64,000 nt of DNA from an uncultured Pseudomonadota bacterium (GTDB lineage: Bacteria; Pseudomonadota; Gammaproteobacteria; Steroidobacterales; Steroidobacteraceae), in the NCBI GenBank assembly GCA_903908265.1, contig CAIVRI010000004.1:1-64000 (forward strand). The letters are read 5' to 3'. The notes beneath the pieces are model-generated. The model searched no databases. It had not been told where the DNA came from and saw only the letters and a program-made list of their open reading frames with translations. Positions within the stretch are counted from its first letter, which is position 1. Each line of letters opens with the position of its first letter. The translations under genes were made by a program, and so were the position numbers. Positions 1 through 64,000 of the stretch are shown here, in pieces.

Positions 1-633
1 CGCCACCCGCCCGCGATTTAATAACCACACCGGAGTCTCCGGCACCGAGATTCGCAAGGGCAATACGACCAAACAGGGCAAGAGACTCGTGGCCAGCATC
101 CAGCGCCACGCGCCGGGGGCCATCCCTTCGATGGCGTAGCCGATAAAATAGGCACTAGCGTAGCCTGCCGCCCAAGCCACGGCCAAGCCCGCCAGCACGC
201 GTCCCCGCAGACTCTGCGGCATCCACTCCGCCAACATCGCCTTACTGACGACATAGTCGGTACCCAGTGTCGCGCCGATCAGGAAGCGACACAGCACCAA
301 CAGCGCCACCGAGCTCACCAGGCATTGCAGCACGGACAACAGCAAGAGCACCGCCATATTGGCGGCAAAGATCGGGCGCCGCCCAACCCGATCGGCTATC
401 GGTCCGGTCGCGAGGGCGCCGATAAAAAGGCCCGCCAAGGCGGACCCACCGACCAAACCAGTCGCCAGGGGACCCAAGCTGAGATCCCCGCCGGCATTGG
501 CGAGCGCAATGCCCACAATACCCAAACCGTAGCCGTCAGCGTACACACCACCCGCACCCGCCACGGCCAAGCGCCGATGGAAAGGCCCGGGCCGAACCCG
601 ATCACTGGTCATCACCGCCGTCTGCTCGTCCAC
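1..633 (-). CDS. MFS transporter, N-terminal part (runs off the window edge)
   Basis: The reading frame is open from a GTG at 633 to base 1, giving 211 residues with no stop. The GTG is preceded by a strong GAGGAGG ribosome-binding site. The protein shows several hydrophobic helices, the MFS loop-2/3 signature GPIADRVGRRPIF, a second RxGR-like element (LRGRVLAG) and, at the cut end, PETPVWLLNRGRVA. That last motif resembles the PESPRWLL motif after helix 6 in the sugar-porter and aromatic-acid/metabolite:H+ symporter groups. It is an inner-membrane secondary transporter whose substrate cannot be read from half a protein. It diverges from a secreted dipeptidase, so uptake of an amino acid or organic acid is plausible but is inference. 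Confidence 0.85.
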   Translation of the reverse strand, partial: MDEQTAVMTSDRVRPGPFHRRLAVAGAGGVYADGYGLGIVGIALANAGGDLSLGPLATGLVGGSALAGLFIGALATGPIADRVGRRPIFAANMAVLLLLSVLQCLVSSVALLVLCRFLIGATLGTDYVVSKAMLAEWMPQSLRGRVLAGLAVAWAAGYASAYFIGYAIEGMAPGAWRWMLATSLLPCLVVLPLRISVPETPVWLLNRGRVA

Positions 634-740
634 GTACCCTCCTCGAGGATGCCGAACCACACTATATAGGGAGTCGGAGCGTGGATCGCACCCCAGCCAA
701 TCTGCCACACTGCAGCATCTGATTGACTAGGAGTCTTACT

Positions 741-2051
741 GTGACCCGACCACTCTCGCGTCTTCACGCTGGCCTTGCCTTACTGGGTATCGCAACCCTC
801 GCGCTCGCAAGCCCCAAAAAACCGCTCGACCTCTCACCCGAGGCACGTGTAGCCCGCATCCTCGCCACTACCCCCCTCGTCGACGGCCACAACGACCTAC
901 CCTACGAATTGCGTCTGCGTGACGGCGGCGATCCCATCGCGGCGCATCTCGAGGTAGACCAGTCCACCCTGCCGGCGAACAAAGACCGTGCACCGCTCAT
1001 GACCGACATGCCGCGATTGCACGCAGGCCACGTGGGCGGTCAGTTCTGGTCGGTCTGGATTCCCGCCACCGTGACGGGACCGGACGCCGTACAAATGACC
1101 CTCGATCAAATCGACATCGAAAAACGGCTGGTCGCGGCCTACCCTCGCGACCTCGAAAGCGCTCTGACCGCCGCCGACGTACGGCGCATCCACCACAGCG
1201 GCAAAGTGGCTTCCTTGATTGGCGTCGAAGGCGGTCACCAGATCAACGGTTCACTGGCGACGCTACGCCAGTACTACGCCCTCGGCGTGCGTTATATGAC
1301 CCTGACGCACACGGCAACAACCCCATGGGCGGACGCGGCAACCGATACACCGAAGCATCACGGCCTGAGCCCCTTTGGGATTGAAGTCGTCCACGAAATG
1401 AATCGCCTGGGCATGTTGGTCGATCTGAGCCACGTGTCTCCAGACGTCATGCGCCAGACACTCGCTGCCTCTAAGGCACCGGTGATGTTCTCGCACTCCT
1501 CGGCGCGCGCGCTCGATGATCACCCACGGAATGTGCCCGACGACATCCTCAAACTCGTTGCGGCCAACGGTGGCGTGGTCATGACGAACTTTGCGCCGGA
1601 CTACGTCTCCGAGGAATTGTTCCACTGGACCGCAGACGAGGAAGCGGAGAAAACCCGCTACAACAGCCCACCATATGCCGGCTTGTACATCGGTCAGCCG
1701 GAACGCGCCGCTGCGGCGCTGGCGGAATGGCATCGCAAGCACCCGCAGCCCAAATCGACGCTTGCACAGGTTGCCGATCATATCGAACACCTGCGTGCGA
1801 TCGCCGGCATCGACCATGTGGGTATTGGTTCAGACTTCGATGGCATCGAAGAAGGACCGGTCGGCCTTGGCAACGTCAGCTGCTACCCAGCCCTGCTGAT
1901 CGAACTGGCCCGTCGCGGCTGGTCGGATGAGGAGTTGGCTAAAGTAGCCGGTGAAAACATACTCCGGGCGATGGCGCAAGCCGAAGCCGTCGCTGCTGCG
2001 CTGCAGAGCGAGGCCCCCAAACTGCAGCCCCTAGCACACATGGCAGAGTGA
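741..2051 (+). CDS. Exported membrane dipeptidase, peptidase family M19
   Basis: This is a zinc metallopeptidase of the renal (membrane) dipeptidase family, which hydrolyses dipeptides including those with a C-terminal D-residue. The GTG at 741 is chosen because AGGAG sits 7 bp upstream. A TTG at 723 in the same frame lacks such a site. The N-terminus is a signal peptide (RLHAGLALLGIATLALAS), so it acts in the periplasm or as a lipid-free secreted enzyme. Visible M19 motifs, in order, are the metal-binding VDGHND near residue 47, GVEGGHQI, TLTH, DLSHVS, FSHSSARAL and GIGSDFDG near the C-terminus. The 437-residue length is normal. It lies 49 bp upstream of an agmatinase-type gene on the same strand, so the two may be cotranscribed. 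Confidence 0.93.
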   Translation: MTRPLSRLHAGLALLGIATLALASPKKPLDLSPEARVARILATTPLVDGHNDLPYELRLRDGGDPIAAHLEVDQSTLPANKDRAPLMTDMPRLHAGHVGGQFWSVWIPATVTGPDAVQMTLDQIDIEKRLVAAYPRDLESALTAADVRRIHHSGKVASLIGVEGGHQINGSLATLRQYYALGVRYMTLTHTATTPWADAATDTPKHHGLSPFGIEVVHEMNRLGMLVDLSHVSPDVMRQTLAASKAPVMFSHSSARALDDHPRNVPDDILKLVAANGGVVMTNFAPDYVSEELFHWTADEEAEKTRYNSPPYAGLYIGQPERAAAALAEWHRKHPQPKSTLAQVADHIEHLRAIAGIDHVGIGSDFDGIEEGPVGLGNVSCYPALLIELARRGWSDEELAKVAGENILRAMAQAEAVAAALQSEAPKLQPLAHMAE

Positions 2052-2100
2052 GCCGGAGCCGCCATCTGATAGCCTTGCTGCCGCCTGCAGAGGAACCCTC

Positions 2101-3030
2101 ATGGCCGATTACACGTTTGCGTTCGAGACCTCCACCACCCACTCGGGCTTTCTGAAGGCGCCGTCACTAGCGGCGTTCCCAGAAGCGCCCTATGTCATTG
2201 CGGGCATTCCATGGGACGGGTCGGTGACCAATCGCCCGGGCACGCGCTTTGGACCTGGCGAGATCCGCCGCGCCAGTCACATGCTCTGCGAGGGCACGCA
2301 TACGCTCTGGCCAGTCTCTGCGCTGGGACAACTCGCCGATGCGGGCGACCTCACCTTGCCGAACACGTCGCTCGAGCGCATGCGTGCAGCGTTGATACCA
2401 AAGGCCAGCGCGCTACTGGCACGGCATCACATGGTCTGGCTAGGTGGCGATCACTCCATCACCTTGCCGCTCTTGCGCGCTTACCGTGCGCACCACGGAC
2501 GACCACTGGCGATCGTGCACTTTGATGCGCATTGCGACACCTGGACGGATCACTTTGGCGAACCATCCGGCCACGGCACGTGGCTCCATGAAGCAGTCGT
2601 CGAGGAGCTTATTGATCCGACGCTTTGCGTGCAGGTGGGTATTCGTTCCTCCGCCGAGCGGGCAACGGCCGAATACATCCAGGATCGCGGCGGCCTGATC
2701 TATACGGCCCGCGACCTCCGCGGTCTGGTGAATCGGCAGCAGTTGGCACCGGTGATCGCCGAAGTACGGGTGCGCTTGGCCGGACAACCAGTTTATTTGA
2801 CCCTCGACATTGATTGCCTCGATCCAGCCTACGCCCCAGGGACGGGCACCCCCGAACCTGGCGGTCTGAGCTCCGCGCAAGTGCTGACGCTACTGGAGGA
2901 GTGGGTAGACCTACAGTGGATCGGTATGGACTTGAGTGAGGTGTCCCCACCCTACGACCATGCGCAATTGACCTCGAATGCCGCAGCGCACTTCGTGTGG
3001 ACCTACCTATCCGGTCGCGTGGCCGCGTAG
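2101..3030 (+). CDS. speB: Agmatinase-type ureohydrolase
   Basis: This is a member of the arginase/agmatinase/formiminoglutamase superfamily, cytoplasmic Mn-dependent enzymes that release urea from guanidino compounds. The 309 residues carry the whole binuclear manganese site: GGDHSI (H118), HFDAHCDTW (D142, H144, D146) and LDIDCLDPAYAPGTGTPEPG. The TGTPEPGG ending of the last motif is typical of agmatinases, so agmatine to putrescine plus urea is the best guess. Related guanidinopropionase and guanidinobutyrase enzymes share these residues, so substrate is not certain. A dipeptidase precedes it, and an aminotransferase converges on it across a shared hairpin terminator. Confidence 0.88.
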   Translation: MADYTFAFETSTTHSGFLKAPSLAAFPEAPYVIAGIPWDGSVTNRPGTRFGPGEIRRASHMLCEGTHTLWPVSALGQLADAGDLTLPNTSLERMRAALIPKASALLARHHMVWLGGDHSITLPLLRAYRAHHGRPLAIVHFDAHCDTWTDHFGEPSGHGTWLHEAVVEELIDPTLCVQVGIRSSAERATAEYIQDRGGLIYTARDLRGLVNRQQLAPVIAEVRVRLAGQPVYLTLDIDCLDPAYAPGTGTPEPGGLSSAQVLTLLEEWVDLQWIGMDLSEVSPPYDHAQLTSNAAAHFVWTYLSGRVAA

Positions 3031-3032
3031 GC

Positions 3033-3059
3033 GCGTTCGCTTAGAGACCGAGCGAACGC
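3033..3059. terminator. Bidirectional hairpin terminator between agmatinase and aminotransferase
   Basis: A perfect 9-bp inverted repeat (GCGTTCGCT/AGCGAACGC) with a 9-base loop begins 2 bp after the agmatinase stop. It overlaps the stop codon of the converging aminotransferase. No long T-run follows on either side, so the termination role is inferred from position and stem strength. Confidence 0.55.
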
Positions 3060-4165
3060 AGAAACGGCCGCGTGCGCTCCAGCCCTTCGGCGAGTATCGA
3101 GGGGCTGTTCGCATAACCGACGCGCACACAGCCTTCCAACCCAAACGCACTACCCGGCGTGAAAAATACGCCCGTCTGCTCGAGCAAACGTATGCAAAAT
3201 TCGCGGGACGGTAAATCGTTGGCATAGTGCAACAAGGTGGTCGTGCCCGCCACGGGCTTGACCCAAGAAATACCGGGCTCCGAAGCCACCCATGCAGCCA
3301 GTACCGTCAAATTAGTTCTTACAATTCGCCGACTGCGCGCGAGAATGGCATCCGCATGCTCGAGCGCTAGAGCAGCGAACAGATCATCGATCATGCCTAC
3401 GCTGATCGTGCTGTAGTCGCGGTGCACCTCGACGGCCTTGAGCACTTCGCGTGGTCCACAGATCCAACCGAGACGCAGCCCGGCCAGCGAGAACGCTTTG
3501 GACATGGAGCCAACCGCGATGCCACGCGCGTACAGATCCGCGATCGAAGGCGTCAACGCATCGCCCACCTGGGTCGTGCCCCGATACACCTCGTCACACA
3601 GCACATACGCGCCGACGCGATCGGCGATCGCAACGATCTGCTGCAGGTACGCGGCATCCATCAAGGCGCCGGTCGGATTATTGGGATTGGTGAAACTGAT
3701 CAATCGCGTGCCCGGGGTCACCAACGCCGCGAGCCGATCGAGATTCGGCAGATAGCCCTCCGCGGCCTGTAGCGGCAGGCGAACCACCTCAGCGCCTAAG
3801 CTCTCAGGAATGGAATAGTGCTGCTGGTAGGTCGGCACCACCGACACCACGCGGTCTTTGGGACCGACAAGGGCTTGGTAGACCAACGCGTTAGCGCCGA
3901 TGGCGCCATGCGCGACCAATACATCCTGCGACTGCTTGTTCATATAAAAGTGCGCAATTGCCGCGCGCAAGCGATCGCTACCCTCAATCGCCCCATAGGT
4001 GAGCTTCATAGGCAGCAACTGCGCGAGCAGATCCGCTGGACCGCCGGCCAGATCGAGCAATTCTGCTACCGTCAGCGAAGCCACACAGGTTTCGGCCAAA
4101 TTGTAAGTGCAGCGCAGTTCGAACTCGTTCATCCACTGTTCGACGGCAAACGGTTCAATTTTCAT
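3041..4165 (-). CDS. PLP-dependent class I/II aminotransferase
   Basis: This is a fold-type I PLP enzyme of the aspartate aminotransferase superfamily, 374 residues. The ATG at 4165 (MKIEPFAVEQW) is chosen because GGAG lies about 8 bp upstream and the upstream extension would run into the neighbouring receptor gene. Visible features are the SFTNPNNPTGA substrate/cofactor motif near residues 157-167, DEVYRG at 191-196 and the Schiff-base lysine K223 in GSMSKAFSLAGLRLGW, with a C-terminal arginine region (GCVRVGYAN). The N-terminal MNEFELRCTYNLAETC stretch resembles a subgroup often annotated as capreomycidine-synthase-like or plain aminotransferase. It lies 22 bp after a TonB receptor and likely shares its transcript. 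The amino acid it acts on is unknown. Confidence 0.85.
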   Translation of the reverse strand: MKIEPFAVEQWMNEFELRCTYNLAETCVASLTVAELLDLAGGPADLLAQLLPMKLTYGAIEGSDRLRAAIAHFYMNKQSQDVLVAHGAIGANALVYQALVGPKDRVVSVVPTYQQHYSIPESLGAEVVRLPLQAAEGYLPNLDRLAALVTPGTRLISFTNPNNPTGALMDAAYLQQIVAIADRVGAYVLCDEVYRGTTQVGDALTPSIADLYARGIAVGSMSKAFSLAGLRLGWICGPREVLKAVEVHRDYSTISVGMIDDLFAALALEHADAILARSRRIVRTNLTVLAAWVASEPGISWVKPVAGTTTLLHYANDLPSREFCIRLLEQTGVFFTPGSAFGLEGCVRVGYANSPSILAEGLERTRPFLRSLGL

Positions 4166-4187
4166 CCACAACTCCAAACCCGAAAAC

Positions 4188-6326
4188 TCACCAAGGCCAT
4201 TCAATACCCAGCAGTATCTGCCGGGACGGCACACGGTACCACCCCGAGGTGCCCGTCACGGTGACGGCATGCTGTAGTTCACTGGTGGAGACCGGATCGC
4301 GACGATCGGTCAGATTGGTGCCCCGCAACCGCAACCGACCACGCCCGACTGGCCACGTAGCCTGCGCGTCCCAGGTCATATAAGACGGCGCCTCTAGGGT
4401 GTTTTCCGGATCGAGCCAACGGGCACCGGAGAAACTCGCGCCCAAAGCCACGGAATGGCCGGCCGCATCATCCCAGCGCAGACTCGTGCCGGCCAACGTG
4501 GCGGGCGACATCGCCACCTGTTTGCCGGATAAATTCACACCCGCCTCATCGGCGCGACTGAGCACCCGCGCATCGTGATGCGCCACGTGGGCATCGATGA
4601 ACCACTGCGTACCGACCCGGAAATGTGCTTCGAGCTCAGCGCCCTGATAGCGATTTTCACCCCCATTGCTCGGTCCATACCCTTGTGCTGTCTCGGCATA
4701 CGTGAGGCCATTGGCCAACGTCATCCGAAACACGCTCGCGTCCACCTCGATCCGGCCCCCAGCTAGCCGGGACTTCAAGCCCAACTCGAGGCTACGCCCC
4801 GTCTCCGGTTTCAGGACCGCCACTTCGGCCTCCGGACCAAAATCCGTGGCGAGCGGTTTGAAACTGGAGCGCGCATCGGTGTACAGCGTCAATGCGTCCT
4901 GCGCGGCACGCCAGACATGCCAGCTTCCGCCAAGGCTGCCGGTCAGACGGGTGTTGTTGCCACGGTCGCTGCCATCAAACACCACCAGCGGCGTTTCCCC
5001 GGTGTTGTCGATGGCGATACCGCTAGCCCGTTCGCGCGTGTGATCGAGGCGGACGCCCGCCACCAAGTCCAGCGGACCGACCGCCCAGTCGCCTTGGGCA
5101 TACAGCCCACTAAAGTCACGGGTATTGCGTGACTGGACGATTTCATCGGCATGGTGCGCGCCCTCACAGGGAATTTCTATGCCCCGTGCATCGACGCAGT
5201 AGCCAAAGTTGATCGCATGCTCACTGCCGGCGCCATGCAGGTGGGAAGCGCCGATCGTGAGACTGCCACCCGAGAACGCATGCACGAGGTGGGCATCAAA
5301 GTAGATATCGGTGATACCCCGCGTTTGCGAATAACCATCTGCCTGTAAGCCATCGCCCACACCCGCATCCGGTGGCAGTGCAAACGCGTCCCCACGCAAG
5401 TAGCCGCGCAAAATATTGTCGAGACTGCGGGTGACTGCGAGCGTGAGACCCCAATCACCCCATGCGCTGCGACCATCCACCGCAACGACGCCGTGGTAAC
5501 GCTCACCCCGCAAATGGGCATCCGCAGGATTAAAGTTCACGTCCGATGAAAATTCAGGATGCAGCACGCCGGCGTCAGCCAGCAGCAGGTTGCCTGCGGG
5601 GCTCTGGGGTACCGAAGACAGGTCCAAATCGACGCGCACCCGCGTCTCGCCATACAGCCCCTCGCCGCGGTACAACGCATGCGCACGGCGCCAGTCGGTG
5701 CGGTCTTCCGTGTAGCCGCGGTGTTCCACGTCAGCGGTCAGCGCCTGATGCCACGCGCCGACATCGGGCAAGCGGGTACTGGCCGAGGCCAGATAACTAC
5801 CGCCCGTTCCCACGCTGAGCGCACCCGTCCGTGGGGTCTCGGCCGCAGACCGATGGATCACGTGAATCACACCCACGAACGAGGTGGCACCGAACATCAC
5901 CGGTGCCGCGCCGCGCAGCACTTCGATGCGCTCGACATTGGTCAGGTCTACCGAGGCGGTCGCCGGATTGAATGCGCCACCCCATGGCACCCCATCCACC
6001 ACCAGCAAGAACGCATCCGCTTCGCGCAAACCCCACAGGGCAGGCACGCTGCCCGCCGGACCCACATCGCCGCCTGCAGTCCCCTCAACCCCCGCCACGC
6101 CCGCGAGGGCCGCACGCAAATCCCGCGCACCACGGGCTTCAAGCTCCGCGCCGGTGACCAGCGAAATGGAGGCCGGCACGTCATCCACTAACTCCGGCTG
6201 ACGCGTGACTGTGACTTCCATGGGAAGGCTGCGTGACGGGGGGTCCGCAACGGCACTATCCATCCGCAACAGCGCCATCACGACCAGAATCGAGGCCGCA
6301 ACGCGGCGTCCGAGCAATATGCGCAT
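4188..6326 (-). CDS. TonB-dependent outer-membrane receptor
   Basis: This is an outer-membrane active transporter for a large or scarce substrate. The ATG at 6326 gives a clean signal peptide (MRILLGRRVAASILVVMALL), while upstream in-frame starts give none. A plug domain spans about residues 35-150, with a TonB-box-like MEVTVTRQPELVDDVPASIS, VVDGVPWGG and VERIEVLRGAAPVMFGA. A beta-barrel fills the rest and ends in ...LLGIEWPW, an aromatic terminus. At 712 residues it is in the range of siderophore/cobalamin-type receptors rather than the larger sugar-type ones. It lies between an exported amidohydrolase (61 bp upstream) and an aminotransferase (22 bp downstream) on one strand. This suggests uptake of a peptide- or amide-like compound; the ligand is inference. 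Confidence 0.9.
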   Translation of the reverse strand: MRILLGRRVAASILVVMALLRMDSAVADPPSRSLPMEVTVTRQPELVDDVPASISLVTGAELEARGARDLRAALAGVAGVEGTAGGDVGPAGSVPALWGLREADAFLLVVDGVPWGGAFNPATASVDLTNVERIEVLRGAAPVMFGATSFVGVIHVIHRSAAETPRTGALSVGTGGSYLASASTRLPDVGAWHQALTADVEHRGYTEDRTDWRRAHALYRGEGLYGETRVRVDLDLSSVPQSPAGNLLLADAGVLHPEFSSDVNFNPADAHLRGERYHGVVAVDGRSAWGDWGLTLAVTRSLDNILRGYLRGDAFALPPDAGVGDGLQADGYSQTRGITDIYFDAHLVHAFSGGSLTIGASHLHGAGSEHAINFGYCVDARGIEIPCEGAHHADEIVQSRNTRDFSGLYAQGDWAVGPLDLVAGVRLDHTRERASGIAIDNTGETPLVVFDGSDRGNNTRLTGSLGGSWHVWRAAQDALTLYTDARSSFKPLATDFGPEAEVAVLKPETGRSLELGLKSRLAGGRIEVDASVFRMTLANGLTYAETAQGYGPSNGGENRYQGAELEAHFRVGTQWFIDAHVAHHDARVLSRADEAGVNLSGKQVAMSPATLAGTSLRWDDAAGHSVALGASFSGARWLDPENTLEAPSYMTWDAQATWPVGRGRLRLRGTNLTDRRDPVSTSELQHAVTVTGTSGWYRVPSRQILLGIEWPW

Positions 6327-6387
6327 AACCAGTCGCTCTATAAACCGCTGATAAGACAATTCTAGCAGAGCGCCCAAATCTCCGGCC

Positions 6388-8313
6388 TCAACGCAAACGA
6401 TGCCCATGAGACGGATGCGCTTGATAGACCCGTCGGCCCTGAAACCAGGTTTCCAAGACCTGCGTCTTGGCCACCGCATCACCAGCACCTGTATCGGCTA
6501 GGGCGATAAAATCGCGATCCACCACCACAAAATCGGCGCTCTTACCCACCGCGATCGAACCGCATTCGTCCTCGCGACCGAGCATGCGTGCGCCATTAAT
6601 CGTGTAAGCGTCCAGTACATCGCGAATGGATACGGTCTGCGCTTGCGATAGCATCGGCTTGCCCGGCAGACGCCGGGTGACCGCCATCGCCATATTCATG
6701 AAGGGACGTGGATCGCGACTCGCCACCGGCGCATCGGAGCCGGCGACGAGAATGGCGCCGGCGTCTCGGCTAGCACGCACCGGATACATCTGTTCCTCGA
6801 AATATGGATCGTGATCGGACGTACCAAGGAAGGGGAACACCGACGGATCATAATCAGGATCGTGTGAGGCCCATGAATAGGTATAGGCCAGATACAAGTG
6901 ATCACGACCCATGCGCAGCACGTCATCAGGATGCGCGAATTGGATATGCGCCAGAGAATCCCGGGTAGTCTGATTACCATCCGCGGCGCGAGCCGCCTCG
7001 ATCGCATCAATCGCAGTGCGCGCACCACGATCACCGATCACGTGGATATGTAAATTGAGTCCAGCCAAATGCATCCGCCGCGCCCACTCCAGTTGCACCG
7101 CGCGTGGGTACTGCAAAACGCCGCGTGCACCCGGACAGCGTTCGTCTGCAGCGTCATCGATGACCTCGCAAGTCGGTGCGGCATAACCGATCAGGTGGGG
7201 ACGACCCTCAGCAGTTCGCGAAAAAATCGGTGCGCGATACGGTACCAACATCGCGGCATTGCCATGCAATGGCGGTATAGCGAACGGATTACCTTCAACT
7301 TCACCATCCGCAAACATCTTCACGAAATCAGCACGAATGAGTGGATGATGCGCGAAGCGGTCCCGCATTTCGACCGCACGAGCCACGAGCAACTCATAGT
7401 CCGGACTGCCATCGGGCGTGAGGACATGCGCCGGATCCTGATGCTGTGCCAGTGACACGCGCAGGGTAAGCTGATTGCGCTCATAGAGCGTTTCGTACAC
7501 CGGCAGTGCTTCCGGGGAAAAAGCGGCTTCCATCACCGCGGTCAGCCCCGCGGCATTTAACGCCTGCGGCAAACGCTCAGGTCGCTGGAGCAGTTTTTCA
7601 ACTTGATTATCGTAGTGCGCGTGCCGGTCGCTGATCAGGCGGCGTGCCCCCTCGTCGACCCGACCATCGGGCTCACCTTGATCATCCACGCCAACAAACA
7701 ACCGCTGTGGCGCGAAAATTCCGTCCAGCGTAGTCCGACTGAGACCGACCATCCGACCGGCCGCGTCGTGCGCGCCGGCCAGCGCCCGACTGTTATACGC
7801 ACTGTGGTGTCCATCATCCCCCATGAGCTCAATCGGACGGTCCTTCGCAATTGCATCGAGTGCAGCGCGCAGCGTGGGGTAGTCGCCGCTGGGGGTATTT
7901 CCAGACGTTGCCGCCCACTGCCGGATTGACAGCCACTCACCGGCTGGCAAAGGATGGCGCAACAAACAAGTCCGTCCCGCCCGTACCAGGGACGGCAAGT
8001 CCAGCGCTTGCGCGCCGAGGTCGCATTCGCCTAAATTGACGACGTCGATCGGGTGGATGTGTGCATCTACCAAGCCAGGGATAACCCGCCGGCCCTGTAG
8101 ATCATGTCGACGCGTGTGGGGGCCGCGCCAGGCTTCAGCACCCGCTGCATCACCGACATAAACAATCTTACCGGCAGCGACGGCCAATGCCGTGGCCTCT
8201 GCCCGCTGCTCGGCCGTATAAATGCGCCCGTGCACATAGAGATCATCGGCCACGTCCTGCGCCAACGCCCCTAGCGGAGTCGCCAATGCCAATAAGACGA
8301 TCCAATAGTGCAT
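6388..8313 (-). CDS. Exported amidohydrolase family protein (YtcJ/amidohydrolase_3 type)
   Basis: This is a metal-dependent hydrolase of the amidohydrolase superfamily, 641 residues. It starts with a signal peptide (MHYWIVLLALATPLGALAQ), so it is periplasmic or secreted. Visible elements are the N-terminal composite beta domain (YVHGRIYTAEQRAEATALAV), the metal motif VDAHIHP near residue 95, KMFADGEVEGN in the middle (candidate metal-bridging lysine), HIHVIGDRGARTAIDAI, the late aspartate in VAGSDAPVASRDP, and the C-terminal GSIAVGKSADFVVVDRD. The ATG at 8313 has AGGGG about 8 bp upstream. It heads a likely operon with the TonB receptor and aminotransferase, and it diverges from a second amidohydrolase of the same family across 71 bp. 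The substrate is unknown. Confidence 0.88.
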   Translation of the reverse strand: MHYWIVLLALATPLGALAQDVADDLYVHGRIYTAEQRAEATALAVAAGKIVYVGDAAGAEAWRGPHTRRHDLQGRRVIPGLVDAHIHPIDVVNLGECDLGAQALDLPSLVRAGRTCLLRHPLPAGEWLSIRQWAATSGNTPSGDYPTLRAALDAIAKDRPIELMGDDGHHSAYNSRALAGAHDAAGRMVGLSRTTLDGIFAPQRLFVGVDDQGEPDGRVDEGARRLISDRHAHYDNQVEKLLQRPERLPQALNAAGLTAVMEAAFSPEALPVYETLYERNQLTLRVSLAQHQDPAHVLTPDGSPDYELLVARAVEMRDRFAHHPLIRADFVKMFADGEVEGNPFAIPPLHGNAAMLVPYRAPIFSRTAEGRPHLIGYAAPTCEVIDDAADERCPGARGVLQYPRAVQLEWARRMHLAGLNLHIHVIGDRGARTAIDAIEAARAADGNQTTRDSLAHIQFAHPDDVLRMGRDHLYLAYTYSWASHDPDYDPSVFPFLGTSDHDPYFEEQMYPVRASRDAGAILVAGSDAPVASRDPRPFMNMAMAVTRRLPGKPMLSQAQTVSIRDVLDAYTINGARMLGREDECGSIAVGKSADFVVVDRDFIALADTGAGDAVAKTQVLETWFQGRRVYQAHPSHGHRLR

Positions 8314-8324
8314 CCGAAGACCCC

Positions 8325-8337
8325 TGTCACTGTGACA
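8325..8337. promoter_or_regulatory. Palindromic operator candidate between two divergent amidohydrolase genes
   Basis: TGTCAC-T-GTGACA is a perfect 13-bp palindrome in the 71-bp divergent region, just upstream of the ribosome-binding site of the minus-strand gene. Its size and symmetry suit a dimeric repressor such as a GntR-type protein. No regulator gene is adjacent, so the binder is unknown. Confidence 0.45.
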
Positions 8338-8384
8338 ATACTGACCGTATCATGGCCGTTCCTTGGCCCCACTGCGAGTCCATT

Positions 8385-10160
8385 ATGGTCTATCCACTGT
8401 TTCGCTCGGTCGCCCTGTTTGCGCTGACCAGCACGGTTGCAATAGCGGCAACGCCCGCCGACACCGTCTATCGTCACGGGCACATTTACACTGCTGATGC
8501 GCAGAACCGCGTGGTGGAGGCAGTCGCCGTCAGCAAAGGCCGACTCGTCTACGTCGGCGCGGATACCGGTGTCGTGGCCTACATTGGGCCAAAGACGCAC
8601 GTTGAGGATCTCGCCGGCGGCTTTGCCATGCCTGGACTTGTTGATGGGCACATGCACCCGATGGAAGGTGGTATCCGGGCCATCGGCTGCAATCTGCATT
8701 ACGATGCACTGACCGTCGCGCAATTGCAAAAACGGCTACAAAAATGCCTGGATGCAGACCGTCAGCATGAACCGGACGGTTGGTTGGAAGCGACCAACTG
8801 GTTCCAGCAAGCGATGCTGCCGAGCGGCACGGTCACTCATAAATCGATGCTCGACAGCTTGAAAACCCGGCGCCCGATACTGGTACGAGATGCCTTCGGC
8901 CACACCATACTTGCGAATACACGGGCGCTGGCAGCCGCGCACATCACGCGCGCATCAATTGATCCGGCCGGCGGTCGCATCAACCGCGATGGCGCCGGCG
9001 AACCCAATGGGCTGCTCGAAGACGGGGCCTATGCAGTCTACGAGCACATCATCCCGCCAAAGACGGCCAAGGAAAACGACGCGGCTGCCCGTGCCGCACT
9101 CGCTGAGATCGCCACGCAAGGACTGACGACCGTGTTGGACGCCGACACCTCGGAATATGCGATGCAGGCTTTCCAAAACGTACAGAAGACCGGTGGACTG
9201 ACCGCGCGCGTGCACTTCGCACCGCAAATTCAAATCAGCGATATCAAGGATCCAGAAGCCGCCGTGCGTCGCGTGCTGGCGCTGCGCCAGCACTACGATG
9301 GCGGACCAATCGGGGTCACCGCCAGTCTCACGTTACGCAATGCAAAGTTCTACATCGATGGCGTCATCTCGGGACCCGCATTCACCGGCGCCATGCTCGA
9401 GCCGTATCTCATCAACCAAGGTACAGCAAAAGCACCCAAGTGGGTCCAGGGGCCTACCCGCGGTCCTGAACCGTACTTTGCCACCGCCCCACTGGCGGAC
9501 TTGCTCACCAAACTCGGTCAGGCGGGTATCGATCCGCACTTGCACGTCGATGGCGATCGCGCCGTGCGTACCGCCTTGGATGCGGTGACGGTCCTGCGCA
9601 AGAATGTCGGCGATCAGGATGTGCGTGTAGGCTTTGCGCACAACGAGATCGTGCACCCAGCTGACTATCCGCGCTTCAAGGCGCTCGGCGTGTATCCGGT
9701 ACTGTCATTTCAATGGGAAAAGCCGGCGCCGGATACCATCGACCAGTCCAAAGACTTTTTGGGACCCGCTCGCTTCTCGATCTTGGAGCCTGCCGGCTTA
9801 CTCGCTAAGGCAGGGGCTCCGATCGCGTTTGGTAGCGATTGGCCGGTCGATGCATTAAACGAGTGGTTTGCTCTCAAGGTCGGCATCACTCGCGAGAACG
9901 ATCCATCAGCCGGTGTGGCCTATGCGGGACGCTTGGGTGATGATCCGGGGTTGTCACGAATCGAGGCGCTCCGTGCCATCACCATCATGGCAGCGCGTGA
10001 ACTGCACTGTGACGATGCGGTGGGCTCACTGGAAGTGGGCAAAATCGCGGACCTTGCACTGCTCGACCGCAATCCACTCACGATCGAAGTGCACGACATT
10101 GCGCACGTGAAGGTCTTGGCCACCGTCCTCGGTGGCCAGACGGTCTATAAAGCGCACTAG
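8385..10160 (+). CDS. Exported amidohydrolase family protein (YtcJ/amidohydrolase_3 type)
   Basis: This is a second exported member of the same amidohydrolase family, 591 residues. The ATG at 8385 is chosen because it yields a compact signal peptide (MVYPLFRSVALFALTSTVAIA). An in-frame ATG at 8352 would add 11 polar residues, and neither start has a clear ribosome-binding site. Motifs are YRHGHIYTADAQNRVVEAVA, the metal motif VDGHMHPMEGG, KFYIDGVISGPAF (candidate bridging lysine), DPHLHVDGDRAVRTALDA, AFGSDWPVDALNEW and GSLEVGKIADLALLDRNPL. The two divergent enzymes share family and architecture but little detailed sequence, so they look like paralogues with different substrates, not a recent duplication. 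Its stop is followed by a strong hairpin. Confidence 0.88.
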   Translation: MVYPLFRSVALFALTSTVAIAATPADTVYRHGHIYTADAQNRVVEAVAVSKGRLVYVGADTGVVAYIGPKTHVEDLAGGFAMPGLVDGHMHPMEGGIRAIGCNLHYDALTVAQLQKRLQKCLDADRQHEPDGWLEATNWFQQAMLPSGTVTHKSMLDSLKTRRPILVRDAFGHTILANTRALAAAHITRASIDPAGGRINRDGAGEPNGLLEDGAYAVYEHIIPPKTAKENDAAARAALAEIATQGLTTVLDADTSEYAMQAFQNVQKTGGLTARVHFAPQIQISDIKDPEAAVRRVLALRQHYDGGPIGVTASLTLRNAKFYIDGVISGPAFTGAMLEPYLINQGTAKAPKWVQGPTRGPEPYFATAPLADLLTKLGQAGIDPHLHVDGDRAVRTALDAVTVLRKNVGDQDVRVGFAHNEIVHPADYPRFKALGVYPVLSFQWEKPAPDTIDQSKDFLGPARFSILEPAGLLAKAGAPIAFGSDWPVDALNEWFALKVGITRENDPSAGVAYAGRLGDDPGLSRIEALRAITIMAARELHCDDAVGSLEVGKIADLALLDRNPLTIEVHDIAHVKVLATVLGGQTVYKAH

Positions 10161-10174
10161 CCTAAGATCGGGTC

Positions 10175-10202
10175 CGCTACCCATGATGGGCAATGGGTAG
10201 CG
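10175..10202. terminator. Hairpin between convergent genes
   Basis: A perfect 10-bp inverted repeat (CGCTACCCAT/ATGGGTAGCG) with an 8-base loop lies between the ends of the amidohydrolase (+) and the SGNH-like gene (-). It has no T-tract. It probably limits convergent read-through, and the terminator call rests on stem and position. Confidence 0.5.
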
Positions 10203-10217
10203 AGTACCTGCATGCTG

Positions 10218-11099
10218 TTAAGGCGTCGCGGCGTGCCGCGCGATCAGTTCATCATGGGCCACTTGTTGCAGGGCGAGCGCCACAGCCGACTCGATACCGA
10301 GGTCGGCTGCAACTAGTTCATGCGCGCCCAATCGCAGCGGATCGTGCCCCGTCACTGCCCCAAAAATCACCAGGGCTTCCAGGTAATACCCTGCATTGCT
10401 GGCGTGATAGTGATCGCTAGCCCAAAGATCAATCGTGCCCGGGTCAATACCATCGTACGGATTGGCATCCGCAATACCGGCGTGGATGGCACGCGTCCAG
10501 GCACTGCCGGTCGGAATCACATCCCGAATGAGTGGCGCTGCTGCCTGCGCCTGCGCATAACCGGCATAGACGTCTTCGGCCATTGCTGCAACCGATTTGC
10601 CGTACCAATGCCCGGTGGGTAAATACGTCTGATCCGCGCGTGTCCAAGTCGCGTTAAGATAAATATGGACCGCCGGGTTAGCCACTAAAAAGAAGTGTGC
10701 CAGTAAGGGCGTGTCATGTAACAAAGCCGTCGGGTCGCCAGGATGCTCGCGGTCCAAAGTGCTATAACTGCTCATCACCACCGTATCCCAGACCCCCACC
10801 AAGCGGTCCAGACGATGCTGGTAGTGCTCATCAAAACCCACTCCCGGCACGGCTTCCAACGCGACCTCGGCGTCCATGCCGACTTCCTCGGTCAAGCGCT
10901 TGAAGAGTGCCGGCACACCTCCGTAACCCGTGCCATTCAGGTCTTGCACCGACGTCGGACGATAATGTTCGACCGACGACAGCGCGCCGTAGAAGAAGCT
11001 ATTGCCCACAAACAAAACACGCGTGGCAGCGGCTACCGAGCCGGCAGTCCATAGGGTAGCGACCAGGAGGGCAATTCGTGCAGAACAACGACGGGGCAA
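10218..11099 (-). CDS. Exported SGNH/GDSL-like hydrolase
   Basis: The protein is 293 residues with an N-terminal signal peptide (RIALLVATLWTAGSVAAA). The start is a TTG at 11099 supported by AGGAG about 8 bp upstream. Directly after cleavage comes VLFVGNSFFYG, which resembles block I of SGNH hydrolases with S34 as candidate nucleophile. Near the C-terminus, WASDHYHASNAGYYLEALV matches the DxxH block V with the catalytic Asp and His. The central part (VVMSSYST, NPAVHIYLNATW) fits the same alpha/beta fold. The role is probably hydrolysis of an ester or acyl group in the periplasm. No sequence feature gives the substrate. It diverges from a D-amino-acid dehydrogenase-like gene. Confidence 0.65.
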   Translation of the reverse strand: MPRRCSARIALLVATLWTAGSVAAATRVLFVGNSFFYGALSSVEHYRPTSVQDLNGTGYGGVPALFKRLTEEVGMDAEVALEAVPGVGFDEHYQHRLDRLVGVWDTVVMSSYSTLDREHPGDPTALLHDTPLLAHFFLVANPAVHIYLNATWTRADQTYLPTGHWYGKSVAAMAEDVYAGYAQAQAAAPLIRDVIPTGSAWTRAIHAGIADANPYDGIDPGTIDLWASDHYHASNAGYYLEALVIFGAVTGHDPLRLGAHELVAADLGIESAVALALQQVAHDELIARHAATP

Positions 11100-11205
11100 G
11101 GAAGGTCTCCTGCAACGGGGGCCGTCACGTTAGCATGGTCGATGGCAACGAGCATCCAAGACCCGGATAATGCCGGATGGGCCCAACTCTCTGGAGTACT
11201 GCACG

Positions 11206-12339
11206 GTGGAGGAATTTGACGTCTGTATTATCGGCGGCGGTATCGCGGGGGCCTCGGTGGCCTATCACACGGCGCCTCATGCCCGGGTCATCGTGCTCGA
11301 ACGGGAAGCACACGTCGGTTACCACAGCACCGGTCGGTCGGCCGCCGTCTATTCCCCGCAGTACGGCAGCCGGCTCAATCGCCAACTCACCGCCATCGCT
11401 GGGGATTTCCTGCGCGATCCGCCCGCTGGATTCGCGGCGGCGCGGTTACTGAACCCGCGCGGTTTTTTGGCATTGGGCCATGACGAGGACCTCGAGGCCC
11501 GCCGCGAGGCCATCACTGATGCCGAAGCCACGGGCAACCCCTTGGTCCCGCTGACCCCAAGCGAAGTGCAATCTCTGATCCCCTTCCTGAAGCCGGAGTC
11601 GGCCTCTTGGGGCCTGCTCGACACTCATGCCGAAGACATGGACGTAGAGGCAATGTTACAGGGGTATCTGCGCGGCGCGCGCGCCCACGGCGCAGTGCTG
11701 CGTACCAACGCCGAAGTCCTGTCCTTGACGCGCGAGGGGGGTGTTTGGCGTATTGAAGGGCCTGATCTTGCTATCCGGGCAGCGCGCCTCGTCAACGCCG
11801 CCGGTGCGTGGGCCGATCCACTCGCCCAGTTGGCCGGCGCGCAGGCCCTCGGCGTGATCCCCCACCGTCGTACCGCCTTCATCTGCGACGTACCGGCAGG
11901 CACCGATCTGACACGCTGCCCCATGACCGTCTGGGCGAATGAATCGTTCTACTTCAAACCGGAAGCCGGCCGATTACTCGGCTCACTGGCAGAGGAAAAC
12001 CCCACCGTGCCGGGTGATCCACAGCCTGACGAACTGGACGTGGCCATCGCCGTCGATCGTATCGAACACGTCCTGTGCTTCGAGATCAAGAAATTGGTGC
12101 GCGCGTGGACCGGACTGCGCAGTTTCGTACACGACCGCGATCCGGTTTCCGGCTATGACCCAGTCACGCCGGGTTTTTATTGGCACGGCGCGCTCGGTGG
12201 CTACGGCATCCAAACCAGTGCCGCTCTGGGCGCCTTCGCTGCCCATCAATTACTCGAGCGACCATTACCGGCGTCGTTCGCGGAAGCCGGGATCGAAGCC
12301 GCACAACTCGCACCCGCCCGCTTGCAACCGCACGTATGA
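11206..12339 (+). CDS. dauA: FAD-dependent D-amino-acid (D-arginine type) dehydrogenase
   Basis: This is a flavoprotein of the D-amino-acid oxidase (DAO) superfamily. The N-terminal dinucleotide fold CIIGGGIAGASVAYH is followed by VLEREAHVGYHSTGRSAAVY, nearly the same as the FAD-contacting loop of Pseudomonas D-arginine dehydrogenase DauA. Further matches are LVNAAGAWADPLAQLAG, IPHRRTAFICD, WTGLRSFVHDRDPVSGYDP and GGYGIQTSAALGAFAAH. The length (377 residues) also fits. It would oxidise D-arginine or another D-amino acid to the 2-oxo acid and pass electrons to the quinone pool. The GTG at 11206 has GGAG 9 bp upstream and puts the start just before the Rossmann strand. An ATG at 11170 is a weaker alternative. 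The stop overlaps the next gene by 4 bp. The exact substrate is inference from family resemblance. Confidence 0.8.
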   Translation: MEEFDVCIIGGGIAGASVAYHTAPHARVIVLEREAHVGYHSTGRSAAVYSPQYGSRLNRQLTAIAGDFLRDPPAGFAAARLLNPRGFLALGHDEDLEARREAITDAEATGNPLVPLTPSEVQSLIPFLKPESASWGLLDTHAEDMDVEAMLQGYLRGARAHGAVLRTNAEVLSLTREGGVWRIEGPDLAIRAARLVNAAGAWADPLAQLAGAQALGVIPHRRTAFICDVPAGTDLTRCPMTVWANESFYFKPEAGRLLGSLAEENPTVPGDPQPDELDVAIAVDRIEHVLCFEIKKLVRAWTGLRSFVHDRDPVSGYDPVTPGFYWHGALGGYGIQTSAALGAFAAHQLLERPLPASFAEAGIEAAQLAPARLQPHV

Positions 12340-13262
12340 CGGATGTCTTCACCTTAGGCATTACCGCGGGCCTGGGCTGGAGTCTTTCACGCGCAAATCT
12401 GTGCTCGGTCGCCGCAACCCAAGAGGCCATCACGGCCGAGCGCGCCACGGGCCTGTACCTGCAGACGATCGCGCTGACCACCGCCGCCATCGTCTTGCTT
12501 GGACTGTCTTGGTGGGTCGGCGATTTCGGCCGACTCACCGGTGAAGGGGGCACGCGAGTCACCGTCGCCGCAGCGGCGATCGTCATGGCACTTGGTGCCT
12601 GGCTGAATGGCAGTTGTTTCCTTGGCAATCTTGTGCATCTGGGCCGTGGCAATGCCAACTATTTGTTCACGCTTGCTGGCATCGCGCTCGCAGCGCACGC
12701 GCACCTCGCAGAGCGTTGGGGGCTGGCCTCAACGCTAGCACTGCAGCCGCCGCCGAATCACCGCGTGCTTGGTATGGCGATCCTCACCGCGGCGCTGATC
12801 GCCCTTGCAGCCGTGCGCGCCATCGGACGTGACGAGGGCCCCGGGGATGCGACACGGTGCGGTGAGACCTTAAAGGTCGGTCTATTTGCTGGCGCGCTCA
12901 TGTTGCAGGCGCCAGGCTGGAGCTATGTCACTGTCTTCAATGCCGCAGGTCATAGCAGTACGGTGCCTTTCGATGCGTTGCTGATCGCACCCGCGGCCGC
13001 GTTGTTTGCAGGGGCGGTTGCCAGTGCACTCATGGCCGGCACATGGGCGCCTTGCGCACCGACCGTCCTGGGCGCGCTGCGCTGTCTGGCCGGCGGATTC
13101 GTCATGCAAAGTGCTGCGCACTGTATACCGGGTAGCAGCGATGTCTTGCTACTGTGGGTCATACCTGGCCTCGGCGGCTACGGGCTACTTGCCTACAGCC
13201 TGTTCGTATCGACCCTGTTGCTGGTCTGGCAATTTAAAAAATCCGCGTTGACGGTCGGCTGA
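12336..13262 (+). CDS. YeeE/YedE family inner-membrane transporter
   Basis: This 308-residue polytopic membrane protein resembles the YeeE/YedE (TsuA-like) family, whose studied members move thiosulfate or other sulfur or selenium compounds through conserved cysteines. Visible family features are GWSLSRANLCSVA at the start and WLNGSCFLGNLVHLGRG near residue 90, with repeated Gly/Ala-rich helices and a later WAPCAPTVLG cysteine pair. The ATG overlaps the TGA of the D-amino-acid dehydrogenase gene (ATGA), so translation is likely coupled. There is no TusA-like or rhodanese partner gene beside it. Either the cargo is sulfur, or this branch has another substrate linked to the flavoenzyme; the sequence does not decide. 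Confidence 0.72.
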   Translation: MTDVFTLGITAGLGWSLSRANLCSVAATQEAITAERATGLYLQTIALTTAAIVLLGLSWWVGDFGRLTGEGGTRVTVAAAAIVMALGAWLNGSCFLGNLVHLGRGNANYLFTLAGIALAAHAHLAERWGLASTLALQPPPNHRVLGMAILTAALIALAAVRAIGRDEGPGDATRCGETLKVGLFAGALMLQAPGWSYVTVFNAAGHSSTVPFDALLIAPAAALFAGAVASALMAGTWAPCAPTVLGALRCLAGGFVMQSAAHCIPGSSDVLLLWVIPGLGGYGLLAYSLFVSTLLLVWQFKKSALTVG

Positions 13263-13421
13263 TAACTCCCTAAATACCCCGGCATCGTTTTAACGAATCT
13301 CGAGATCAGCCTCCAATACGCCCTCACGGACTTTTGAGCGCAGAGCACTGGGAAAACCCCAATAGACGTCGCTGCACGGGTTGCACATCGTGGCCCCCTG
13401 TAAACCAGAAACGACGCCGCC

Positions 13422-14090
13422 ATGGACCGTACCGCCCCCCTACCGCTCGCGCTCCTGCGTGGCACCGCCACCGTACTACCCCGAGCAGTGATTTCGGCGA
13501 TCACAGCAGCCCTCCTGCGTGGGCTGCTCAAAACGCATCCAAGGCTACTCGAAAACCTCACGCGATTAGAGCCGGCCATCGTCCACGTCATCGCCTCCGA
13601 CTTGCCCTATCGCTTCGCCATCACCGTTGGACGCGCACCGATCACACTGACGGTCGTTGATCGCATCGCCACCGGCGCAGACGCACAAGTGAGCGCGTCG
13701 GTAGCCACGCTGGTCGACCTGCTCGAGGGCCGGATCGACAGTGACACCTTGTTCTTTCGCCGTGACCTGCGCATCGCCGGCAATACGGCCGTCGTGGTGG
13801 GCCTACGCAATGTGCTCGATCGAGAAGAATTGTCCATTGCCAACGAACTAGAAGCCCTGTGTGGACCTCTCGGGGGGACAGCTCGGCGTCTCGCACGGGC
13901 GCTTGAGGTCATTGCCGATAGTGCCGGCGCGCGCCTTGCCGCGATGCATCGCACGCTACACCCGCCAGGCACCGAAGCACAGGACCTAACGGCAGACGTC
14001 CGCCGCTGCCACGAGGAAATCGCAGCGCTAACCGCACGGCTTGGCACACTCGAATCGCGCCGCAAGCGACAAGCAGACAAAATCGCATGA
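13422..14090 (+). CDS. ubiT: UbiT, SCP2-domain lipid-binding protein for anaerobic ubiquinone synthesis
   Basis: This 222-residue protein has an SCP2 sterol-carrier fold across roughly residues 30-140 (FAITVGRAPITLTVVDR, ASVATLVDLLEGRIDSDTLFFRRDLRIAG, then NVLDRE). It also has a charged C-terminal helix (HEEIAALTARLGTLESRRKR) likely to be coiled-coil. The FFRRDLRIAGNT motif is shared with E. coli UbiT (YhbT), the accessory factor that binds prenylated quinone intermediates for oxygen-independent hydroxylation. Assignment is strengthened by context: the ATGA at its end starts ubiU, and ubiV follows in the same arrangement. No FNR-like palindrome is visible in the 159-bp upstream gap, so its oxygen control cannot be read here. 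Confidence 0.85.
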   Translation: MDRTAPLPLALLRGTATVLPRAVISAITAALLRGLLKTHPRLLENLTRLEPAIVHVIASDLPYRFAITVGRAPITLTVVDRIATGADAQVSASVATLVDLLEGRIDSDTLFFRRDLRIAGNTAVVVGLRNVLDREELSIANELEALCGPLGGTARRLARALEVIADSAGARLAAMHRTLHPPGTEAQDLTADVRRCHEEIAALTARLGTLESRRKRQADKIA

Positions 14091-15082
14091 GCATCCGCTA
14101 CCTAGAACTCGTCTGCCCGGCCGGCACACCATCGGCACTACGCACGGCAGTTGAGGCCGGCGCTGACACGGTCTACTGTGGATTCCGCGACTGCACCAAC
14201 GCCCGCAACTATCCGGGCCTCAATTTCGATTTTGACGAACTGTGCGCAGGGGTCACCTACGCGCATGCCCGCGACTGCAAGGTGCTCGTCGCAATCAATA
14301 CGTTCCCACGCGCGGGCGACGAGAGCCCGTGGCATCGCGCAGTCGACCACGCCGCTGCCGCCGGCGTCGATGCAGTCATTCTGGCCGACCTCGGCGTACT
14401 CGATTACGCAACCCGATGCCATCCAAACCTACGCCGCCACCTGTCGGTCCAGGCCTCAGCGGCCAACGCCCCGTCGATCCAGTTTTATCGCGACCACTTC
14501 GACGTCCGCCGCGTGGTCCTGCCGCGCGTGCTCTCGGTGGAGGCGGTTGCGGAGTTGATCGCCGAGACTGGGATCGAAACCGAGGTATTCGCGTTCGGTA
14601 GCGTAGGTCCCATGTCCGAGGGTCGCTGCTACCTATCGTCCTATCTGACCGGACTGTCTCCCACAAGTGAGGGGGCCTGTGCCCCGGCCAGTCACGTGGC
14701 CTATGAGGAAATCGACGGACGCGTCCTATCGCGCCTTGGCGGCGTAACCCTCAACTGCTTCGCGCGCGGCGAGCCGGCAGCGTACCCAACGCCGTGCAAG
14801 GGCCGCTACGTAACCCACGGGCAAGCTTCCTACCTGTTCGAAGAACCCGTCGGCTTAAATGCCATCGAGATCCTGCCGCAGTTAAAGGGCGCCGGCGTCA
14901 CGGCTCTTAAAATTGAAGGCCGTCAGCGCAGCCGCGCCTATGTCGCCGAGGTGGTCACCACCTTTCGGCGCGCACTTGATGCGCTCGAGCGCTGCGACGA
15001 GGGCACACCGACCGGTCAATTGCATGGCAATACGGAGGGCGGCAAGGAAACCTGCGGTGCCTACCAGAAGGGTTGGCGATGA
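14087..15082 (+). CDS. ubiU: UbiU, U32-family subunit of the O2-independent ubiquinone hydroxylase
   Basis: This is a 331-residue peptidase-U32-family protein acting with UbiV and UbiT to hydroxylate the ubiquinone ring using prephenate rather than O2. It aligns along its length with E. coli UbiU (YhbU): ELVCPAGTPSALRTAVEAGA at the start, RRVVLPRVLSVEAV, FAFGS..MSEGRCYLSSYLTG, PTPCKGRYV, and KIEGRQRSRAYVAEVV. E. coli UbiU binds a [4Fe-4S] cluster through C169, C176, C193 and C232. Here the matching residues are G174, C181, C198 and C237, so spacing is identical but the first ligand is glycine. A non-conserved C224 lies nearby. Both gene boundaries are 4-bp ATGA overlaps, implying coupled, stoichiometric expression. 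Confidence 0.92.
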   Translation: MSIRYLELVCPAGTPSALRTAVEAGADTVYCGFRDCTNARNYPGLNFDFDELCAGVTYAHARDCKVLVAINTFPRAGDESPWHRAVDHAAAAGVDAVILADLGVLDYATRCHPNLRRHLSVQASAANAPSIQFYRDHFDVRRVVLPRVLSVEAVAELIAETGIETEVFAFGSVGPMSEGRCYLSSYLTGLSPTSEGACAPASHVAYEEIDGRVLSRLGGVTLNCFARGEPAAYPTPCKGRYVTHGQASYLFEEPVGLNAIEILPQLKGAGVTALKIEGRQRSRAYVAEVVTTFRRALDALERCDEGTPTGQLHGNTEGGKETCGAYQKGWR

Positions 15083-15969
15083 AGCGCGCACGTCTGACAC
15101 TGGGCCCGCTGCTGTTTCATTGGTCAGCGGCAAAACGCCGTGACTTTTACCTGCGTATCGCCGATGAGGCACCAGTGGATACCGTGTACGTTGGCGAGGT
15201 TGTCTGCGCGAAGCGGGAGCCGATGGTCGCATCCGTGCAACAAGAGATCATCGCGCGGCTGCGGGCTGCCGACAAAGAAGTTGTACTCTCCACCCTCGCA
15301 CTCGTGACCACGCTACGCGAAGTTGAGCGCATTCGGGAATTGGTCAACGGCGACTTGCTGCTCGAAGCAAACGATGTCGCCTGCATACAGCTACTCGAGG
15401 GAAAAGCACACGTAGTAGGACCGTATATCAATGCCTTCAACGAAGGTGCACGCGATGTGCTGGTGCGCAAGGGCGCGATACGCATCGTACTCCCGATCGA
15501 GATGAATAAAACAGGACTCCAGGTCGTCGCCGGCACAGCCGGGGATACCGAATTGGAATATCAAGTATTTGGTCGCCAGGCACTGTCGGTCGCGATGCGC
15601 TGCTACCACGCCCGCGCCCACCGTTTGACTAAGGATCATTGCCAGATCATCTGTGGCATCGATCCCGATGGTCTGGCGGCTGACACCATCGACGGCATTG
15701 CACTGTTCACCATCAACGGCACCCAGACCCTCACGCACGGCAACGCCGTCCTGCTCAGCGAACTGGCCATGCTGCGCGAATTTGGGGTCACTCATTTTAG
15801 ATTATCGCCGCAGGACCTCGATATGGTGGCGGTGGCAACGCACTACCGGGCGGTGCTCGACGGGGAGCAAGCAGCCGACGAGGTGACTGCGGCGCTGCGC
15901 ACCCTGACCGGCACAACGCCGTGGATCAACGGCTTTTTACACGGACAGCCTGGCCGTCAATGGGTATGA
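15079..15969 (+). CDS. ubiV: UbiV, U32-family subunit of the O2-independent ubiquinone hydroxylase
   Basis: This 296-residue U32-family protein is the partner of UbiU. The ATG at 15079 overlaps the ubiU stop (ATGA). A TTG two codons earlier is less likely. It carries all four cysteines that bind [4Fe-4S] in E. coli UbiV (C39, C180, C193, C197). Here they are C43 in VYVGEVVCAKRE, C175 in VAMRCYHAR, and C188/C192 in DHCQIICGIDPDG, with the last three at identical spacing. Other family marks are VLSTLALVTTLREVE, LLLEANDVACIQLLEGK and VTHFRLSPQDLDMV. It works in the cytoplasm as a heterodimer with UbiU, so its intact site contrasts with the altered UbiU site. It converges on the halogenase gene downstream. 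Confidence 0.93.
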   Translation: MKRARLTLGPLLFHWSAAKRRDFYLRIADEAPVDTVYVGEVVCAKREPMVASVQQEIIARLRAADKEVVLSTLALVTTLREVERIRELVNGDLLLEANDVACIQLLEGKAHVVGPYINAFNEGARDVLVRKGAIRIVLPIEMNKTGLQVVAGTAGDTELEYQVFGRQALSVAMRCYHARAHRLTKDHCQIICGIDPDGLAADTIDGIALFTINGTQTLTHGNAVLLSELAMLREFGVTHFRLSPQDLDMVAVATHYRAVLDGEQAADEVTAALRTLTGTTPWINGFLHGQPGRQWV

Positions 15970-16030
15970 GTCGGTGAACCGAGCGCCAACGACTCCCGCT
16001 ATAGAACCGCCGGCAACAGTTACGAATTCT

Positions 16031-17524
16031 CTACACGCCGACTGGTAGCGCCGCGCAATAGCCCGAGACGTACTCTCGATGGGACGGCTGGCTCGCTACA
16101 CGGGTCGCAATCCGATTTTTGATGCCTTTCAACAGTTCGTCCAGTTCCTTCGCAGAGAGAGTCTCCGTGAAAGGATGATACTGTTTGGGAATGATGCCCT
16201 GACCGATGAGTACCGCAACCCAAGAAGGCTCGGAAAACAATTCATTGTCGTCGCGAAATATTTTTCCGCCGGTGCTAAAAAGATCAATTTTATGCCGTAG
16301 CGTCTCCGGAATGGCCATGGTACGACATGCGTCCCAATACGGGGTGTCGGCCCGGCACGTGGCATGGTAGTGGAGAATGATGAAATCGCGGATGTGCTCA
16401 ATCTCCATCTTCACTTCTCGATTAAACTGATTGATCTCTGCCTGGTAGGAATTGCCGGAGGGAAACAACTTAATCAAGCGAATGATGCTGTTATGGATCA
16501 GATGAATACTCGTGGACTCGAGAGGCTCTAGAAATCCACTCGCAAGACCTAGCGCCACACAATTCTTGTTCCATTGCTGGAGACGACGCCCGGTCCGAAA
16601 TTTGATCACCCGCGGATCGGTCAGCGGACGACCGTCGAGGTTATCCAGTAGCGACTTGCGCGCCGCCTCGTCCGACATATAGTGACTGCTATACACCAAC
16701 CCATTGCCCACTCGGTGCTGCAACGGGATCTTCCATTGCCAACCACAGGAGCGCGCGGTAGAGCGCGTGTAAGGCAATGGGGCTCCGACGGACTCCGTCT
16801 GCACCGCAACTGCACTGTCACTACGCAGCCACTGGCCCCAATCCTCCCAGCCAGTCTGTAACGCCTGTTCAATCAGTAATCCGCGAAACCCACTGCAATC
16901 AATGTACAGGTCGCCCTCAATGCGCTGACCGGACTCCAACTGTACGGCATGAATGAAGCCAGACTCCCCGTCGAGACGCACATCTACGACTTTCCCCTCA
17001 ATCCGGACCACCCCGCGTTGTTGACTGTGCCGGCGCAATAGAGCGGCATAAAGGGCGGCGTCAAAATGGTACGCGTAGTTGGCTTTAGGCTCCCCTACCT
17101 GACCAAAGCGCCCCGCACGGGCGAGTACGGCCTCGTAACTGAAGGCATCAATCGGTGGCGTCTCACCTTGCTGGCGGGCGCGCAACCAATAGTGATGGAA
17201 CTGGGCCGCCCAACGGTCGACCCCGTGCCCACCAAAAGGATGGAAGTAGCGCTCGCCCAGTGCACCCCAGTTCTCGAATTCGATCCCCAGTTTGAAGGTC
17301 GCATTCACGGCCCGCATGAAGTCGGCTTCACCAAGTTCCAAAAGGAGGTGCAAATTGCGAATCGTTGGGATCGTCGCCTCGCCGACACCAACCGTGCCAA
17401 TTTCGTCCGATTCGATTAACTGAATCGAAAGGCCTGCGCCGAAGGCCTTTGATAACGCAGCGGCAGCCATCCATCCGGCCGTACCGCCCCCCACAATCAC
17501 CACCCGTCTTGGCGGACTGTGCAT
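16031..17524 (-). CDS. Flavin-dependent halogenase (tryptophan halogenase family), distal copy
   Basis: The 497 residues carry every hallmark of the family. These are the FAD motif IVGGGTAGWMAA (residues 10-21), GVGEATIPTIRN, the catalytic lysine K78 in TFKLGIEFENW, the WxWxIP signature as W262-Q-W-K-I-P267, and E336 in FLEPLESTSIH. In characterised members, reduced FAD plus O2 and halide give HOCl or HOBr, which is guided to the lysine. Substrate residues differ from PrnA/RebH-type tryptophan enzymes, so indole-like or other aromatic substrates, or bromide preference, are possible. It is last in the minus-strand group, 43 bp after the cupin gene. No flavin reductase gene is present in the window to supply FADH2. 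Confidence 0.88.
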   Translation of the reverse strand: MHSPPRRVVIVGGGTAGWMAAAALSKAFGAGLSIQLIESDEIGTVGVGEATIPTIRNLHLLLELGEADFMRAVNATFKLGIEFENWGALGERYFHPFGGHGVDRWAAQFHHYWLRARQQGETPPIDAFSYEAVLARAGRFGQVGEPKANYAYHFDAALYAALLRRHSQQRGVVRIEGKVVDVRLDGESGFIHAVQLESGQRIEGDLYIDCSGFRGLLIEQALQTGWEDWGQWLRSDSAVAVQTESVGAPLPYTRSTARSCGWQWKIPLQHRVGNGLVYSSHYMSDEAARKSLLDNLDGRPLTDPRVIKFRTGRRLQQWNKNCVALGLASGFLEPLESTSIHLIHNSIIRLIKLFPSGNSYQAEINQFNREVKMEIEHIRDFIILHYHATCRADTPYWDACRTMAIPETLRHKIDLFSTGGKIFRDDNELFSEPSWVAVLIGQGIIPKQYHPFTETLSAKELDELLKGIKNRIATRVASQPSHREYVSGYCAALPVGV

Positions 17525-17567
17525 TACGAGGCTCTGGTCTGTAATGCGAGGGGTATCAGCACGACAA

Positions 17568-18581
17568 TCACCGGTTTAAGTTAGCGCGTAGCAAAGCGCG
17601 CATTTTGCGTGCGCAGTCTTCATCTATCGGCCCCAGCGGACCGCGCCGCGCCACCGGAATATGGTCCGCGACCTGCGCACCGGGCTCGAACACATAATGA
17701 TTGAAGATGCCCTGCCAGGCGCGTCGGTGCGCCGGCGGTAGGTCGCGGATATTCAAAATGGCATGCAACAACGCGTCGCCTGGTGGCCCCATGTGTGGGG
17801 CTGCCTCGCGCCACCAATGGTTAATCAACACATTAAACGGCGCCAATGCCTGTACGTGATGCCACCACATGCACGGAATGAAGATCGCATCACCCGGTTC
17901 GAGCACCGCCGTCACGGCATGGCTCAATGCTTCAGCGAACCGCGGATGGAGCGCGAAGTCTGGTTGGTCGAAGTTCACGAGGCTGATTGCTTGGCCCGCG
18001 GGCGTGAAATCGATGGGCCCGACGTACAGGTTAGCCAATTGAGCGGGAGGGAAGAGCGTGAATCGCCGGCGCCCGGCACAGACCACCGCAAGGTTATCGA
18101 GCGCATCGTAATGAGCGGCGACTGTCGTCTGGTTTCCAATCCAGACCCGAACGGTGGACTCACCACCCTCTAACGGCCATGAGTTGGCCTCGGCGATGCC
18201 CGGCAGGACATGCTCTAACGCGGCGGAGCCCATATAGATCGTCGGGGAATCAGCACGCGCCTCACCGTCACGGATGCGATCGAGCAAGCCCGATAGCGTG
18301 GTCTTGACCTGCTGGAAATTCGTGTTGGCGAGCCCGTCGGTATAAAAAATCCGCCCGTCATGCTGGGCTTCAGCGACAAAGGCATGCACAGGGGCACCTC
18401 GGTAAAAGCCCAGCAGATACGCCATTGCAGAGGCACTGGACACCAGACTTGCCTGAACGAGCGGCCAGTGCGAAGCCGCCGCACGGATTACCACTGGCGT
18501 CTGCTCGGTGGCTAAGCACTGCAGGAGTGCCTGCGGGGGCCTGCCGGCGAGTTCCCGCATAGCGCTCGGCCCTGCCATCAT
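17568..18581 (-). CDS. Cupin-like JmjC-domain protein (cupin_8, FIH-1-like)
   Basis: This is a 337-residue protein of the cupin_8/JmjC group of Fe(II)/2-oxoglutarate dioxygenases. The metal triad is visible as H157-Y-D159 in TTVAAHYDALDNLAVV and a late histidine at 241 or 242 in FIPCMWWHHVQAL. N-terminal TPVVIRAAASHWP (residues 28-40) is the usual opening of these proteins, and GRRRFTLFPP is the strand carrying co-substrate contacts. Homologues sit beside SapC and halogenase genes in many TonB-receptor loci. It may hydroxylate a protein side chain or small molecule in that pathway. The start overlaps the sapC stop by 4 bp, so the two are translationally coupled. Confidence 0.85.
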   Translation of the reverse strand: MMAGPSAMRELAGRPPQALLQCLATEQTPVVIRAAASHWPLVQASLVSSASAMAYLLGFYRGAPVHAFVAEAQHDGRIFYTDGLANTNFQQVKTTLSGLLDRIRDGEARADSPTIYMGSAALEHVLPGIAEANSWPLEGGESTVRVWIGNQTTVAAHYDALDNLAVVCAGRRRFTLFPPAQLANLYVGPIDFTPAGQAISLVNFDQPDFALHPRFAEALSHAVTAVLEPGDAIFIPCMWWHHVQALAPFNVLINHWWREAAPHMGPPGDALLHAILNIRDLPPAHRRAWQGIFNHYVFEPGAQVADHIPVARRGPLGPIDEDCARKMRALLRANLNR

Positions 18582-19321
18582 GTTGCGCTGCGCAAGTCGG
18601 ACAAGCGGCGGTTTTTTCGCGCCACAAGTCGCTTCACATTCAGTAACGATGCCAACATCATGTACACGTCCTGCAGATGCCCTCGGCTGTGGAGGGCTTC
18701 TAGACCGTTTGCGCGGAGGCCACGAAACTTCTCGTCGTTAACGGTATAGAGGCCCTCCAGACTATGCTTCGTGCCGTTCTCAAATTCCACATTGATGGTG
18801 ATGGACTCAATCAGTTCTAAACCAACCAATACTTGCGATAGCGAGCGTGCCGCCTCGTGGCCCGCGTAAATGGCGGCCAGAATGGAATGGATGCGATCTA
18901 AATAGGGACTCTCTCCACCCTGTGGCAGAAAGATTGGAATGCCTTCCGATACACTGACACTCGGATGCTCAACGTCTATATGGGTGACAGGCACTTGCTG
19001 GGCAATGCCCTCCAGCAATCGGTCCTGAAACCCGATCAAAAATGGCTGGCGCTGTACCGTCAGCGGAATATGTTCCGCATCCCACCCACTATCTGTGAGA
19101 TACAAGTTTTCGTGTTCGGCAAAGCCCAGCAGCGCCGTTGGCTCAAAATGACCTGATTCCAAGTTCTTGACGAAGAACAGCGGGTATTCGCGTTGTAAGT
19201 TGGGCAGTTCCGATGGAAATGCACGTGCAATGTTGAAGTCATAGCCGCGATTGGGGCCATAAATGGTATGGACCCGTAACCTGCGATGCGTCACATTGTC
19301 GAGCAATTCGTGTTTACTCAT
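18578..19321 (-). CDS. SapC family protein
   Basis: This 247-residue protein has the features of the SapC family (named from a Campylobacter S-layer-associated gene). An N-terminal NIARAFPSELPNLQREYPLFFVKN is followed by ALLGFAEHENLYL, PLTVQRQPFLIGFQ and a C-terminal FENGTKHSLEGLYTVNDEKF...L. There is no signal peptide or membrane span, so it appears cytoplasmic. The biochemical role is not established. Its recurrent presence with tryptophan-halogenase-like and cupin-8 genes downstream of TonB receptors suggests a part in one shared pathway. The ATG has GAGGAA about 5 bp upstream. It lies 52 bp after the proximal halogenase and overlaps the cupin gene by 4 bp. Confidence 0.85.
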   Translation of the reverse strand: MSKHELLDNVTHRRLRVHTIYGPNRGYDFNIARAFPSELPNLQREYPLFFVKNLESGHFEPTALLGFAEHENLYLTDSGWDAEHIPLTVQRQPFLIGFQDRLLEGIAQQVPVTHIDVEHPSVSVSEGIPIFLPQGGESPYLDRIHSILAAIYAGHEAARSLSQVLVGLELIESITINVEFENGTKHSLEGLYTVNDEKFRGLRANGLEALHSRGHLQDVYMMLASLLNVKRLVARKNRRLSDLRSAT

Positions 19322-19373
19322 GGTTCCTCAGATGCGGGTGTGCATCCTCTGTGTGCCGTTTGAAGTTGCGCGT

Positions 19374-20936
19374 TCAACGCGCCGATCCGGACTCGAGCAG
19401 CCGCCGCAGCAGTTCGCGGTGACCCGGCAAGTGGTGCAGCAAGTGTCCCGCTCGTTCGCGATTTTCTGCAAATAACTGCGCGGCCCGAGCGGCTTCCACC
19501 TCCCGTACAAGGCGGACCGAGGCGCGGGTGGAGAATCCCATTCCGTAGAGAATGTACTGGTAACTGGCAGAGGAAAATATTTCATCGCGCTGGTGGAAAT
19601 CACTGTGCCATGGCGCGTGGTATTCCCAAAGATGCAACAGTTCCTGCAGGCGTTCCGGAATACTCGACGCCTGGCGATGGTCCACCCAATACGGGCCCTC
19701 TCGGCGACTCAACACATAGTGCAGTTTCAAAAAGTCGATCACCCGCTCCCAACGATAGAGAAACTTCTCGTTGTAACGTCGGGCGATGATGTCCATAACA
19801 CCCCGGTGTACGGGCAGCTCCTCACCGATCATCGTTGCGGCCAGTTCCACCAACACCAGCGCACTGGCTTCCAGCGGCTCGAGGAATCCCGCCGACATGC
19901 CGACCGCTACGCAATTGCGATGCCAAAAGCACGCTCTGTAGCCAGGACGGAAGCTGATTTTTCGCGCCTCAAAATGCGGCAACGCCGAAGGCGCCGTACG
20001 CGCGACATAATCGTGCAGCACCGCCTCCGCTGCCTGGTCGGTTGTATGCTGACTGGAATACGTGTAACCGACTCCGCGCCGCGTGGTCAGTCCAATATCC
20101 CAGATCCATCCCGCGGATTGGGCAATGGACAGTGTCTGTGAAGCGATCGGACTCTGCGCCGATGAGTAGTCCACCGGGACAGCGAGGGCCGAGTCGTTGA
20201 ACAGCACATCGGCCTTATCGATGAAGGGGACGCGGTAATGGCGGCCTAACAACAACGCGGACAGTCCCGTACAATCAATGAACAGATCCCCGGGGAGATC
20301 GCCGCTGTGCGTAGTGCTCACCGACGCGATGTCCCCATCCGCGGTGTTATTAATGCCGGTGACGTGATCGAGGACATGTCGGACCCCTAGCTGCGTCGTG
20401 CAATGCCGCTGCAACAGACCCGCAAACTTGCCCGCATCTAAGTGATAACCATAGTTGAGAACCCCCGCATAAGGCGGTGTCGTGGCCTGCTTGGGCGCAA
20501 GTGACGCGTCACATATATAGCTTTGCGCACTCACCGCTTGCGCGAAACTGCCGCTGTCGCGCTGGGCCAACCAGTGCGGCACCAGATTGATCTCGGCATA
20601 GCCTGTAGGCGCCGTAAACGGGTGGTAGTACTCGTCATCTGCTTGCCCGGTGACCCAGCCGCGAAACTGCGTGCCCTGTTTGAAAGCGCTCGAACATTCT
20701 CGCAGGAACTCCAACTCAGAAATGCCGATCTGCTCGAGTGAGGCACGCATTGTGGGCCAGGTCCCCTCGCCGACACCGATGGTGGCCACATCCGGGGATT
20801 CGACGAGCGTGATCTGTACCCCTCGCTCGCCCGCCGTGCGGTGACGGGACGCAAGCAGGCCCGCCGTCAGCCAACCTGCACTGCCGCCACCGACGATCAC
20901 GATCCGGGAGAGAGGGCGTTGTAGTGGCTCGTTCAT
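19374..20936 (-). CDS. Flavin-dependent halogenase (tryptophan halogenase family), proximal copy
   Basis: The protein is 520 residues, distant from the other halogenase in this locus. It has IVGGGSAGWLTAG (residues 14-26), GVGEGTWPTMR, the catalytic-type lysine K86 in AFKQGTQFRGW and E356 in FLEPLEASAL. The signature normally written WxWxIP reads W277-I-W-D-I-G282, so the proline is glycine. That motif normally blocks monooxygenase-type access to flavin, so the change may alter chemistry. The only plausible start is the ATG at 20936. No Shine-Dalgarno precedes it, because the 8 bases upstream are all T and before those is a terminator stem. It is the first gene after the TonB receptor and probably heads the halogenase-sapC-cupin-halogenase unit. 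Confidence 0.85.
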   Translation of the reverse strand: MNEPLQRPLSRIVIVGGGSAGWLTAGLLASRHRTAGERGVQITLVESPDVATIGVGEGTWPTMRASLEQIGISELEFLRECSSAFKQGTQFRGWVTGQADDEYYHPFTAPTGYAEINLVPHWLAQRDSGSFAQAVSAQSYICDASLAPKQATTPPYAGVLNYGYHLDAGKFAGLLQRHCTTQLGVRHVLDHVTGINNTADGDIASVSTTHSGDLPGDLFIDCTGLSALLLGRHYRVPFIDKADVLFNDSALAVPVDYSSAQSPIASQTLSIAQSAGWIWDIGLTTRRGVGYTYSSQHTTDQAAEAVLHDYVARTAPSALPHFEARKISFRPGYRACFWHRNCVAVGMSAGFLEPLEASALVLVELAATMIGEELPVHRGVMDIIARRYNEKFLYRWERVIDFLKLHYVLSRREGPYWVDHRQASSIPERLQELLHLWEYHAPWHSDFHQRDEIFSSASYQYILYGMGFSTRASVRLVREVEAARAAQLFAENRERAGHLLHHLPGHRELLRRLLESGSAR

Positions 20937-20965
20937 AAAAAAAAGCCGCTGGGGGTCCAGCGGCT
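20937..20965 (-). terminator. Intrinsic terminator abutting the proximal halogenase start codon
   Basis: On the minus strand a perfect 9-bp stem (AGCCGCTGG/CCAGCGGCT) with an ACCC loop is followed by eight T and then directly by the ATG of the halogenase. It lies 25 bp after the TonB receptor stop. It is a canonical Rho-independent terminator and also occupies the place where a ribosome-binding site should be. Confidence 0.9.
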
Positions 20966-20990
20966 CTAATGTAATGGCTATATCGCTGGA

Positions 20991-23900
20991 TTAGAAGCGA
21001 TAACGCGCGCCAATATTGAAGCGGGTCCCGTACTGATTCCCTCTGAGGAACTGCTCGGGATACCGCACGTAGGTGCGCTGGGTCTGATGGGTGAGATTAA
21101 TCGCCTCGAAGAACACGGCGAGGTTATCGGTCGTTTTCCAGGTGGCGTTGTAATCCAATTGCCCATACTTCTGCTGATAGACGGGCGAACCGAACTGATC
21201 GAAGCCGGAGAGGAACTCATCGCGCCGGTTATAGGCAAGACGGGTTGATACACGCTTGTTCTCATAAAATCCGGTGACGTTCGCAGAATTGCTCAGACCC
21301 GGCAGCGCAAAACTCTGCCGGATCACATTCCGGTCTGCATTGACATCACCGCCGACGATCGTCACGTTGGCCTGGATGCCAAATCCGGAGCGACCAAACA
21401 TGTGCTGCATTGCCAGTTCAACGCCATGCAAGTTGCCGACTTTTTGATTGGCGGTAGAACCCACGGTAAAGACCGCGAGCGGATCGGTTGGCAAGGCCGC
21501 GATATGCGTACCGGCTGGCTGCCCGAGATCCGTATTGATCTGATCAAACACTGCCTGGTCAGTGATCGCAGCACCTGCCGCTGCCAACTCTGCGCGCGCT
21601 TGCGTCGCAGCAGCACCGATATACGGATCGGTGATCCCGGCGATGGTCTGCTGGGTGGTGGAACCAACGAGGAAGTTATTCACCCGCTTGGTGTAGTAAC
21701 CGACCGACACATAACTGCCCGGTGCGTAATACCACTCCAGCGAGAGGTCGAAGTTGTCTGACACATAGGGCAGCAAGTTCGGATTACCCACCGTAATCGA
21801 CCGCGCATTGTTGTTTGGCTTGGCGGAAAAGTCCCGCGTGGGCGACAACGCCCCAATCGGTGGACGCGCGATCGAGCGACTGTAGGAGAAGCGCGCTTTT
21901 ACCGCGCTGCTCAAGGCCATATCTACGTCCAGGCTGGGGAGCCAGAAGCGGGTTTTGCCCCTGCCCTCGGCAGTGACTGGTGCGCCAAAGGTGTAGGCGA
22001 ATTCGTTGCCACCGGCCCACTGAATCCCAGTAGCCGGGATTTCCTGACCGTAGGACCGTGTGCTGCTGTCTTCGTAGCGGATTCCCAACACCGCATTGAT
22101 CGGCATACCTTTGAAACTGTCTTGCATGACCATTTGGGTATAGAACGAGCTAATGGTCTCCTCCACCCGCGAATCAGGTCCCAAGGGACCCGGCCAGAAC
22201 CGACCAGCTGTGTGATCCGCATTCTGGAAGGTCGGTCCCCAACTCGGCCAGTACACGTTGATCGGATCGTTAGTGCCAATGGTCTCGAACTGCCGGACAG
22301 CCGTGTCAAAGGGCACTGTATAATAAGAGTTCAACGACTGATTAGCGCCGGAGAAATTGCTGAGCAGCCCCGCGAAGCTTCCCTTTTGCAGTACACCGTT
22401 CTGCCAGTACTGCGCCGAGGTCAGCCAGTAGCCAGCTGGGAGGTTGTTCGAATAGGCATTCTGCTGGTCGAACGTTTGCTTGGTGTAGCCATAGCCGAAA
22501 TCGACGGACTTGACCGGGCTTTGTTCGGCGTTCTTCCACTTGCCCCCTAACTGGATCTGATCGATCCCATTCTTCTGCTTGGTGTTGAACGCTTGGCCGA
22601 ACAAGGAGCCAATATCGCCCTGTCCTGGGAAGCCAATCGGATTGCCATTCCCGTCAATGAAGGTGGCATTCATAATCGGCACACCCGAACTCGAGAAAGT
22701 GCCAGTCTTCTGGTCAATCGTCGCGGTGTTTGGCCCAAATCCTGGACCTGCGCCGGCACACCACGGGCAGGAGGTATTGCCAATAATAAGGTTCGCTGAA
22801 CTGGCGTCCTCACCGCCGACACCAGCACCGCCAAATTTCGACGATGAACTGTGCGCATCCAGGTTCAACGTGAGGTTATCGGTGGCCTTGAACGTGACAT
22901 TAAAACCAACGGAGTTGTTTTCTTTGATGGTGTGATCGCGCGCGATATTGGTGGACCAGTCGCCGGGTGACCCGCCGTTCTGGGTCACCTGCGTCACGGT
23001 GCCGCGTTCATTAATCACCGCATCGACATTGGGGCCGGCAAACCAGATGCCAACACTATTTGCGTCTTTGAGCAGTTCCAGTTTGGAGTACGTGTAATCA
23101 AGGGTCGCGGTAACGCGATCAGTCGGCGCCCACTGCAAGACGGCCTGACCGTTCGTGCGCGTACGCGTAATGTCAGCCCAACCATAGCCGATGTTCTGGG
23201 GATGCCAATACACCCCATCCGCTCGCTTGTTGTTGTTCTCGACCGTGCCGGCGACGAACGGGTTGTTGTTGCCCCCGGTACACTGGTAACTGGGGCACCA
23301 GTTATCAACGGCGGCGTTCTCCTCGCGATTATCGCGCTTCTGGTAGGCGCCGGAGAGGAGCACACCGAACTTGTCATCGGCAAACGTGTCGCTGACGATG
23401 CCCGAGATTTCCGGCGTGAGTTCATGCAGTTTGCGGATACTGGATTTGGATGCCGAGTTCTCGTGCACGCCCTTGGCGCTGAATGCACCATGAAATCCTG
23501 CTTCGTCCAAGGGGCGCGCCGTGCGGATATCCACGGTCGCACCAATGCCGCCCGTGGGCAGATACGCTTTTGCCGTCTTGAAGACCTCCACCGCGCTGAT
23601 GCCTTCGGTGGCAATGTCATTGAAATCAAACGAACGGCCACCGGCCGTGGGCATGGAGCGGCCATTCAACGTCACGAGGTTGAATTCAGGGCCCATGCCA
23701 CGGACCGTGATCTTCGAGCCTTCTTCGTTGAACCGGTCGATCGAGACGCCCGGAATACGCGCCAACGCCTCGGCGAGGTTTTGCTCCGGGAACTTGCCCA
23801 TCTCTTCTGCATTAATGGCTTCCACAACGCCGGTCGCATTGCGTTTGACGGCTACCGCCGAGGTCAAACTGGCACGAATGCCCGTCACCACCACCTCTTC

Positions 23901-24011
23901 AAGGGTGTCGGCAGGCGCGTTCTGTGCCCAAGTGGCCGACGAGGCCGACATCGCCAACGCAAGCGCCACCGCGCGAGCGACCGGCGTATTCAACGAATGA
24001 CGAGTATCCAT
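20991..24011 (-). CDS. Large TonB-dependent receptor of the Xanthomonas/Caulobacter type
   Basis: This 1006-residue outer-membrane transporter has a signal peptide (ARAVALALAMSASSATWAQ) followed by the TonB-box-like EEVVVTGIRASLTSAVAVKR. A plug domain follows (VVEAINAEEMGKFPEQNLAEAL, IPGVSIDRF, TVRGMGPEFNLVTLNGRSM, FDFNDIATEGISAVEVFKT), then a barrel ending in GARYRF. This plug signature marks the TonB-receptor subgroup expanded in Xanthomonadales, Caulobacterales and relatives, many members of which take up glycans or other plant or algal material. The start has AGAGGGA about 9 bp upstream. Two LacI-type operators lie 160-240 bp upstream and an intrinsic terminator follows the stop. The halogenase/SapC/cupin genes downstream suggest its cargo is processed by them. 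Confidence 0.93.
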   Translation of the reverse strand: MDTRHSLNTPVARAVALALAMSASSATWAQNAPADTLEEVVVTGIRASLTSAVAVKRNATGVVEAINAEEMGKFPEQNLAEALARIPGVSIDRFNEEGSKITVRGMGPEFNLVTLNGRSMPTAGGRSFDFNDIATEGISAVEVFKTAKAYLPTGGIGATVDIRTARPLDEAGFHGAFSAKGVHENSASKSSIRKLHELTPEISGIVSDTFADDKFGVLLSGAYQKRDNREENAAVDNWCPSYQCTGGNNNPFVAGTVENNNKRADGVYWHPQNIGYGWADITRTRTNGQAVLQWAPTDRVTATLDYTYSKLELLKDANSVGIWFAGPNVDAVINERGTVTQVTQNGGSPGDWSTNIARDHTIKENNSVGFNVTFKATDNLTLNLDAHSSSSKFGGAGVGGEDASSANLIIGNTSCPWCAGAGPGFGPNTATIDQKTGTFSSSGVPIMNATFIDGNGNPIGFPGQGDIGSLFGQAFNTKQKNGIDQIQLGGKWKNAEQSPVKSVDFGYGYTKQTFDQQNAYSNNLPAGYWLTSAQYWQNGVLQKGSFAGLLSNFSGANQSLNSYYTVPFDTAVRQFETIGTNDPINVYWPSWGPTFQNADHTAGRFWPGPLGPDSRVEETISSFYTQMVMQDSFKGMPINAVLGIRYEDSSTRSYGQEIPATGIQWAGGNEFAYTFGAPVTAEGRGKTRFWLPSLDVDMALSSAVKARFSYSRSIARPPIGALSPTRDFSAKPNNNARSITVGNPNLLPYVSDNFDLSLEWYYAPGSYVSVGYYTKRVNNFLVGSTTQQTIAGITDPYIGAAATQARAELAAAGAAITDQAVFDQINTDLGQPAGTHIAALPTDPLAVFTVGSTANQKVGNLHGVELAMQHMFGRSGFGIQANVTIVGGDVNADRNVIRQSFALPGLSNSANVTGFYENKRVSTRLAYNRRDEFLSGFDQFGSPVYQQKYGQLDYNATWKTTDNLAVFFEAINLTHQTQRTYVRYPEQFLRGNQYGTRFNIGARYRF

Positions 24012-24171
24012 TGCAGCATTCCCTCTAGGCTGAAGTCTTCATTGATGTCGATGCGAATCAACTTCTGTTGGGCTGCCTTATCAGACAGTCGAGTTGCCAA
24101 TCCGCCGCGCACGATGCACCTGAGGCGATCGAACCGCGGACGACCCACCACAAGAAACATCTCATAAATAT

Positions 24172-24185
24172 TGAAAGCGATTTCT
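24172..24185. promoter_or_regulatory. LacI-family operator candidate, receptor-proximal site
   Basis: TGAAAGCGATTTCT matches the LacI/GalR/CcpA-type consensus TGnAAnCGnTTnCA at all fixed positions except the last (T for A). It lies 160 bp upstream of the TonB receptor start and 67 bp, centre to centre, from a perfect site. Confidence 0.6.
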
Positions 24186-24238
24186 TAAAGCGACTGAAAC
24201 ATCTAATTAAGGTCTTTGCTAATCAGAGGTTAGACATT

Positions 24239-24252
24239 TGCAAGCGCTTTCA
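24239..24252. promoter_or_regulatory. LacI-family operator candidate, perfect consensus
   Basis: TGCAAGCGCTTTCA matches TGnAAnCGnTTnCA at every fixed position, with the central CG typical of LacI-family regulators. It lies about 228 bp upstream of the TonB receptor. No lacI-type gene is in the window, so the repressor must be encoded elsewhere. Confidence 0.7.
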
Positions 24253-24486
24253 AATACAGAAGTTAGCAAGCCGCGTAAACTTATGTCAACTGCTGATGCT
24301 GCAAAAGACGCGCCTGTAGTTTTCGAGCGACAAAAGTCCGCCCCGCTGCCTTTACCCAAGCAGAGGCGCACGCAAAACCTAGTTGCCTGCCTATCAGCCC
24401 GAGCGAATCCGAGCAGGCTCCTTGGATTCCGATCCGGGTGCCTGAGAGCCGAGTGCTGCGCACGCACCGGGATTCCCTGCACGAAA

Positions 24487-25734
24487 TCAGCGCAGACCGC
24501 CGAGCACCTCGAGCAGTGCATCCACTTCCGCTAGCGTGTTGTAGTGGGCCAACCCGAGCCGGGCAACGCCCTCCGGCCGGCCGACCCGCAGCGCCGCTTC
24601 CATTGCGTAAAAGTTGCCGTACCAGATAAATTGGTTGTGCTCGGCAAAACGTTGCGCCACCGCTTCCGGTGCCTGCCCGCGCACCGAGAAACTAAACGTC
24701 GGTACGCGACCGGCCACCGCGGCTGGATCCGCAATCCCATACAAGGTCACGTGCGGCATCGCCCGCACGCCGTTGAGGAACCGAACCGACAGCGCCGTTT
24801 CATGCACCGTCGCGGCCGCCAGACCGGCACTCATGCGCGCCCGTAACGAGGCCGCAGGGCTCGCGCCACCGAACTGCTCACCCAACCACGCGAGATGTTC
24901 AAAAGCGCCGTACGTGCCCAATTGCGCCTCAAACGATGGCGTACCCGGGGCATGGCGATGCGGCATCGTCATAGGTGCGGGGCGCACTTTGAGGGGTGGG
25001 ACCAAGCTATCGGCGAAGTCGCGCCGTAAGTACATCAGTCCCGCATGCGGGCCAAAATATTTGTACGGCGAGGACGCCAGGATATCGCTGCCAATGGCGC
25101 GCGCATCCAAAGCCATATGGGGCGCGGACTGCACCACATCAACGACCGTTACCGCACCAACCGCTTTGCCCGCTGCCACAATACGGCGCACGTCATTGAT
25201 GGTGCCCGTAAAATTCGAGGCATGATTGCAGGCCACGAGACGCGTGCGCGCGTCAATCAACTGATCGAGTTGGTCGTAGCGGTAGAGAAACGTTTCGGGG
25301 TCAAAATCCAGAAAGCGCACCGTCACGCCACGTTCTTCGGCTGCCAGAATCCACGGACCGACGTTGGCGTCGTGATCCATGCGCGTGACCAAAATATTGT
25401 CGCCCGCCCGCCAGTTGCGGGCGATCATCCGCGAGAAATGAAACACCAGTGTCGTGGTGTTCAGACCAAAAACTACTTCATCGGCGTCGGCATTAAAAAA
25501 CTCGCCCGCCGCCTCGTGCACGCGCAGCAGCCACTGGTCGGTAGCGACCGAGGTGCAAAATGGGCCGCCCTCGTTCGCGCAATGGTCAACCATGGCCTGC
25601 CGCGTACGCACGATCGCTCGTTCGCAGACCTGAGTACCCCCGGGTGCGTCGGCATAAAGTCGTGCTAAGCCCTTGTCAGACAAGGAAAGTGCGGGGAAAG
25701 CGCCGCGAACGGCCAGATCATTCCAGGAGGACAT
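24487..25734 (-). CDS. Cysteine desulfurase-like class V aminotransferase (VC1184 subfamily)
   Basis: This is a 415-residue fold-type I PLP protein of the class V aminotransferase family. Features in order are YADAPGGTQV at the start (typical LDGPGGTQ-like opening of this subgroup), TRMDHDANVGPW, VDVVQSAPHMALD (PLP-contacting D199, Q202, H206) and SSPYKYFGPHAG with Schiff-base lysine K225. The C-terminal region FSVRGQAPEAVAQ...GNFYAMEAALRVG also fits. This subfamily lacks the mobile catalytic-cysteine loop known from IscS and NifS, so true desulfurase activity is doubtful and the substrate is unknown. It stands alone on its strand, diverging from a DUF1993 gene across 107 bp. Confidence 0.82.
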   Translation of the reverse strand: MSSWNDLAVRGAFPALSLSDKGLARLYADAPGGTQVCERAIVRTRQAMVDHCANEGGPFCTSVATDQWLLRVHEAAGEFFNADADEVVFGLNTTTLVFHFSRMIARNWRAGDNILVTRMDHDANVGPWILAAEERGVTVRFLDFDPETFLYRYDQLDQLIDARTRLVACNHASNFTGTINDVRRIVAAGKAVGAVTVVDVVQSAPHMALDARAIGSDILASSPYKYFGPHAGLMYLRRDFADSLVPPLKVRPAPMTMPHRHAPGTPSFEAQLGTYGAFEHLAWLGEQFGGASPAASLRARMSAGLAAATVHETALSVRFLNGVRAMPHVTLYGIADPAAVAGRVPTFSFSVRGQAPEAVAQRFAEHNQFIWYGNFYAMEAALRVGRPEGVARLGLAHYNTLAEVDALLEVLGGLR

Positions 25735-25841
25735 TCAAAACTCCACCAATCGGGCCGCTCATCCTACGCGATGACGGTTGCTCGTCACAGGGAGCGCGCT
25801 ACACTGGCGACCTCTTTTCCCCCTCAGTTGCGGAGACCTGC

Positions 25842-26351
25842 ATGTCTTTTAACCTCTACGACGCCTCGGTACCAGCCCTCAAGCTCGCCCTCACCAATCT
25901 GTCGGCGATTCTCGTCAAAGCCCAGACGCACGCCGAAGCGCACAAAGTCGACACCAAAACCGTCGCCTCAGCCCGGCTCATCATGGACATGCTGCCGCTG
26001 ACCAAGCAGGTCCAGATCGCCTGTGACACCGCTAAAGGCGCGGTGGCCCGACTCGGCGGCGTCGACATGCCCAAGTACGAGGACAATGAAACGACGGTCG
26101 AGGAATTGCTGGCCCGGATCGCCAAGACACTGGCCTTTATCGACACCGTCCCCGCCGCCGCCATTGCCGGCGCCGAAGACAAGGCGATCGAAATTGTGTA
26201 CCCGTCGATCACCATGCGCTTCATCGGACGCAACTATGTGACGCACTTCGTGCTCCCGAATCTGTACTTCCATATCACCACCGTCTACGCAATCCTGCGT
26301 GCCAATGGCGTGGCGATTGGCAAGGGTGACTACCTCGGCGCGATTCAGTAA
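25842..26351 (+). CDS. DUF1993 family protein
   Basis: This 169-residue cytoplasmic protein belongs to a family of unknown function with a DinB/YfiT-like helical-bundle look. The motifs SVPALKLALTNLSAILVKA, ARLIMDMLPLTKQVQIACDTAK and the C-terminal YVTHFVLPNLYFHITTVYAILR are typical. Family members share the conserved FHxxTxYxILR ending seen here. The ATG at 25842 has GGAG 8 bp upstream. The gene runs in the same direction as the methyltransferase 24 bp downstream, so it may open a five- or six-gene cluster. No function can be assigned. Confidence 0.82.
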   Translation: MSFNLYDASVPALKLALTNLSAILVKAQTHAEAHKVDTKTVASARLIMDMLPLTKQVQIACDTAKGAVARLGGVDMPKYEDNETTVEELLARIAKTLAFIDTVPAAAIAGAEDKAIEIVYPSITMRFIGRNYVTHFVLPNLYFHITTVYAILRANGVAIGKGDYLGAIQ

Positions 26352-26375
26352 TCACCGAGCGCCGGAGTGGCATGC

Positions 26376-27176
26376 ATGACAGTCAAAATCAACCAACCCA
26401 GTGAGGTTGGCGAATACGACGAGGCCATGATGCTGCTCCTGCAACTGCTCTGGGGGGATGGGTTCCTCTCCCCGGGCGGCCCTGCGGAAGTGGCCGAGTT
26501 ACTCGAAGGCAGCGACCTTGCCGGCTGCCACGTGCTGGACGTGGGTGCCGCGCTCGGCGCGGTAGACGAACTGCTCGTCGTCACCCATGGCGCGGCACGG
26601 GTCACCGGCATCGACATCGATCCGGTGATGCTCGCGCAGATGGATGCACGGATTGCGCGCGCTGGGCTTCAAGACCGCATTGAAAGCCAACTGGTGACGC
26701 CGGGACCTCTGCCCTTTGCCAACGGTTCGTTTGATCTGGTGTTTTCCAAAGACTCCATTGTCCAAATCCCGGACAAACCAGCTTTTTTCGCCGAAGTACA
26801 TCGTGTACTGCGACCGGGCGGTCGATTTCTCGCCAGCGATTGGTTGCGTGGTAGCGTGGGGGCTTACTCGGCCGAAATGCTCGAGTACTTTCGCCTCGAA
26901 GGCATCACCTACAACATGGCCACGCTCGAGGAGACCGCCGCGGTACTGCAGCAGGTCGGCTTCACCGAGATCGTAGTCCGAGACCGCAATGCGTGGTACC
27001 TCCCCATTGCAGAGGCCGAGGCTGCCTCCTTGGCCGGCCCCATGCGCAGTATGTTGATTACGCGCATCGGCCTTGCGCGTACCGAACATTTCATCCGCAA
27101 TTGGGAGCAACTGGCGCTGGTCGTACGACGCGGCGAACTCCGACCTGGACACATCAAGGCCCACAAGGCCGCTTAG
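26376..27176 (+). CDS. SAM-dependent class I methyltransferase
   Basis: This 266-residue protein has a Rossmann-type methyltransferase core. The SAM-binding motif I is HVLDVGAALGAVDELLV, then RVTGIDIDPVML (motif II acidic residues), GPLPFANGSFDLVFSKDSIVQI (motif IV) and HRVLRPGGRFLASDW (motif VI). The opening YDEAMMLLLQLLWGDGFLSPGG is shared with proteobacterial enzymes annotated as phosphoethanolamine or glycine/dimethylglycine N-methyltransferase-like. An N- or O-methyl acceptor is therefore possible but unproven. Motif I is unusual in having alanines where most have G-C-G. The ATG at 26376 has GGAG 8 bp upstream. It is followed after 7 bp by the isochorismatase-like gene. Confidence 0.78.
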   Translation: MTVKINQPSEVGEYDEAMMLLLQLLWGDGFLSPGGPAEVAELLEGSDLAGCHVLDVGAALGAVDELLVVTHGAARVTGIDIDPVMLAQMDARIARAGLQDRIESQLVTPGPLPFANGSFDLVFSKDSIVQIPDKPAFFAEVHRVLRPGGRFLASDWLRGSVGAYSAEMLEYFRLEGITYNMATLEETAAVLQQVGFTEIVVRDRNAWYLPIAEAEAASLAGPMRSMLITRIGLARTEHFIRNWEQLALVVRRGELRPGHIKAHKAA

Positions 27177-27183
27177 GATACCC

Positions 27184-27768
27184 ATGACTGCGCAAACCAC
27201 ACTGATCGATCGCAACGATTCCATACTGATTCTTATTGATTGCCAGGAAGGCTTTCTCAAAAAACTGGACACCGCTCGGCGCGACAGCGTCCTCAGCACC
27301 ATGTCGTTTGTCGTCGAGGTGGCCGGTCGCCTCGGTATCCCGACCTTTGTCACGGTCGAGATGCCCGACAAGCACGGGCCGACCGCTACCGCGCTGATGG
27401 CCCAACTACCACCGGGTATCACCGAATACACCAAGAATGTCTTCAACCTCGCTGCAGCGCCCGATCTGATGGCGGCCTTGCAGGCCCAACCACGGCGTAC
27501 CGCCGTGCTGATCGGGCTTGAGACCGACGTGTGCGTGCTGCAGTCGGCCGTCGGCCTCGCGCAACTGGGCTTTCGTCCCGTCGTGATCGCCGACGCCACC
27601 GCCTCACCAGCGCCCGAACATGCCTTCGGTTTGGATCGAATCCGCATCTTTGGTTTTGAAGTCCTGCGTGCGAAGGGGCTGTGCTACGAATGGACCCGAC
27701 AGGTCGACACCGCGGACGCGCTATTTGGCGACGGACGCGTGCGTGCGCCAGCGGGTATCGTGCTGTGA
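27184..27768 (+). CDS. Isochorismatase-like cysteine hydrolase
   Basis: This 194-residue protein of the isochorismatase-like hydrolase superfamily has the complete catalytic triad: D19 in ILIDCQEGF, K84 in EYTKNVFN and C117 in GLETDVCVLQSA. The G-x-E-T-D-V-C form is typical of amidase-like members (nicotinamidase, N-carbamoyl amide hydrolases, YcaC). YcaC-type proteins share LRAKGLCYEWTRQVDTADALF-like C-termini. It probably hydrolyses a small amide in the cytoplasm. It begins 7 bp after the methyltransferase stop, indicating an operon, and is followed 25 bp later by a FAH-family gene. Confidence 0.82.
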   Translation: MTAQTTLIDRNDSILILIDCQEGFLKKLDTARRDSVLSTMSFVVEVAGRLGIPTFVTVEMPDKHGPTATALMAQLPPGITEYTKNVFNLAAAPDLMAALQAQPRRTAVLIGLETDVCVLQSAVGLAQLGFRPVVIADATASPAPEHAFGLDRIRIFGFEVLRAKGLCYEWTRQVDTADALFGDGRVRAPAGIVL

Positions 27769-27793
27769 GGCGCGCCCCGCGCAGCGCACGTAC

Positions 27794-28648
27794 ATGAAAC
27801 TCCTACGCTACGGTCCCCTCGGCCAGGAGCGACCGGGGCTGCTGGACGCACAGGGGCAGCTACGCGACCTTAGTGCCCATCTCAGCGACCTCACCGTGGA
27901 ATCGCTCGGGCCGGCAACACTCGCCGCTCTAGCAAGACTCGAACCGGGGTCCCTGCCACGCATCGAGGGCGACCCACGACTCGGTCTGCCGTTCACGGGC
28001 ACCCGTCAGTTTGTGGCGGTGGGTCTGAACTACGTCGACCATGCGGCGGAGGCTGGCATGCGCGTACCGCAAGAACCCATCCTATTCACCAAAGCGGTGT
28101 CGTGCCTGCAAGGCCCTAATGACGACGTCCGACGTCCGCGCAAAGCACAGAAAATGGACTGGGAGGTGGAACTCGGCATCGTGATTGGCCAACACACCCA
28201 CTATGTCGAGCCCGAGGAGGCACTGCAGCGGGTTGCCGGCTATGTGCTCGTGGATGATCTTTCCGAACGGGCCTTCCAGACCGAACGCGGTGGCACCTGG
28301 GACAAAGGCAAGGGCTGCGAAAGCTTCGGTCCAGTCGGCCCTTGGCTCGTCACACCGGATGAAATCAAGGACGTGCAGGCGCTCGGGCTGTGGCTCGATG
28401 TGAACGGTGAACGGATGCAGACTGGCAACACTGCCTCCATGATTTTCGACTGCGCCACCTTGGTCAGTTACATCAGTCAATTTATGCAACTGCTACCAGG
28501 TGACATCATCACCACTGGCACACCCCCGGGTGTTGGTATGGCTAAAACGCCACCCCGCTTTCTCAAAGAGGGCGATCTGGTTGAACTGGGTATTGAGGGG
28601 CTCGGCCAGCAACGGCATCGCGTCATCGCTTGGGACCACGGACGTTAG
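27794..28648 (+). CDS. Fumarylacetoacetate hydrolase (FAH) family protein
   Basis: This 284-residue member of the FAH superfamily resembles 2-hydroxyhepta-2,4-diene-1,7-dioate isomerases and acylpyruvate/ureidoglycolate-type enzymes. Visible are the short N-terminal domain (LLRYGPLGQERPGLLD), VAVGLNYVDHAAEAG, PILFTKAVSCLQGPNDDV, the metal site KMDWEVELGIVIG (two Glu) with VDDLSERAFQ (Asp), and the GDIITTGTPPGVGM loop found in active members. Such enzymes cleave C-C bonds in or isomerise ring-cleavage products. It sits between an isochorismatase-like and a MaoC gene, consistent with a small catabolic operon. The pathway cannot be named. Confidence 0.85.
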   Translation: MKLLRYGPLGQERPGLLDAQGQLRDLSAHLSDLTVESLGPATLAALARLEPGSLPRIEGDPRLGLPFTGTRQFVAVGLNYVDHAAEAGMRVPQEPILFTKAVSCLQGPNDDVRRPRKAQKMDWEVELGIVIGQHTHYVEPEEALQRVAGYVLVDDLSERAFQTERGGTWDKGKGCESFGPVGPWLVTPDEIKDVQALGLWLDVNGERMQTGNTASMIFDCATLVSYISQFMQLLPGDIITTGTPPGVGMAKTPPRFLKEGDLVELGIEGLGQQRHRVIAWDHGR

Positions 28649-28678
28649 GCGGCCTGCATTACGCAAAGGACACCGTGC

Positions 28679-29122
28679 ATGAAATTTGAGGAATTCACGC
28701 CCGGCCGGGTCATTGATGCGGGCGCCGCACCCGTCACCGAAGCGGCACTGATCGAATTTGCCCGGCAATGGGATCCACAACTCTTCCACATCGATCGGAC
28801 TGCCGCAGAGCGGTCCCGTTGGCAGGGATTGATCGCCTCAGGCTGGCATACCTGCGCGATTGCCATGCGACTCGCCGTTGACAACGTGTTACGCGGGTCA
28901 AACGCGAGCGCCTCGCCCGGCATTGATGAATTGCGTTGGCATGCGCCCGTACGAGCCGGTGATGTCCTGCGCCTGACGCTGCATGTACTTGAGTCGCGTG
29001 TCTCTTCCTCTGGCCAATACGGTGTCGTGCGTTGGCGTTGGGAAGTGCACACGCAAGCGCAGACGAAGGTCTTGACGCTGCTCGCTACTAGCCTATTTGA
29101 CCTAGTGGAACCGGCAACCTAA
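28679..29122 (+). CDS. MaoC-like hot-dog fold dehydratase
   Basis: This 147-residue single-domain protein resembles the MaoC/(R)-specific enoyl-CoA hydratase family. The hydratase-type segment FARQWDPQLFHIDRTAAERS is followed by GLIASGWHTCAIAMRL, with the candidate catalytic Asp and His of the D-P-x-x-x-H motif. ELRWHAPVRAGDVLRLTLHV is the usual central strand region. It would hydrate a CoA-linked enoyl group or act on another thioester. It follows the FAH gene after 30 bp and probably closes that operon. Its stop codon overlaps the stop of the converging SRAP-family gene by 4 bp. Confidence 0.83.
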   Translation: MKFEEFTPGRVIDAGAAPVTEAALIEFARQWDPQLFHIDRTAAERSRWQGLIASGWHTCAIAMRLAVDNVLRGSNASASPGIDELRWHAPVRAGDVLRLTLHVLESRVSSSGQYGVVRWRWEVHTQAQTKVLTLLATSLFDLVEPAT

Positions 29123-29778
29123 GACGCTTTCGGTACCGGCGCCGCCTCGATCCAATCCATTGGTGGAGCCTGCACGAGCGCCGTGGCGTCGGCCAAACTC
29201 CCGTAGAGCCAATGCTCATAGGCCTCCCTATCGATCGCCACCACAGAGCGTTTATCCTGCGCATTGGCGGCGAAGGCGGGATCGGGTTTATGCATGCGGC
29301 GCATCAATGGGTGCTCGTCGGCATTCACCGTCAGCATCGTATAACTCTCGATCGACTCCCCCGTTGCCCGATCAATCCATGCATTCCAAAGGCCAGCGAG
29401 TGCCCAAGGCACACCGTCCCGTCGGCGAAATCGCCACCACACGTTACGTCCGGTTTCCCAACACGGCTCATCGAACGAGTCTGCGGGAATCAGGCAACGC
29501 TGCCCACGCAACCACGGCATGCGATAGGACGGCTTGTCGAGCAGTTCCTCAAACCGTGCGTTATAGGTCGCAAAGCGCACATCTGCAGTGTTTGCGAATG
29601 ATGGAATCAGACCCCAACGACCTAGCAAGCATGCAAGGCCCGCCGCAGTGCGCAACGGCCGAATAAAGACGCCCGGCGCGCGCGGATACATCGCAGCGCC
29701 CGGCCAATCAACCACTGGCGCCGTATGAAAGTGTTGCTGGAGGGCGCGCTCGGACGGACTTTGATATTTGGTGCACAT
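29119..29778 (-). CDS. SOS response-associated peptidase (SRAP/YedK/HMCES family)
   Basis: This 219-residue protein belongs to the family that caps abasic sites in single-stranded DNA through a covalent link to Cys2. Cys2 is present right after the initiator Met (MCTKYQSP). Other visible site residues are the asparagine in ATYNARFEELLD, the glutamate of CLIPADSFDEPCWE, and the histidine segment MLTVNADEHPLMRRMHKPDP. GLIPSFANT corresponds to the usual WGLIPxW. The CDS has a well-placed ATG at 29778 and no close upstream partner. I see no LexA box upstream, although the region before it was only read by eye. Confidence 0.9.
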   Translation of the reverse strand: MCTKYQSPSERALQQHFHTAPVVDWPGAAMYPRAPGVFIRPLRTAAGLACLLGRWGLIPSFANTADVRFATYNARFEELLDKPSYRMPWLRGQRCLIPADSFDEPCWETGRNVWWRFRRRDGVPWALAGLWNAWIDRATGESIESYTMLTVNADEHPLMRRMHKPDPAFAANAQDKRSVVAIDREAYEHWLYGSLADATALVQAPPMDWIEAAPVPKAS

Positions 29779-29839
29779 AAGAGCCCTCGCTCAGAATCGC
29801 ACGCGCTGTCGCATCACCACAGCGCGCGACGTGCTCGCC

Positions 29840-31180
29840 TCACTGCACTACATGCCACTGGGTTTGTCGTCCCGCCAGGAAGGTCAGCGTCTGGCCATCA
29901 AAGACCGCGTCCTCTTCCAACATGATCTGTAGCGGCTCACTGTCCCACTCGGGTAAGGACACCCGTACACCGCCCTCGATGGCGTAGGTGGTTGACGCGT
30001 GGAGCGGCCAGTCACCGGTACCAACGGTCGGGCCCTGGTTGTCCCACATGCCAATGGTAGGTCCCGGAGCGTGACCGACATATCCAAGCGGGTGACTATA
30101 GGTCCAAGACTGGATGCCGGCAGACACCGCTGCGCGCTGTGTATCCGCCAGAATCTCGTTGCCGGTTCGTCCTAGCTGAAACTGAGCGGCCAGCAAGTCC
30201 TGCCAACGATTACCCACGGCCAATGCCGCCTGCAGGCCCTCTGGCACCGCTACCTCGTCGGCACGAGGCACGTACGCCATCTCCTGCACATCGGTGCAGA
30301 GCTTGAGATAGCAAAAACCGACGTCGGTGTGCAGCACGTCGCCCGGTTCGATTAGTCCCTCCTCACCACAGTGCGGCACCGCCTCGGCGCAACGCAGCCC
30401 TTGGCGTTGCCGATCCACCGTCGGCATGAACCAGGGTTTGAGCCCCAAACTCTCGAAGCGCTCGCGGATATACCAAGCGACCTCATCCGTCGTGGTCTGC
30501 CCGGGCTTGATCACCTGCACACTGAAGGCCTCGGCCACAACTGCGCGGGTGATCTGCCCAAGCTGTGGATACAGCGCTAGTTCTGCCGCCGTCTTGCTTT
30601 CAAACCAACGCACGACCAAGTCGGCACTACTGACCAGCCGCACCGCATAGCCCTTGGGCAAGTGTTGCGCGAGGCGCTCCTTGAGCGAGGCCGACAAGCC
30701 GTCCGCTTCCGGCCAGGTGTCGGACACATCGATACCAATCCGTTGTGGGTTGCGCGCCGTAATCAGTTGCGCCAGCGCTTGCCATTGCGCCTCTAGATTC
30801 CCGCCCGACCAGGCGGACGTATACGGAGGGCCCAAGGGATAACGATTGACCGCGAGCCGCTCCACCGAGCCGTCCGGTCGGCGTGCAAACACCAGCAAAG
30901 TGGTGCGGCGCGCCGCGAAGGTGGGCTGCGGCACCAAGGTGAAATACACCGGGTCCTCGGCATACTCGCGGTTGAGCACTAGCCACATGTCCAAATGGGT
31001 CTCGGCCATTAGTTGCGGCAGCAGCGCCTCCAGCCGATCAGAGAGGATCTGATTCTCGATCTCAACCCGATCATGCGCAGGCAATACGCCGAGCGTCGGC
31101 AGCGCCGCACGGCCGACGGGGCCGACCAAACCGAGCCCCAAAATACCTCCCAGTACCCAGCCGTAGACGCGCACCAGCAT
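29840..31180 (-). CDS. Exported M24-family peptidase (Xaa-Pro aminopeptidase-like)
   Basis: This 446-residue pita-bread-fold metallopeptidase has a signal peptide (VYGWVLGGILGLGLVGPVGRAA), so it is periplasmic. A creatinase-like N-terminal domain spans about residues 40-200 (MWLVLNREYAEDPVYF). The catalytic domain carries the dimetal ligands: D in LHTDVGFCYL, D in CTDVQEMAYV, H in YSHPLGYVGHAPGP, E in AIEGGVRV and E in LEEDAVFDG. Variations around the ligands (HPLGYVGHAPGP) mean it might not be a strict prolyl aminopeptidase. With the M19 dipeptidase it suggests periplasmic peptide use. It is monocistronic. Confidence 0.87.
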   Translation of the reverse strand: MLVRVYGWVLGGILGLGLVGPVGRAALPTLGVLPAHDRVEIENQILSDRLEALLPQLMAETHLDMWLVLNREYAEDPVYFTLVPQPTFAARRTTLLVFARRPDGSVERLAVNRYPLGPPYTSAWSGGNLEAQWQALAQLITARNPQRIGIDVSDTWPEADGLSASLKERLAQHLPKGYAVRLVSSADLVVRWFESKTAAELALYPQLGQITRAVVAEAFSVQVIKPGQTTTDEVAWYIRERFESLGLKPWFMPTVDRQRQGLRCAEAVPHCGEEGLIEPGDVLHTDVGFCYLKLCTDVQEMAYVPRADEVAVPEGLQAALAVGNRWQDLLAAQFQLGRTGNEILADTQRAAVSAGIQSWTYSHPLGYVGHAPGPTIGMWDNQGPTVGTGDWPLHASTTYAIEGGVRVSLPEWDSEPLQIMLEEDAVFDGQTLTFLAGRQTQWHVVQ

Positions 31181-31308
31181 GGGATCCCCTCCTAAAACCG
31201 CGGATTAACCGCAAGTCTAGCGCGCTCTGGGCGCAGCCAGAGCCCGAATGACCGAGGATCTCCACAAGACACCTTGCAGCGAAGCCCGACCTCCCCCACC
31301 ATGCCGGC

Positions 31309-31722
31309 ATGGAAGCACCACCCGAAACTGAAATCACCCCCTGCCCTTGCGGCCAACCCGCCGCCTACGAGGCGTGCTGCGGCCGCTGGCATGCAGGCCC
31401 CGAACACCTGCTCGCGCCGGACGCGGAGCAACTGATGCGCTCCCGCTACAGCGCCTTCGTGCTGGGCCTCGGCGATTACCTGATGGACACCTGGGACCCG
31501 TCCACGCGGCCGCCCAGCTTGGATCTGAACGAACCCCGCGTACGCTGGACCGGCCTTGAAGTGCGCGGCTACGACCCGATCGACGAAACCCGTGCCACGG
31601 TCGAATTTGTTGCCTACAGCCAGCAGCGGGGCCGGCGGATGCGTCTGCACGAAACTAGTCGTTTCGAACGCAAAGACGGCAAGTGGTTTTATCTGGATGC
31701 GCTGAACATCAAGTTCAACTGA
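31309..31722 (+). CDS. YchJ family protein with SEC-C zinc motif
   Basis: This 137-residue protein has an N-terminal zinc-binding SEC-C-type motif, C-P-C-G-x8-C-C-G-R-W-H (PCPCG at residues 12-16 and ACCGRWH at 23-29). It is followed by an NTF2-like domain (QLMRSRYSAFVLGLGDYLMDTW, ATVEFVAYSQQRGRRMRLHE, FERKDGKWFYLDA). This architecture is that of E. coli YchJ and the UPF0225 family, whose exact function is unsettled. The length is normal for the short version. It stands alone and diverges from the M24 peptidase. Confidence 0.88.
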   Translation: MEAPPETEITPCPCGQPAAYEACCGRWHAGPEHLLAPDAEQLMRSRYSAFVLGLGDYLMDTWDPSTRPPSLDLNEPRVRWTGLEVRGYDPIDETRATVEFVAYSQQRGRRMRLHETSRFERKDGKWFYLDALNIKFN

Positions 31723-31955
31723 CCGAAGGGGCGGTCACGCAGCCCCTTGTAGGGCCCCGGCAACCGACCCAGTGTGCCGAGGAAAGTGGCGCCAGAGCGC
31801 GCGCCAAAGGCCGCGCAAGCGCGGCGGTGTTGGCCTGTGCATCGTTAATGCCGATGCGCTAGGTCCTGTCGTCGATGGCACTGGCGCACCCTGCTACCCA
31901 GAGCAGAACGCCGTGCGCTGCACAGATAAGCACCTGCAGGGTAATGAAGGTACAC

Positions 31956-32294
31956 ATGACAGATGACAACGAAACCCTTGCGTTCCTGACCGCGCTGTCG
32001 GCACTCGCCACCGCTTTGGCTGCGGAGCGCATCGTGTTGCATTCGGTGAGTTACCAGTCACAAGGCTTCGGCGGTTGGGAACTCGAAGCCGGCCAATGGC
32101 GCAAGCGCGTTCTGGTAGCTTATTCAGGTAAGGACCGCCAACTGCGCATATCCACCGCGGCGATGGCCCCCGGCTCGTCCGCTCGACAGTGGCTAGTCGT
32201 CGAGGAGCATGACCACCGTAGTCGGCGACCCGCGCTGCAGCAGTTGTTCAGCACCGTCCACAAAGCCATCTTGGCGCATCTCTCAGCGCCGTAG
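31956..32294 (+). CDS. Hypothetical protein
   Basis: This is a 112-residue protein I do not recognise. The ATG at 31956 has GAAGG 5 bp upstream. An ATG four codons earlier is possible. It opens with an alanine-rich helix (LAFLTALSALATALAA), too charged at its flanks to be an obvious signal peptide. A beta-rich middle follows (VSYQSQGFGGWELEAGQWRK), then ISTAAMAPGSSARQWLVVEE and a basic helix (RPALQQLFSTVHKAILAHL). The composition and codon use match its neighbours, so it is likely real. It is followed by a strong hairpin and converges on the cytochrome gene. Confidence 0.6.
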   Translation: MTDDNETLAFLTALSALATALAAERIVLHSVSYQSQGFGGWELEAGQWRKRVLVAYSGKDRQLRISTAAMAPGSSARQWLVVEEHDHRSRRPALQQLFSTVHKAILAHLSAP

Positions 32295-32313
32295 CAGACC
32301 CGATGCGCATAGC

Positions 32314-32338
32314 CCCTGCGGTCTTTGGCACCGCAGGG
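32314..32338. terminator. Hairpin terminator candidate between convergent genes
   Basis: A perfect 9-bp inverted repeat (CCCTGCGGT/ACCGCAGGG) with a 7-base loop is followed by TTGTT on the plus strand. It lies 20 bp after the hypothetical gene and 32 bp beyond the end of the converging cytochrome gene. Confidence 0.65.
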
Positions 32339-32369
32339 TTGTTCAACCGAGAGCCCCACCTAGACGCGG

Positions 32370-33614
32370 TCAGTGCAGAGGGGCCTGCGCATCGTTGGCC
32401 GTGAGTGTCGGTTTCAAGCCGCCCCATTGCGCCAGCACATAGTTCGCCAATGCCGCCCGTTCGACCGCGCTATAGCTGACGCCGAATGACGGCATCGGCG
32501 TCCCTGTGCCAACGCCCGGCGGGGATCCTTCTACCAGCAAGCGCAGCAGATTGGTGCCGCGTGGATCCAGAACCGTACTTGCGCCAGTGAGGTCGCCATA
32601 ATCAGTGGCCACTGCGCTCGGTGCGAGATCGTGACAGCCCGAACACGCCCCCGCATACAGGGCTGCGCCGGTGGAGGCGGGATCCGCCACGCTACGCGGC
32701 ACGATCGCAGCGACCGGATCCGCCGTGCGGCCGGCGAGCAGGTAGTGGACCAACGCCTGCCGATCCGCGACGGTCAGTTGCGCCGTATCGAAGGCAACCA
32801 CTGCTTTCATCGGTCCCGCGGCACTGCCATGCCCAGGCGCATGACCGGTGGCGAGGTACGCATCCAGATCGGCCACCGTCCAATGAGACAAGCCGGACGC
32901 CGTGATGTCGTAGGCCTTCCAGCCTTGCGCAATGGAACCCGACAGGGCCTGCGCGGACTTGAGCGCATACGCGCCATTGCGGGGCGTATGACACTCCCCA
33001 CAGTGGCCAAGCGCATTGGCCAGATACGCACCCCGATTCCAATCCGCATCGTGCGTCCCATCCGCCGTATAGCCGGCGGCAGGCTGATAGAGCGCATTCC
33101 AAAACACCATCAGCCCACGCTGCGAATACGGGAACGACAGCGTATTGGCCGGGATCACATTTTTAATCGGCGGCAGACTGTCGAGATAGGCCTTGATCGC
33201 CAGCACATCGTTGCGCGCCATGCCAGCATAGCTCGTATAGGGATGCGCCGGGTACAGGTGTTGGCCACCGCGCGCGCGGCCGCTACGGACAGCGGCAACA
33301 AACTCGTCATCGGTCCAACCGCCGAGACCGGTCTCGGGATCGGCTGTGAGGTTGCTCGAATAAATCGTCCCAAAAGGCAACTCAAATGCGACCCCGCCGG
33401 CGTAGTCGTTACCACCCGGTACGGTATGACACGCCATGCAGTCCGCCGCAGCCGTCAGATACCGTCCACGCTGCACCTGCGAGCCGCGCAGCAGCAAGGG
33501 ACCATCGGCCGCACCTTGATCGACCAAGGACTGACTGTCGTGATGCCGGGCATAGCTCCCACCACCAAGCAACGCGACGGCCGCAACGATTAACAGAATT
33601 TTCACCGTGCGCAT
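32370..33614 (-). CDS. Membrane-associated triheme cytochrome c, dehydrogenase electron-transfer subunit
   Basis: This 414-residue protein has an N-terminal membrane/signal segment (KILLIVAAVALLGGGSYA) and three c-type heme motifs: CMACH near residue 60, CGECH near 206 and CSGCH near 323. Each is followed by a cytochrome-c-like domain with a distal methionine (for example GTPMPSFGVSYSAVERAAL). This three-domain layout is that of the cytochrome subunits of membrane-bound alcohol, aldehyde and isoquinoline-1-oxidoreductase-type dehydrogenases, which hand electrons to ubiquinone. It starts 1 bp after the stop of the molybdopterin subunit gene, so the two are almost certainly one complex on the periplasmic face. 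Confidence 0.9.
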   Translation of the reverse strand: MRTVKILLIVAAVALLGGGSYARHHDSQSLVDQGAADGPLLLRGSQVQRGRYLTAAADCMACHTVPGGNDYAGGVAFELPFGTIYSSNLTADPETGLGGWTDDEFVAAVRSGRARGGQHLYPAHPYTSYAGMARNDVLAIKAYLDSLPPIKNVIPANTLSFPYSQRGLMVFWNALYQPAAGYTADGTHDADWNRGAYLANALGHCGECHTPRNGAYALKSAQALSGSIAQGWKAYDITASGLSHWTVADLDAYLATGHAPGHGSAAGPMKAVVAFDTAQLTVADRQALVHYLLAGRTADPVAAIVPRSVADPASTGAALYAGACSGCHDLAPSAVATDYGDLTGASTVLDPRGTNLLRLLVEGSPPGVGTGTPMPSFGVSYSAVERAALANYVLAQWGGLKPTLTANDAQAPLH

Positions 33615-33615
33615 C

Positions 33616-35874
33616 TCAAATCACCACCTGGTTTAAAGACGCCGCGCGGCTGGCCAACGCCGCGTGCGCAATCGGCAAGGTACGCACGCGCACACCCGTG
33701 GCCGCGAAGACCGCGTTGGCCAGCGCTGGCGGAGCAATGGCCGTGGGCGGCTCGCCGATGCCGGTCGGAGACACGGTGCTCGGTACCGTATACGCCTCAA
33801 TCACTGGGGTTTCCGGCAGCCGCATGACACGGCTGTCATGGAAGTTACTCTGCTCAATCTGACCGTTCTTCAGGGTCGTCCCACCCCACAGCGCCGCAGT
33901 CAGGCCAAAGATAAGGCCGCCCTGCAGTTGCGCTTCCACGGTGTTTGGATTGACGACCTGACCGCAGTCAGCCGCCGTCACAGCACGGCGCAGTCGCACC
34001 TCACCTTGCGCGGTCACGCCCACTTCCACAATTGCACAGATCAACGTTCCCATTGAAGTGCCCAGCGCCACGCCACGACCGATGCGCAGGCTGTCAACTT
34101 TTTCCGTCGGCCGGTCCCAACCGAATTTCGTCGCCGCCAGATCCAACACGGCGCGCGCCCGCGGGTTCTGGCCCAGTAGCGCACGCCGGTAAGCAACCGC
34201 GTCTTGACCGGCCGCGTGGGCCAGTTCGTCGATAAAACTCTCCACCGGAAACAGGTTGTGTGCAGCCCCTACGCCGCGCCACCAACCAATCTTCACGGCC
34301 TTGGGCAGATCATGCCGTACCCACTCCACCTTCAGCGCCGCTATTGCATACGGCGGTTCCGTGGCGCCATCGATCGTGTCCGGGTCGAGGCCATCTTTGG
34401 GCATGTCCGCAGCGCTATAGCGCTCCAGCACTGTGTCACTGGTCACGCGATGCGTCCAGGTGACCGGATAGCCCTTCGCATCCACGGTCGCAACCAGATG
34501 ATCGTGATAAGGCGGTCGGAAGAAATCGCCCGCGACATCCTGCTCGCGCGACCAAACTAATTTCACTGGATAACTGACGTGCTGCGCGATCGCAGCGGCC
34601 TGTTCGGCGGTATCCGACTCGAGACGGCGACCGAAGCCGCCGCCGATATATTGGTTATAAACCGCAATTTTCTCTGGCGGCAGCCCAGTCACCCGGGCAA
34701 CCGCGGCGACCACGCGGGTCGGCACCTGCGTGCCGATCCATACTTCAACATGGTCCTTCTTGACCGAGACCACCGCGTTCTGCGGCTCCATGGTGGCGTG
34801 CGCGAGCATCGCTGACTGGTACATCGCTTCAATGGTTTTGCCGCCGGGTTTGGTACCGGCGCCGACGTCTTTGCCGACCAGCGCCTTGCCCGTGCGTGAC
34901 GCCGCGGCCAATTCGGCAACGATCGCGGCGCTGGAGATCTGGCCATTCTTGCCGTGATCCCAACGGATCTGCAGTGCATCGACGCCCTTGCGAGCGGTCC
35001 AGTAATCACCAGCCGTCACTGCCACCATCTCCGCAAGCACCACCACATCGACCACGCCCTGGATGGCGCGGGTCTTGCGATCATCCACATGCGCCACCTT
35101 GCCACCGACTACCGGCGACAGGGCCACAGCGGCAACTTTCATGCCTGGCACGCGCACGTCGATGCCAAAAGTCGCCGACCCATCGGTCTTGGACGCTGTG
35201 TCGAGGCGTGGCAGCGACTTGCCGATCAACCGGTACGACTGCGCCGACAACAAGACCGGTTGCGCCGGCACCGGCTGATGCGCTGCGTCCGTCGCTACCT
35301 GTCCAAACGTCAGCGTGCGATGCGAGGCATCATGCTGGATCACGCCGCGCACAACGCGACACTGCGCCACGGGCACGTGCCAACGTTGCGCCGCGGCCCC
35401 TACCAGCATCGTGCGCGCAACGGCACCCGCCTGGCGCAACAAGTCCCAACAAGCGCGAATCGTGTTCGAACCACCGGTGTTCTGGCTGCCTTGAATTTCC
35501 AGTGCATACAGCGCATCGCTCGGGGGGGCGTGCTCGAGTTGGACCTGATCGAGATCCACCCCGAGTTCCTCCGCCAGCAGCGTCGCCTGACCGGTATAGG
35601 CACCTTGACCCATCTCGACTTCGGGCATGACGAGTCGAATGCTGCCGTCCGTACCGATGCGGATAAAGGCATTGGGCGCAAAGGCCGGATTGCCATCGGC
35701 GCGCGCCAAAGCGGCATCGCCGGGTTGTGGCGTCGGCTTGGCAAACGCCATCGCCTTAGAACCAGTCAACCAAGTAAAACCAATGACGAGACCGCCCGCG
35801 GCTTTGAGTAAGGACCGTCGGCCCGTATCCACTGGTGTGGGCTCGGCATCCGCCACCGTCTGTTCGATCGTCAT
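33616..35874 (-). CDS. Tat-exported molybdopterin-binding dehydrogenase large subunit (IorB/xanthine dehydrogenase family)
   Basis: This 752-residue molybdenum hydroxylase large subunit starts at the ATG at 35874, which has GGAGGGG close upstream. An in-frame start 5 codons earlier is weaker. A twin-arginine signal is present (TGRRSLLKAAGGLVIGF), so the folded enzyme is exported. Molybdopterin-domain motifs are VEMGQGAYTGQATLLAEELG, GSQNTGGSNTIR, GGGFGRRLESDTAEQAA, WWRGVGAAHNLFPVESFIDE and the active-site glutamate in SPTGIGEPPTAIAPPALANA. The family includes isoquinoline 1-oxidoreductase beta and membrane aldehyde dehydrogenases. It is paired with a triheme cytochrome c. The small [2Fe-2S] subunit normally encoded beside it is not found here. 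The substrate is probably an aldehyde or N-heterocycle. Confidence 0.9.
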   Translation of the reverse strand: MTIEQTVADAEPTPVDTGRRSLLKAAGGLVIGFTWLTGSKAMAFAKPTPQPGDAALARADGNPAFAPNAFIRIGTDGSIRLVMPEVEMGQGAYTGQATLLAEELGVDLDQVQLEHAPPSDALYALEIQGSQNTGGSNTIRACWDLLRQAGAVARTMLVGAAAQRWHVPVAQCRVVRGVIQHDASHRTLTFGQVATDAAHQPVPAQPVLLSAQSYRLIGKSLPRLDTASKTDGSATFGIDVRVPGMKVAAVALSPVVGGKVAHVDDRKTRAIQGVVDVVVLAEMVAVTAGDYWTARKGVDALQIRWDHGKNGQISSAAIVAELAAASRTGKALVGKDVGAGTKPGGKTIEAMYQSAMLAHATMEPQNAVVSVKKDHVEVWIGTQVPTRVVAAVARVTGLPPEKIAVYNQYIGGGFGRRLESDTAEQAAAIAQHVSYPVKLVWSREQDVAGDFFRPPYHDHLVATVDAKGYPVTWTHRVTSDTVLERYSAADMPKDGLDPDTIDGATEPPYAIAALKVEWVRHDLPKAVKIGWWRGVGAAHNLFPVESFIDELAHAAGQDAVAYRRALLGQNPRARAVLDLAATKFGWDRPTEKVDSLRIGRGVALGTSMGTLICAIVEVGVTAQGEVRLRRAVTAADCGQVVNPNTVEAQLQGGLIFGLTAALWGGTTLKNGQIEQSNFHDSRVMRLPETPVIEAYTVPSTVSPTGIGEPPTAIAPPALANAVFAATGVRVRTLPIAHAALASRAASLNQVVI

Positions 35875-35974
35875 GCACCCCTCCGTCATCGCACCGTGCG
35901 GTGTAATCCACCGCAGCGGCGCCCATTGCGTATCACTGGTAAACCCATCTTAACCCCTCCGCCGCCGTTCGCGT

Positions 35975-36454
35975 TTAGCGGAAGGCAGCAACCTGTTCCA
36001 AGGGTACTTTGCCCACCCGCTTGACGGTACGCAACGCAATGGAGGACTGCATGTCGCGCACACCGGCCAGAGCGACCAGACGCTTCAAGACGACGTTGCC
36101 GAGACTCTCGAGATCAGCGGCCAAAACAGTCAGCAGAAAATCATAGTTACCAGTCGTCACATGGCAACTGACCACTTCCTCAATGGCCTCCACTGCGGTC
36201 ATGAATCGGTTCATCGTCTCATCGGCGTGCCGCTCCAATTTGACCTGCACGAACGCGGTGACCCGCAGGCCCACCGCCGCCGGGTCGAGGATCGCGGTAT
36301 AGCCGCGGATCACCCCGGCGTCCTCGAGGTGACGGATCCGCCGCAAGCAGGGGGTGTGTGTCAAACCCACGCGTTCGGCGATTTCCACCACCGACTGGCG
36401 GCCGTCGCGCTGCAATTCGGCGAGGATGCGGACGTCGGTCTTATCGAGTGACAT
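35975..36454 (-). CDS. bkdR: Lrp/AsnC family transcriptional regulator, BkdR-like
   Basis: This 159-residue protein has the two-domain Lrp layout. The N-terminal helix-turn-helix reads KTDVRILAELQRDGRQSVVEIAERVGL and then THTPCLRRIRHLEDAGVIRGY. The C-terminal RAM effector domain includes VEAIEEVVSCHVTTGNYDFLLTV. The ATG at 36454 starts exactly at the usual SLDKTD opening. A TTG at 36484 would add 10 residues. It diverges from genes for a branched-chain-type 2-oxoacid dehydrogenase, the same arrangement as Pseudomonas BkdR, an Lrp-type activator of the bkd operon that responds to branched-chain amino acids. A palindrome lies directly upstream of its start codon, consistent with autoregulation. 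The BkdR name rests on context. Confidence 0.85.
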   Translation of the reverse strand: MSLDKTDVRILAELQRDGRQSVVEIAERVGLTHTPCLRRIRHLEDAGVIRGYTAILDPAAVGLRVTAFVQVKLERHADETMNRFMTAVEAIEEVVSCHVTTGNYDFLLTVLAADLESLGNVVLKRLVALAGVRDMQSSIALRTVKRVGKVPLEQVAAFR

Positions 36455-36467
36455 AGTGATATTCACT
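36455..36467. promoter_or_regulatory. Palindrome at the bkdR-like start, autoregulatory operator candidate
   Basis: AGTGA-TAT-TCACT is a perfect inverted repeat touching the ATG of the Lrp-family gene on its 5' side. An AT-rich centre with short arms is typical of Lrp-family sites. Occupancy here would block ribosome access or transcription of the regulator. Confidence 0.45.
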
Positions 36468-36542
36468 AAATTAGTTAGATTCAACGCTCATTATGCGCAT
36501 CAAAATGATTTTAAACACCAAAAATTGGCGATCTCGCCTCCC

Positions 36543-36579
36543 CTACCGGATCTAAGATCGGTATTACCAAGTCCGGTAG
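36543..36579. promoter_or_regulatory. Inverted repeat in the leader of the 2-oxoacid dehydrogenase operon
   Basis: Perfect 8-bp arms CTACCGGA and TCCGGTAG flank a 21-bp spacer that itself holds GATC-TAA-GATC symmetry. The repeat ends 17 bp before the E1 start. It could be a regulator site or an mRNA leader hairpin next to the ribosome-binding site. Confidence 0.4.
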
Positions 36580-36596
36580 TTGGGTAGGTGCAGACG

Positions 36597-38711
36597 ATGG
36601 CCGCAAACCGCATGGCACGCCTCGAGCACAGCGACGCCATTCCCGCGCCGGATCCGGCCGTGGATTGGCGCGCGGTGGTGACCAATACGCTGGTCTCCCG
36701 TGCCCTCGATGGTCTGGAAGAAACCCGCCTGCACCCCGCGCGGCAGGTGCTCTACCAGTTCTCTGCGCGCGGCCATGAAGTGACCCAATCTCTGCTCGGC
36801 AAGGCCCTGACGGGCTCGTGCGACGGCATCGTGGCGTACTACCGATCACGACCGCTGTTGCTGGCGCTGGGACTGTCTTTGGAAGACGCGATGGCCGGCC
36901 CCATGATGCGCCAAGGCAGCGTGACCGAGGGTCGCGACATTGGGGTGATGTTCAACCTGCCGCGTCGGGACGGCCCCTGCGTACTGCCAGCAGCCGGTGG
37001 CGTCGGTTCGCAATACACCCCCGCCGTGGGTTGGGCCCAGAGTTTGGTCTATCGCGCCAAAGTGCTCGGTGATGCACGGGCCGTCGGCTCCATTGCGGTG
37101 GCCACCGGCGGCGACGGCTCGACCGCCACCGGCGGTTTCTGGGCGGCGTTGAATATCGCCACGACGCAGCGCCTCCCGCTACTCTTTTATATCGAAGACA
37201 ACGGCTACGGCATTTCCGTACCCACAACCGCCCAAACACCCGGCGGCGATATCACCGCGAACCTAGACAGCTTTACGGACCTGGCCCTGTTCCGAGCCGA
37301 CGGCGAGCGGCCATGGCAAGCGCGCGAGGCCATCCACAGCGCGGTCCACCACGTCCGCTCCGGGGTCGGGCCTGCCTTGGTGCGCCTGCGCGTGCCGCGC
37401 TTATCGGGGCACTCCAGCCAGGACAATCAAGCCTACAAGAGCGCAACGGAGATCGCCGCAGAACACGCACGAGATCCCTTGCACGCCTTGCGGCAGTGGT
37501 TAGTGCCACAGGTCTTCACCCCGGCCGTGTGGGAAACACTCGAGCAGGAGGCGAACGGGCGCGTCGCAGCCGCGCTCGCGGCCGTCGAACAACGCCCCGC
37601 GCCGCGGGGCGAACACGTGACGCGCGCTGTGTTCACGCCCCTGGATGCCGAGGGCCAACCGCAACTGCAGCAACAGGGGGGGGTGCGTCCCGAGGGCGTC
37701 GTGCTCGCAGCTGGCACACCCGATGCACAGCCGACAGGCCCGCGCATCAACATGGTGGCTGCCATACGCCGCACCCTTGAGGTGGAATTGGCAAGCAATC
37801 CACGCGTACTGCTCTATGGCCAAGACGTCGGTGGCAAGGGCGGTGTCCATGGCGTCACGCAAGGTCTGCAGCAACGCTTCGGGGTCGATCGCGTCTTTGA
37901 TACCAGCCTGAATGAGGATGGCATCATCGGCCGTGCCATAGGACTGGCGGCCGCGGGTCTGCTGCCCGTGCCGGAAATTCAGTTCCGCAAATATGCCGAT
38001 TCGGCTACGGAACAGCTGCACGACATTGGCACGCTGCGTTGGCGCAGTGCCAATCGCTTCGCCACACCGATGGTGGTACGCATCCCCGGCGGTTATTTTA
38101 AATGCGGGGATCCCTGGCACAGCCAATGCAACGAAGCAGAGTTTGTGCACGCCATCGGCTGGCAAGTCGCCATGCCCTCGAATGCCGAGGATGCGGTGGG
38201 ACTACTGCGCGCGGCCTTGCGTGCAAACGAGCCGACCATTTTTTTTGAGCACCGCGCCATGTTGGACGCTGCATGGGCGCGGCGCCCGTATCCGGGTGAT
38301 GACTACGTCGTGCCCTTTGGGCAAGGCCGCATCCTGATCGCCGGCCAGGGCGCTACCGTGGTGACCTGGGGAGCCATGACCGAACGGTGTCAGGCGGCCA
38401 TCGAAAGCGGTGGTTTTGATGCCGAACTGATTGACCTGCGCACCCTCGCGCCGTGGGACCGCGGCCTCGTCCTTGCCTCCGTCCGCAAAACCGGTCGCTG
38501 CCTCGTGGTGCATGAAGACAATCTGACCGCCGGTTTCGGCGCCGAGATTGTCGCGGTACTCGCGCGCGAAGCCTTCTATGCGCTGGATGCCCCGATCGAA
38601 CGGCTGGCGATGCCCGACATCCCCAGCCCACACAGCCCCGTATTGCTGGAGGCGTGCTTACCCGACGTGCCAGCCATCGCGGCGGCCATCCGCCAGTTGC
38701 TGGAGGCCTGA
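36597..38711 (+). CDS. Fused alpha-beta E1 component of a branched-chain-type 2-oxoacid dehydrogenase
   Basis: This 704-residue thiamine-diphosphate enzyme decarboxylates 2-oxo acids and acylates the E2 lipoyl group. The N-terminal ~340 residues are the alpha chain, with the ThDP motif VATGGDGSTATGGFWAALN...IEDNGYGIS and the phosphorylation-loop-like RLSGHSSQDNQAYKS. After a variable linker (about residues 340-385) comes the beta chain: VLLYGQDVGGKGGVHGVTQGL, FDTSLNEDGIIGRAIGLAAAGL, PEIQFRKYAD, EPTIFFEHRAML and VHEDNLTAGFGAEI. Most bacteria keep these as two genes. The ATG at 36597 is preceded by TAGGTG at a good distance, and a GTG three codons earlier is the alternative. E2 follows after 1 bp. 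The divergent Lrp gene points to branched-chain oxo acids. Confidence 0.9.
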   Translation: MAANRMARLEHSDAIPAPDPAVDWRAVVTNTLVSRALDGLEETRLHPARQVLYQFSARGHEVTQSLLGKALTGSCDGIVAYYRSRPLLLALGLSLEDAMAGPMMRQGSVTEGRDIGVMFNLPRRDGPCVLPAAGGVGSQYTPAVGWAQSLVYRAKVLGDARAVGSIAVATGGDGSTATGGFWAALNIATTQRLPLLFYIEDNGYGISVPTTAQTPGGDITANLDSFTDLALFRADGERPWQAREAIHSAVHHVRSGVGPALVRLRVPRLSGHSSQDNQAYKSATEIAAEHARDPLHALRQWLVPQVFTPAVWETLEQEANGRVAAALAAVEQRPAPRGEHVTRAVFTPLDAEGQPQLQQQGGVRPEGVVLAAGTPDAQPTGPRINMVAAIRRTLEVELASNPRVLLYGQDVGGKGGVHGVTQGLQQRFGVDRVFDTSLNEDGIIGRAIGLAAAGLLPVPEIQFRKYADSATEQLHDIGTLRWRSANRFATPMVVRIPGGYFKCGDPWHSQCNEAEFVHAIGWQVAMPSNAEDAVGLLRAALRANEPTIFFEHRAMLDAAWARRPYPGDDYVVPFGQGRILIAGQGATVVTWGAMTERCQAAIESGGFDAELIDLRTLAPWDRGLVLASVRKTGRCLVVHEDNLTAGFGAEIVAVLAREAFYALDAPIERLAMPDIPSPHSPVLLEACLPDVPAIAAAIRQLLEA

Positions 38712-38712
38712 A

Positions 38713-39945
38713 ATGACCACGAGCACCGAAGTACGCGTACCCGACGACCTCGCGGAGGGCAGCCGCGCGCAGGTGCTGCGCTGGTTCAAAGCGGTCGGCG
38801 ACACCGTGCAGATCCATGAACCGCTGCTCGAACTGGAGACCGACAAGGTCACCCTGGAAGTCGCCGCACCCTGCAGCGGGCTATTGGTGGAGATCACTGC
38901 AGGCCCGAATACACACTGCCCGGCTGGCGCCTTGCTCGGACGCGTGACGGCGGACACGGCAGCGTCGCTGACCGAATCCACATTGTCGGCCTCCACGAGT
39001 GCGCAGATCGCAACGGTCGTGGCATCGCCAGGGCCCAACCTGCTACTCAGCCCCGCGGTCCGTGGCCTGATTCAGGAACACGGGCTCGATCCCACAACGA
39101 TCAAGGGCAGCGGCCGGGACGGTCGCCTCACTGCGGCCGATGTCAAAGCGCATCTGGCGACCGCAGCGCTATCACCCCCCGCGAGCGTAACGCCCGCAAA
39201 GAGCGCCACGCCACCCGCGCCACCCGCAACCACCGCGCCCAGTGTTGCCACCGGCTCCCAGTCCGTACCGCACAGTCCCATGCGCCGCCGGATCGCACAG
39301 CGGATGGTAGAGAGCCTCTTACACACCGCACCGCATGTCACCTCGGTATTCGAGGCCGACCTCGGCGCTGTATTAGCGCACCGCGCAGAGCACCGCGCGG
39401 CACTGGCCCGCCGTGGCGTGCAACTGACGCTGACCGCGTACTTTGCACGCGCCTGTGTGGCCGCGATACAGGCCGTGCCCGAAGCCAACGCACGCTGGCA
39501 CGAAGACACGTTGGAACTGTACGATCATCTGGATCTGGGGATCGCCACCGCCCTCGATGACGGCGGCCTCGTTGTACCGGTACTGCGGCACGTGGAGCAG
39601 TACACGGTGGAAGCAATCGCCGAACAACTCACGGACCTTACGCGTCGGGCGCGGGCCGGTGCACTCACCCGCGCGGACGTCGCCGCCGGCACATTCACAC
39701 TATCCAATTATGGGGTCAGTGGCAGCCTGCTCGCTGCGCCGGTGATCATCAATCAACCGCAAAGCGCCATACTCGGTATCGGCAAACTGGAAAAACGCGT
39801 GGTGGTGCTCGAACACGACGGCGTGGATGTGATCGCCATTCGGCCGCGCTGCTACGTCTCGCTTACCATCGACCATCGCGTGATGGACGGCCTGCACGCC
39901 AACCGATTCCTCGCCCGCTTTGTCGAGGCCTTACAAAGCCCCTGA
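38713..39945 (+). CDS. Dihydrolipoamide acyltransferase E2 component
   Basis: This 410-residue protein has the standard E2 layout. One lipoyl domain covers residues ~1-80, with the modified lysine in LELETDKVTLEV. A peripheral-subunit-binding domain lies near 115-150 (LLSPAVRGLIQEHGLDPTTIKGSG, GRLTAADV). Then come an Ala/Pro linker and the catalytic domain (SPMRRRIAQRMVESLLHTAPHVT) with the active-site histidine in LTIDHRVMDGLHANRF. It carries the acyl group from E1 to CoA. The gene begins 1 bp after the E1 stop. The E3 dihydrolipoamide dehydrogenase is not adjacent, so it must be shared with other complexes. Confidence 0.92.
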   Translation: MTTSTEVRVPDDLAEGSRAQVLRWFKAVGDTVQIHEPLLELETDKVTLEVAAPCSGLLVEITAGPNTHCPAGALLGRVTADTAASLTESTLSASTSAQIATVVASPGPNLLLSPAVRGLIQEHGLDPTTIKGSGRDGRLTAADVKAHLATAALSPPASVTPAKSATPPAPPATTAPSVATGSQSVPHSPMRRRIAQRMVESLLHTAPHVTSVFEADLGAVLAHRAEHRAALARRGVQLTLTAYFARACVAAIQAVPEANARWHEDTLELYDHLDLGIATALDDGGLVVPVLRHVEQYTVEAIAEQLTDLTRRARAGALTRADVAAGTFTLSNYGVSGSLLAAPVIINQPQSAILGIGKLEKRVVVLEHDGVDVIAIRPRCYVSLTIDHRVMDGLHANRFLARFVEALQSP

Positions 39946-39946
39946 A

Positions 39947-39964
39947 GCCTGCCACCGGGCAGGC
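39947..39964. terminator. Hairpin between E2 and malic enzyme genes
   Basis: A 7-bp GC-rich stem (GCCTGCC/GGCAGGC) with a 4-base loop starts 1 bp after the E2 stop, in the 46-bp gap between convergent genes. It has no T-run, so this is a probable but weak terminator. Confidence 0.45.
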
Positions 39965-39991
39965 CGCAAGCCTAAGACGTCGCCGCTCCTC

Positions 39992-42310
39992 TCAACGCAC
40001 CGCAGCGACGGCGTTGGCCTGCACAACCGTCAGCGTGGCCATATTCACAATCCGACGCACCGTCGTCGAGGGCGTCAGGATATGCGCCGGCCCATTACAG
40101 CCGAGCAGAATCGGGCCGATCGCGACCCCATTACCCGAGGCTGTCTTCAGCAGGTTATAGGCGATGTTCGCCGCATCGATATTCGGCATCACCAGTAGGT
40201 TCGCGCTGCCCGAGAGGGTCGAATCGGGCACCGTGGCGCGACGTATCGACTCATCCAGCGCACTGTCGCCGTGCATTTCTCCATCAATCTCCAGACTCGG
40301 ATCGCGCGCCTGCACCAACGCCAGCACCGCGCGCATCTTCAGCGCAGAGGGCGCCGTGCTGCTGCCGAAATTCGAGTGGGACAGCAACGCGACCTTAGGC
40401 ACAATGCCAAAGCGACGGATCTCAGCGGCCGCCATGATCGTAATCTCAGCCAATTCTTCTGCCGTCGGGTCTAGGTTGACGTGCGTGTCTACCAAGAACA
40501 ACTGCCGCCCCGGCAAAATCAACGCATTCATCGCCGCATACGCCTTACCGCCGGGCACCTTGCCCAACAACGCATCGATGTAACGCAAATGCCGCCGCGT
40601 ATGCGGCAACGTGCCACAAATCAGGCCATCCACTTCTTTTTTGCGCAACATCATGGCGGCGATCAACGTGCCACGCCGACGCATCTCGATCTTCGCATAC
40701 TGCTGCGTGACGCCCTCGCGCTGCATGAGCGCAAAGTAGCTCTGCCAATAGTCGCGATAACGCGGGTCGTGATTGGTATCAACGATCTCCACACGTTCGA
40801 GCAAGCTTGCGGTCAGGCCCAATTTCTTGATGCGATCCTGAATGACTTCCGTGCGACCGACGAGCACCGGTCGGGCAATCTGCTCATCAACGAGAATCTG
40901 TGCGGCTTGCAACACACGTCGATCCTCGCCCTCAGCAAAGACGATTCGTTTGTGCGCCGACGGCAGACGGCGGGCAATCACGAACAGCGACTTCATCAGC
41001 GATTCGCTGTGATATACGAACTCCTGCAAGCGGTGTCGATAAGCCTCGAAGTCAGTAATCGGGTGTTTGGCAACGCCCGAGTCCATCGCCGCCTGCGCTA
41101 CCGCCGGCGCGATCGTGGTCATCAATCGTGGGTCAAATGGCTTTGGAATCAGATAATCCCGCCCGAAGGCCGCAGCGGTAATGCCATAGGCACTCGCGAC
41201 CACGTCACTTTGCTCGCGATAGGCCAATTCCGCGATGGCGTGCACGGCAGCCACTTCCATCTCGCGGGTAATGGTGCGCGCACCCACATCCAGCGCACCG
41301 CGGAAAATATAGGGAAAACACAGGACGTTATTCACCTGATTTGGATAATCACTGCGCCCGGTGGCGATGATCGCATCCGGGCGCGCGGCGATCACGGCTT
41401 CGGGCATGATTTCCGGGGTAGGATTGGCGAGCGCAAACACGAGTGGATTGGGAGCCATCTGCGCGAGCAATTCGGGTTGCAACACGCCACCCGCCGAAAG
41501 CCCCAAAAAAGCATCCGCCCCGACGATCACTTCGGCCAGCGTGCGAGCGTCGGTAACTTGCGCAAAGCCTGCTTTCTTCTCGTCCATCAGTGCCGTGCGA
41601 CCGGCATAGACCACACCGGCCAAATCGGTCAGCCACACATTCTGGCGCGCGACGCCGATGTGCACGAGTAGCTCAACGCAGGCTAGCGCCGCCGCACCAG
41701 CACCAGACACGACCAGTTTCATTGTATCGAGCGCTTTGCCGACCACCTTCGCGCCGTTTAGGAACGCCGCCCCGACAATGATCGCGGTGCCATGCTGATC
41801 GTCATGAAAGACCGGGATGTCGAGCCGCGCCCGCAGCTGCTGCTCAATGTAGAAGCACTCCGGCGCTTTGATGTCTTCGAGATTGATGCCACCAAAGGTC
41901 GGCGCCAACGACGCGATAATCGCTATCAACTTATCTGGATCCTGCTCATCGATCTCGAGGTCAAACGCGTCAATGCCCGCGAACTTTTTGAACAAGACCG
42001 CTTTGCCCTCCATCACTGGCTTGGCAGCCAGGGGCCCGATGTTGCCCAAGCCCAAGACGGCCGAGCCGTTGGTGACTACGCCGATCAAGTTGCCACGCGC
42101 GGTATAGCGGTAGGCATTGGCGGGATCGCGGACGATCTCGTTCGACGCGGCCGCCACCCCCGGCGAATAAGCCAGCGACAAATCGTGCTGGTTCACCAGC
42201 GGTTTGGTCGCGGTGATTGCCAACTTCCCCGGTGTTGGGAACTCGTGATACGCGAGCGCCGCGCGCGCGTGCTCAGCCGTCGAACCGGCGTCCTTCTTTA
42301 CATCTGACAT
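39992..42310 (-). CDS. maeB: NADP-dependent malic enzyme with C-terminal phosphotransacetylase-like domain
   Basis: This 772-residue two-domain protein oxidatively decarboxylates malate to pyruvate and makes NADPH. The malic enzyme domain (about 1-430) shows [68 protein letters not shown], the NADP fold [15 protein letters not shown] and [12 protein letters not shown]. The C-terminal part resembles phosphate acetyltransferase ([52 protein letters not shown]) and serves regulation by acetyl-CoA in studied MaeB proteins. The ATG at 42310 matches the usual opening. The fucose-permease-like gene ends 39 bp upstream on the same strand. Confidence 0.95.
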
Positions 42311-42349
42311 CGCGCATCCATCATCCAAATTACTACAACGCTTAGGCGT

Positions 42350-43645
42350 TCACTGCGCCGGGCGACGGGCGTAGATACCGTAAGCGAGAATCACGAAGTA
42401 ACACAGTGCTGGCAGCAGCAAGGCAAACGCCAGTCCGTGCGCATCGGCCAGTGCGCCAGTCGCCGGCGGGATCAACGCACCACCAACGATCGCCACACAG
42501 ATGACGCCGGAGCCTTCGGCGGCGCGCACACCCAACCCTTCGGAGGCGAGCGAGAAAATGGTGGGGAACATGATCGAATTCATCAGGCCCACAGACAGCA
42601 AAGCCCAGCCCGCGACTGCGCCCATGGTATTGGCCGAATAGGTAATCAGTACGATGGCGCCAGCGGCCACAACCGCCAGTACCCGGCCCGGCGATAGATA
42701 ACGCAGCGCGACCGAACCGATGAAGCGACCGATAAGTGCGCCGCCCCAGTAAAAGGGGACGTGTTTGCCAGCCGCCTCGGCGGTCAAACCCAATACTTCG
42801 GACTGCATCAGATAGTTCACGATCAACGACCCAATCGCGACCTCGGCGCCAACGTACAAAAAGATGCAGAGGGCGCCCATGCCGAACCGCGGTTGCTTGA
42901 GTAATTCAAAGGCTTTGAAGATGCTGCCGTTGTGCGTGTGTTGATCCTGGATGCGGTTACGGCGCAACCAGACCACGGCGGCCACCACCGTCAGCGCAAT
43001 CGCCAGACCCACATAGGTCATCACGACCGTATGCGTCTCCGCCATCCGATACGCCTTGAGCGCCCCACCGCTCAAGGTTTTCGGGTCCACCGTTGAGAGA
43101 CTACCCAAGATCAGGATCGAGCCCACATACGGGAAGACCGTCGTACCGAGCGAATTAAAGGCCTGCGCGAACGTGAGCCGACTGTGGGCCGTGTGCGGGT
43201 TGCCGAGCAGACTGATCAGCGGGTTCGAGACCACTTGCACAATCGTGATGCCGGCGGCGAGCACGAATAACGCGGCCAAAAACACGGCGAAAGCGCCGGA
43301 GGCCGACGCGGGAATGAACAACAAACAACCAACCGTCATCGCCAACAATCCGATCGACGCGGTGCGCATATAGCCAAAGCGCCGCACGATGGCCGCAGCC
43401 GGCAGCGAGATGAGTAGGTAAGCGGCAAAGAAAGCCGACTGGACCAACATCGCCTGTGCGTAGGAGAGGGTGAAAAGATCCTTGAGCTTCGGAATAATGA
43501 CGTCGTTGAGACTGGTGATGCCGCCAAAGACGAAGAACAGCACGATCACGAAGATCCGCAAATCCGGCGCGTCCACACCGTTCGCAGGCAAATTCTGGAC
43601 GGTGTTCGGCGCGTCAGTCGACGGCTTGGAGGCAGTTAAGCTCAT
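42350..43645 (-). CDS. FucP/GluP-family sugar:H+ symporter (MFS)
   Basis: This 431-residue, 12-helix inner-membrane transporter resembles the fucose/glucose/galactose permease group. Family features are FVFGGITSLNDVIIPKLKDLFTLSYAQAMLVQ near residue 40, AAIVRRFGYMRTASIGLL, VVSNPLISLLGNPHTAHSRLTFAQAFNSLGTT, FLYVGAEVAIGSLIVNY and GLMNSIMFPTIFSLA. These include the QxxNxLG-like substrate region and the GAEVxIGS helix-7 motif. The ATG at 43645 has GGAGG 9 bp upstream. It probably imports a hexose or 6-deoxyhexose by proton symport. No sugar catabolic genes flank it, and it precedes maeB on the same strand. Confidence 0.9.
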   Translation of the reverse strand: MSLTASKPSTDAPNTVQNLPANGVDAPDLRIFVIVLFFVFGGITSLNDVIIPKLKDLFTLSYAQAMLVQSAFFAAYLLISLPAAAIVRRFGYMRTASIGLLAMTVGCLLFIPASASGAFAVFLAALFVLAAGITIVQVVSNPLISLLGNPHTAHSRLTFAQAFNSLGTTVFPYVGSILILGSLSTVDPKTLSGGALKAYRMAETHTVVMTYVGLAIALTVVAAVVWLRRNRIQDQHTHNGSIFKAFELLKQPRFGMGALCIFLYVGAEVAIGSLIVNYLMQSEVLGLTAEAAGKHVPFYWGGALIGRFIGSVALRYLSPGRVLAVVAAGAIVLITYSANTMGAVAGWALLSVGLMNSIMFPTIFSLASEGLGVRAAEGSGVICVAIVGGALIPPATGALADAHGLAFALLLPALCYFVILAYGIYARRPAQ

Positions 43646-43760
43646 TCGGTCATTCCTCCACAAAGCGTATACGGGCCCTCCCGCGTCGGACGACTATGAA
43701 CCAGTGGACGGGCCTGAGCAATGCACAGGTCCGCTGGACGATGCAGAACCGGCGCTCTGT

Positions 43761-44645
43761 TTAGGAAATCAGCGCCGCCGACCAGGCCACCAGCAGCAGC
43801 AATCCGGCCAACAATGCACACAGTCGCTGCAGCGCTGGACCTGCAATGGACGCACCCCGCAGTAGCCAGCCGGCGCTAACGCCCGCCAAAAAGCCGAGTG
43901 CATGCGCCGTCACATCGACATGTACATCGCCGGCACCGAGCAGCCCGAGTAAAGCAATGGCGCCACCGAAGGTAGCGGCTCGGGCCATCCACGGGGCCAA
44001 TCGACCTCTGGCGGGCCAGCGGACCGGCGCCAGTAGACCCAGTGCGGCGAATACGGCCGTCGAGGCGCCAAGCGAACTCGTCCCTCCAGGCAGCCCGGAC
44101 GCCTCCAGTAGGCCCGCACAACCCGCCGCGACCAGCGTCAGCAATAGCGCGACGCCCCATCCGTACACCCGGGCCGCGAGACCTAAAAACACCGCCCCGA
44201 AGCCCAGATTGGCGAGCAAGTGCGCAAAGTCCGCGTGCAAGGTGAGCGCCGTGATGGGTCGCCACCACTGGCCGCTACGAAATGCCGGCCCCTCGAGCAC
44301 ACCGCGGTCCACCCAACTGAGTCCAAAGGCACTGCGGCTGGCCGCCACTGCGACCCCAAACTCACAGAGCACATACAAAAGCGGGGCTTTGATCGACCCA
44401 ACCGCGAGCGGCCGCGGTAACGCCGCGGGTGGTGGTGGACGGTTTTCCAGCACATAGTCGCCAAGCGCCGCTTGCGCAGCATCGCGGTACTGCGGTTCGA
44501 CCCACACCACGTGGCGCCCCGCCGGCTCGCTCAGCGTACGAGAAGGAATACCGAGCGCCAACAGGACCAGCGTCACCTCACCGGCCATCGGCCCAGTCGA
44601 CACGGTGGCGACCGGCAACCACTCGGGGGCGGGTTCGATCTGCAC
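43761..44645 (-). CDS. Rhomboid family intramembrane serine protease
   Basis: The protein is 294 residues. The catalytic dyad is visible as S195 in SSLGASTAVFAALG (GxSx motif) and H248 in VTAHALGFLAGVSAG, with the oxyanion-region histidines H137/H142 in LTLHADFAHLLANLGF. Hydrophobic segments before and after give the six-helix core, with an extra one near the C-terminus (LCALLAGLLLLVAWSAAL). The first ~80 residues form a cytoplasmic domain with VLLALGIPSRTL and a proline stretch, similar to the extension in some bacterial rhomboids. It lies 77 bp downstream of the LysR gene, and a link to the sox operon is only positional. Confidence 0.85.
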   Translation of the reverse strand: MQIEPAPEWLPVATVSTGPMAGEVTLVLLALGIPSRTLSEPAGRHVVWVEPQYRDAAQAALGDYVLENRPPPPAALPRPLAVGSIKAPLLYVLCEFGVAVAASRSAFGLSWVDRGVLEGPAFRSGQWWRPITALTLHADFAHLLANLGFGAVFLGLAARVYGWGVALLLTLVAAGCAGLLEASGLPGGTSSLGASTAVFAALGLLAPVRWPARGRLAPWMARAATFGGAIALLGLLGAGDVHVDVTAHALGFLAGVSAGWLLRGASIAGPALQRLCALLAGLLLLVAWSAALIS

Positions 44646-44722
44646 GGGCGTCTACAGCAACGCCCCGAGGGGCTGATCACCCCGGAGTGGGCCCGACCAA
44701 CCAGAATTTCAAGCCATCCAGG

Positions 44723-45622
44723 TCAACGACGCAGTTCAGCCAGCGCCCAACTCACAAACGCCCGGACCTCTGGACGGCCGCGATCCTCGGCCCTAAAGAC
44801 GAGGTAATAGTTATCGCCCGATTCTACTTCCACGTCAGAAATGCGCTGCACGCGTCCCGGGCGCAAGCGCCGCTCGCACACAAAGGTCGGCACCAGCGCA
44901 ACGCCCAGCCCCCGCTCGGCGGCCGCAATGGATGCCGGAAACGTATCGAACTGCAGGATCGAACCGGAGCGACGTGCCGGAATTCCACTCATCTTGAACC
45001 ACTGGGTCCACAGATCCGAGCGATGCCGATAGACGATCCGACGCATCTGTTCAAACAGTTGGGGACCGAGTTCTTTGGCCACACTCGCCAACGCGGCGGA
45101 GGTTGCAGCCACAAAGCGCGGGGTCAGCAATTTCATAGCGATCACATCCGACGGCGGCTCCGGCGCAATCACGATCGACACGTCCGCTTGCGGTGAGTGC
45201 AAACTCGGTCGCGCCATCGCGCTATTGATCTCGACGTCTATCTTGCGCTGCATGCCATAAAAACTTTCGATGTTCGGCAGCAGCAAATCGGTCGCGATGA
45301 ACGGCGGCACCGCGATGCGCAGTAGCCGCCGGCGCGCGCGCTTGCCGGCCCGATCGAGGGCGGCATCCAGCGAAGCGAGCAAGGGATCGATCTCATCCAG
45401 CAACGCCCGCCCCGCATCGGTGAGTTCCACCGCACGCGTCTTGCGCACGAACACCGGCTGACCCAAGTGTTCCTCTAAATCACGGATTCGATGACTGATC
45501 GCCGAGGGCGTTAGGAACAGCACATCCGCAGCCGCCTTGAACGACAACTCACGGCCAGCGATCGAAAAGGCGCGCAGGGCATCCAGCAAGGCCTGCCTCG
45601 GTACGCGCAACGACGTGGCCAT
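44723..45622 (-). CDS. LysR-family transcriptional regulator, GcvA-like
   Basis: This 299-residue protein has the LysR winged helix-turn-helix at residues ~10-70 (LLDALRAFSIAGRELSFKAAADVLFLTPSAISHRIRDLEEHLGQPVF). A substrate-binding domain follows with the GcvA-type arrangement (LLRIAVPPFIATDLLLPNI, DVSIVIAPEP, FDTFPASIAAAERGLGVALVP). GcvA-group regulators often control glycine cleavage or amino-acid genes. It starts 1 bp after the soxG stop, so it is almost certainly cotranscribed with soxBDAG. It may report glycine or C1 status produced by sarcosine oxidation, but that is inference. Confidence 0.88.
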   Translation of the reverse strand: MATSLRVPRQALLDALRAFSIAGRELSFKAAADVLFLTPSAISHRIRDLEEHLGQPVFVRKTRAVELTDAGRALLDEIDPLLASLDAALDRAGKRARRRLLRIAVPPFIATDLLLPNIESFYGMQRKIDVEINSAMARPSLHSPQADVSIVIAPEPPSDVIAMKLLTPRFVAATSAALASVAKELGPQLFEQMRRIVYRHRSDLWTQWFKMSGIPARRSGSILQFDTFPASIAAAERGLGVALVPTFVCERRLRPGRVQRISDVEVESGDNYYLVFRAEDRGRPEVRAFVSWALAELRR

Positions 45623-45623
45623 C

Positions 45624-46091
45624 TCAGGCCGCCGTCAGACGGTGCAATTCAGCCCATAGATGCGGCCGATAACTGGCATGCGTCCACAGCGCGTAACCGT
45701 CTGCAAGGCGCGCGACCCAACACGGGCAATCAAAGAGAACCACCGCAGCGCACCCGCGACCCTCGAGCACCGCGAGAATATCAATCGCCGCACAGAGCAC
45801 CGCCGTCGCCCCCGGCCCGCACAAGTCCAGACGAGACCTCTTGCCCTCGACCTCGACCAGTGCGCCGTGCGCGACACACGCCAAGAGCAACGACCGTGTC
45901 GCCGCACTCGCCGCCGGCGCAAACCACCGCCCCGGGGCCACGTGCAGCACGGTGGGCGCTTCGCTCTCATACAGCACCGCACCGGGCGCCATCGGCAGCG
46001 CGGCGAACACGGCTGAGGGCGGATACGTGTAGGCGACGAACTCGACGTCGCGACCATCTGGACGGGCTTCGAGACGGCAAGATAGCGTCAT
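45624..46091 (-). CDS. soxG: Sarcosine oxidase gamma subunit
   Basis: This 155-residue protein has a weakly conserved sequence but a gene position that identifies it as the gamma chain of heterotetrameric sarcosine oxidase. Features fitting GcvT-like gamma subunits are MAPGAVLYESEAPTVLHVAPGRWF, LVEVEGKRSRLDLCGPGATAVLCAAIDI and a Cys-containing VLFDCPCWVARLADGYALW. The ATG overlaps the soxA stop (ATGA, 46088-46091), as is usual for this operon. Gamma contacts the alpha subunit tetrahydrofolate domain. The short length (most are 180-210 residues) and the cysteines are a little unusual. Confidence 0.75.
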   Translation of the reverse strand: MTLSCRLEARPDGRDVEFVAYTYPPSAVFAALPMAPGAVLYESEAPTVLHVAPGRWFAPAASAATRSLLLACVAHGALVEVEGKRSRLDLCGPGATAVLCAAIDILAVLEGRGCAAVVLFDCPCWVARLADGYALWTHASYRPHLWAELHRLTAA

Positions 46092-49021
46092 GACTTCATC
46101 CGATCGGACTTCGGGTCGTAGTGCACCGGACTGACGACCTTCACGGTCGTGTCGCCGCCACGCAGCGGATCGCGCACATACAGTACACCGCCCTCGGCCA
46201 CTTCCCGCGACACCAACGCCAGCCCAATCCACTCGCCGAGTGCTGGACTGTAGGCCGAAGACGTCACGTAGCCGGCCGGCACCGCCGTCACCGCATCCTC
46301 AGTCAGTTGCGCACCACCCAAGAAAGGACTGTGCCCATCCGTCGCTCGCAGACCGACCAGACGCGGCCGATGCGGCTCATGGAACGCAGGCCGATCCAAC
46401 AGGTCGCGCCCTACGCACGGGTTCCCCAGCGCCACCATCCCGTCCATGCACAAGTCATAGGGGGTTGTTTGACCGTTCAACTCCGAGGACACGAGATAGC
46501 CCTTCTCCAACCGCAGAATATCGAGCGCCTCCAAACCATAAGGCGCAAGGCCCGCCCCTACCAGCGAAGCCCATAAGGCCATCGCAATCGCCGGACGACA
46601 GTGCAACTCAAACGCCAACTCGCCCGAGAAGCTCGCACGCAATACGGTCAGATCATGTTCCTCGTGCTGTCCAGTCGCAAAATCCATATGCCGCAAGCGC
46701 GCCAGGGTCTCAGCCCACGCATTGCCTAGCAACGACGCCAAGACCGCACGACACTCGGGTCCGGCGACCACGATCACGGCCCAGGCATCGGTCACATCGG
46801 TGAGTGTGAGCGCAGACGATGCCCACTCCGTCTCCCGGTAGTGTTCAAAGTGCGACACCATGTGTTCGGTGTGACCGGTGCTGACCGTGAGCAGAAAACG
46901 CTCCGCGCTCAAGCGCAAGACGATGCCATCGTCTAGCACCATGCCATCCTCACGCAGATTCACCATGTACTTGGAACGGCCCACCTTGATGGTGCTGGCT
47001 TTGGTCAAATACAGCTGATCGAGGAACGCCGCCGCATCGGGCCCCACCACTTCGATCTTGCCGAGTGTCGAGCCATCGACGATGCCACCCTTGGTGCGGA
47101 CCCTACCTGCTTCGACAATGCCGGCATCGGTGGCGTTATTGCCGTTAGCGCGGTAGTAACGCGGTCGCATCCATAACCCCATCGCCTCCATCACCGCGCC
47201 CTGCGCCACATGCCACTCATGCAGGGGAGTTACCCGCGCGGGTCGCAAGCGCGCACCGCTACGATGCCCGATAATTGAGCGCACCGTGACGGGATGGAAC
47301 GGCGGACGCAGTTTCGTCGTGCCCACTGCTGGCACCGGCTCGTTGCGCAACTGCGCCACAATGGCCGCGCCCAACTGCCCCCCAAACTTGGCCTGGTCAG
47401 TGCCAAAGCCGAGCGCCGTGTAGCGTTTAACATGTTCGATGTCGATGAAGCCTTCCGCCAAGGTCGTGCGCAGATCCGCGACCGACACGTCGTTCTGCGG
47501 ATCTACGAACTGCCGTTTCTCCTCCGTCTCATCAGCCGGCGAACGCCAGAAGGGCTGCAACTGCGGTGCCGGATCGCCACTGGCCGCTGGGGTTGCGGCC
47601 ATCGCGCCGCGATGGCCCGCATGGGCCGCTGCAGCCACGCCCGCCGCCACGCCGCTGTGCAACACGCCGGCTAATTCCATCGCACCATCCGCACTGCCGG
47701 CCGTGGCGCGCCAGTCCGGCGCGTCGGTGGCGACGAAGGCGCCCAAGGCGTCCGCATACCGTTTGCTACCGCCCTCTTGCAAGGCGGCGTGGATCGCCGG
47801 ACCCCAACCACCACTGACCAACAGCGCATCACAGGCGATGACGCGCCGAGCGCCGGGTGCACTGAGTGACGCCACGGTTGCGCCCGTCACCCGGACCCGA
47901 CCCTGCGCGGCGAGGATGGCAGAGCCAGCCAGACACTCGGTACCCATCGCCATCAGTGCGGTGGCCACGCGCTGCGCTTCGGCGCTGAGCGCGCCGGAGG
48001 CGCGCGTATCCACGATCGCTGCAATGGTGATCCCTGCGGCCGCCAGTCGCCCGGCCGCCACATACACGCGATCGTGATTTGCAAACAGCACCGCGCGACG
48101 TGCCACCGCGACGCCGTAGCGCACCCAGTATCGCTCCGCGGCACCGAGCAAAAACACCCCCGGTCGATCGTTGTCGACAAAGGCAATCATCCGTTCTACC
48201 GCACCGGTAGCGACCACCAACGCCCGCGGTCGGAGTTTGATCACCCGGGCCGCGCCGGGCATGCCCGCCGGTTCGGTGTGCAACACCATCTCACCGGTAC
48301 TGCCCGCAACCAGTGTCGTATCGGTTAGCACCCGCGCGCCGAGGCGCGCCAGTTCCAGCAGCGCTGCCGCAGTCCATGCAGCGGACGTGCGCCCCTGAAT
48401 TTGCGCCTGCTCAAATTCTAATTCGCCGCCGACGAGCGGTTCGCGCTCGGCGAGCACCACCCGCGCGCCATTGCGTGCCGCCGCCAGCGCCGCCGCCAGA
48501 CCGGCAGGTCCTGCGCCCGCTACCAACACATCGCAATGCGAATGCTCCAAGGACGGGGCCGGCAAATCACAGCGTCCGGGCGCTTTGCCAAGCCCTGCAA
48601 GCCGTCGGATCATGCCTTCCCAAAAGTGCCACTTCGGCAACAAAAAGGTCTTGTAATAAAAGCCCGCCCCGAAGTACGCGCTGCCCAGTTGCAGCACCGA
48701 GGTCAGATCAAAGCGCAGCGTCGGCCAACGGTTCTGGGTCTCGAGCACCATCCCATCGGTCAGCTTGAGTTGTGTCGCCGGCACATTCGGCACCACGGCC
48801 GGTGCGGTACCGACCGTAAACAAGGCATTTGGCTCCTCGGGACCGGCCGTCATGACCCCGCGCAAGCGTCGGCACTTTACACTACGGCCCATGGCCCGCA
48901 CGCCGGCGGCCAACAAGGCCGAAGCGGCCGTGTCACCGACCTGACCGGTATACACGCGGCCATCGAAGCGAAAGCGCAACGGCGTCGCCGACAAGCGTGC
49001 GCCTTGACGGGGCGCGTTCAT
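46088..49021 (-). CDS. soxA: Sarcosine oxidase alpha subunit
   Basis: This 977-residue alpha chain belongs to the heterotetrameric enzyme that converts sarcosine, O2 and tetrahydrofolate into glycine, H2O2 and 5,10-methylene-THF. In order it shows an N-terminal ferredoxin-like domain without cluster cysteines (FRFDGRVYTGQVGDTAASALLAAG), the NAD-binding Rossmann domain (CDVLVAGAGPAGLAAALAAARNG, PRALVVATGAVERMIAF) and a disulfide-reductase-like middle. The C-terminal GcvT-type folate domain runs from about residue 600 (LRPPFHPVTVRSIIGHRSG, GNNATDAGIVEAGRVRTKGGIVD, YLTKASTIKVGRSKYMVNL, ILRLEKGYLVSSELNG). Both ends overlap neighbours by 4 bp (soxD, soxG). Confidence 0.95.
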   Translation of the reverse strand: MNAPRQGARLSATPLRFRFDGRVYTGQVGDTAASALLAAGVRAMGRSVKCRRLRGVMTAGPEEPNALFTVGTAPAVVPNVPATQLKLTDGMVLETQNRWPTLRFDLTSVLQLGSAYFGAGFYYKTFLLPKWHFWEGMIRRLAGLGKAPGRCDLPAPSLEHSHCDVLVAGAGPAGLAAALAAARNGARVVLAEREPLVGGELEFEQAQIQGRTSAAWTAAALLELARLGARVLTDTTLVAGSTGEMVLHTEPAGMPGAARVIKLRPRALVVATGAVERMIAFVDNDRPGVFLLGAAERYWVRYGVAVARRAVLFANHDRVYVAAGRLAAAGITIAAIVDTRASGALSAEAQRVATALMAMGTECLAGSAILAAQGRVRVTGATVASLSAPGARRVIACDALLVSGGWGPAIHAALQEGGSKRYADALGAFVATDAPDWRATAGSADGAMELAGVLHSGVAAGVAAAAHAGHRGAMAATPAASGDPAPQLQPFWRSPADETEEKRQFVDPQNDVSVADLRTTLAEGFIDIEHVKRYTALGFGTDQAKFGGQLGAAIVAQLRNEPVPAVGTTKLRPPFHPVTVRSIIGHRSGARLRPARVTPLHEWHVAQGAVMEAMGLWMRPRYYRANGNNATDAGIVEAGRVRTKGGIVDGSTLGKIEVVGPDAAAFLDQLYLTKASTIKVGRSKYMVNLREDGMVLDDGIVLRLSAERFLLTVSTGHTEHMVSHFEHYRETEWASSALTLTDVTDAWAVIVVAGPECRAVLASLLGNAWAETLARLRHMDFATGQHEEHDLTVLRASFSGELAFELHCRPAIAMALWASLVGAGLAPYGLEALDILRLEKGYLVSSELNGQTTPYDLCMDGMVALGNPCVGRDLLDRPAFHEPHRPRLVGLRATDGHSPFLGGAQLTEDAVTAVPAGYVTSSAYSPALGEWIGLALVSREVAEGGVLYVRDPLRGGDTTVKVVSPVHYDPKSDRMKS

Positions 49022-49263
49022 GCCACACCCGGCGCGGTGGCCAAGCGCATCACGAGAACGGCGCCCGTGGAGGGGTTGCGCTCAACATGCAACCACGCGC
49101 GACAGCCCTGAATGTGCTGCCAGTGTTCGACACTGTGCGTCAGACTATCCACGCGCAGGTACACCCGTTCAAAAGGCGTGTCGCCGGCATTCGGCAAGGT
49201 CTTGTGAAACTCGAACTCACGCAGTTCACGCGGCCCACAGAAGGGGCAGATCAAACGACTCAT
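49018..49263 (-). CDS. soxD: Sarcosine oxidase delta subunit
   Basis: This 81-residue zinc-binding chain of heterotetrameric sarcosine oxidase has the zinc ligands C6 and C9 (ICPFCGPRELREFEF) with H50 and C54 (HWQHIQGCRAWLHVERN). The HxxxC spacing is that of the known structure, where delta binds one Zn and contacts alpha and beta. It overlaps soxB at the start and soxA at the end by 4 bp each, giving a tightly coupled B-D-A-G order. The protein is somewhat short, lacking the long tail found in some homologues. Confidence 0.93.
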   Translation of the reverse strand: MSRLICPFCGPRELREFEFHKTLPNAGDTPFERVYLRVDSLTHSVEHWQHIQGCRAWLHVERNPSTGAVLVMRLATAPGVA

Positions 49264-50534
49264 AGACGCACCGGGAAGGGACCACCGCCACGCTCATCAA
49301 GCAGGTGGCCAGTCGCAAAACGAGACAGACGAAAGCCCCGCGCGATATCCGGTGCAAGGCCCGTAGCCACCAGCGTCGCACACGCAGCACCAGACGCCGG
49401 AATCGTCTTGAAGCCACCGTAACACCAGCCGGCGTTGAGGAAGACATTGTCATACTTGACCCGATCCATGATCGGGCTGCCATCCATGGTCATGTCGTTG
49501 GTACCAGCCCACTGGCGCAGAATGCGCAAGCCGCCGATCTCCGGCAACAGATCCGCCGCACCTTGCACCACCTCTTCAAGCCGGTGCCACTGCCCCTCGC
49601 GCGTGTAGGAAGGGAAACCATCCAGATAGCCACCCATGACGACACCGCCACGATCGGACTGCAGCACATAGGTCTCCCCGTGACCGGGGTGCACGTAGAT
49701 CAGCACGGAGTTAATGAGTGGCTTGATCGGCTCCGTCACCATCGCCTGCAGCAGGTGCGTCTCGATTGGCAGCGGTACGCCGAGCATGGCGCCCACCATG
49801 CCGGTGTGCCCCGCGGTCGCAAACACCACTCGGTTGGCCCGCACCAAGCCCTTGCTGGTCTCCACCCCAGTGGCAACGCCCGCCTCGGTGCACAGGCCTT
49901 GGACCTCACAGTCCTCGATGATATCAACCCCAAGCGCGGTCGCGCCCCGCGCATAACCCCACGCCACCGCGTCATGGCGGGCGGTACCGCCACGCCGCTG
50001 CACCAAGGCGCCGACGATGGGGAAGCGTCGACTGCGTCGCGGCGCGAGTTCCGGCGCAAAGCGCTCCAGCGCATCCAGTTCCATCAGCTCGGAGTCGATC
50101 CCGGCCAAGCGCATCGCATTACCGCGACGCGACGCGGTGATCATGTCGCCATCCGACAGACACAGGTCCACCACGCCGCGCGGGCTGTACATGACGTTGT
50201 AATTGAGATCGCGCGACAAGGTCTCCCAGCGACGCAGCGAGTCTTCGTAGAAATAATGGTTTTCCGGCAATAGATAGTTGGAGCGCAGGATCGTCGTATT
50301 GCGACCGACGTTGCCGTAGCCGACCAGGCGACGCTCCAGCACCGCCACTTTGAGGCCGTGGTCCCGGGCCAGATGGAACGCGGTCGCCAGACCATGACCG
50401 CCGGCGCCCACGACGACCACGTCATAGGCGGCCTTGAGGGTGCGACCGGTCCACAGGGGCTTCCAGTAGCGTGCGCCTTGAAAGCGCGCGCGCAGCAGCG
50501 CCAAGGCCGAATAGCGGGGCATGGGACCCTTCAT
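49260..50534 (-). CDS. soxB: Sarcosine oxidase beta subunit
   Basis: This 424-residue DAO-family flavoprotein is the site of sarcosine oxidation and carries the FAD and covalent FMN of the complex. The N-terminal RYSALALLRARFQGARYWKP is the typical beta-subunit opening, then VVVVGAGGHGLATAFHLARDHG (Rossmann), VGRNTTILRSNYLLPEN, GGTARHDAVAWGYARGA (with the histidine region linked to FMN in family members), VMGGYLDGFPSY, RQWAGTNDMTMDGSPIMDR and NAGWCYGGFKTIPASG. ATGs at 50534 and 50522 are both possible, and the second matches the family start. It heads soxBDAG and lies 112 bp after the TetR gene on the same strand. Confidence 0.94.
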   Translation of the reverse strand: MKGPMPRYSALALLRARFQGARYWKPLWTGRTLKAAYDVVVVGAGGHGLATAFHLARDHGLKVAVLERRLVGYGNVGRNTTILRSNYLLPENHYFYEDSLRRWETLSRDLNYNVMYSPRGVVDLCLSDGDMITASRRGNAMRLAGIDSELMELDALERFAPELAPRRSRRFPIVGALVQRRGGTARHDAVAWGYARGATALGVDIIEDCEVQGLCTEAGVATGVETSKGLVRANRVVFATAGHTGMVGAMLGVPLPIETHLLQAMVTEPIKPLINSVLIYVHPGHGETYVLQSDRGGVVMGGYLDGFPSYTREGQWHRLEEVVQGAADLLPEIGGLRILRQWAGTNDMTMDGSPIMDRVKYDNVFLNAGWCYGGFKTIPASGAACATLVATGLAPDIARGFRLSRFATGHLLDERGGGPFPVRL

Positions 50535-50646
50535 ACAGTACGTAGTCCTTCGGGTCGGAGACGAATCAGTCGGTCACGGACCCGACGGGTGGCGAGGATA
50601 CACTGCGCGCCGCGTGCACGGAATTGCCAAACAGTCCTTTTGGGCA

Positions 50647-51243
50647 TCAAGACGATCGCGTCACGGCATCGATCAGTGCCGTTACCAGGCGCTGGCGCCG
50701 CACCGGCGTATAACGGGGCGCCTCCAACACCACGCCGAGCCAAAGGCCATCGATACCCATGACCAGCAGATCGACCAGATCCTTGGTCGAGGCGGTGGCC
50801 GTGACCGCACCTTGGCGCCGCGCTACGCTTAGATTGGCAGTGATGGTCCGCCGCCAACGCGCGTAGTAGGCCTTATGGACGGTCGCCAACGCCGGATTGT
50901 GGCGCGCCGCACTCCACAGGGCCAGCCAAACCCCCGGATAGGTGACCTCACCACGCGCGGGCACCATAAACGACAGCGATGCCGCAAGACGCGCACGCCC
51001 CGGCGCCGCCGCAGCCAAACACGCATCCAGCGCCGCAAACGAATCCCGGGCCAGCCACGCAAAGGCGCTCGCGATGAGTTCGTCCTTGTCGCGAAAGTAG
51101 TGGGTCAGCACGCCCATGCTGAATTGGCCGACTTCAGCAATCCGCCGAAACGTGGCCGCTTCCGCCCCCTCGGACTCCACTACCCGCACGACGAGTGCGG
51201 CCAATTCGTCGCGGCGGCGGACATGATCGACTTTCTTGGGCAT
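50647..51243 (-). CDS. TetR-family transcriptional regulator, BetI-like
   Basis: This 198-residue regulator has an N-terminal TetR helix-turn-helix (ELAALVVRVVESEGAEAATFRRIAEVGQFSMGVLTHYFRDKDELIASAF). Its C-terminal ligand domain resembles BetI (VTYPGVWLALWSAARHNPALATVHKAYYARWRRTI, DLLVMGIDGLWLGVVL). BetI proteins sense choline or betaine. The gene sits between soxBDAG (same strand) and the divergent mttB-family gene, with a palindrome in the 118-bp divergent region. Control of the whole methylated-amine block is likely. The inducer is inference. Confidence 0.85.
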   Translation of the reverse strand: MPKKVDHVRRRDELAALVVRVVESEGAEAATFRRIAEVGQFSMGVLTHYFRDKDELIASAFAWLARDSFAALDACLAAAAPGRARLAASLSFMVPARGEVTYPGVWLALWSAARHNPALATVHKAYYARWRRTITANLSVARRQGAVTATASTKDLVDLLVMGIDGLWLGVVLEAPRYTPVRRQRLVTALIDAVTRSS

Positions 51244-51325
51244 ACGGCTCCCACTCGTTAGTCGGAATTTACCGCAACAACAGCCGCCGCGTCAGCCTAT
51301 AGCGCCGCGCGCTACCGCCTTTCGC

Positions 51326-51339
51326 ATAACAAATGTTAT
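51326..51339. promoter_or_regulatory. Palindromic operator candidate between the tetR and mttB-family genes
   Basis: ATAACA-AA-TGTTAT is a perfect inverted repeat (6-bp arms, 2-bp centre) about 22 bp upstream of the mttB-family start and 83 bp from the BetI-like start. This is a natural binding position for that repressor over both divergent promoters. Confidence 0.5.
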
Positions 51340-51361
51340 AAATGAGGAAAAGGGGAACCTT

Positions 51362-52903
51362 ATGGCTGAACACGATTCGACGCGAGGACACGCTCGGGAC
51401 GCACGCCGCGCGGCCCGCTCCCGTCAGGGACTCGCCAAACTCCCCTTTATCCGCCGCCGCATCCCGGTGGTCGAACTGATGTCCACCGAAGCATGCGAGA
51501 TCATCGAGCACAACGCCGAAACGCTGCTGGAAGAGGTCGGCATCGAGTTCCGCCGCGACCCCGAGAGTCTGGCGCTGTGGCGGGGCGCGGGCGCGGACGT
51601 CAGCGGCGAGCGCGTACGCATCCCGCGCGGACTGGCTCGCCAGCTGCTGCAGACCGCCCCGCGTGAATTTATGGTGACCGCGCGCAACCCGGCTCGCTCG
51701 GTGCGCTTTGGCGGTGACGCCACCGTCTTCTCGCCGGTCGGCGGCCCCCCGTTCGTATCGGACCTAGAACGGGGTCGCCGCTACGGCACGCTGGAAGACC
51801 TGACCAACTTCATCAAGCTCGCCCATGCCGCCCCGGCGATCCACTTTGCCGGCGGTTGCGCGGTCGAACCGATGGACATTGCCGAGGGCAAACGCCACCT
51901 CGACACCCAATACGCGTACTTCCGCCATACCGACATGGCGTGCGAGGGCACCCCGGAAACCCCAGGCCATGCACTCGATGCGATTCGCATGGCGGAGTTG
52001 GTCTTCGGCGCCGAGACCGTGGCGCAAGGGCCCGTGATGCTCGGCAACATCAACTCCAACTCGCCGCTGACCTTCGACGGTCGGATGCTCGGCGCGCTAC
52101 GCGCCTTCTGCGCGCACAACCAAGGCGTGATCATCGTGCCGGCCGTCCTCGCCGGCGCCATGGGCCCCGTCACCCCAGCCGGTTGCATCGCGGAGTTACT
52201 CGCCGAGTGTCTGGCCGGCATGGCTTTGACCCAGTTGGTGCGCCCGGGCGCCGCGGTCATCATGGGTTCCTTCGTCGGTGCGGTCTCCATGCGCACCGGC
52301 GCGCCGACCTTCGGCACGGCCGAGGCCACCCAAATGATCTTTGCGACCGCACAGTTGGCGCGACGGCTCGGTGTCCCGGTACGTAGCGGCGGGTCCTTGT
52401 GTAGTGCGAAAGTGGCCGACGCCCAAGCGGCCTATGAGAGCGCGCACACGCTGCTGCCCACCCTGCTTGCCGGGGTGAACCTGGTGACCCATGCTGCCGG
52501 TTGGCTCGAGGGCGGCCTCGTCGCGTCCTACGAGAAGTTTGCGATGGACGTCGATCAGTTGGCGATGATGCAAGCGCTCGCCGGCGGACTGGATGTGTCC
52601 GAGCGCGGCCAGGCGATGGACGCCCTGCGCGAAGTCGGCCCGGGTGGGCACTTCCTCGGCTGCGCGCATACGCAGGCGAATTTTGAAACTGCCTTTCACC
52701 AATCGAGCATTGCCGACTACACCTCGTACGAGCAATGGTCCCAAGAAGGCGCCCTGACGGCCGAACAGCGCGCCAATACCGTCTGGAAGCGCATGCTGGG
52801 GGACTATGTCGACCCGGGACTGGACCCCGGCATCAACGAAGCTTTGTTAGATTTCATGGCACGGCGTCGCGCCGTGCTCGGCGATCGCGTGGAGGAAGAA
52901 TAA
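51362..52903 (+). CDS. MttB-family (trimethylamine methyltransferase-like) protein, non-pyrrolysine type
   Basis: This 513-residue protein of the MttB superfamily (COG5598) has methyltransferase members that pass a methyl group from quaternary amines such as glycine betaine to a corrinoid protein. Typical segments are IEHNAETLLEEVGIEFRRDPES, VFSPVGGPPFVSDLERGRRYGTLEDL, HFAGGCAVEPMDI, GPVMLGNINSNSPLTFDGRML, VPAVLAGAMGPVTPAGCIAE, FGTAEATQMIFATAQLARRLGVPVRSGG and the C-terminal YTSYEQWSQEGALTAEQRA. There is no in-frame TAG, so it is the non-Pyl class. The ATG at 51362 follows an AGGGGAA site. Its stop overlaps the next start (TAATG). No corrinoid protein gene is near. Confidence 0.88.
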   Translation: MAEHDSTRGHARDARRAARSRQGLAKLPFIRRRIPVVELMSTEACEIIEHNAETLLEEVGIEFRRDPESLALWRGAGADVSGERVRIPRGLARQLLQTAPREFMVTARNPARSVRFGGDATVFSPVGGPPFVSDLERGRRYGTLEDLTNFIKLAHAAPAIHFAGGCAVEPMDIAEGKRHLDTQYAYFRHTDMACEGTPETPGHALDAIRMAELVFGAETVAQGPVMLGNINSNSPLTFDGRMLGALRAFCAHNQGVIIVPAVLAGAMGPVTPAGCIAELLAECLAGMALTQLVRPGAAVIMGSFVGAVSMRTGAPTFGTAEATQMIFATAQLARRLGVPVRSGGSLCSAKVADAQAAYESAHTLLPTLLAGVNLVTHAAGWLEGGLVASYEKFAMDVDQLAMMQALAGGLDVSERGQAMDALREVGPGGHFLGCAHTQANFETAFHQSSIADYTSYEQWSQEGALTAEQRANTVWKRMLGDYVDPGLDPGINEALLDFMARRRAVLGDRVEEE

Positions 52904-55320
52904 TGAAGTCGCATTATCGCGTCGTCGTCATCGGCGGCGGCATTGTCGGTACGAGTGTGCTGTATCACCTGGCCAAGCGCGGTTGGACCGATATCGCCCT
53001 GATCGAGCGCGCCGAGCTCACCGCCGGTTCCACCTGGCATGCCGCCGCCGGCTTCCATTCGATTAATGACGACCCAAACATCGCGGCGTTGCAGGCCTAC
53101 ACGATTTCTCTGTACCAGCAGATCGAAGCGGAGAGTGGCCAGAGCGTGGGCCTGCACATGCCCGGCGGTTACATGCTCGCCAGCACCCCAGAGCGTTGGG
53201 AGTGGTTGCGGGGCGAGTGTTCGGTCTACGAAACACTCGGCATCCACGCCCGGATCGCCACGCCCGAAGAAATCGTCGCCGAATGCCCGATCGTCAGCCC
53301 CGAGGGACTGCTCGGCGGCCTGTTCGATCCGCACGAGGGAGCGGTCGATCCGCACGGCACGACGCACGCCTTCGCTCTGGCGGCCAAAAAGCGTGGCGCG
53401 GAAGTGATTTTGCGTAACCGGGTATTGGCGCTGACCCCACTACCGAACGGCCACTGGCGGGTCGACACCGAGCAAGGCACCGTCGAGGCCGAACACGTGG
53501 TCAACGCCGCCGGCCTCTGGGCCCGCCGCGTCGGCCGGATGGCGGGCTTGGATCTGCCGCTGACCCCCATGCAGCATCACTACCTGATCACGGAATCCTT
53601 GCCGGAACTGATGGCCATGGACCATGAGATGCCGTGTGTCACGGACCTCGAAGGCTTCACCTACCTGCAGCAAGAAAAGAAGGGTGTACTGCTCGGCGTG
53701 TACGAGCGCGACCCACGCCATTGGCACACCGAAGGGGCGCCGTGGGATTACGGCATTGATCTCATCCCCGAAGAGATCGACCGCATCGCACCGGAACTGA
53801 GCATCGGCTTTCAACGCTTCCCCACCCTTGAGCGGGCAGGAATCCGCCGCTGGGTCAATGGCGCCTTCACCTTCACGCCCGATGGCAACCCACTGGTCGG
53901 TCCGGTCCCGGGGCTGAAGAATTACTGGACCGCCTGCGGTTGCATGAGCGGCTTCTCCCAAGGTGGCGCGATCGGCCTTGTGCTCTCGAACTGGATGGTC
54001 GACGGCGATCCGGGCAGCGATATCTTTGGCATGGATGTCGCCCGCTACGGCGCCTATGCGTCGAACACGCGCTACCTGCTCGACACCACGCGCCAGTTCT
54101 ATGAGCGGCGCTTTGTAATGGCGTATCCCAATGAGGAACTGCCGGCCGGACGACCCCTGCGCACCACGCCCGCCTATGACGCACAGTCTGCCGCCGGGGC
54201 CCGCTTTGGCGTCGTCTGGGGCATGGAAAGTCCGCAGTACTACGCACCCAACGCACCGGACTTCGTCGACAAGCCCACCTTGCGCCGCTCGGCGGCGCAT
54301 CAGTTCATCGCCGAAGAAGTGCGCGCGACCCGCGATGCCTGCGGCCTGATTGATACGGGCGTCTATGCGCGCTACGAAGTCCGCGGGCCTGGCGCCAGAG
54401 GCTATCTCGACCACTTGTTGGCGAGCCGTTTGCCAGAGACCGGGCGCGTGCGCTTGGCGCCGATGCTCGCGCACTCCGGCAAGTTGCTCGGCGACCTATC
54501 GGTTACGTGTCTGGCGCCCGATCACTACTGGATTGTGGGCTCGTACTACCTGCAGGAGTGGCACCTGCGCTGGTTCCGTGAGCACCTGCCCGCGTCCGGC
54601 GTCTCCTTGCACAACCTCTCGGATGCGTGGATGGGCCTATCCTTGTCGGGACCGGCCTCGCGTGACTTACTGTCGCGTCTGGTACCCGACGATCTATCCG
54701 ATGCCGCGCTGCCGTTTATGGCAGCGCAGCGTTGCCAAGTGGGCCTCGCGGATGCGGTGGTGGCACGCCTGTCGCTCACCGGCGAACTCGGCTACGAGAT
54801 CAATGTCCGCGCGGCCGCCTTGCGCGGTCTCTGGCACGAACTGACCACACGCGGGCGCGAACACGGCCTGCGGCCCGTGGGCATGCGGGCGCAAGACTGT
54901 CTGCGGCTGGAGAAAGGCTACGGCATCTGGTCGTGCGAGTTCTCCGCCTCGAATACACCGAGCCAATGCGGCCTGTCGCGCTATGTCGATTACAACAAGC
55001 CCGGCTTCATCGGCCGCGACGCGGCACTGCAGGATCGAGAGGCCCCGCCCGCTGATCAACTGGTACTGCTGGCGATGGACGGTGTGGATGCCGACGTCAA
55101 CGGCTACGAACCGGTCCGTGCCGATGGCCAGCGGGTCGGCTATGTCACCTCCGGCGCCTACGGCCACCACATTGGCCGCAGTCTGGCACTAGCGTATGTG
55201 GAGCGCGCCGCGCTCGATTCCGGTGCTCCGCTGTCCATCGATTTGATCGGCACGCCGATTTGTGCGCAACACCTCGCCACGCCACCGTATGATCCGAGCG
55301 GGGCGCGCCTGCGAGGTTAA
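52903..55320 (+). CDS. Dimethylglycine dehydrogenase-like FAD/folate enzyme
   Basis: This is an 805-residue protein with the dimethylglycine/sarcosine dehydrogenase architecture. The DAO FAD domain covers ~1-375, with VVVIGGGIVGTSVLYHLAKRG and the covalent-flavin histidine H46 in TAGSTWHAAAGFH. An FAO middle domain lies near 375-440. The GcvT-type tetrahydrofolate domain (~440-700) shows DACGLIDTGVYARYEVRG, WMGLSLSGPASRDLLSRL, SLTGELGYEINV and QDCLRLEKGYGIW, and a GcvT C-terminal barrel follows (NGYEPVRADGQRVGYVTSGAYGHHIGRSLALAYV). It would demethylate dimethylglycine to sarcosine, sending C1 to THF or formaldehyde. The start overlaps the mttB-family stop by 1 bp. Sarcosine oxidase next door would continue the pathway. 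Confidence 0.88.
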   Translation: MKSHYRVVVIGGGIVGTSVLYHLAKRGWTDIALIERAELTAGSTWHAAAGFHSINDDPNIAALQAYTISLYQQIEAESGQSVGLHMPGGYMLASTPERWEWLRGECSVYETLGIHARIATPEEIVAECPIVSPEGLLGGLFDPHEGAVDPHGTTHAFALAAKKRGAEVILRNRVLALTPLPNGHWRVDTEQGTVEAEHVVNAAGLWARRVGRMAGLDLPLTPMQHHYLITESLPELMAMDHEMPCVTDLEGFTYLQQEKKGVLLGVYERDPRHWHTEGAPWDYGIDLIPEEIDRIAPELSIGFQRFPTLERAGIRRWVNGAFTFTPDGNPLVGPVPGLKNYWTACGCMSGFSQGGAIGLVLSNWMVDGDPGSDIFGMDVARYGAYASNTRYLLDTTRQFYERRFVMAYPNEELPAGRPLRTTPAYDAQSAAGARFGVVWGMESPQYYAPNAPDFVDKPTLRRSAAHQFIAEEVRATRDACGLIDTGVYARYEVRGPGARGYLDHLLASRLPETGRVRLAPMLAHSGKLLGDLSVTCLAPDHYWIVGSYYLQEWHLRWFREHLPASGVSLHNLSDAWMGLSLSGPASRDLLSRLVPDDLSDAALPFMAAQRCQVGLADAVVARLSLTGELGYEINVRAAALRGLWHELTTRGREHGLRPVGMRAQDCLRLEKGYGIWSCEFSASNTPSQCGLSRYVDYNKPGFIGRDAALQDREAPPADQLVLLAMDGVDADVNGYEPVRADGQRVGYVTSGAYGHHIGRSLALAYVERAALDSGAPLSIDLIGTPICAQHLATPPYDPSGARLRG

Positions 55321-55364
55321 CCGCCACAGCAGCAACGGCGCCGCGGGCGCGGGGAGACGGGGCA

Positions 55365-56648
55365 ATGACGGCACAGCGCGGACCGATACGCATTCGGTGG
55401 TGGATGTTCCTCTACCTGTGCGCGTTCGCACTGCTCAGCTATCTGCAGCGCACCGGTGTCTCGGTGGCGGCCGAGGCGATGATGCCGGCGCTGCAGCTCA
55501 CACACTTTCAGATTGGGCTCTTGCTCGGCACGTTCCCACTGACCTACCTGATCTGCCAGATCCCCGGCGCCACCTTCGGCCGGCGCTTCGGGGCGCGCGC
55601 CACCTACGCCGGCGTCGGCATCATCGGCATGTTGGCGTTGATCGGCATTCCTGTGGCGCCGTATTTATTTACGGGCGCGGGCCTGTTCGTGGCTTTGGTG
55701 TTGGCGCAAGGCCTGCTCGGCGCCTCGCAAGGCCCGGTATTCCCACTCGTCGCTGCCGTCGGCCAGGTGTGGTTTCCTGAGAATCGCTGGTCGTTCATCA
55801 ACGGCACGATTTCGACCGGCATGAATCTTGGCGGCATGATCGCACCGCCGCTCATTATGTCGCTGCAAGGTCGCTACGGTTGGCAAGGGGCGCTGTTGTG
55901 GCTCACGGTTCCGAGCTTGGTGCTCACCGTGGCGTGGCTACGCTACGCCCGCAACACCCCGCACGAACATCCGAAAGTCACCCAAGCAGAAATCGACGAA
56001 CTGCCGCCGCCACCGGCACCGCCCCCGCCGCTCACGCTGGTCCGGTTGTGGGCGATTGCCTCGGACCGCGACGTGATTCGTCTGGCCGTGTCCTATCTGT
56101 GCATGAACTATGTGTTCTATTTGATCTCGTCCTGGTCGTTCATCTACTTGCGTGAAGTGCGGCATTTAGAGGGACTGGAAAGTGGGCTTGCCGGCGCGCT
56201 GCCGTGGATCGGGGCGGCCGTGGGCGCAGCGCTCGGCGGTGAGTTCGGTGATCGCTTCACCCGGTGGTTTGGGCCGCGCTGGGGCTTGCGGCTGATTCCG
56301 CTCGTGACGATGCCGATCGCGGGCCTATTGCTGCTGGTCACCATTCATGTGTCCACCACCTACGTCGCGGTGCTGGCGCTGACCATCGCCTTTCTCGCGG
56401 TGGAATTGAACGAGGGCCCCTACTGGGCCGCGACCATGCGCGTCGCCCGCGCCGATACCGGCGCCGCGACCGGCGTCCTCAATACCTTTGGGAATGGCGG
56501 CGGCATTATTGCCGGTCCGGTCGTTGGTTGGTTGTCGGGGCGAGGCGGCTGGGATGCGGCCTTCATCACCGGCACCGTGTTCGCCGTCGTCGGGGCTTTG
56601 CTGTGGCTGTTCATCAATCCGGGACGGGAGACCACACCAGCCGCCTGA
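55365..56648 (+). CDS. MFS transporter, anion:cation symporter (ACS)-like
   Basis: This is a 427-residue inner-membrane transporter with 12 predicted helices. Opening features RWWMFLYLCAFALLSYLQRTGVSVAAEAMMPAL and FPLTYLICQIPGATFGRRFGAR, plus FPENRWSFINGTISTGMNLGGMIAPPL, resemble the ACS group that carries organic anions such as hexuronates, phthalate or allantoate. A proline-rich cytoplasmic loop (LPPPPAPPPPLTL) separates the halves. It follows the dimethylglycine-dehydrogenase-like gene by 44 bp, so it is probably the importer for the amine substrate. BCCT or ABC carriers are the usual betaine importers, so this would be a different solution. Confidence 0.85.
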   Translation: MTAQRGPIRIRWWMFLYLCAFALLSYLQRTGVSVAAEAMMPALQLTHFQIGLLLGTFPLTYLICQIPGATFGRRFGARATYAGVGIIGMLALIGIPVAPYLFTGAGLFVALVLAQGLLGASQGPVFPLVAAVGQVWFPENRWSFINGTISTGMNLGGMIAPPLIMSLQGRYGWQGALLWLTVPSLVLTVAWLRYARNTPHEHPKVTQAEIDELPPPPAPPPPLTLVRLWAIASDRDVIRLAVSYLCMNYVFYLISSWSFIYLREVRHLEGLESGLAGALPWIGAAVGAALGGEFGDRFTRWFGPRWGLRLIPLVTMPIAGLLLLVTIHVSTTYVAVLALTIAFLAVELNEGPYWAATMRVARADTGAATGVLNTFGNGGGIIAGPVVGWLSGRGGWDAAFITGTVFAVVGALLWLFINPGRETTPAA

Positions 56649-57551
56649 TCAGGGCATGGGGGCGCCGCGCGCAGCGACAAGTACCGCATACCACTGCGTC
56701 CGCGTCAGATGCAGGCCAGTGGCTGACGACACGTCGCGCAGGCGTTTCGGCGACTGACTACCCATCAACGGCACCGGACGACTGGGATGTGCCATGACCC
56801 ACGCCGCGGTGACGGCCCCGCGCGAGACACCATACTCAGTCGCCAAGGCATCCAACACCGCAATCACCGCGCCCTCGCGAACGGTAGAGCCTGTACGCAT
56901 CAGCCGACCGCCAGCGAGTGGCGACCACGCAAGGACCGCCACATTCTGTTCCATTGCCAAATCCAGTGTGCCGTCCTGCAACGGATCGACGCACAGCGGC
57001 GAGTACTCCGGTTGGACTGATGCCAACGGCAGCGTCAAATGCGCAAGCAGTGCCCGCGTCTGCGCCACCGTGTAATTAGACACGCCCACCGCGCGCACTT
57101 TGCCATCGCGATGCAAGCGCTCCAGCGCCGCTGCAACTTCCGCGGGATGCGTCAGATGATCAGGGCGATGGATTTGATATAGATCGATCACGTTAACGCC
57201 AAGGCGGATCAGGGACGCTTCACAAGCGCGCACCAGATAGGGGGCGGACGAATCGTAAGGAACGGGCGGCGTGATCCCACCCTTGGTCGCCAGTATGATT
57301 TGATCTCGCAGCGCCGGACGGGCCTTCAGCACCCGACCGAAGAGACGCTCCGCGCCGCCAAACCCACTGCTTGTGCCCAGACCATAGATATCCGCCGTAT
57401 CGAACAGCGTCAGCCCGGACGCAAGCGCGGCGTCAATCGTAGCGAGCGTCGCATCGAGGTCATCACCCCCCATGCGCCACATGCCAAAGCCGAGTGGGGA
57501 GACGTGCAAGCCGCTGCGACCCAAGGGCACCCTGCCCGTCAATATGGTCAT
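56649..57551 (-). CDS. Aldo/keto reductase
   Basis: This 300-residue NADPH-dependent TIM-barrel oxidoreductase shows VPLGRSGLHVSPLGFGMW at the start. The catalytic tetrad is D and Y in TLFDTADIYG, K in ILATKGG and H in DLYQIHRPDHLTHP. AVGVSNYTVAQTRALL and the NADP-binding ending VPLMGSQSPKRLRD also fit. It resembles the YdhF subgroup (oxidoreductases with the LIHRPD motif), which reduce small aldehydes or ketones. It converges with the ACS-type carrier; their stop codons directly abut. No pathway link is visible. Confidence 0.9.
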   Translation of the reverse strand: MTILTGRVPLGRSGLHVSPLGFGMWRMGGDDLDATLATIDAALASGLTLFDTADIYGLGTSSGFGGAERLFGRVLKARPALRDQIILATKGGITPPVPYDSSAPYLVRACEASLIRLGVNVIDLYQIHRPDHLTHPAEVAAALERLHRDGKVRAVGVSNYTVAQTRALLAHLTLPLASVQPEYSPLCVDPLQDGTLDLAMEQNVAVLAWSPLAGGRLMRTGSTVREGAVIAVLDALATEYGVSRGAVTAAWVMAHPSRPVPLMGSQSPKRLRDVSSATGLHLTRTQWYAVLVAARGAPMP

Positions 57552-57742
57552 GTCGTTATTCTATTCGTTCGTCAACCAGTCCGTGCAACAGACTCACCTA
57601 GAGTGTGCGTGCTTCTGTTTTTTAGTATCGCACGACCTGCCCGAGGCACCGCTCTAGGCAGCGCTGCGCAACCGGTTGCGTCGCCGGCGGACTGCGCATC
57701 CGGGCAGACGCCTCTCGGTTGCACCGTGAGCGAGGTCAGTCG

Positions 57743-57928
57743 TCAGAAGTGCTTCGTGATGTTGACACCGATCGAACGCGGCTTTTGGTAGTACAAGGGC
57801 TATTGCTCTTAGCTACCGGCGTACACGTCAGTTATCGGACTCGTATCGGTCCGATTACTGATCCAAACCACGGCGCTCCCACCCTCTGCAAGCGCACGAA
57901 GTTCCAGACGGGCCTTTCTCACCTGCGC
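57743..57928 (-). pseudogene. C-terminal relic of a TonB-dependent receptor
   Basis: Read on the minus strand, the frame ending at 57743 finishes with PLYYQKPRSIGVNITKHF and a stop. This is the last beta-strand of a TonB receptor, with aromatic terminus. Upstream in the same frame come KARLELRALAEGGSAVVW, ISNRTDTSPITDVYAGS, then TAA and, two codons later, TAG, before the last strand. The segment before the stops resembles the penultimate barrel strands. Nothing upstream encodes the rest, because an antitoxin-like fragment occupies that DNA. This is best read as the decayed tail of a lost receptor gene. Confidence 0.7.
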
Positions 57929-58188
57929 TTATGCTTCCGACTGAAGTAAGCGTTGGCGACACTGAGCTGGCGTGAGAATGCGAATGCCTTCATGCACAAC
58001 CAGCTCGAGCAGATCGCCGGCCCGCTGCATGGTCTGACGCAGGTCCTCGCGCGTCATGCGCTGCCGACCGGCGTAGCTCTCGGCAGAAATCATCACCACG
58101 GAGGGCCGACCATTTCGCGTGATGCTGACAGGATGACGCTGCGCGGCTTCCATCACCTCGCCAAGCCGTTTTTGGCATCAAGGGCCAA
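57929..58188 (-). pseudogene. Phd/YefM-type antitoxin, probably frameshifted, no toxin gene
   Basis: From GTG 58156 the frame encodes VMEAAQRHPVSITRNGRPSV, then VMISAESYAGRQRM and an acidic/helical tail (75 residues), a clear Phd/YefM antitoxin lacking its first ~18 residues. The missing piece is found one frame over, directly upstream: LALDAK, then the A5 run. One extra A (six rather than five, at 58169-58173) would join LDAKKRLGEVMEAAQR in a single frame from the TTG at 58188. In the present sequence the antitoxin frame upstream meets TGA at 58178-58180. No RelE/ParE/Doc-like toxin gene is adjacent. Translation from GTG 58156 or ATG 58153 of a truncated protein cannot be excluded. Confidence 0.65.
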
Positions 58189-58440
58189 CAGCGCTCTGCA
58201 GCGAAACGGACCGTGGATTACGACCGCCTAACCGCTGTCCTTGCCAATCGACGCACGACCCGAGAACACCTACCGGCAAGAACGCGAACAATGATTCCGT
58301 TTTTTCTCTACGGGATGGTCGACCGGGCGCGAAAAATCGCGCAAGACACCCCAGCAAGCAGCACGTTTTATCGTTATTGCCCCGAGACGCAGGACGCACT
58401 ACCGCGGCCCACGTTGGTAAGGCGGTCAGAGTGCCCCGCC

Positions 58441-60150
58441 TTACGGCGCCCGATAGACCGTACGGCCCTCCTTGATGGTCTCGACCACTTTGATGTCCTT
58501 GATCGCCATCGGGTCGACGGTGAGCGGATTGCGGTCAAGAATCACGAAATCGGCGAGTTTTCCTGCCGCCAACGTGCCCTTGGATTTTTCTTCGAAGTAC
58601 TCATAGGCGCCATTCGAGGTCATTGCCCGCAGCCCGTCGTAGGGACTGACGCGCTCCGCGGCGCCAAGCAACACTCCGGAACTGGTGACGCGATTGACCG
58701 CCGTCCACAGTAGGAACAACGGGTCCAGCGGCGTCACCACCGTATCGGTGTGATTGGTCGCCCGCAGGCCCATGTGCAGTGCACTGTTCATGGGGCTGAG
58801 GTAACCGGCTCGGTCGGGTCCCAAATTGCGCAAATGCACGTCGCCCATGTAGTACACATGGTTGGTGAAAAAACTAGGCAGTAACCCGTTGGCGCGGTAG
58901 GCCTCTAGTTGGTCCGAGCGCATGATCTGCGAATGAATGATCACCGTGCGCCGGTTGTGGTTGTCCTCGCCCAGTTGTGCCTCGGCATATTGGTGGCCTT
59001 CGATCATCATATCGATCGCGGCATCGCCATTGCAGTGTGAGTACAGCTGGATGTTGTTGCGATAGGCCAGCAGGACCAGTTGATTGACCTCGTCCTGGCT
59101 CATCGCCGGAAAACCCACGCAGTGCTCCGTACAACCAGGCACCGGCGTCAGGTACGGCTCGGTGAGGAACGCGGTCTTACCCTGCGGTGAGCCGTCTACT
59201 GCGATCTTCAGACCTTGGAATTTCAGACGATTCGCATACACGTTCCATTGGATGCGTCCGGTCCCAATCACGTCCTTGGCGATTGTGTAAGCAGGCAAAG
59301 CAACCACATCAATGGTCAATAGTCCGGCGCGGGCGGCGTGCTCAAGCACGGGCAGTTTCTCCCCCACCAGCAGATGCTCGGCCGCCGTTGTGATGCCAAA
59401 GCTCTGGTAATACTCGACCGCCCGACGGATCAGGTTGTCCTCGAGCTTGGGGTCGCGCGCCCCCTTCAGAAAGCCAATGAATGCGAACATGCCTTTTTCT
59501 TGGATCAATCCCTCGGGTTGGCGCGACCCAGGGATTCGAATGATCGTCCCGCCCTCGGGATCGGGCGTGTCGGCAGTGATTCCTGCAGCCTTCAGCGCGG
59601 CAGAGTTCGCCACCAGCATATGACCGGAGCCGTGTACGAGGATGACCGGATTGGTGGGGAACTCCGCATCAAGATCTGCGGCCGTCGGGTGCCGCTTCTC
59701 GGCAAGACCATCCTGATCGTAGCCTTGCCCGATGAGCCACGTCGTGTCATCCGCCTGCATCTGCGTTTTCAGTGCATGCAACTTAGCGAGCACCTGTGCG
59801 ATGGAGGCGACCGTGCCATTCGGCGGCGGACTCAGGTCGGCCTGTACCAAGGAATCGGCGTAGTTCAGTAGGTGGCTGTGCGCATCAATGAATCCAGGTA
59901 GCAAGGTCTTGCCATGCAGATTCACGACGCGGGTCGCCGGGCCCTTGAGTGCGTCGGCACCCGCACGCGAGCCTGCGTAGGCGATCTTGCCCTTACGCAC
60001 CGCAAGCGCTTGCACGTAGGTGGGCTTATCGCCCTCTAGGGTCAAGATGTGACCGCCGGTATATACCGTGTCTACCGGGCTCCCTGCAGCGGCGATACCG
60101 CCACCTGCAAGCGCCAGCAGGCCAAAATACTTGCGCAGCTCTTTCAGCAC
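58441..60150 (-). CDS. Exported amidohydrolase family protein (YtcJ/amidohydrolase_3 type), third copy
   Basis: This 569-residue exported metal-dependent hydrolase starts at GTG 60150, which has GGGGG 5-6 bp upstream and directly precedes a signal peptide (VLKELRKYFGLLALAGGGIAAAG). A longer in-frame extension lacks a leader. Family motifs are TVYTGGHILTLEGDKPTYVQ, PGFIDAHSHLLNYADSL, TWLIGQGYDQDGLAE, GLKIAVDGSPQGKTAFLTEP (candidate bridging lysine), YSHCNGDAAIDMMIEGH, TNHTDTVVTPLDPLFLLW and GTLAAGKLADFVILDRNPL. It differs clearly from the two copies near 6-10 kb. It stands alone amid gene relics. The substrate is unknown. Confidence 0.87.
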   Translation of the reverse strand: MLKELRKYFGLLALAGGGIAAAGSPVDTVYTGGHILTLEGDKPTYVQALAVRKGKIAYAGSRAGADALKGPATRVVNLHGKTLLPGFIDAHSHLLNYADSLVQADLSPPPNGTVASIAQVLAKLHALKTQMQADDTTWLIGQGYDQDGLAEKRHPTAADLDAEFPTNPVILVHGSGHMLVANSAALKAAGITADTPDPEGGTIIRIPGSRQPEGLIQEKGMFAFIGFLKGARDPKLEDNLIRRAVEYYQSFGITTAAEHLLVGEKLPVLEHAARAGLLTIDVVALPAYTIAKDVIGTGRIQWNVYANRLKFQGLKIAVDGSPQGKTAFLTEPYLTPVPGCTEHCVGFPAMSQDEVNQLVLLAYRNNIQLYSHCNGDAAIDMMIEGHQYAEAQLGEDNHNRRTVIIHSQIMRSDQLEAYRANGLLPSFFTNHVYYMGDVHLRNLGPDRAGYLSPMNSALHMGLRATNHTDTVVTPLDPLFLLWTAVNRVTSSGVLLGAAERVSPYDGLRAMTSNGAYEYFEEKSKGTLAAGKLADFVILDRNPLTVDPMAIKDIKVVETIKEGRTVYRAP

Positions 60151-60739
60151 AGATCCCCCCGAAATTTCGTGATTTTCGCTCGGTCGGCAAATTGTAGCGG
60201 AGCGAGTAGGCCCGTGGAATAGCCCGGCAGTGGCATCAGCTGCGTACTGGTCTTGCCGGGGTGCGCACCGCGCGCGCCGAATGCAACACCGCACTCTCGC
60301 CACGCCTCATTTCCCGGCCAATTCGCCCTGCCAATGCTGACAGGTTTAGGCCTACAGGATCCCGTCACATTGCGTTCTACTTGCTAAGTACACGTGTGGA
60401 CCCCGTACGTTGCGCGTGAGGGGCCACCGGGGGCTCTCTACAAGCTGCCCTACTACTACCGCTTGCGCTGAACGAGATGCTCGATATCACCAAGACGCGG
60501 GTGGTCGCGACCCAGATCCAGACGAGCGCGGCACCTTCGGCATGTTGCTGTAGGCGGCCGTCATGGCCTGCACGTATTATATGATTGTCGATCTCGCATC
60601 GCCGCGCTTCGGACTGATCCGCATGGACAGGGGCGACCAAGCGCTGATTGCGCCGCGGGAAAGCTGGCACTGATCGTCTACGGCAGGCGCCCTTCGCGGC
60701 CCGGCGCTAGTCGGCCGTGCCTAGCGGCCGCACGACCGA
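60151..60739. other. 589-bp gap with one relic and no intact gene
   Basis: The right half (60420-60673) holds a broken DUF4239-type gene fragment on the plus strand, listed separately. In 60151-60419 I see no gene, tRNA or repeat. It must contain the promoter of the minus-strand amidohydrolase, but no clear -35/-10 pair stands out. Confidence 0.6.
60420..60673 (+). pseudogene. C-terminal relic of a DUF4239 (bestrophin-like) membrane protein
   Basis: In the frame through 60438 the plus strand reads LQAALLLPLALNEMLDITKT then RVVATQIQTSAAPS. This resembles the conserved LxLNEmiD segment of DUF4239 membrane proteins. The homology then shifts frame near 60530-60540 and, after a TAG at about 60551, continues as AAVMACTYYMIVDLASP, RFGLIRMDRGDQALI and a stop at 60671. 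That is the usual (I/V)DLDxPxxGLIR ending of the family. One frameshift, one nonsense codon and no N-terminal half mark a decayed gene. Confidence 0.55.
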
Positions 60740-63700
60740 TCAGTACTCGAACTGGTACGACAGTCCGATACTGCCATCGGGATTATTCTCCGGTGTTGTG
60801 CCCTGCGTAATCGCATAGCCGTTGCCGAGCTTGGTGCGCAACTTCAATCTCTGGGTCAGATCGACATCGACCTGCACCTGGGTCGAGCCCGTAGTGCTCT
60901 GCTCGACCTCCACATACACATGCTTGCCCACATAGCGTCCGGCGCCGATGGTGGCGCCGAGCGCGTTGCCGGTAGCTGCACTCGGTGCGGTGGCGGCGTT
61001 ACCACTCGTGCCGATTGTGAGGCGATCCAGACGCAGCGCCCGCTGCAGCGTATTGAGCGGATTGAAGCTTGACACACCCGCGCCGACGCCACTGAGGGTA
61101 GCCAACGCCGCGGCTATCTGCGCAACTTGCAAAGCGCTCATTTGCGCGGCGCTCTCACCAAAGAACAAGCGCGCCAAGATCTCATCCTGCGGCAGGCTCG
61201 GAGTACTCGAGAATTCGAAGCGCGGCGCGTCCACAAATCCTGCCACATGCACCGTCGTGGTCACCCCCGCCGCGAGCGTCTGTGCCGTAAAGTCCAAGCT
61301 CGGGTTGATCTTGTTGTCAAGGCCCATGCCTTCGAACCCAATGCGTCCCGAGGTGAAGGCCAGCTGACTACCCGCGAGCGTAAAACTGCCGCGCAACAGA
61401 TCAAATCCACCCACCGTGACCGGCGCTGCAGTCGTCCCAGTGAGGCGCAGTTGGCCACCGAGTTCCGCATCCAGCCCCCGGCCCGTGATCAGTATTTCCT
61501 GCGGCGCATCGATCTGCACGTCAAGACCAAGCGGATAGGTACGCGTCACAACCGGCGGCGGCGCTCGGCCGCGGCGACGCACGTCCAACACGGCGACGTC
61601 GACGGGGAGACCCTTGGGCAAGGTGATCTGCGTACGGTGCAAGTGCACCGCGCCGGCCAGCGTCATCGGGCCGCGTACAAAACCACGCAACGCCAGTTCC
61701 GCATCTACATGGCTGTTAAGCAGACCGGTTGCAGCCGGCTGCGCGTCGCGCGCCAACAAGCGCAGATCGACCGGCAAGTCCGGCTGTAGCAGCCCGAGCG
61801 TGCCGGTCAGCGCAAGGCTGCCGGAGATTGCCCGCCCGCTGAAGGTACGGATCTGCAGTTGTGTGTCGTGGGCATCGATCTGCGCATTCATGTGATCAAT
61901 GTGCACGCCATGGCGAAAATCACGGAAGCTGGCAGCGCTCAGCCCGAGGGTGCCCTGCAGGCGCGGCGCGCCCGGCGTACCGACCAGCGCGGCGTCAACC
62001 CGCAACGCACCGCTCACCTGTTGCCCGCGTGCTTGAAACAGCGGGTTGAGCCACTCGAGGCCAAAGGCCCCCTGCGCGACCAAGTCGAACGCGCCGGCCG
62101 CCTCTAGCGGGGCCTCACCGGTGACCGCGAGCAGCGGTATCTGCCGCTGCGAGAGGTGGCCCTCGACATGCATCCGTTCCTCCTGCAACTGGCCCGTCAA
62201 CTGCAGACCAAGAGGCGGTAGCGCCCGACCCGCTTCACCGCCGAACTGCAGGTCCTTGGCATCCAATGCGAACTCGCCGCGCGGCCGGTTCAGGCTACCC
62301 TGCAAGGACAGCCGCCCATCCACGCGCACAGCGCTGACACTCTCAGGCAGCAACGCATTAAGAATCGCGGCATCCAGTTGCTGCAAATCGACCTGCAGAT
62401 CCAGCGCAGGCGAGAGCCGGCCCTCCGCGCGCAGCGTGGCCTTGCCGGCGCGGAGTTGCAAATGTTCCATCCGCCAACCGTCGTCGTCAAACAACCGCAG
62501 CGGTCCTTCTGTGGCGAGTGTGAGCGCACCGAGCGTCGCCTGCGCATCCAGCACTTGCAGCGAGCGACCCACCGCATCCAACACGCCCGAAGCCGATACT
62601 TGCGCCGGCAGTCCCAGCACCGACGACAGCGCCAGGTCCGCATCGAGCGCGAGATGCGCCGCGGCACCACGACCGGAGATGTGCAGTACGCCGTTGTGCC
62701 CACCGGCCGCAAAATGCGGGCTCTCGAATGCAAAGCGCAGCGGCGCTTGGGGATGCGTAGGATCGATCGTCAGATCAGCCCTGAGGCTCCCCGCCAGCGT
62801 AACCCCTAGCAGTGGTTGTAGATCAGCAAGGTCCGTGATGCGCAGATGCAGTGCGCCGACCGCGGCGTTGCCGGCGACCCCATCGCCGGCAGCGTGCACA
62901 CTCTTCCAATGCGCGCGGGAGACATGCCAATGGACCGCAGCATCCGCCTCACGCTGCACGCTCGCCACAAAGGTCAGCGGTGCGCCTTCGAGCGATCCGT
63001 CCACTTGCAACTGACCGCGCGGCGCAGCTGGCAATCCCTGCGCATGCAACTCAGCCCCCAGCGCCTCAGCAGGGGCTCCGCGCACCGACAGTCGGGTCGC
63101 AAGACGTGCATCCAGCGCTAAGGCGCGGCGCGGGCCGCGGAGCGTCCCGGCAAGCTGGACGCCCCCTGCAAGGGCCGGTGACAGCACGGTGGCATCGGCA
63201 ATCTGCAACTGAAAGCGCAGCGCGAGCGGACCGTCCGCACGGGCCAACGCCCCGTCAAGGCGCGCCGACAACGGACCACCGGAGAGCGTGAGGCGCTGTA
63301 ACGTCAGTCGCGCCCGATCCCAACTACCGGTCGCACGCCATTCGCTGCGTGGGCCCAGCAGGGCGCGCCAGCGCGCCTCCCCAGCGGTCAGGCGGGGACT
63401 GAAAGCAGCGGTAAACGTCTGCCGTGCCCCGTCACCGTGGACCTGCGCTTCGAGCGTCGCCGAACCGCCGACATCCGCACCCAGCAGACGACCCAGTGGC
63501 GCCAGATCCGATAAGCGGCCGCTGAGCGTGAGGTCCGACCGCGTGGCGTGTGGGTCGTGGGTCGCCTGCAGGTGCAGCGACAGCAACGGGTGCGACACGT
63601 CCACCGCAAGAGGCCTGGCGGTCTCGTCGAAATGAATCGCCGCCGCAATACGCAATGGGTCGCCGCCGAACAGCGCCGGAGTGGGGCCGGGGAGGGTCAG

Positions 63701-64000
63701 ATCCTGCAACTGCGCGGTGGCGTACAAGCGACCGCGATGGCCACCCAGTTGTGCGGTCAGCGCACCGACGCTGAGCGCACCAGGCAAGCGCAGTTGCGCG
63801 ACGGTCAAGACACCTTCGGCCTCGGCCTGCGCGAGTGCGCCCTGCCAACGCCCGTGCATATCGAAGTTCTGCCATCGGAGGTCCGCGCGCGGCGCCATGG
63901 CCCCCGCCGCAAGCGCGTACTGCAGATCGGCCGCAGGGTTCACCAGATCTACCTGTCCGCGCACACTGCCGTGCAAGGCCCCCGCGTTGACGATGAAATC
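60740..64000 (-). CDS. tamB: TamB-like translocation/assembly module protein, C-terminal part (5' end beyond window)
   Basis: The frame is open to the window edge, giving 1086 residues of an AsmA/TamB-type protein, a long periplasmic beta-taco that bridges inner and outer membranes for lipid transport and, with TamA, outer-membrane protein assembly. The sequence is a repetitive run of short beta strands (LTLSGRLSDLAPLGRLLGAD, LSLQGSLNRPRGEFALDAKD, RVDAALVGTPGAPRLQGTLG). It ends with the diagnostic TamB/DUF490 domain: PVTVGGFDLLRGSFTLAGSQ, GRIGFEGMGLDNKINPSLD, SSTPSLPQDEILARLFFGES, GAGRYVGKHVYVEVEQSTTG, LRTKLGNGYAITQGTT and IGLSYQFEY with an aromatic terminus. TamA would be expected upstream, outside the window. 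Confidence 0.93.
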   Translation of the reverse strand, partial: DFIVNAGALHGSVRGQVDLVNPAADLQYALAAGAMAPRADLRWQNFDMHGRWQGALAQAEAEGVLTVAQLRLPGALSVGALTAQLGGHRGRLYATAQLQDLTLPGPTPALFGGDPLRIAAAIHFDETARPLAVDVSHPLLSLHLQATHDPHATRSDLTLSGRLSDLAPLGRLLGADVGGSATLEAQVHGDGARQTFTAAFSPRLTAGEARWRALLGPRSEWRATGSWDRARLTLQRLTLSGGPLSARLDGALARADGPLALRFQLQIADATVLSPALAGGVQLAGTLRGPRRALALDARLATRLSVRGAPAEALGAELHAQGLPAAPRGQLQVDGSLEGAPLTFVASVQREADAAVHWHVSRAHWKSVHAAGDGVAGNAAVGALHLRITDLADLQPLLGVTLAGSLRADLTIDPTHPQAPLRFAFESPHFAAGGHNGVLHISGRGAAAHLALDADLALSSVLGLPAQVSASGVLDAVGRSLQVLDAQATLGALTLATEGPLRLFDDDGWRMEHLQLRAGKATLRAEGRLSPALDLQVDLQQLDAAILNALLPESVSAVRVDGRLSLQGSLNRPRGEFALDAKDLQFGGEAGRALPPLGLQLTGQLQEERMHVEGHLSQRQIPLLAVTGEAPLEAAGAFDLVAQGAFGLEWLNPLFQARGQQVSGALRVDAALVGTPGAPRLQGTLGLSAASFRDFRHGVHIDHMNAQIDAHDTQLQIRTFSGRAISGSLALTGTLGLLQPDLPVDLRLLARDAQPAATGLLNSHVDAELALRGFVRGPMTLAGAVHLHRTQITLPKGLPVDVAVLDVRRRGRAPPPVVTRTYPLGLDVQIDAPQEILITGRGLDAELGGQLRLTGTTAAPVTVGGFDLLRGSFTLAGSQLAFTSGRIGFEGMGLDNKINPSLDFTAQTLAAGVTTTVHVAGFVDAPRFEFSSTPSLPQDEILARLFFGESAAQMSALQVAQIAAALATLSGVGAGVSSFNPLNTLQRALRLDRLTIGTSGNAATAPSAATGNALGATIGAGRYVGKHVYVEVEQSTTGSTQVQVDVDLTQRLKLRTKLGNGYAITQGTTPENNPDGSIGLSYQFEY

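Follow-up and report, generated by a model that had tools for sequence, protein, structure and literature searches.

Organization of the locus

The window, i.e. the whole stretch of DNA analyzed (64,000 nucleotides), carries five open reading frames (ORFs) on the minus strand between positions 24011 and 16031, which encode a TonB-dependent receptor (TBDR), a halogenase (HalA), a SapC family protein, a cupin/JmjC-like protein (Cup8), and a second halogenase (HalB). The features are listed in Table 1. The positions and sizes of these ORFs had been given correctly in the initial annotation, and its description of tight or overlapping joints also held: SapC and Cup8 overlap by 4 nt, and the coordinates leave 54 nt between TBDR and HalA, 52 nt between HalA and SapC, and 43 nt between Cup8 and HalB. 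Because the ORF calls use the first start codon, overlaps are overstated.

Table 1 Features of the five-gene cassette in the window.
Feature	Position	Strand	Size	Basis
TonB-dependent receptor (TBDR), TonB-Xanth-Caul TIGR01782	20991..24011	-	1006 aa	Profile scores
Terminator-like hairpin in the TBDR-HalA gap	20942..20967	-	11 pairs + T run	Terminator scan
HalA, putative 2PYX-type flavin-dependent halogenase	19374..20936	-	520 aa	Profile, match to structure relative, motifs
SapC family protein	18578..19321	-	247 aa	PF07277, model
Cup8, predicted Cupin_8/JmjC-like iron-dependent oxygenase	17568..18581	-	337 aa	Profiles, motifs
HalB, predicted Xcc4156/BrvH-type flavin-dependent halogenase	16031..17524	-	497 aa	Profile, motifs

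The source genome (3.4 Mb in 174 contigs) contained five full-length halogenases with one more weak match, and a single copy of SapC. The earlier remark that no flavin reductase is encoded locally holds for PF01613, the two matches of the genome being located on contigs C143 and C121. Two other halogenases (contigs C78 and C151) adjoin receptors of a different barrel type (OMP_b-brl_4), and none of the four tested neighbors of the halogenase on contig C28 was a receptor. On contig C78 (L008:194-8684), a HalB-type halogenase gene lies between the OMP_b-brl_4 receptor gene and a glucoamylase gene, and genes for LacI and an ABC ATPase adjoin.

Recurrence of the gene set

The distribution of the set was examined in 80 named loci. 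These were the best 80 of 589 when relatives were ranked by their similarity to a single Cup8, and they therefore lean to near relatives. The exact order TBDR-HalA-SapC-Cup8-HalB was found in 39 of these best 80 of 589, and TBDR-SapC-Cup8-HalB in 21; a same-strand receptor belonged to the group in 70 and SapC in 73. By order, the same 80 loci (best 80 of 589) were assigned to Burkholderiales (39), Lysobacterales (25), Steroidobacterales, Cellvibrionales, and Alteromonadales (3 each), Kordiimonadales (1), and unplaced groups (6), and the gene order was kept across beta- and gammaproteobacteria. The expectation that two unlike halogenases, SapC, and a JmjC/cupin protein recur as a receptor-linked unit was thus borne out. 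For Xanthomonadales/Lysobacterales, the recurrence was seen directly; for Caulobacterales, the evidence was limited to a SapC match in the control genome of Caulobacter vibrioides. No fusion of cassette genes was found among the ORFs of the 80 loci (best 80 of 589). Between receptor and SapC at L101:8837-9094 (+), in Massilia pinisoli, a short HalA remnant was observed, a sign of HalA loss.

Neighborhood mining, which the initial annotation had proposed, covered 102 groups containing SapC or Cup8, taken around the SapC places of 60 genomes and from the 80 named loci (best 80 of 589). SapC was present in 18 of the 60 genomes, the source genome included; a first contig scan with a single SapC as the query had given no match. 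The full order was found in 43 of the 102 groups (window included) and TBDR-SapC-Cup8-HalB in 21, followed by HalA-SapC-Cup8-HalB without a receptor in the group (7) and SapC alone (6), the remainder being smaller or rearranged. In six of the seven receptor-less groups, the contig ends no more than about 2.3 kb away; locus L040 is the exception. Among the 43 full loci, the pairwise distances of the receptor and those of each enzyme correlated at 0.81-0.85, which co-inheritance alone would also give. These results indicate that the five-gene set is a conserved module with lineage-specific losses, and not a chance cluster.

A further sample took 274 genomes evenly from across the class; it contained SapC at 49 places in 40 genomes, and HalA proper (at least 700 bits, the next match scoring 399) at seven places in four genomes; for the HalA count, the query alignment included the window and genome G042, and the best five candidates per genome were scored. 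At six of the seven HalA places, SapC is less than 100 bp away; the remaining one (L187) has the order TBDR-SapC-Cup8-HalB-HalA. Since two of the four genomes fed the query alignment, the independent evidence for the HalA-SapC association comes down to five places, which lie in two genomes sharing one genus code.

The two halogenases

HalA and HalB scored 380 and 644 bits, respectively, with PF04820 (cut-off 21). They had been described as unlike each other, rightly so: the best solved relative is 2pyx for HalA and 6y1w for HalB. HalB of the window has GGGTAG, K78, WQWKIP, and E336-S337-T338, the motifs of a flavin-dependent halogenase. Lys78 and EP[IL]EST were each invariant in the set of 80 HalB sequences; at least 78 of these have WxWx[IV]P, and one reads WRWRIAL. 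By its motifs, HalB is a flavin-dependent halogenase, and its halogenating activity is predicted from that of Xcc4156.

HalA is of the same type as 2PYX, presumably a Shewanella-type structure, which it matched over residues 5-517 with 576 bits. Lys86 was conserved in all 53 HalA sequences, and the halide site reads EPLE[AS][ST]. The WxWxIP motif is absent and replaced by WxWDI, again in 53 of 53 (WIWDIGL in the window). On the basis of the PF04820 score and Lys86, HalA is regarded as a divergent member of the family with putative activity. In the part of PMC7336383 that was available, 2PYX is termed unpublished work.

HalB is of the same type as Xcc4156 of Xanthomonas campestris, the protein of PDB 6y1w (PMC7336383, in part), with 594 bits, and 6y1w shares 89% identity over 486 residues with the HalB encoded in the Xanthomonas melonis cassette (L107). 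BrvH (PDB 6frl) belongs to the same halogenase group (496 bits). According to the available parts of the two reports, Xcc4156 and BrvH act on indoles and reject free tryptophan, the three Xcc enzymes catalyze bromination only, and Xcc4156 has an open active site, its native substrate being unknown and a peptide being suggested (PMC7336383); BrvH is slow on indole, may act on larger substrates, and has a second halogenase gene upstream (PMC5945002). Peptide halogenation of the MibH type was raised for both enzymes (PMC7336383, PMC5945002, the same parts). Xcc4156 was studied as a lone enzyme, whereas the type sits here in a cassette. The available text of these two papers does not mention TonB, SapC, or cupin, and that of PMC8269204 does not mention TonB. 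A literature search covering few subscription papers found no publication joining SapC and a halogenase, none for a SapC family protein and a TonB-dependent receptor, and none for tryptophan halogenase and TonB with carbohydrate utilization, cupin, or laminarin.

The association of halogenases with receptors was also examined in G024, a single-contig genome chosen as rich in both. Of its 15 halogenases scoring above 250 bits, 10 have one of the 11 above-cut-off TIGR01782 receptors no more than 7 kb away (rotation expectation 0.65, p 0.0011), two of the loci being cassettes. The tie between halogenase and receptor may thus extend beyond the cassette.

Cup8 and SapC

Cup8 matched PF13621 (Cupin_8) with 222 bits and JmjC_2 with 28.9 bits, and has the Fe(II)/2OG ligands of the JmjC type (H157-Y-D159 and H241). 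HxD was found in 92 of 93 Cup8 sequences and the histidine of the distal site in all 93. The best solved matches were FIH (E 3e-17) and JMJD5 (E 9e-16) over the core only (residues 138-262), with TYW5-like C2orf60 and JMJD7 at lower rank. This resemblance to the protein hydroxylases FIH and JMJD5 makes Cup8 a putative protein hydroxylase. At two loci of one order code (L050:2577-4653 and L052:9600-11674), SapC lies beside a 2OG-FeII_Oxy_3 protein, with a receptor of another type nearby.

SapC scored 193 bits with PF07277 (cut-off 28.9) and belongs to that family. Its predicted model had a mean pLDDT of 96.8, and no match was obtained with Foldseek at E of 0.001 or below in PDB or viral models, nor with VIA at Z of 2 or above among 993 chains. 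According to the tool's note, a best Z of 7-8 is usual even for models without a match; this null result may therefore reflect a limit of the search, and no new fold is claimed. As no fold match was found, the adaptor role considered below is drawn from the neighborhood of SapC.

Twenty SapC loci outside the cassette (L174-L193, of which L187 is a cassette) were picked among the 49 places of the 274-genome sample, mostly high-scoring ones. A giant ORF of at least 1400 aa, nearly devoid of cysteine and in most cases with abundant Gly, Thr, and Asp, was present at 13 of these 20 chosen loci, sometimes not adjacent to SapC; two long Arg-rich ORFs at L189 were excluded from this count as probable antisense. 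ShlB transporters were found at L180, L184, and L185, and OEP with HlyD at L179. ORFs of at least 1300 aa numbered 16 in the 0.25 Mb of the chosen SapC loci versus 15 in the 1.53 Mb of the 80 cassette loci (best 80 of 589). SapC thus tends to adjoin genes for exported proteins.

The receptor

The receptor scored 618 bits with TIGR01782 (cut-off 310), has the Plug (PF07715) and barrel (PF00593) domains, and belongs to the TonB-Xanth-Caul family. With a model of the module receptors, six cassette receptors scored 1127-1253 bits and other TIGR01782 receptors at most 462, and by this score the module receptors are a distinct subfamily. The AlphaFold model of the receptor had a mean pLDDT of 75.1. 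In this model, W238, W323, and W529 are predicted at strand ends or in long loops of low confidence, on what would be the outer side as judged by loop length.

We looked for residues that follow the halogenases. Receptors longer than 850 aa were taken, one per locus (83, one of the two at L132 being left out), and L051 and L054, which are of another type, were dropped to give 81 module receptors from loci with both halogenases (43), HalB only (25), HalA only (5), or none (8). The comparison set was 16 receptors of the TIGR01782 search from other loci, some of them near halogenases themselves. No aromatic column cleanly tracked the presence of a halogenase between these 81 and 16 receptors. W323 was kept in 81 of 81, including the eight loci without a halogenase. 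W238 was present in three of these eight and in nearly all receptors with a halogenase, L077 and L128 having a halogenase and yet Tyr at this position; the pattern is suggestive only.

The hairpin between receptor and halogenase

In the window, the gap between TBDR and HalA was found to contain a strong, terminator-like hairpin, which is absent from the initial annotation. Such hairpins were present in 27 of 46 TBDR-HalA gaps of at least 20 nt (0.5 expected) and in six of 26 TBDR-SapC gaps (0.6 expected), the expectations coming from mononucleotide shuffles and the TBDR-HalA loci being related. In the one scan of all groups, none was found in 20 HalA-SapC gaps or 15 Cup8-HalB gaps. The core stem GCCGCTG/CAGCGGC occurred in 15 of 48 TBDR-HalA gaps, and the 1.01 Mb of sequence at these loci held four further copies. 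On inspection, stems of different sequence retained pairing. Between 15900 and 25000, terminators found by a loose rule were not enriched (7 versus 8.6 expected), nor were sigma-70-like promoters (3 versus 3.8 expected). Because the loose-rule hairpins are not enriched, the terminator assignment rests on the strong hairpins at one joint. The hairpin makes a single five-gene transcript doubtful, partial read-through being possible. Transcription of the receptor gene probably ends separately, and the enzymes would be expressed by read-through or from another start.

Flanking genes

In the 80 named loci (best 80 of 589), flanking-gene clusters of GH3 and LacI were found at 23 loci each and GH16 at 17. 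GH3, GH16, and LacI flank Massilia-like loci, which suggests beta-glucan use in some lineages. In Xanthomonas and near relatives, the flanks contain dipeptidyl peptidase (8 loci), DUF885 (8 loci), and TAP-like hydrolase (7 loci), and the tested neighbors in the window include a dipeptidase, an arginase, an aminotransferase, and amidohydrolases. These flanks suggest peptides in other lineages, the neighborhood alone being no proof of shared function. The constant partner of the cassette is the receptor subfamily, while the flanking catabolic genes vary.

Co-occurrence with glycoside hydrolases and LacI, which the initial annotation had proposed to look for, was confirmed for other species but not for the window: its tested neighbors include no glycoside hydrolase or LacI, so that it does not qualify as a carbohydrate utilization locus, whereas many relatives do. 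A TonB receptor beside a cytosolic iron-dependent hydroxylase is known from fiu-ybiX and piuA-piuC, in which the receptors are for siderophores and neither halogenase nor SapC is present. The carbohydrate utilization loci of Xanthomonas and Caulobacter (PMC1790865) share the TonB receptor family and, with the cassettes of other species, the adjoining glycoside hydrolase or LacI genes; unlike the cassette, they are described in that text with no halogenase, SapC, or cupin.

Possible function of the cassette

Our leading, though tentative, interpretation is that the four enzymes form a tailoring cassette attached to one TonB-receptor subfamily and acting on a polypeptide. The first candidate for this polypeptide is the not-yet-exported receptor, and SapC would be an adaptor. 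No signal peptide was seen by eye in the four enzymes, which would act jointly in the cytosol: SapC would recognize the substrate, HalB and perhaps HalA would place bromine onto tryptophan or tyrosine, and Cup8 would hydroxylate a side chain in the manner of its relatives FIH and JMJD5. Reduced flavin would be supplied by a general reductase encoded elsewhere in the genome. A little enzyme would be sufficient, which fits a hairpin passing only part of the transcripts. The position of SapC beside genes for exported proteins favors a polypeptide as the substrate. The joint travel of receptor and enzymes (full order in 43 of 102 groups), the likeness of Cup8 to protein hydroxylases, the giant Cys-poor ORFs at 13 of the 20 chosen SapC loci, and the peptide substrates proposed for Xcc4156 and BrvH (available parts of PMC7336383 and PMC5945002) are in line with it.

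Several observations count against the receptor as this polypeptide. None of its aromatic residues followed the presence of a halogenase among the module receptors compared. At L040, the four enzymes occur with no adjacent receptor, and eight groups have receptor and Cup8 without a halogenase; the receptor of the window lacks Trp or Tyr residues that others keep (V332, F374, R929, and T687). Enzymatic bromination of an outer-membrane protein is not known to us from any bacterium. Within this interpretation, an unannotated peptide would be the alternative substrate. In the most far-reaching form of the receptor model, to which we give a low probability, SapC would present the newly made outer-membrane receptor to the brominase pair and the FIH-like hydroxylase, and would also serve more broadly as an adaptor for beta-rich proteins bound for export, elsewhere giant two-partner and type I exoproteins.

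The initial annotation had instead proposed that an imported aromatic or glycoconjugate is halogenated and hydroxylated. Spelled out, this model has the receptor taking up a compound with an aromatic part, which would pass through both membranes into the cytosol, where its bromination and hydroxylation would serve use or detoxification. Several observations speak for import: a receptor accompanies the enzymes in 70 of the 80 named loci (best 80 of 589), Xcc4156 and BrvH accept indoles (PMC7336383 and PMC5945002, in part), MFS and ABC genes flank some loci, and the conserved tryptophans of the receptor are modeled where ligand-binding residues would be expected, at the ends of strands or in long loops. 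However, no inner-membrane transporter belongs to the cassette, the activity of BrvH on indole is low (available part of PMC5945002), and the tested flanking genes, which have no aromatic pathway in common, indicate beta-glucan or peptides rather than aromatics. An imported aromatic or glycoconjugate as the modified substrate was not supported, and we consider the import model slightly less likely than the leading one. A separate cytosolic peptide or small metabolite (a signal, a siderophore-like compound, or a defence compound), made or modified by the enzymes and taken up by the receptor as product or complex, would agree with the usual role of flavin-dependent halogenases in tailoring natural products. 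The peptide halogenation of the MibH type raised for BrvH and Xcc4156 (PMC7336383, PMC5945002, in the parts available) also points that way. Such a product is unlikely, because no biosynthetic gene beyond the five was conserved in the groups read as flanking-gene clusters, and the commonest flanks (LacI, GH3, GH16, and ABC ATPase) each occur at no more than 23 of the 80 loci (best 80 of 589).

A loss of halogenation, with one or both proteins now serving as flavin monooxygenases, would fit the WxWDI of HalA and its EPLE[AS][ST] halide site. This is very improbable, given the invariant Lys86 of HalA, the nearly complete conservation of all three motifs in HalB, and the bromination by Xcc4156, a near relative of HalB (available part of PMC7336383).

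If the receptor is indeed modified in this way, it would be exported with bromine on tryptophan or tyrosine and with a hydroxyl group on a side chain. Xcc4156 and BrvH were purified, assayed, and crystallized without a known natural substrate (PMC7336383, PMC5945002, in part). The cassette, with its receptor subfamily, SapC, and protein-hydroxylase-like enzyme, narrows the substrate question for the Xcc4156 type to a few candidates, and gives SapC and the 2PYX-type halogenase a functional context.

Other genes in the window

Upstream of the receptor and on the same strand, a cysteine-desulfurase-like aminotransferase V (TIGR01976, above cut-off) is encoded at 24487-25734 (-). A UbiT-UbiU-UbiV row for oxygen-independent ubiquinone synthesis, with all three above the NCBIfam cut-offs, lies at 13422-15969 (+) and converges on the HalB end. 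A second, shorter TonB receptor (766 aa) was found at 4188-6488 (-), beside an amidohydrolase and an aminotransferase. Genes of the sarcosine-oxidase type occupy 46088-55320: alpha-subunit domains at 46088-49021, a beta-type gene just below the cut-off at 49260-50534, and a DAO/GcvT-like protein at 52735-55320.
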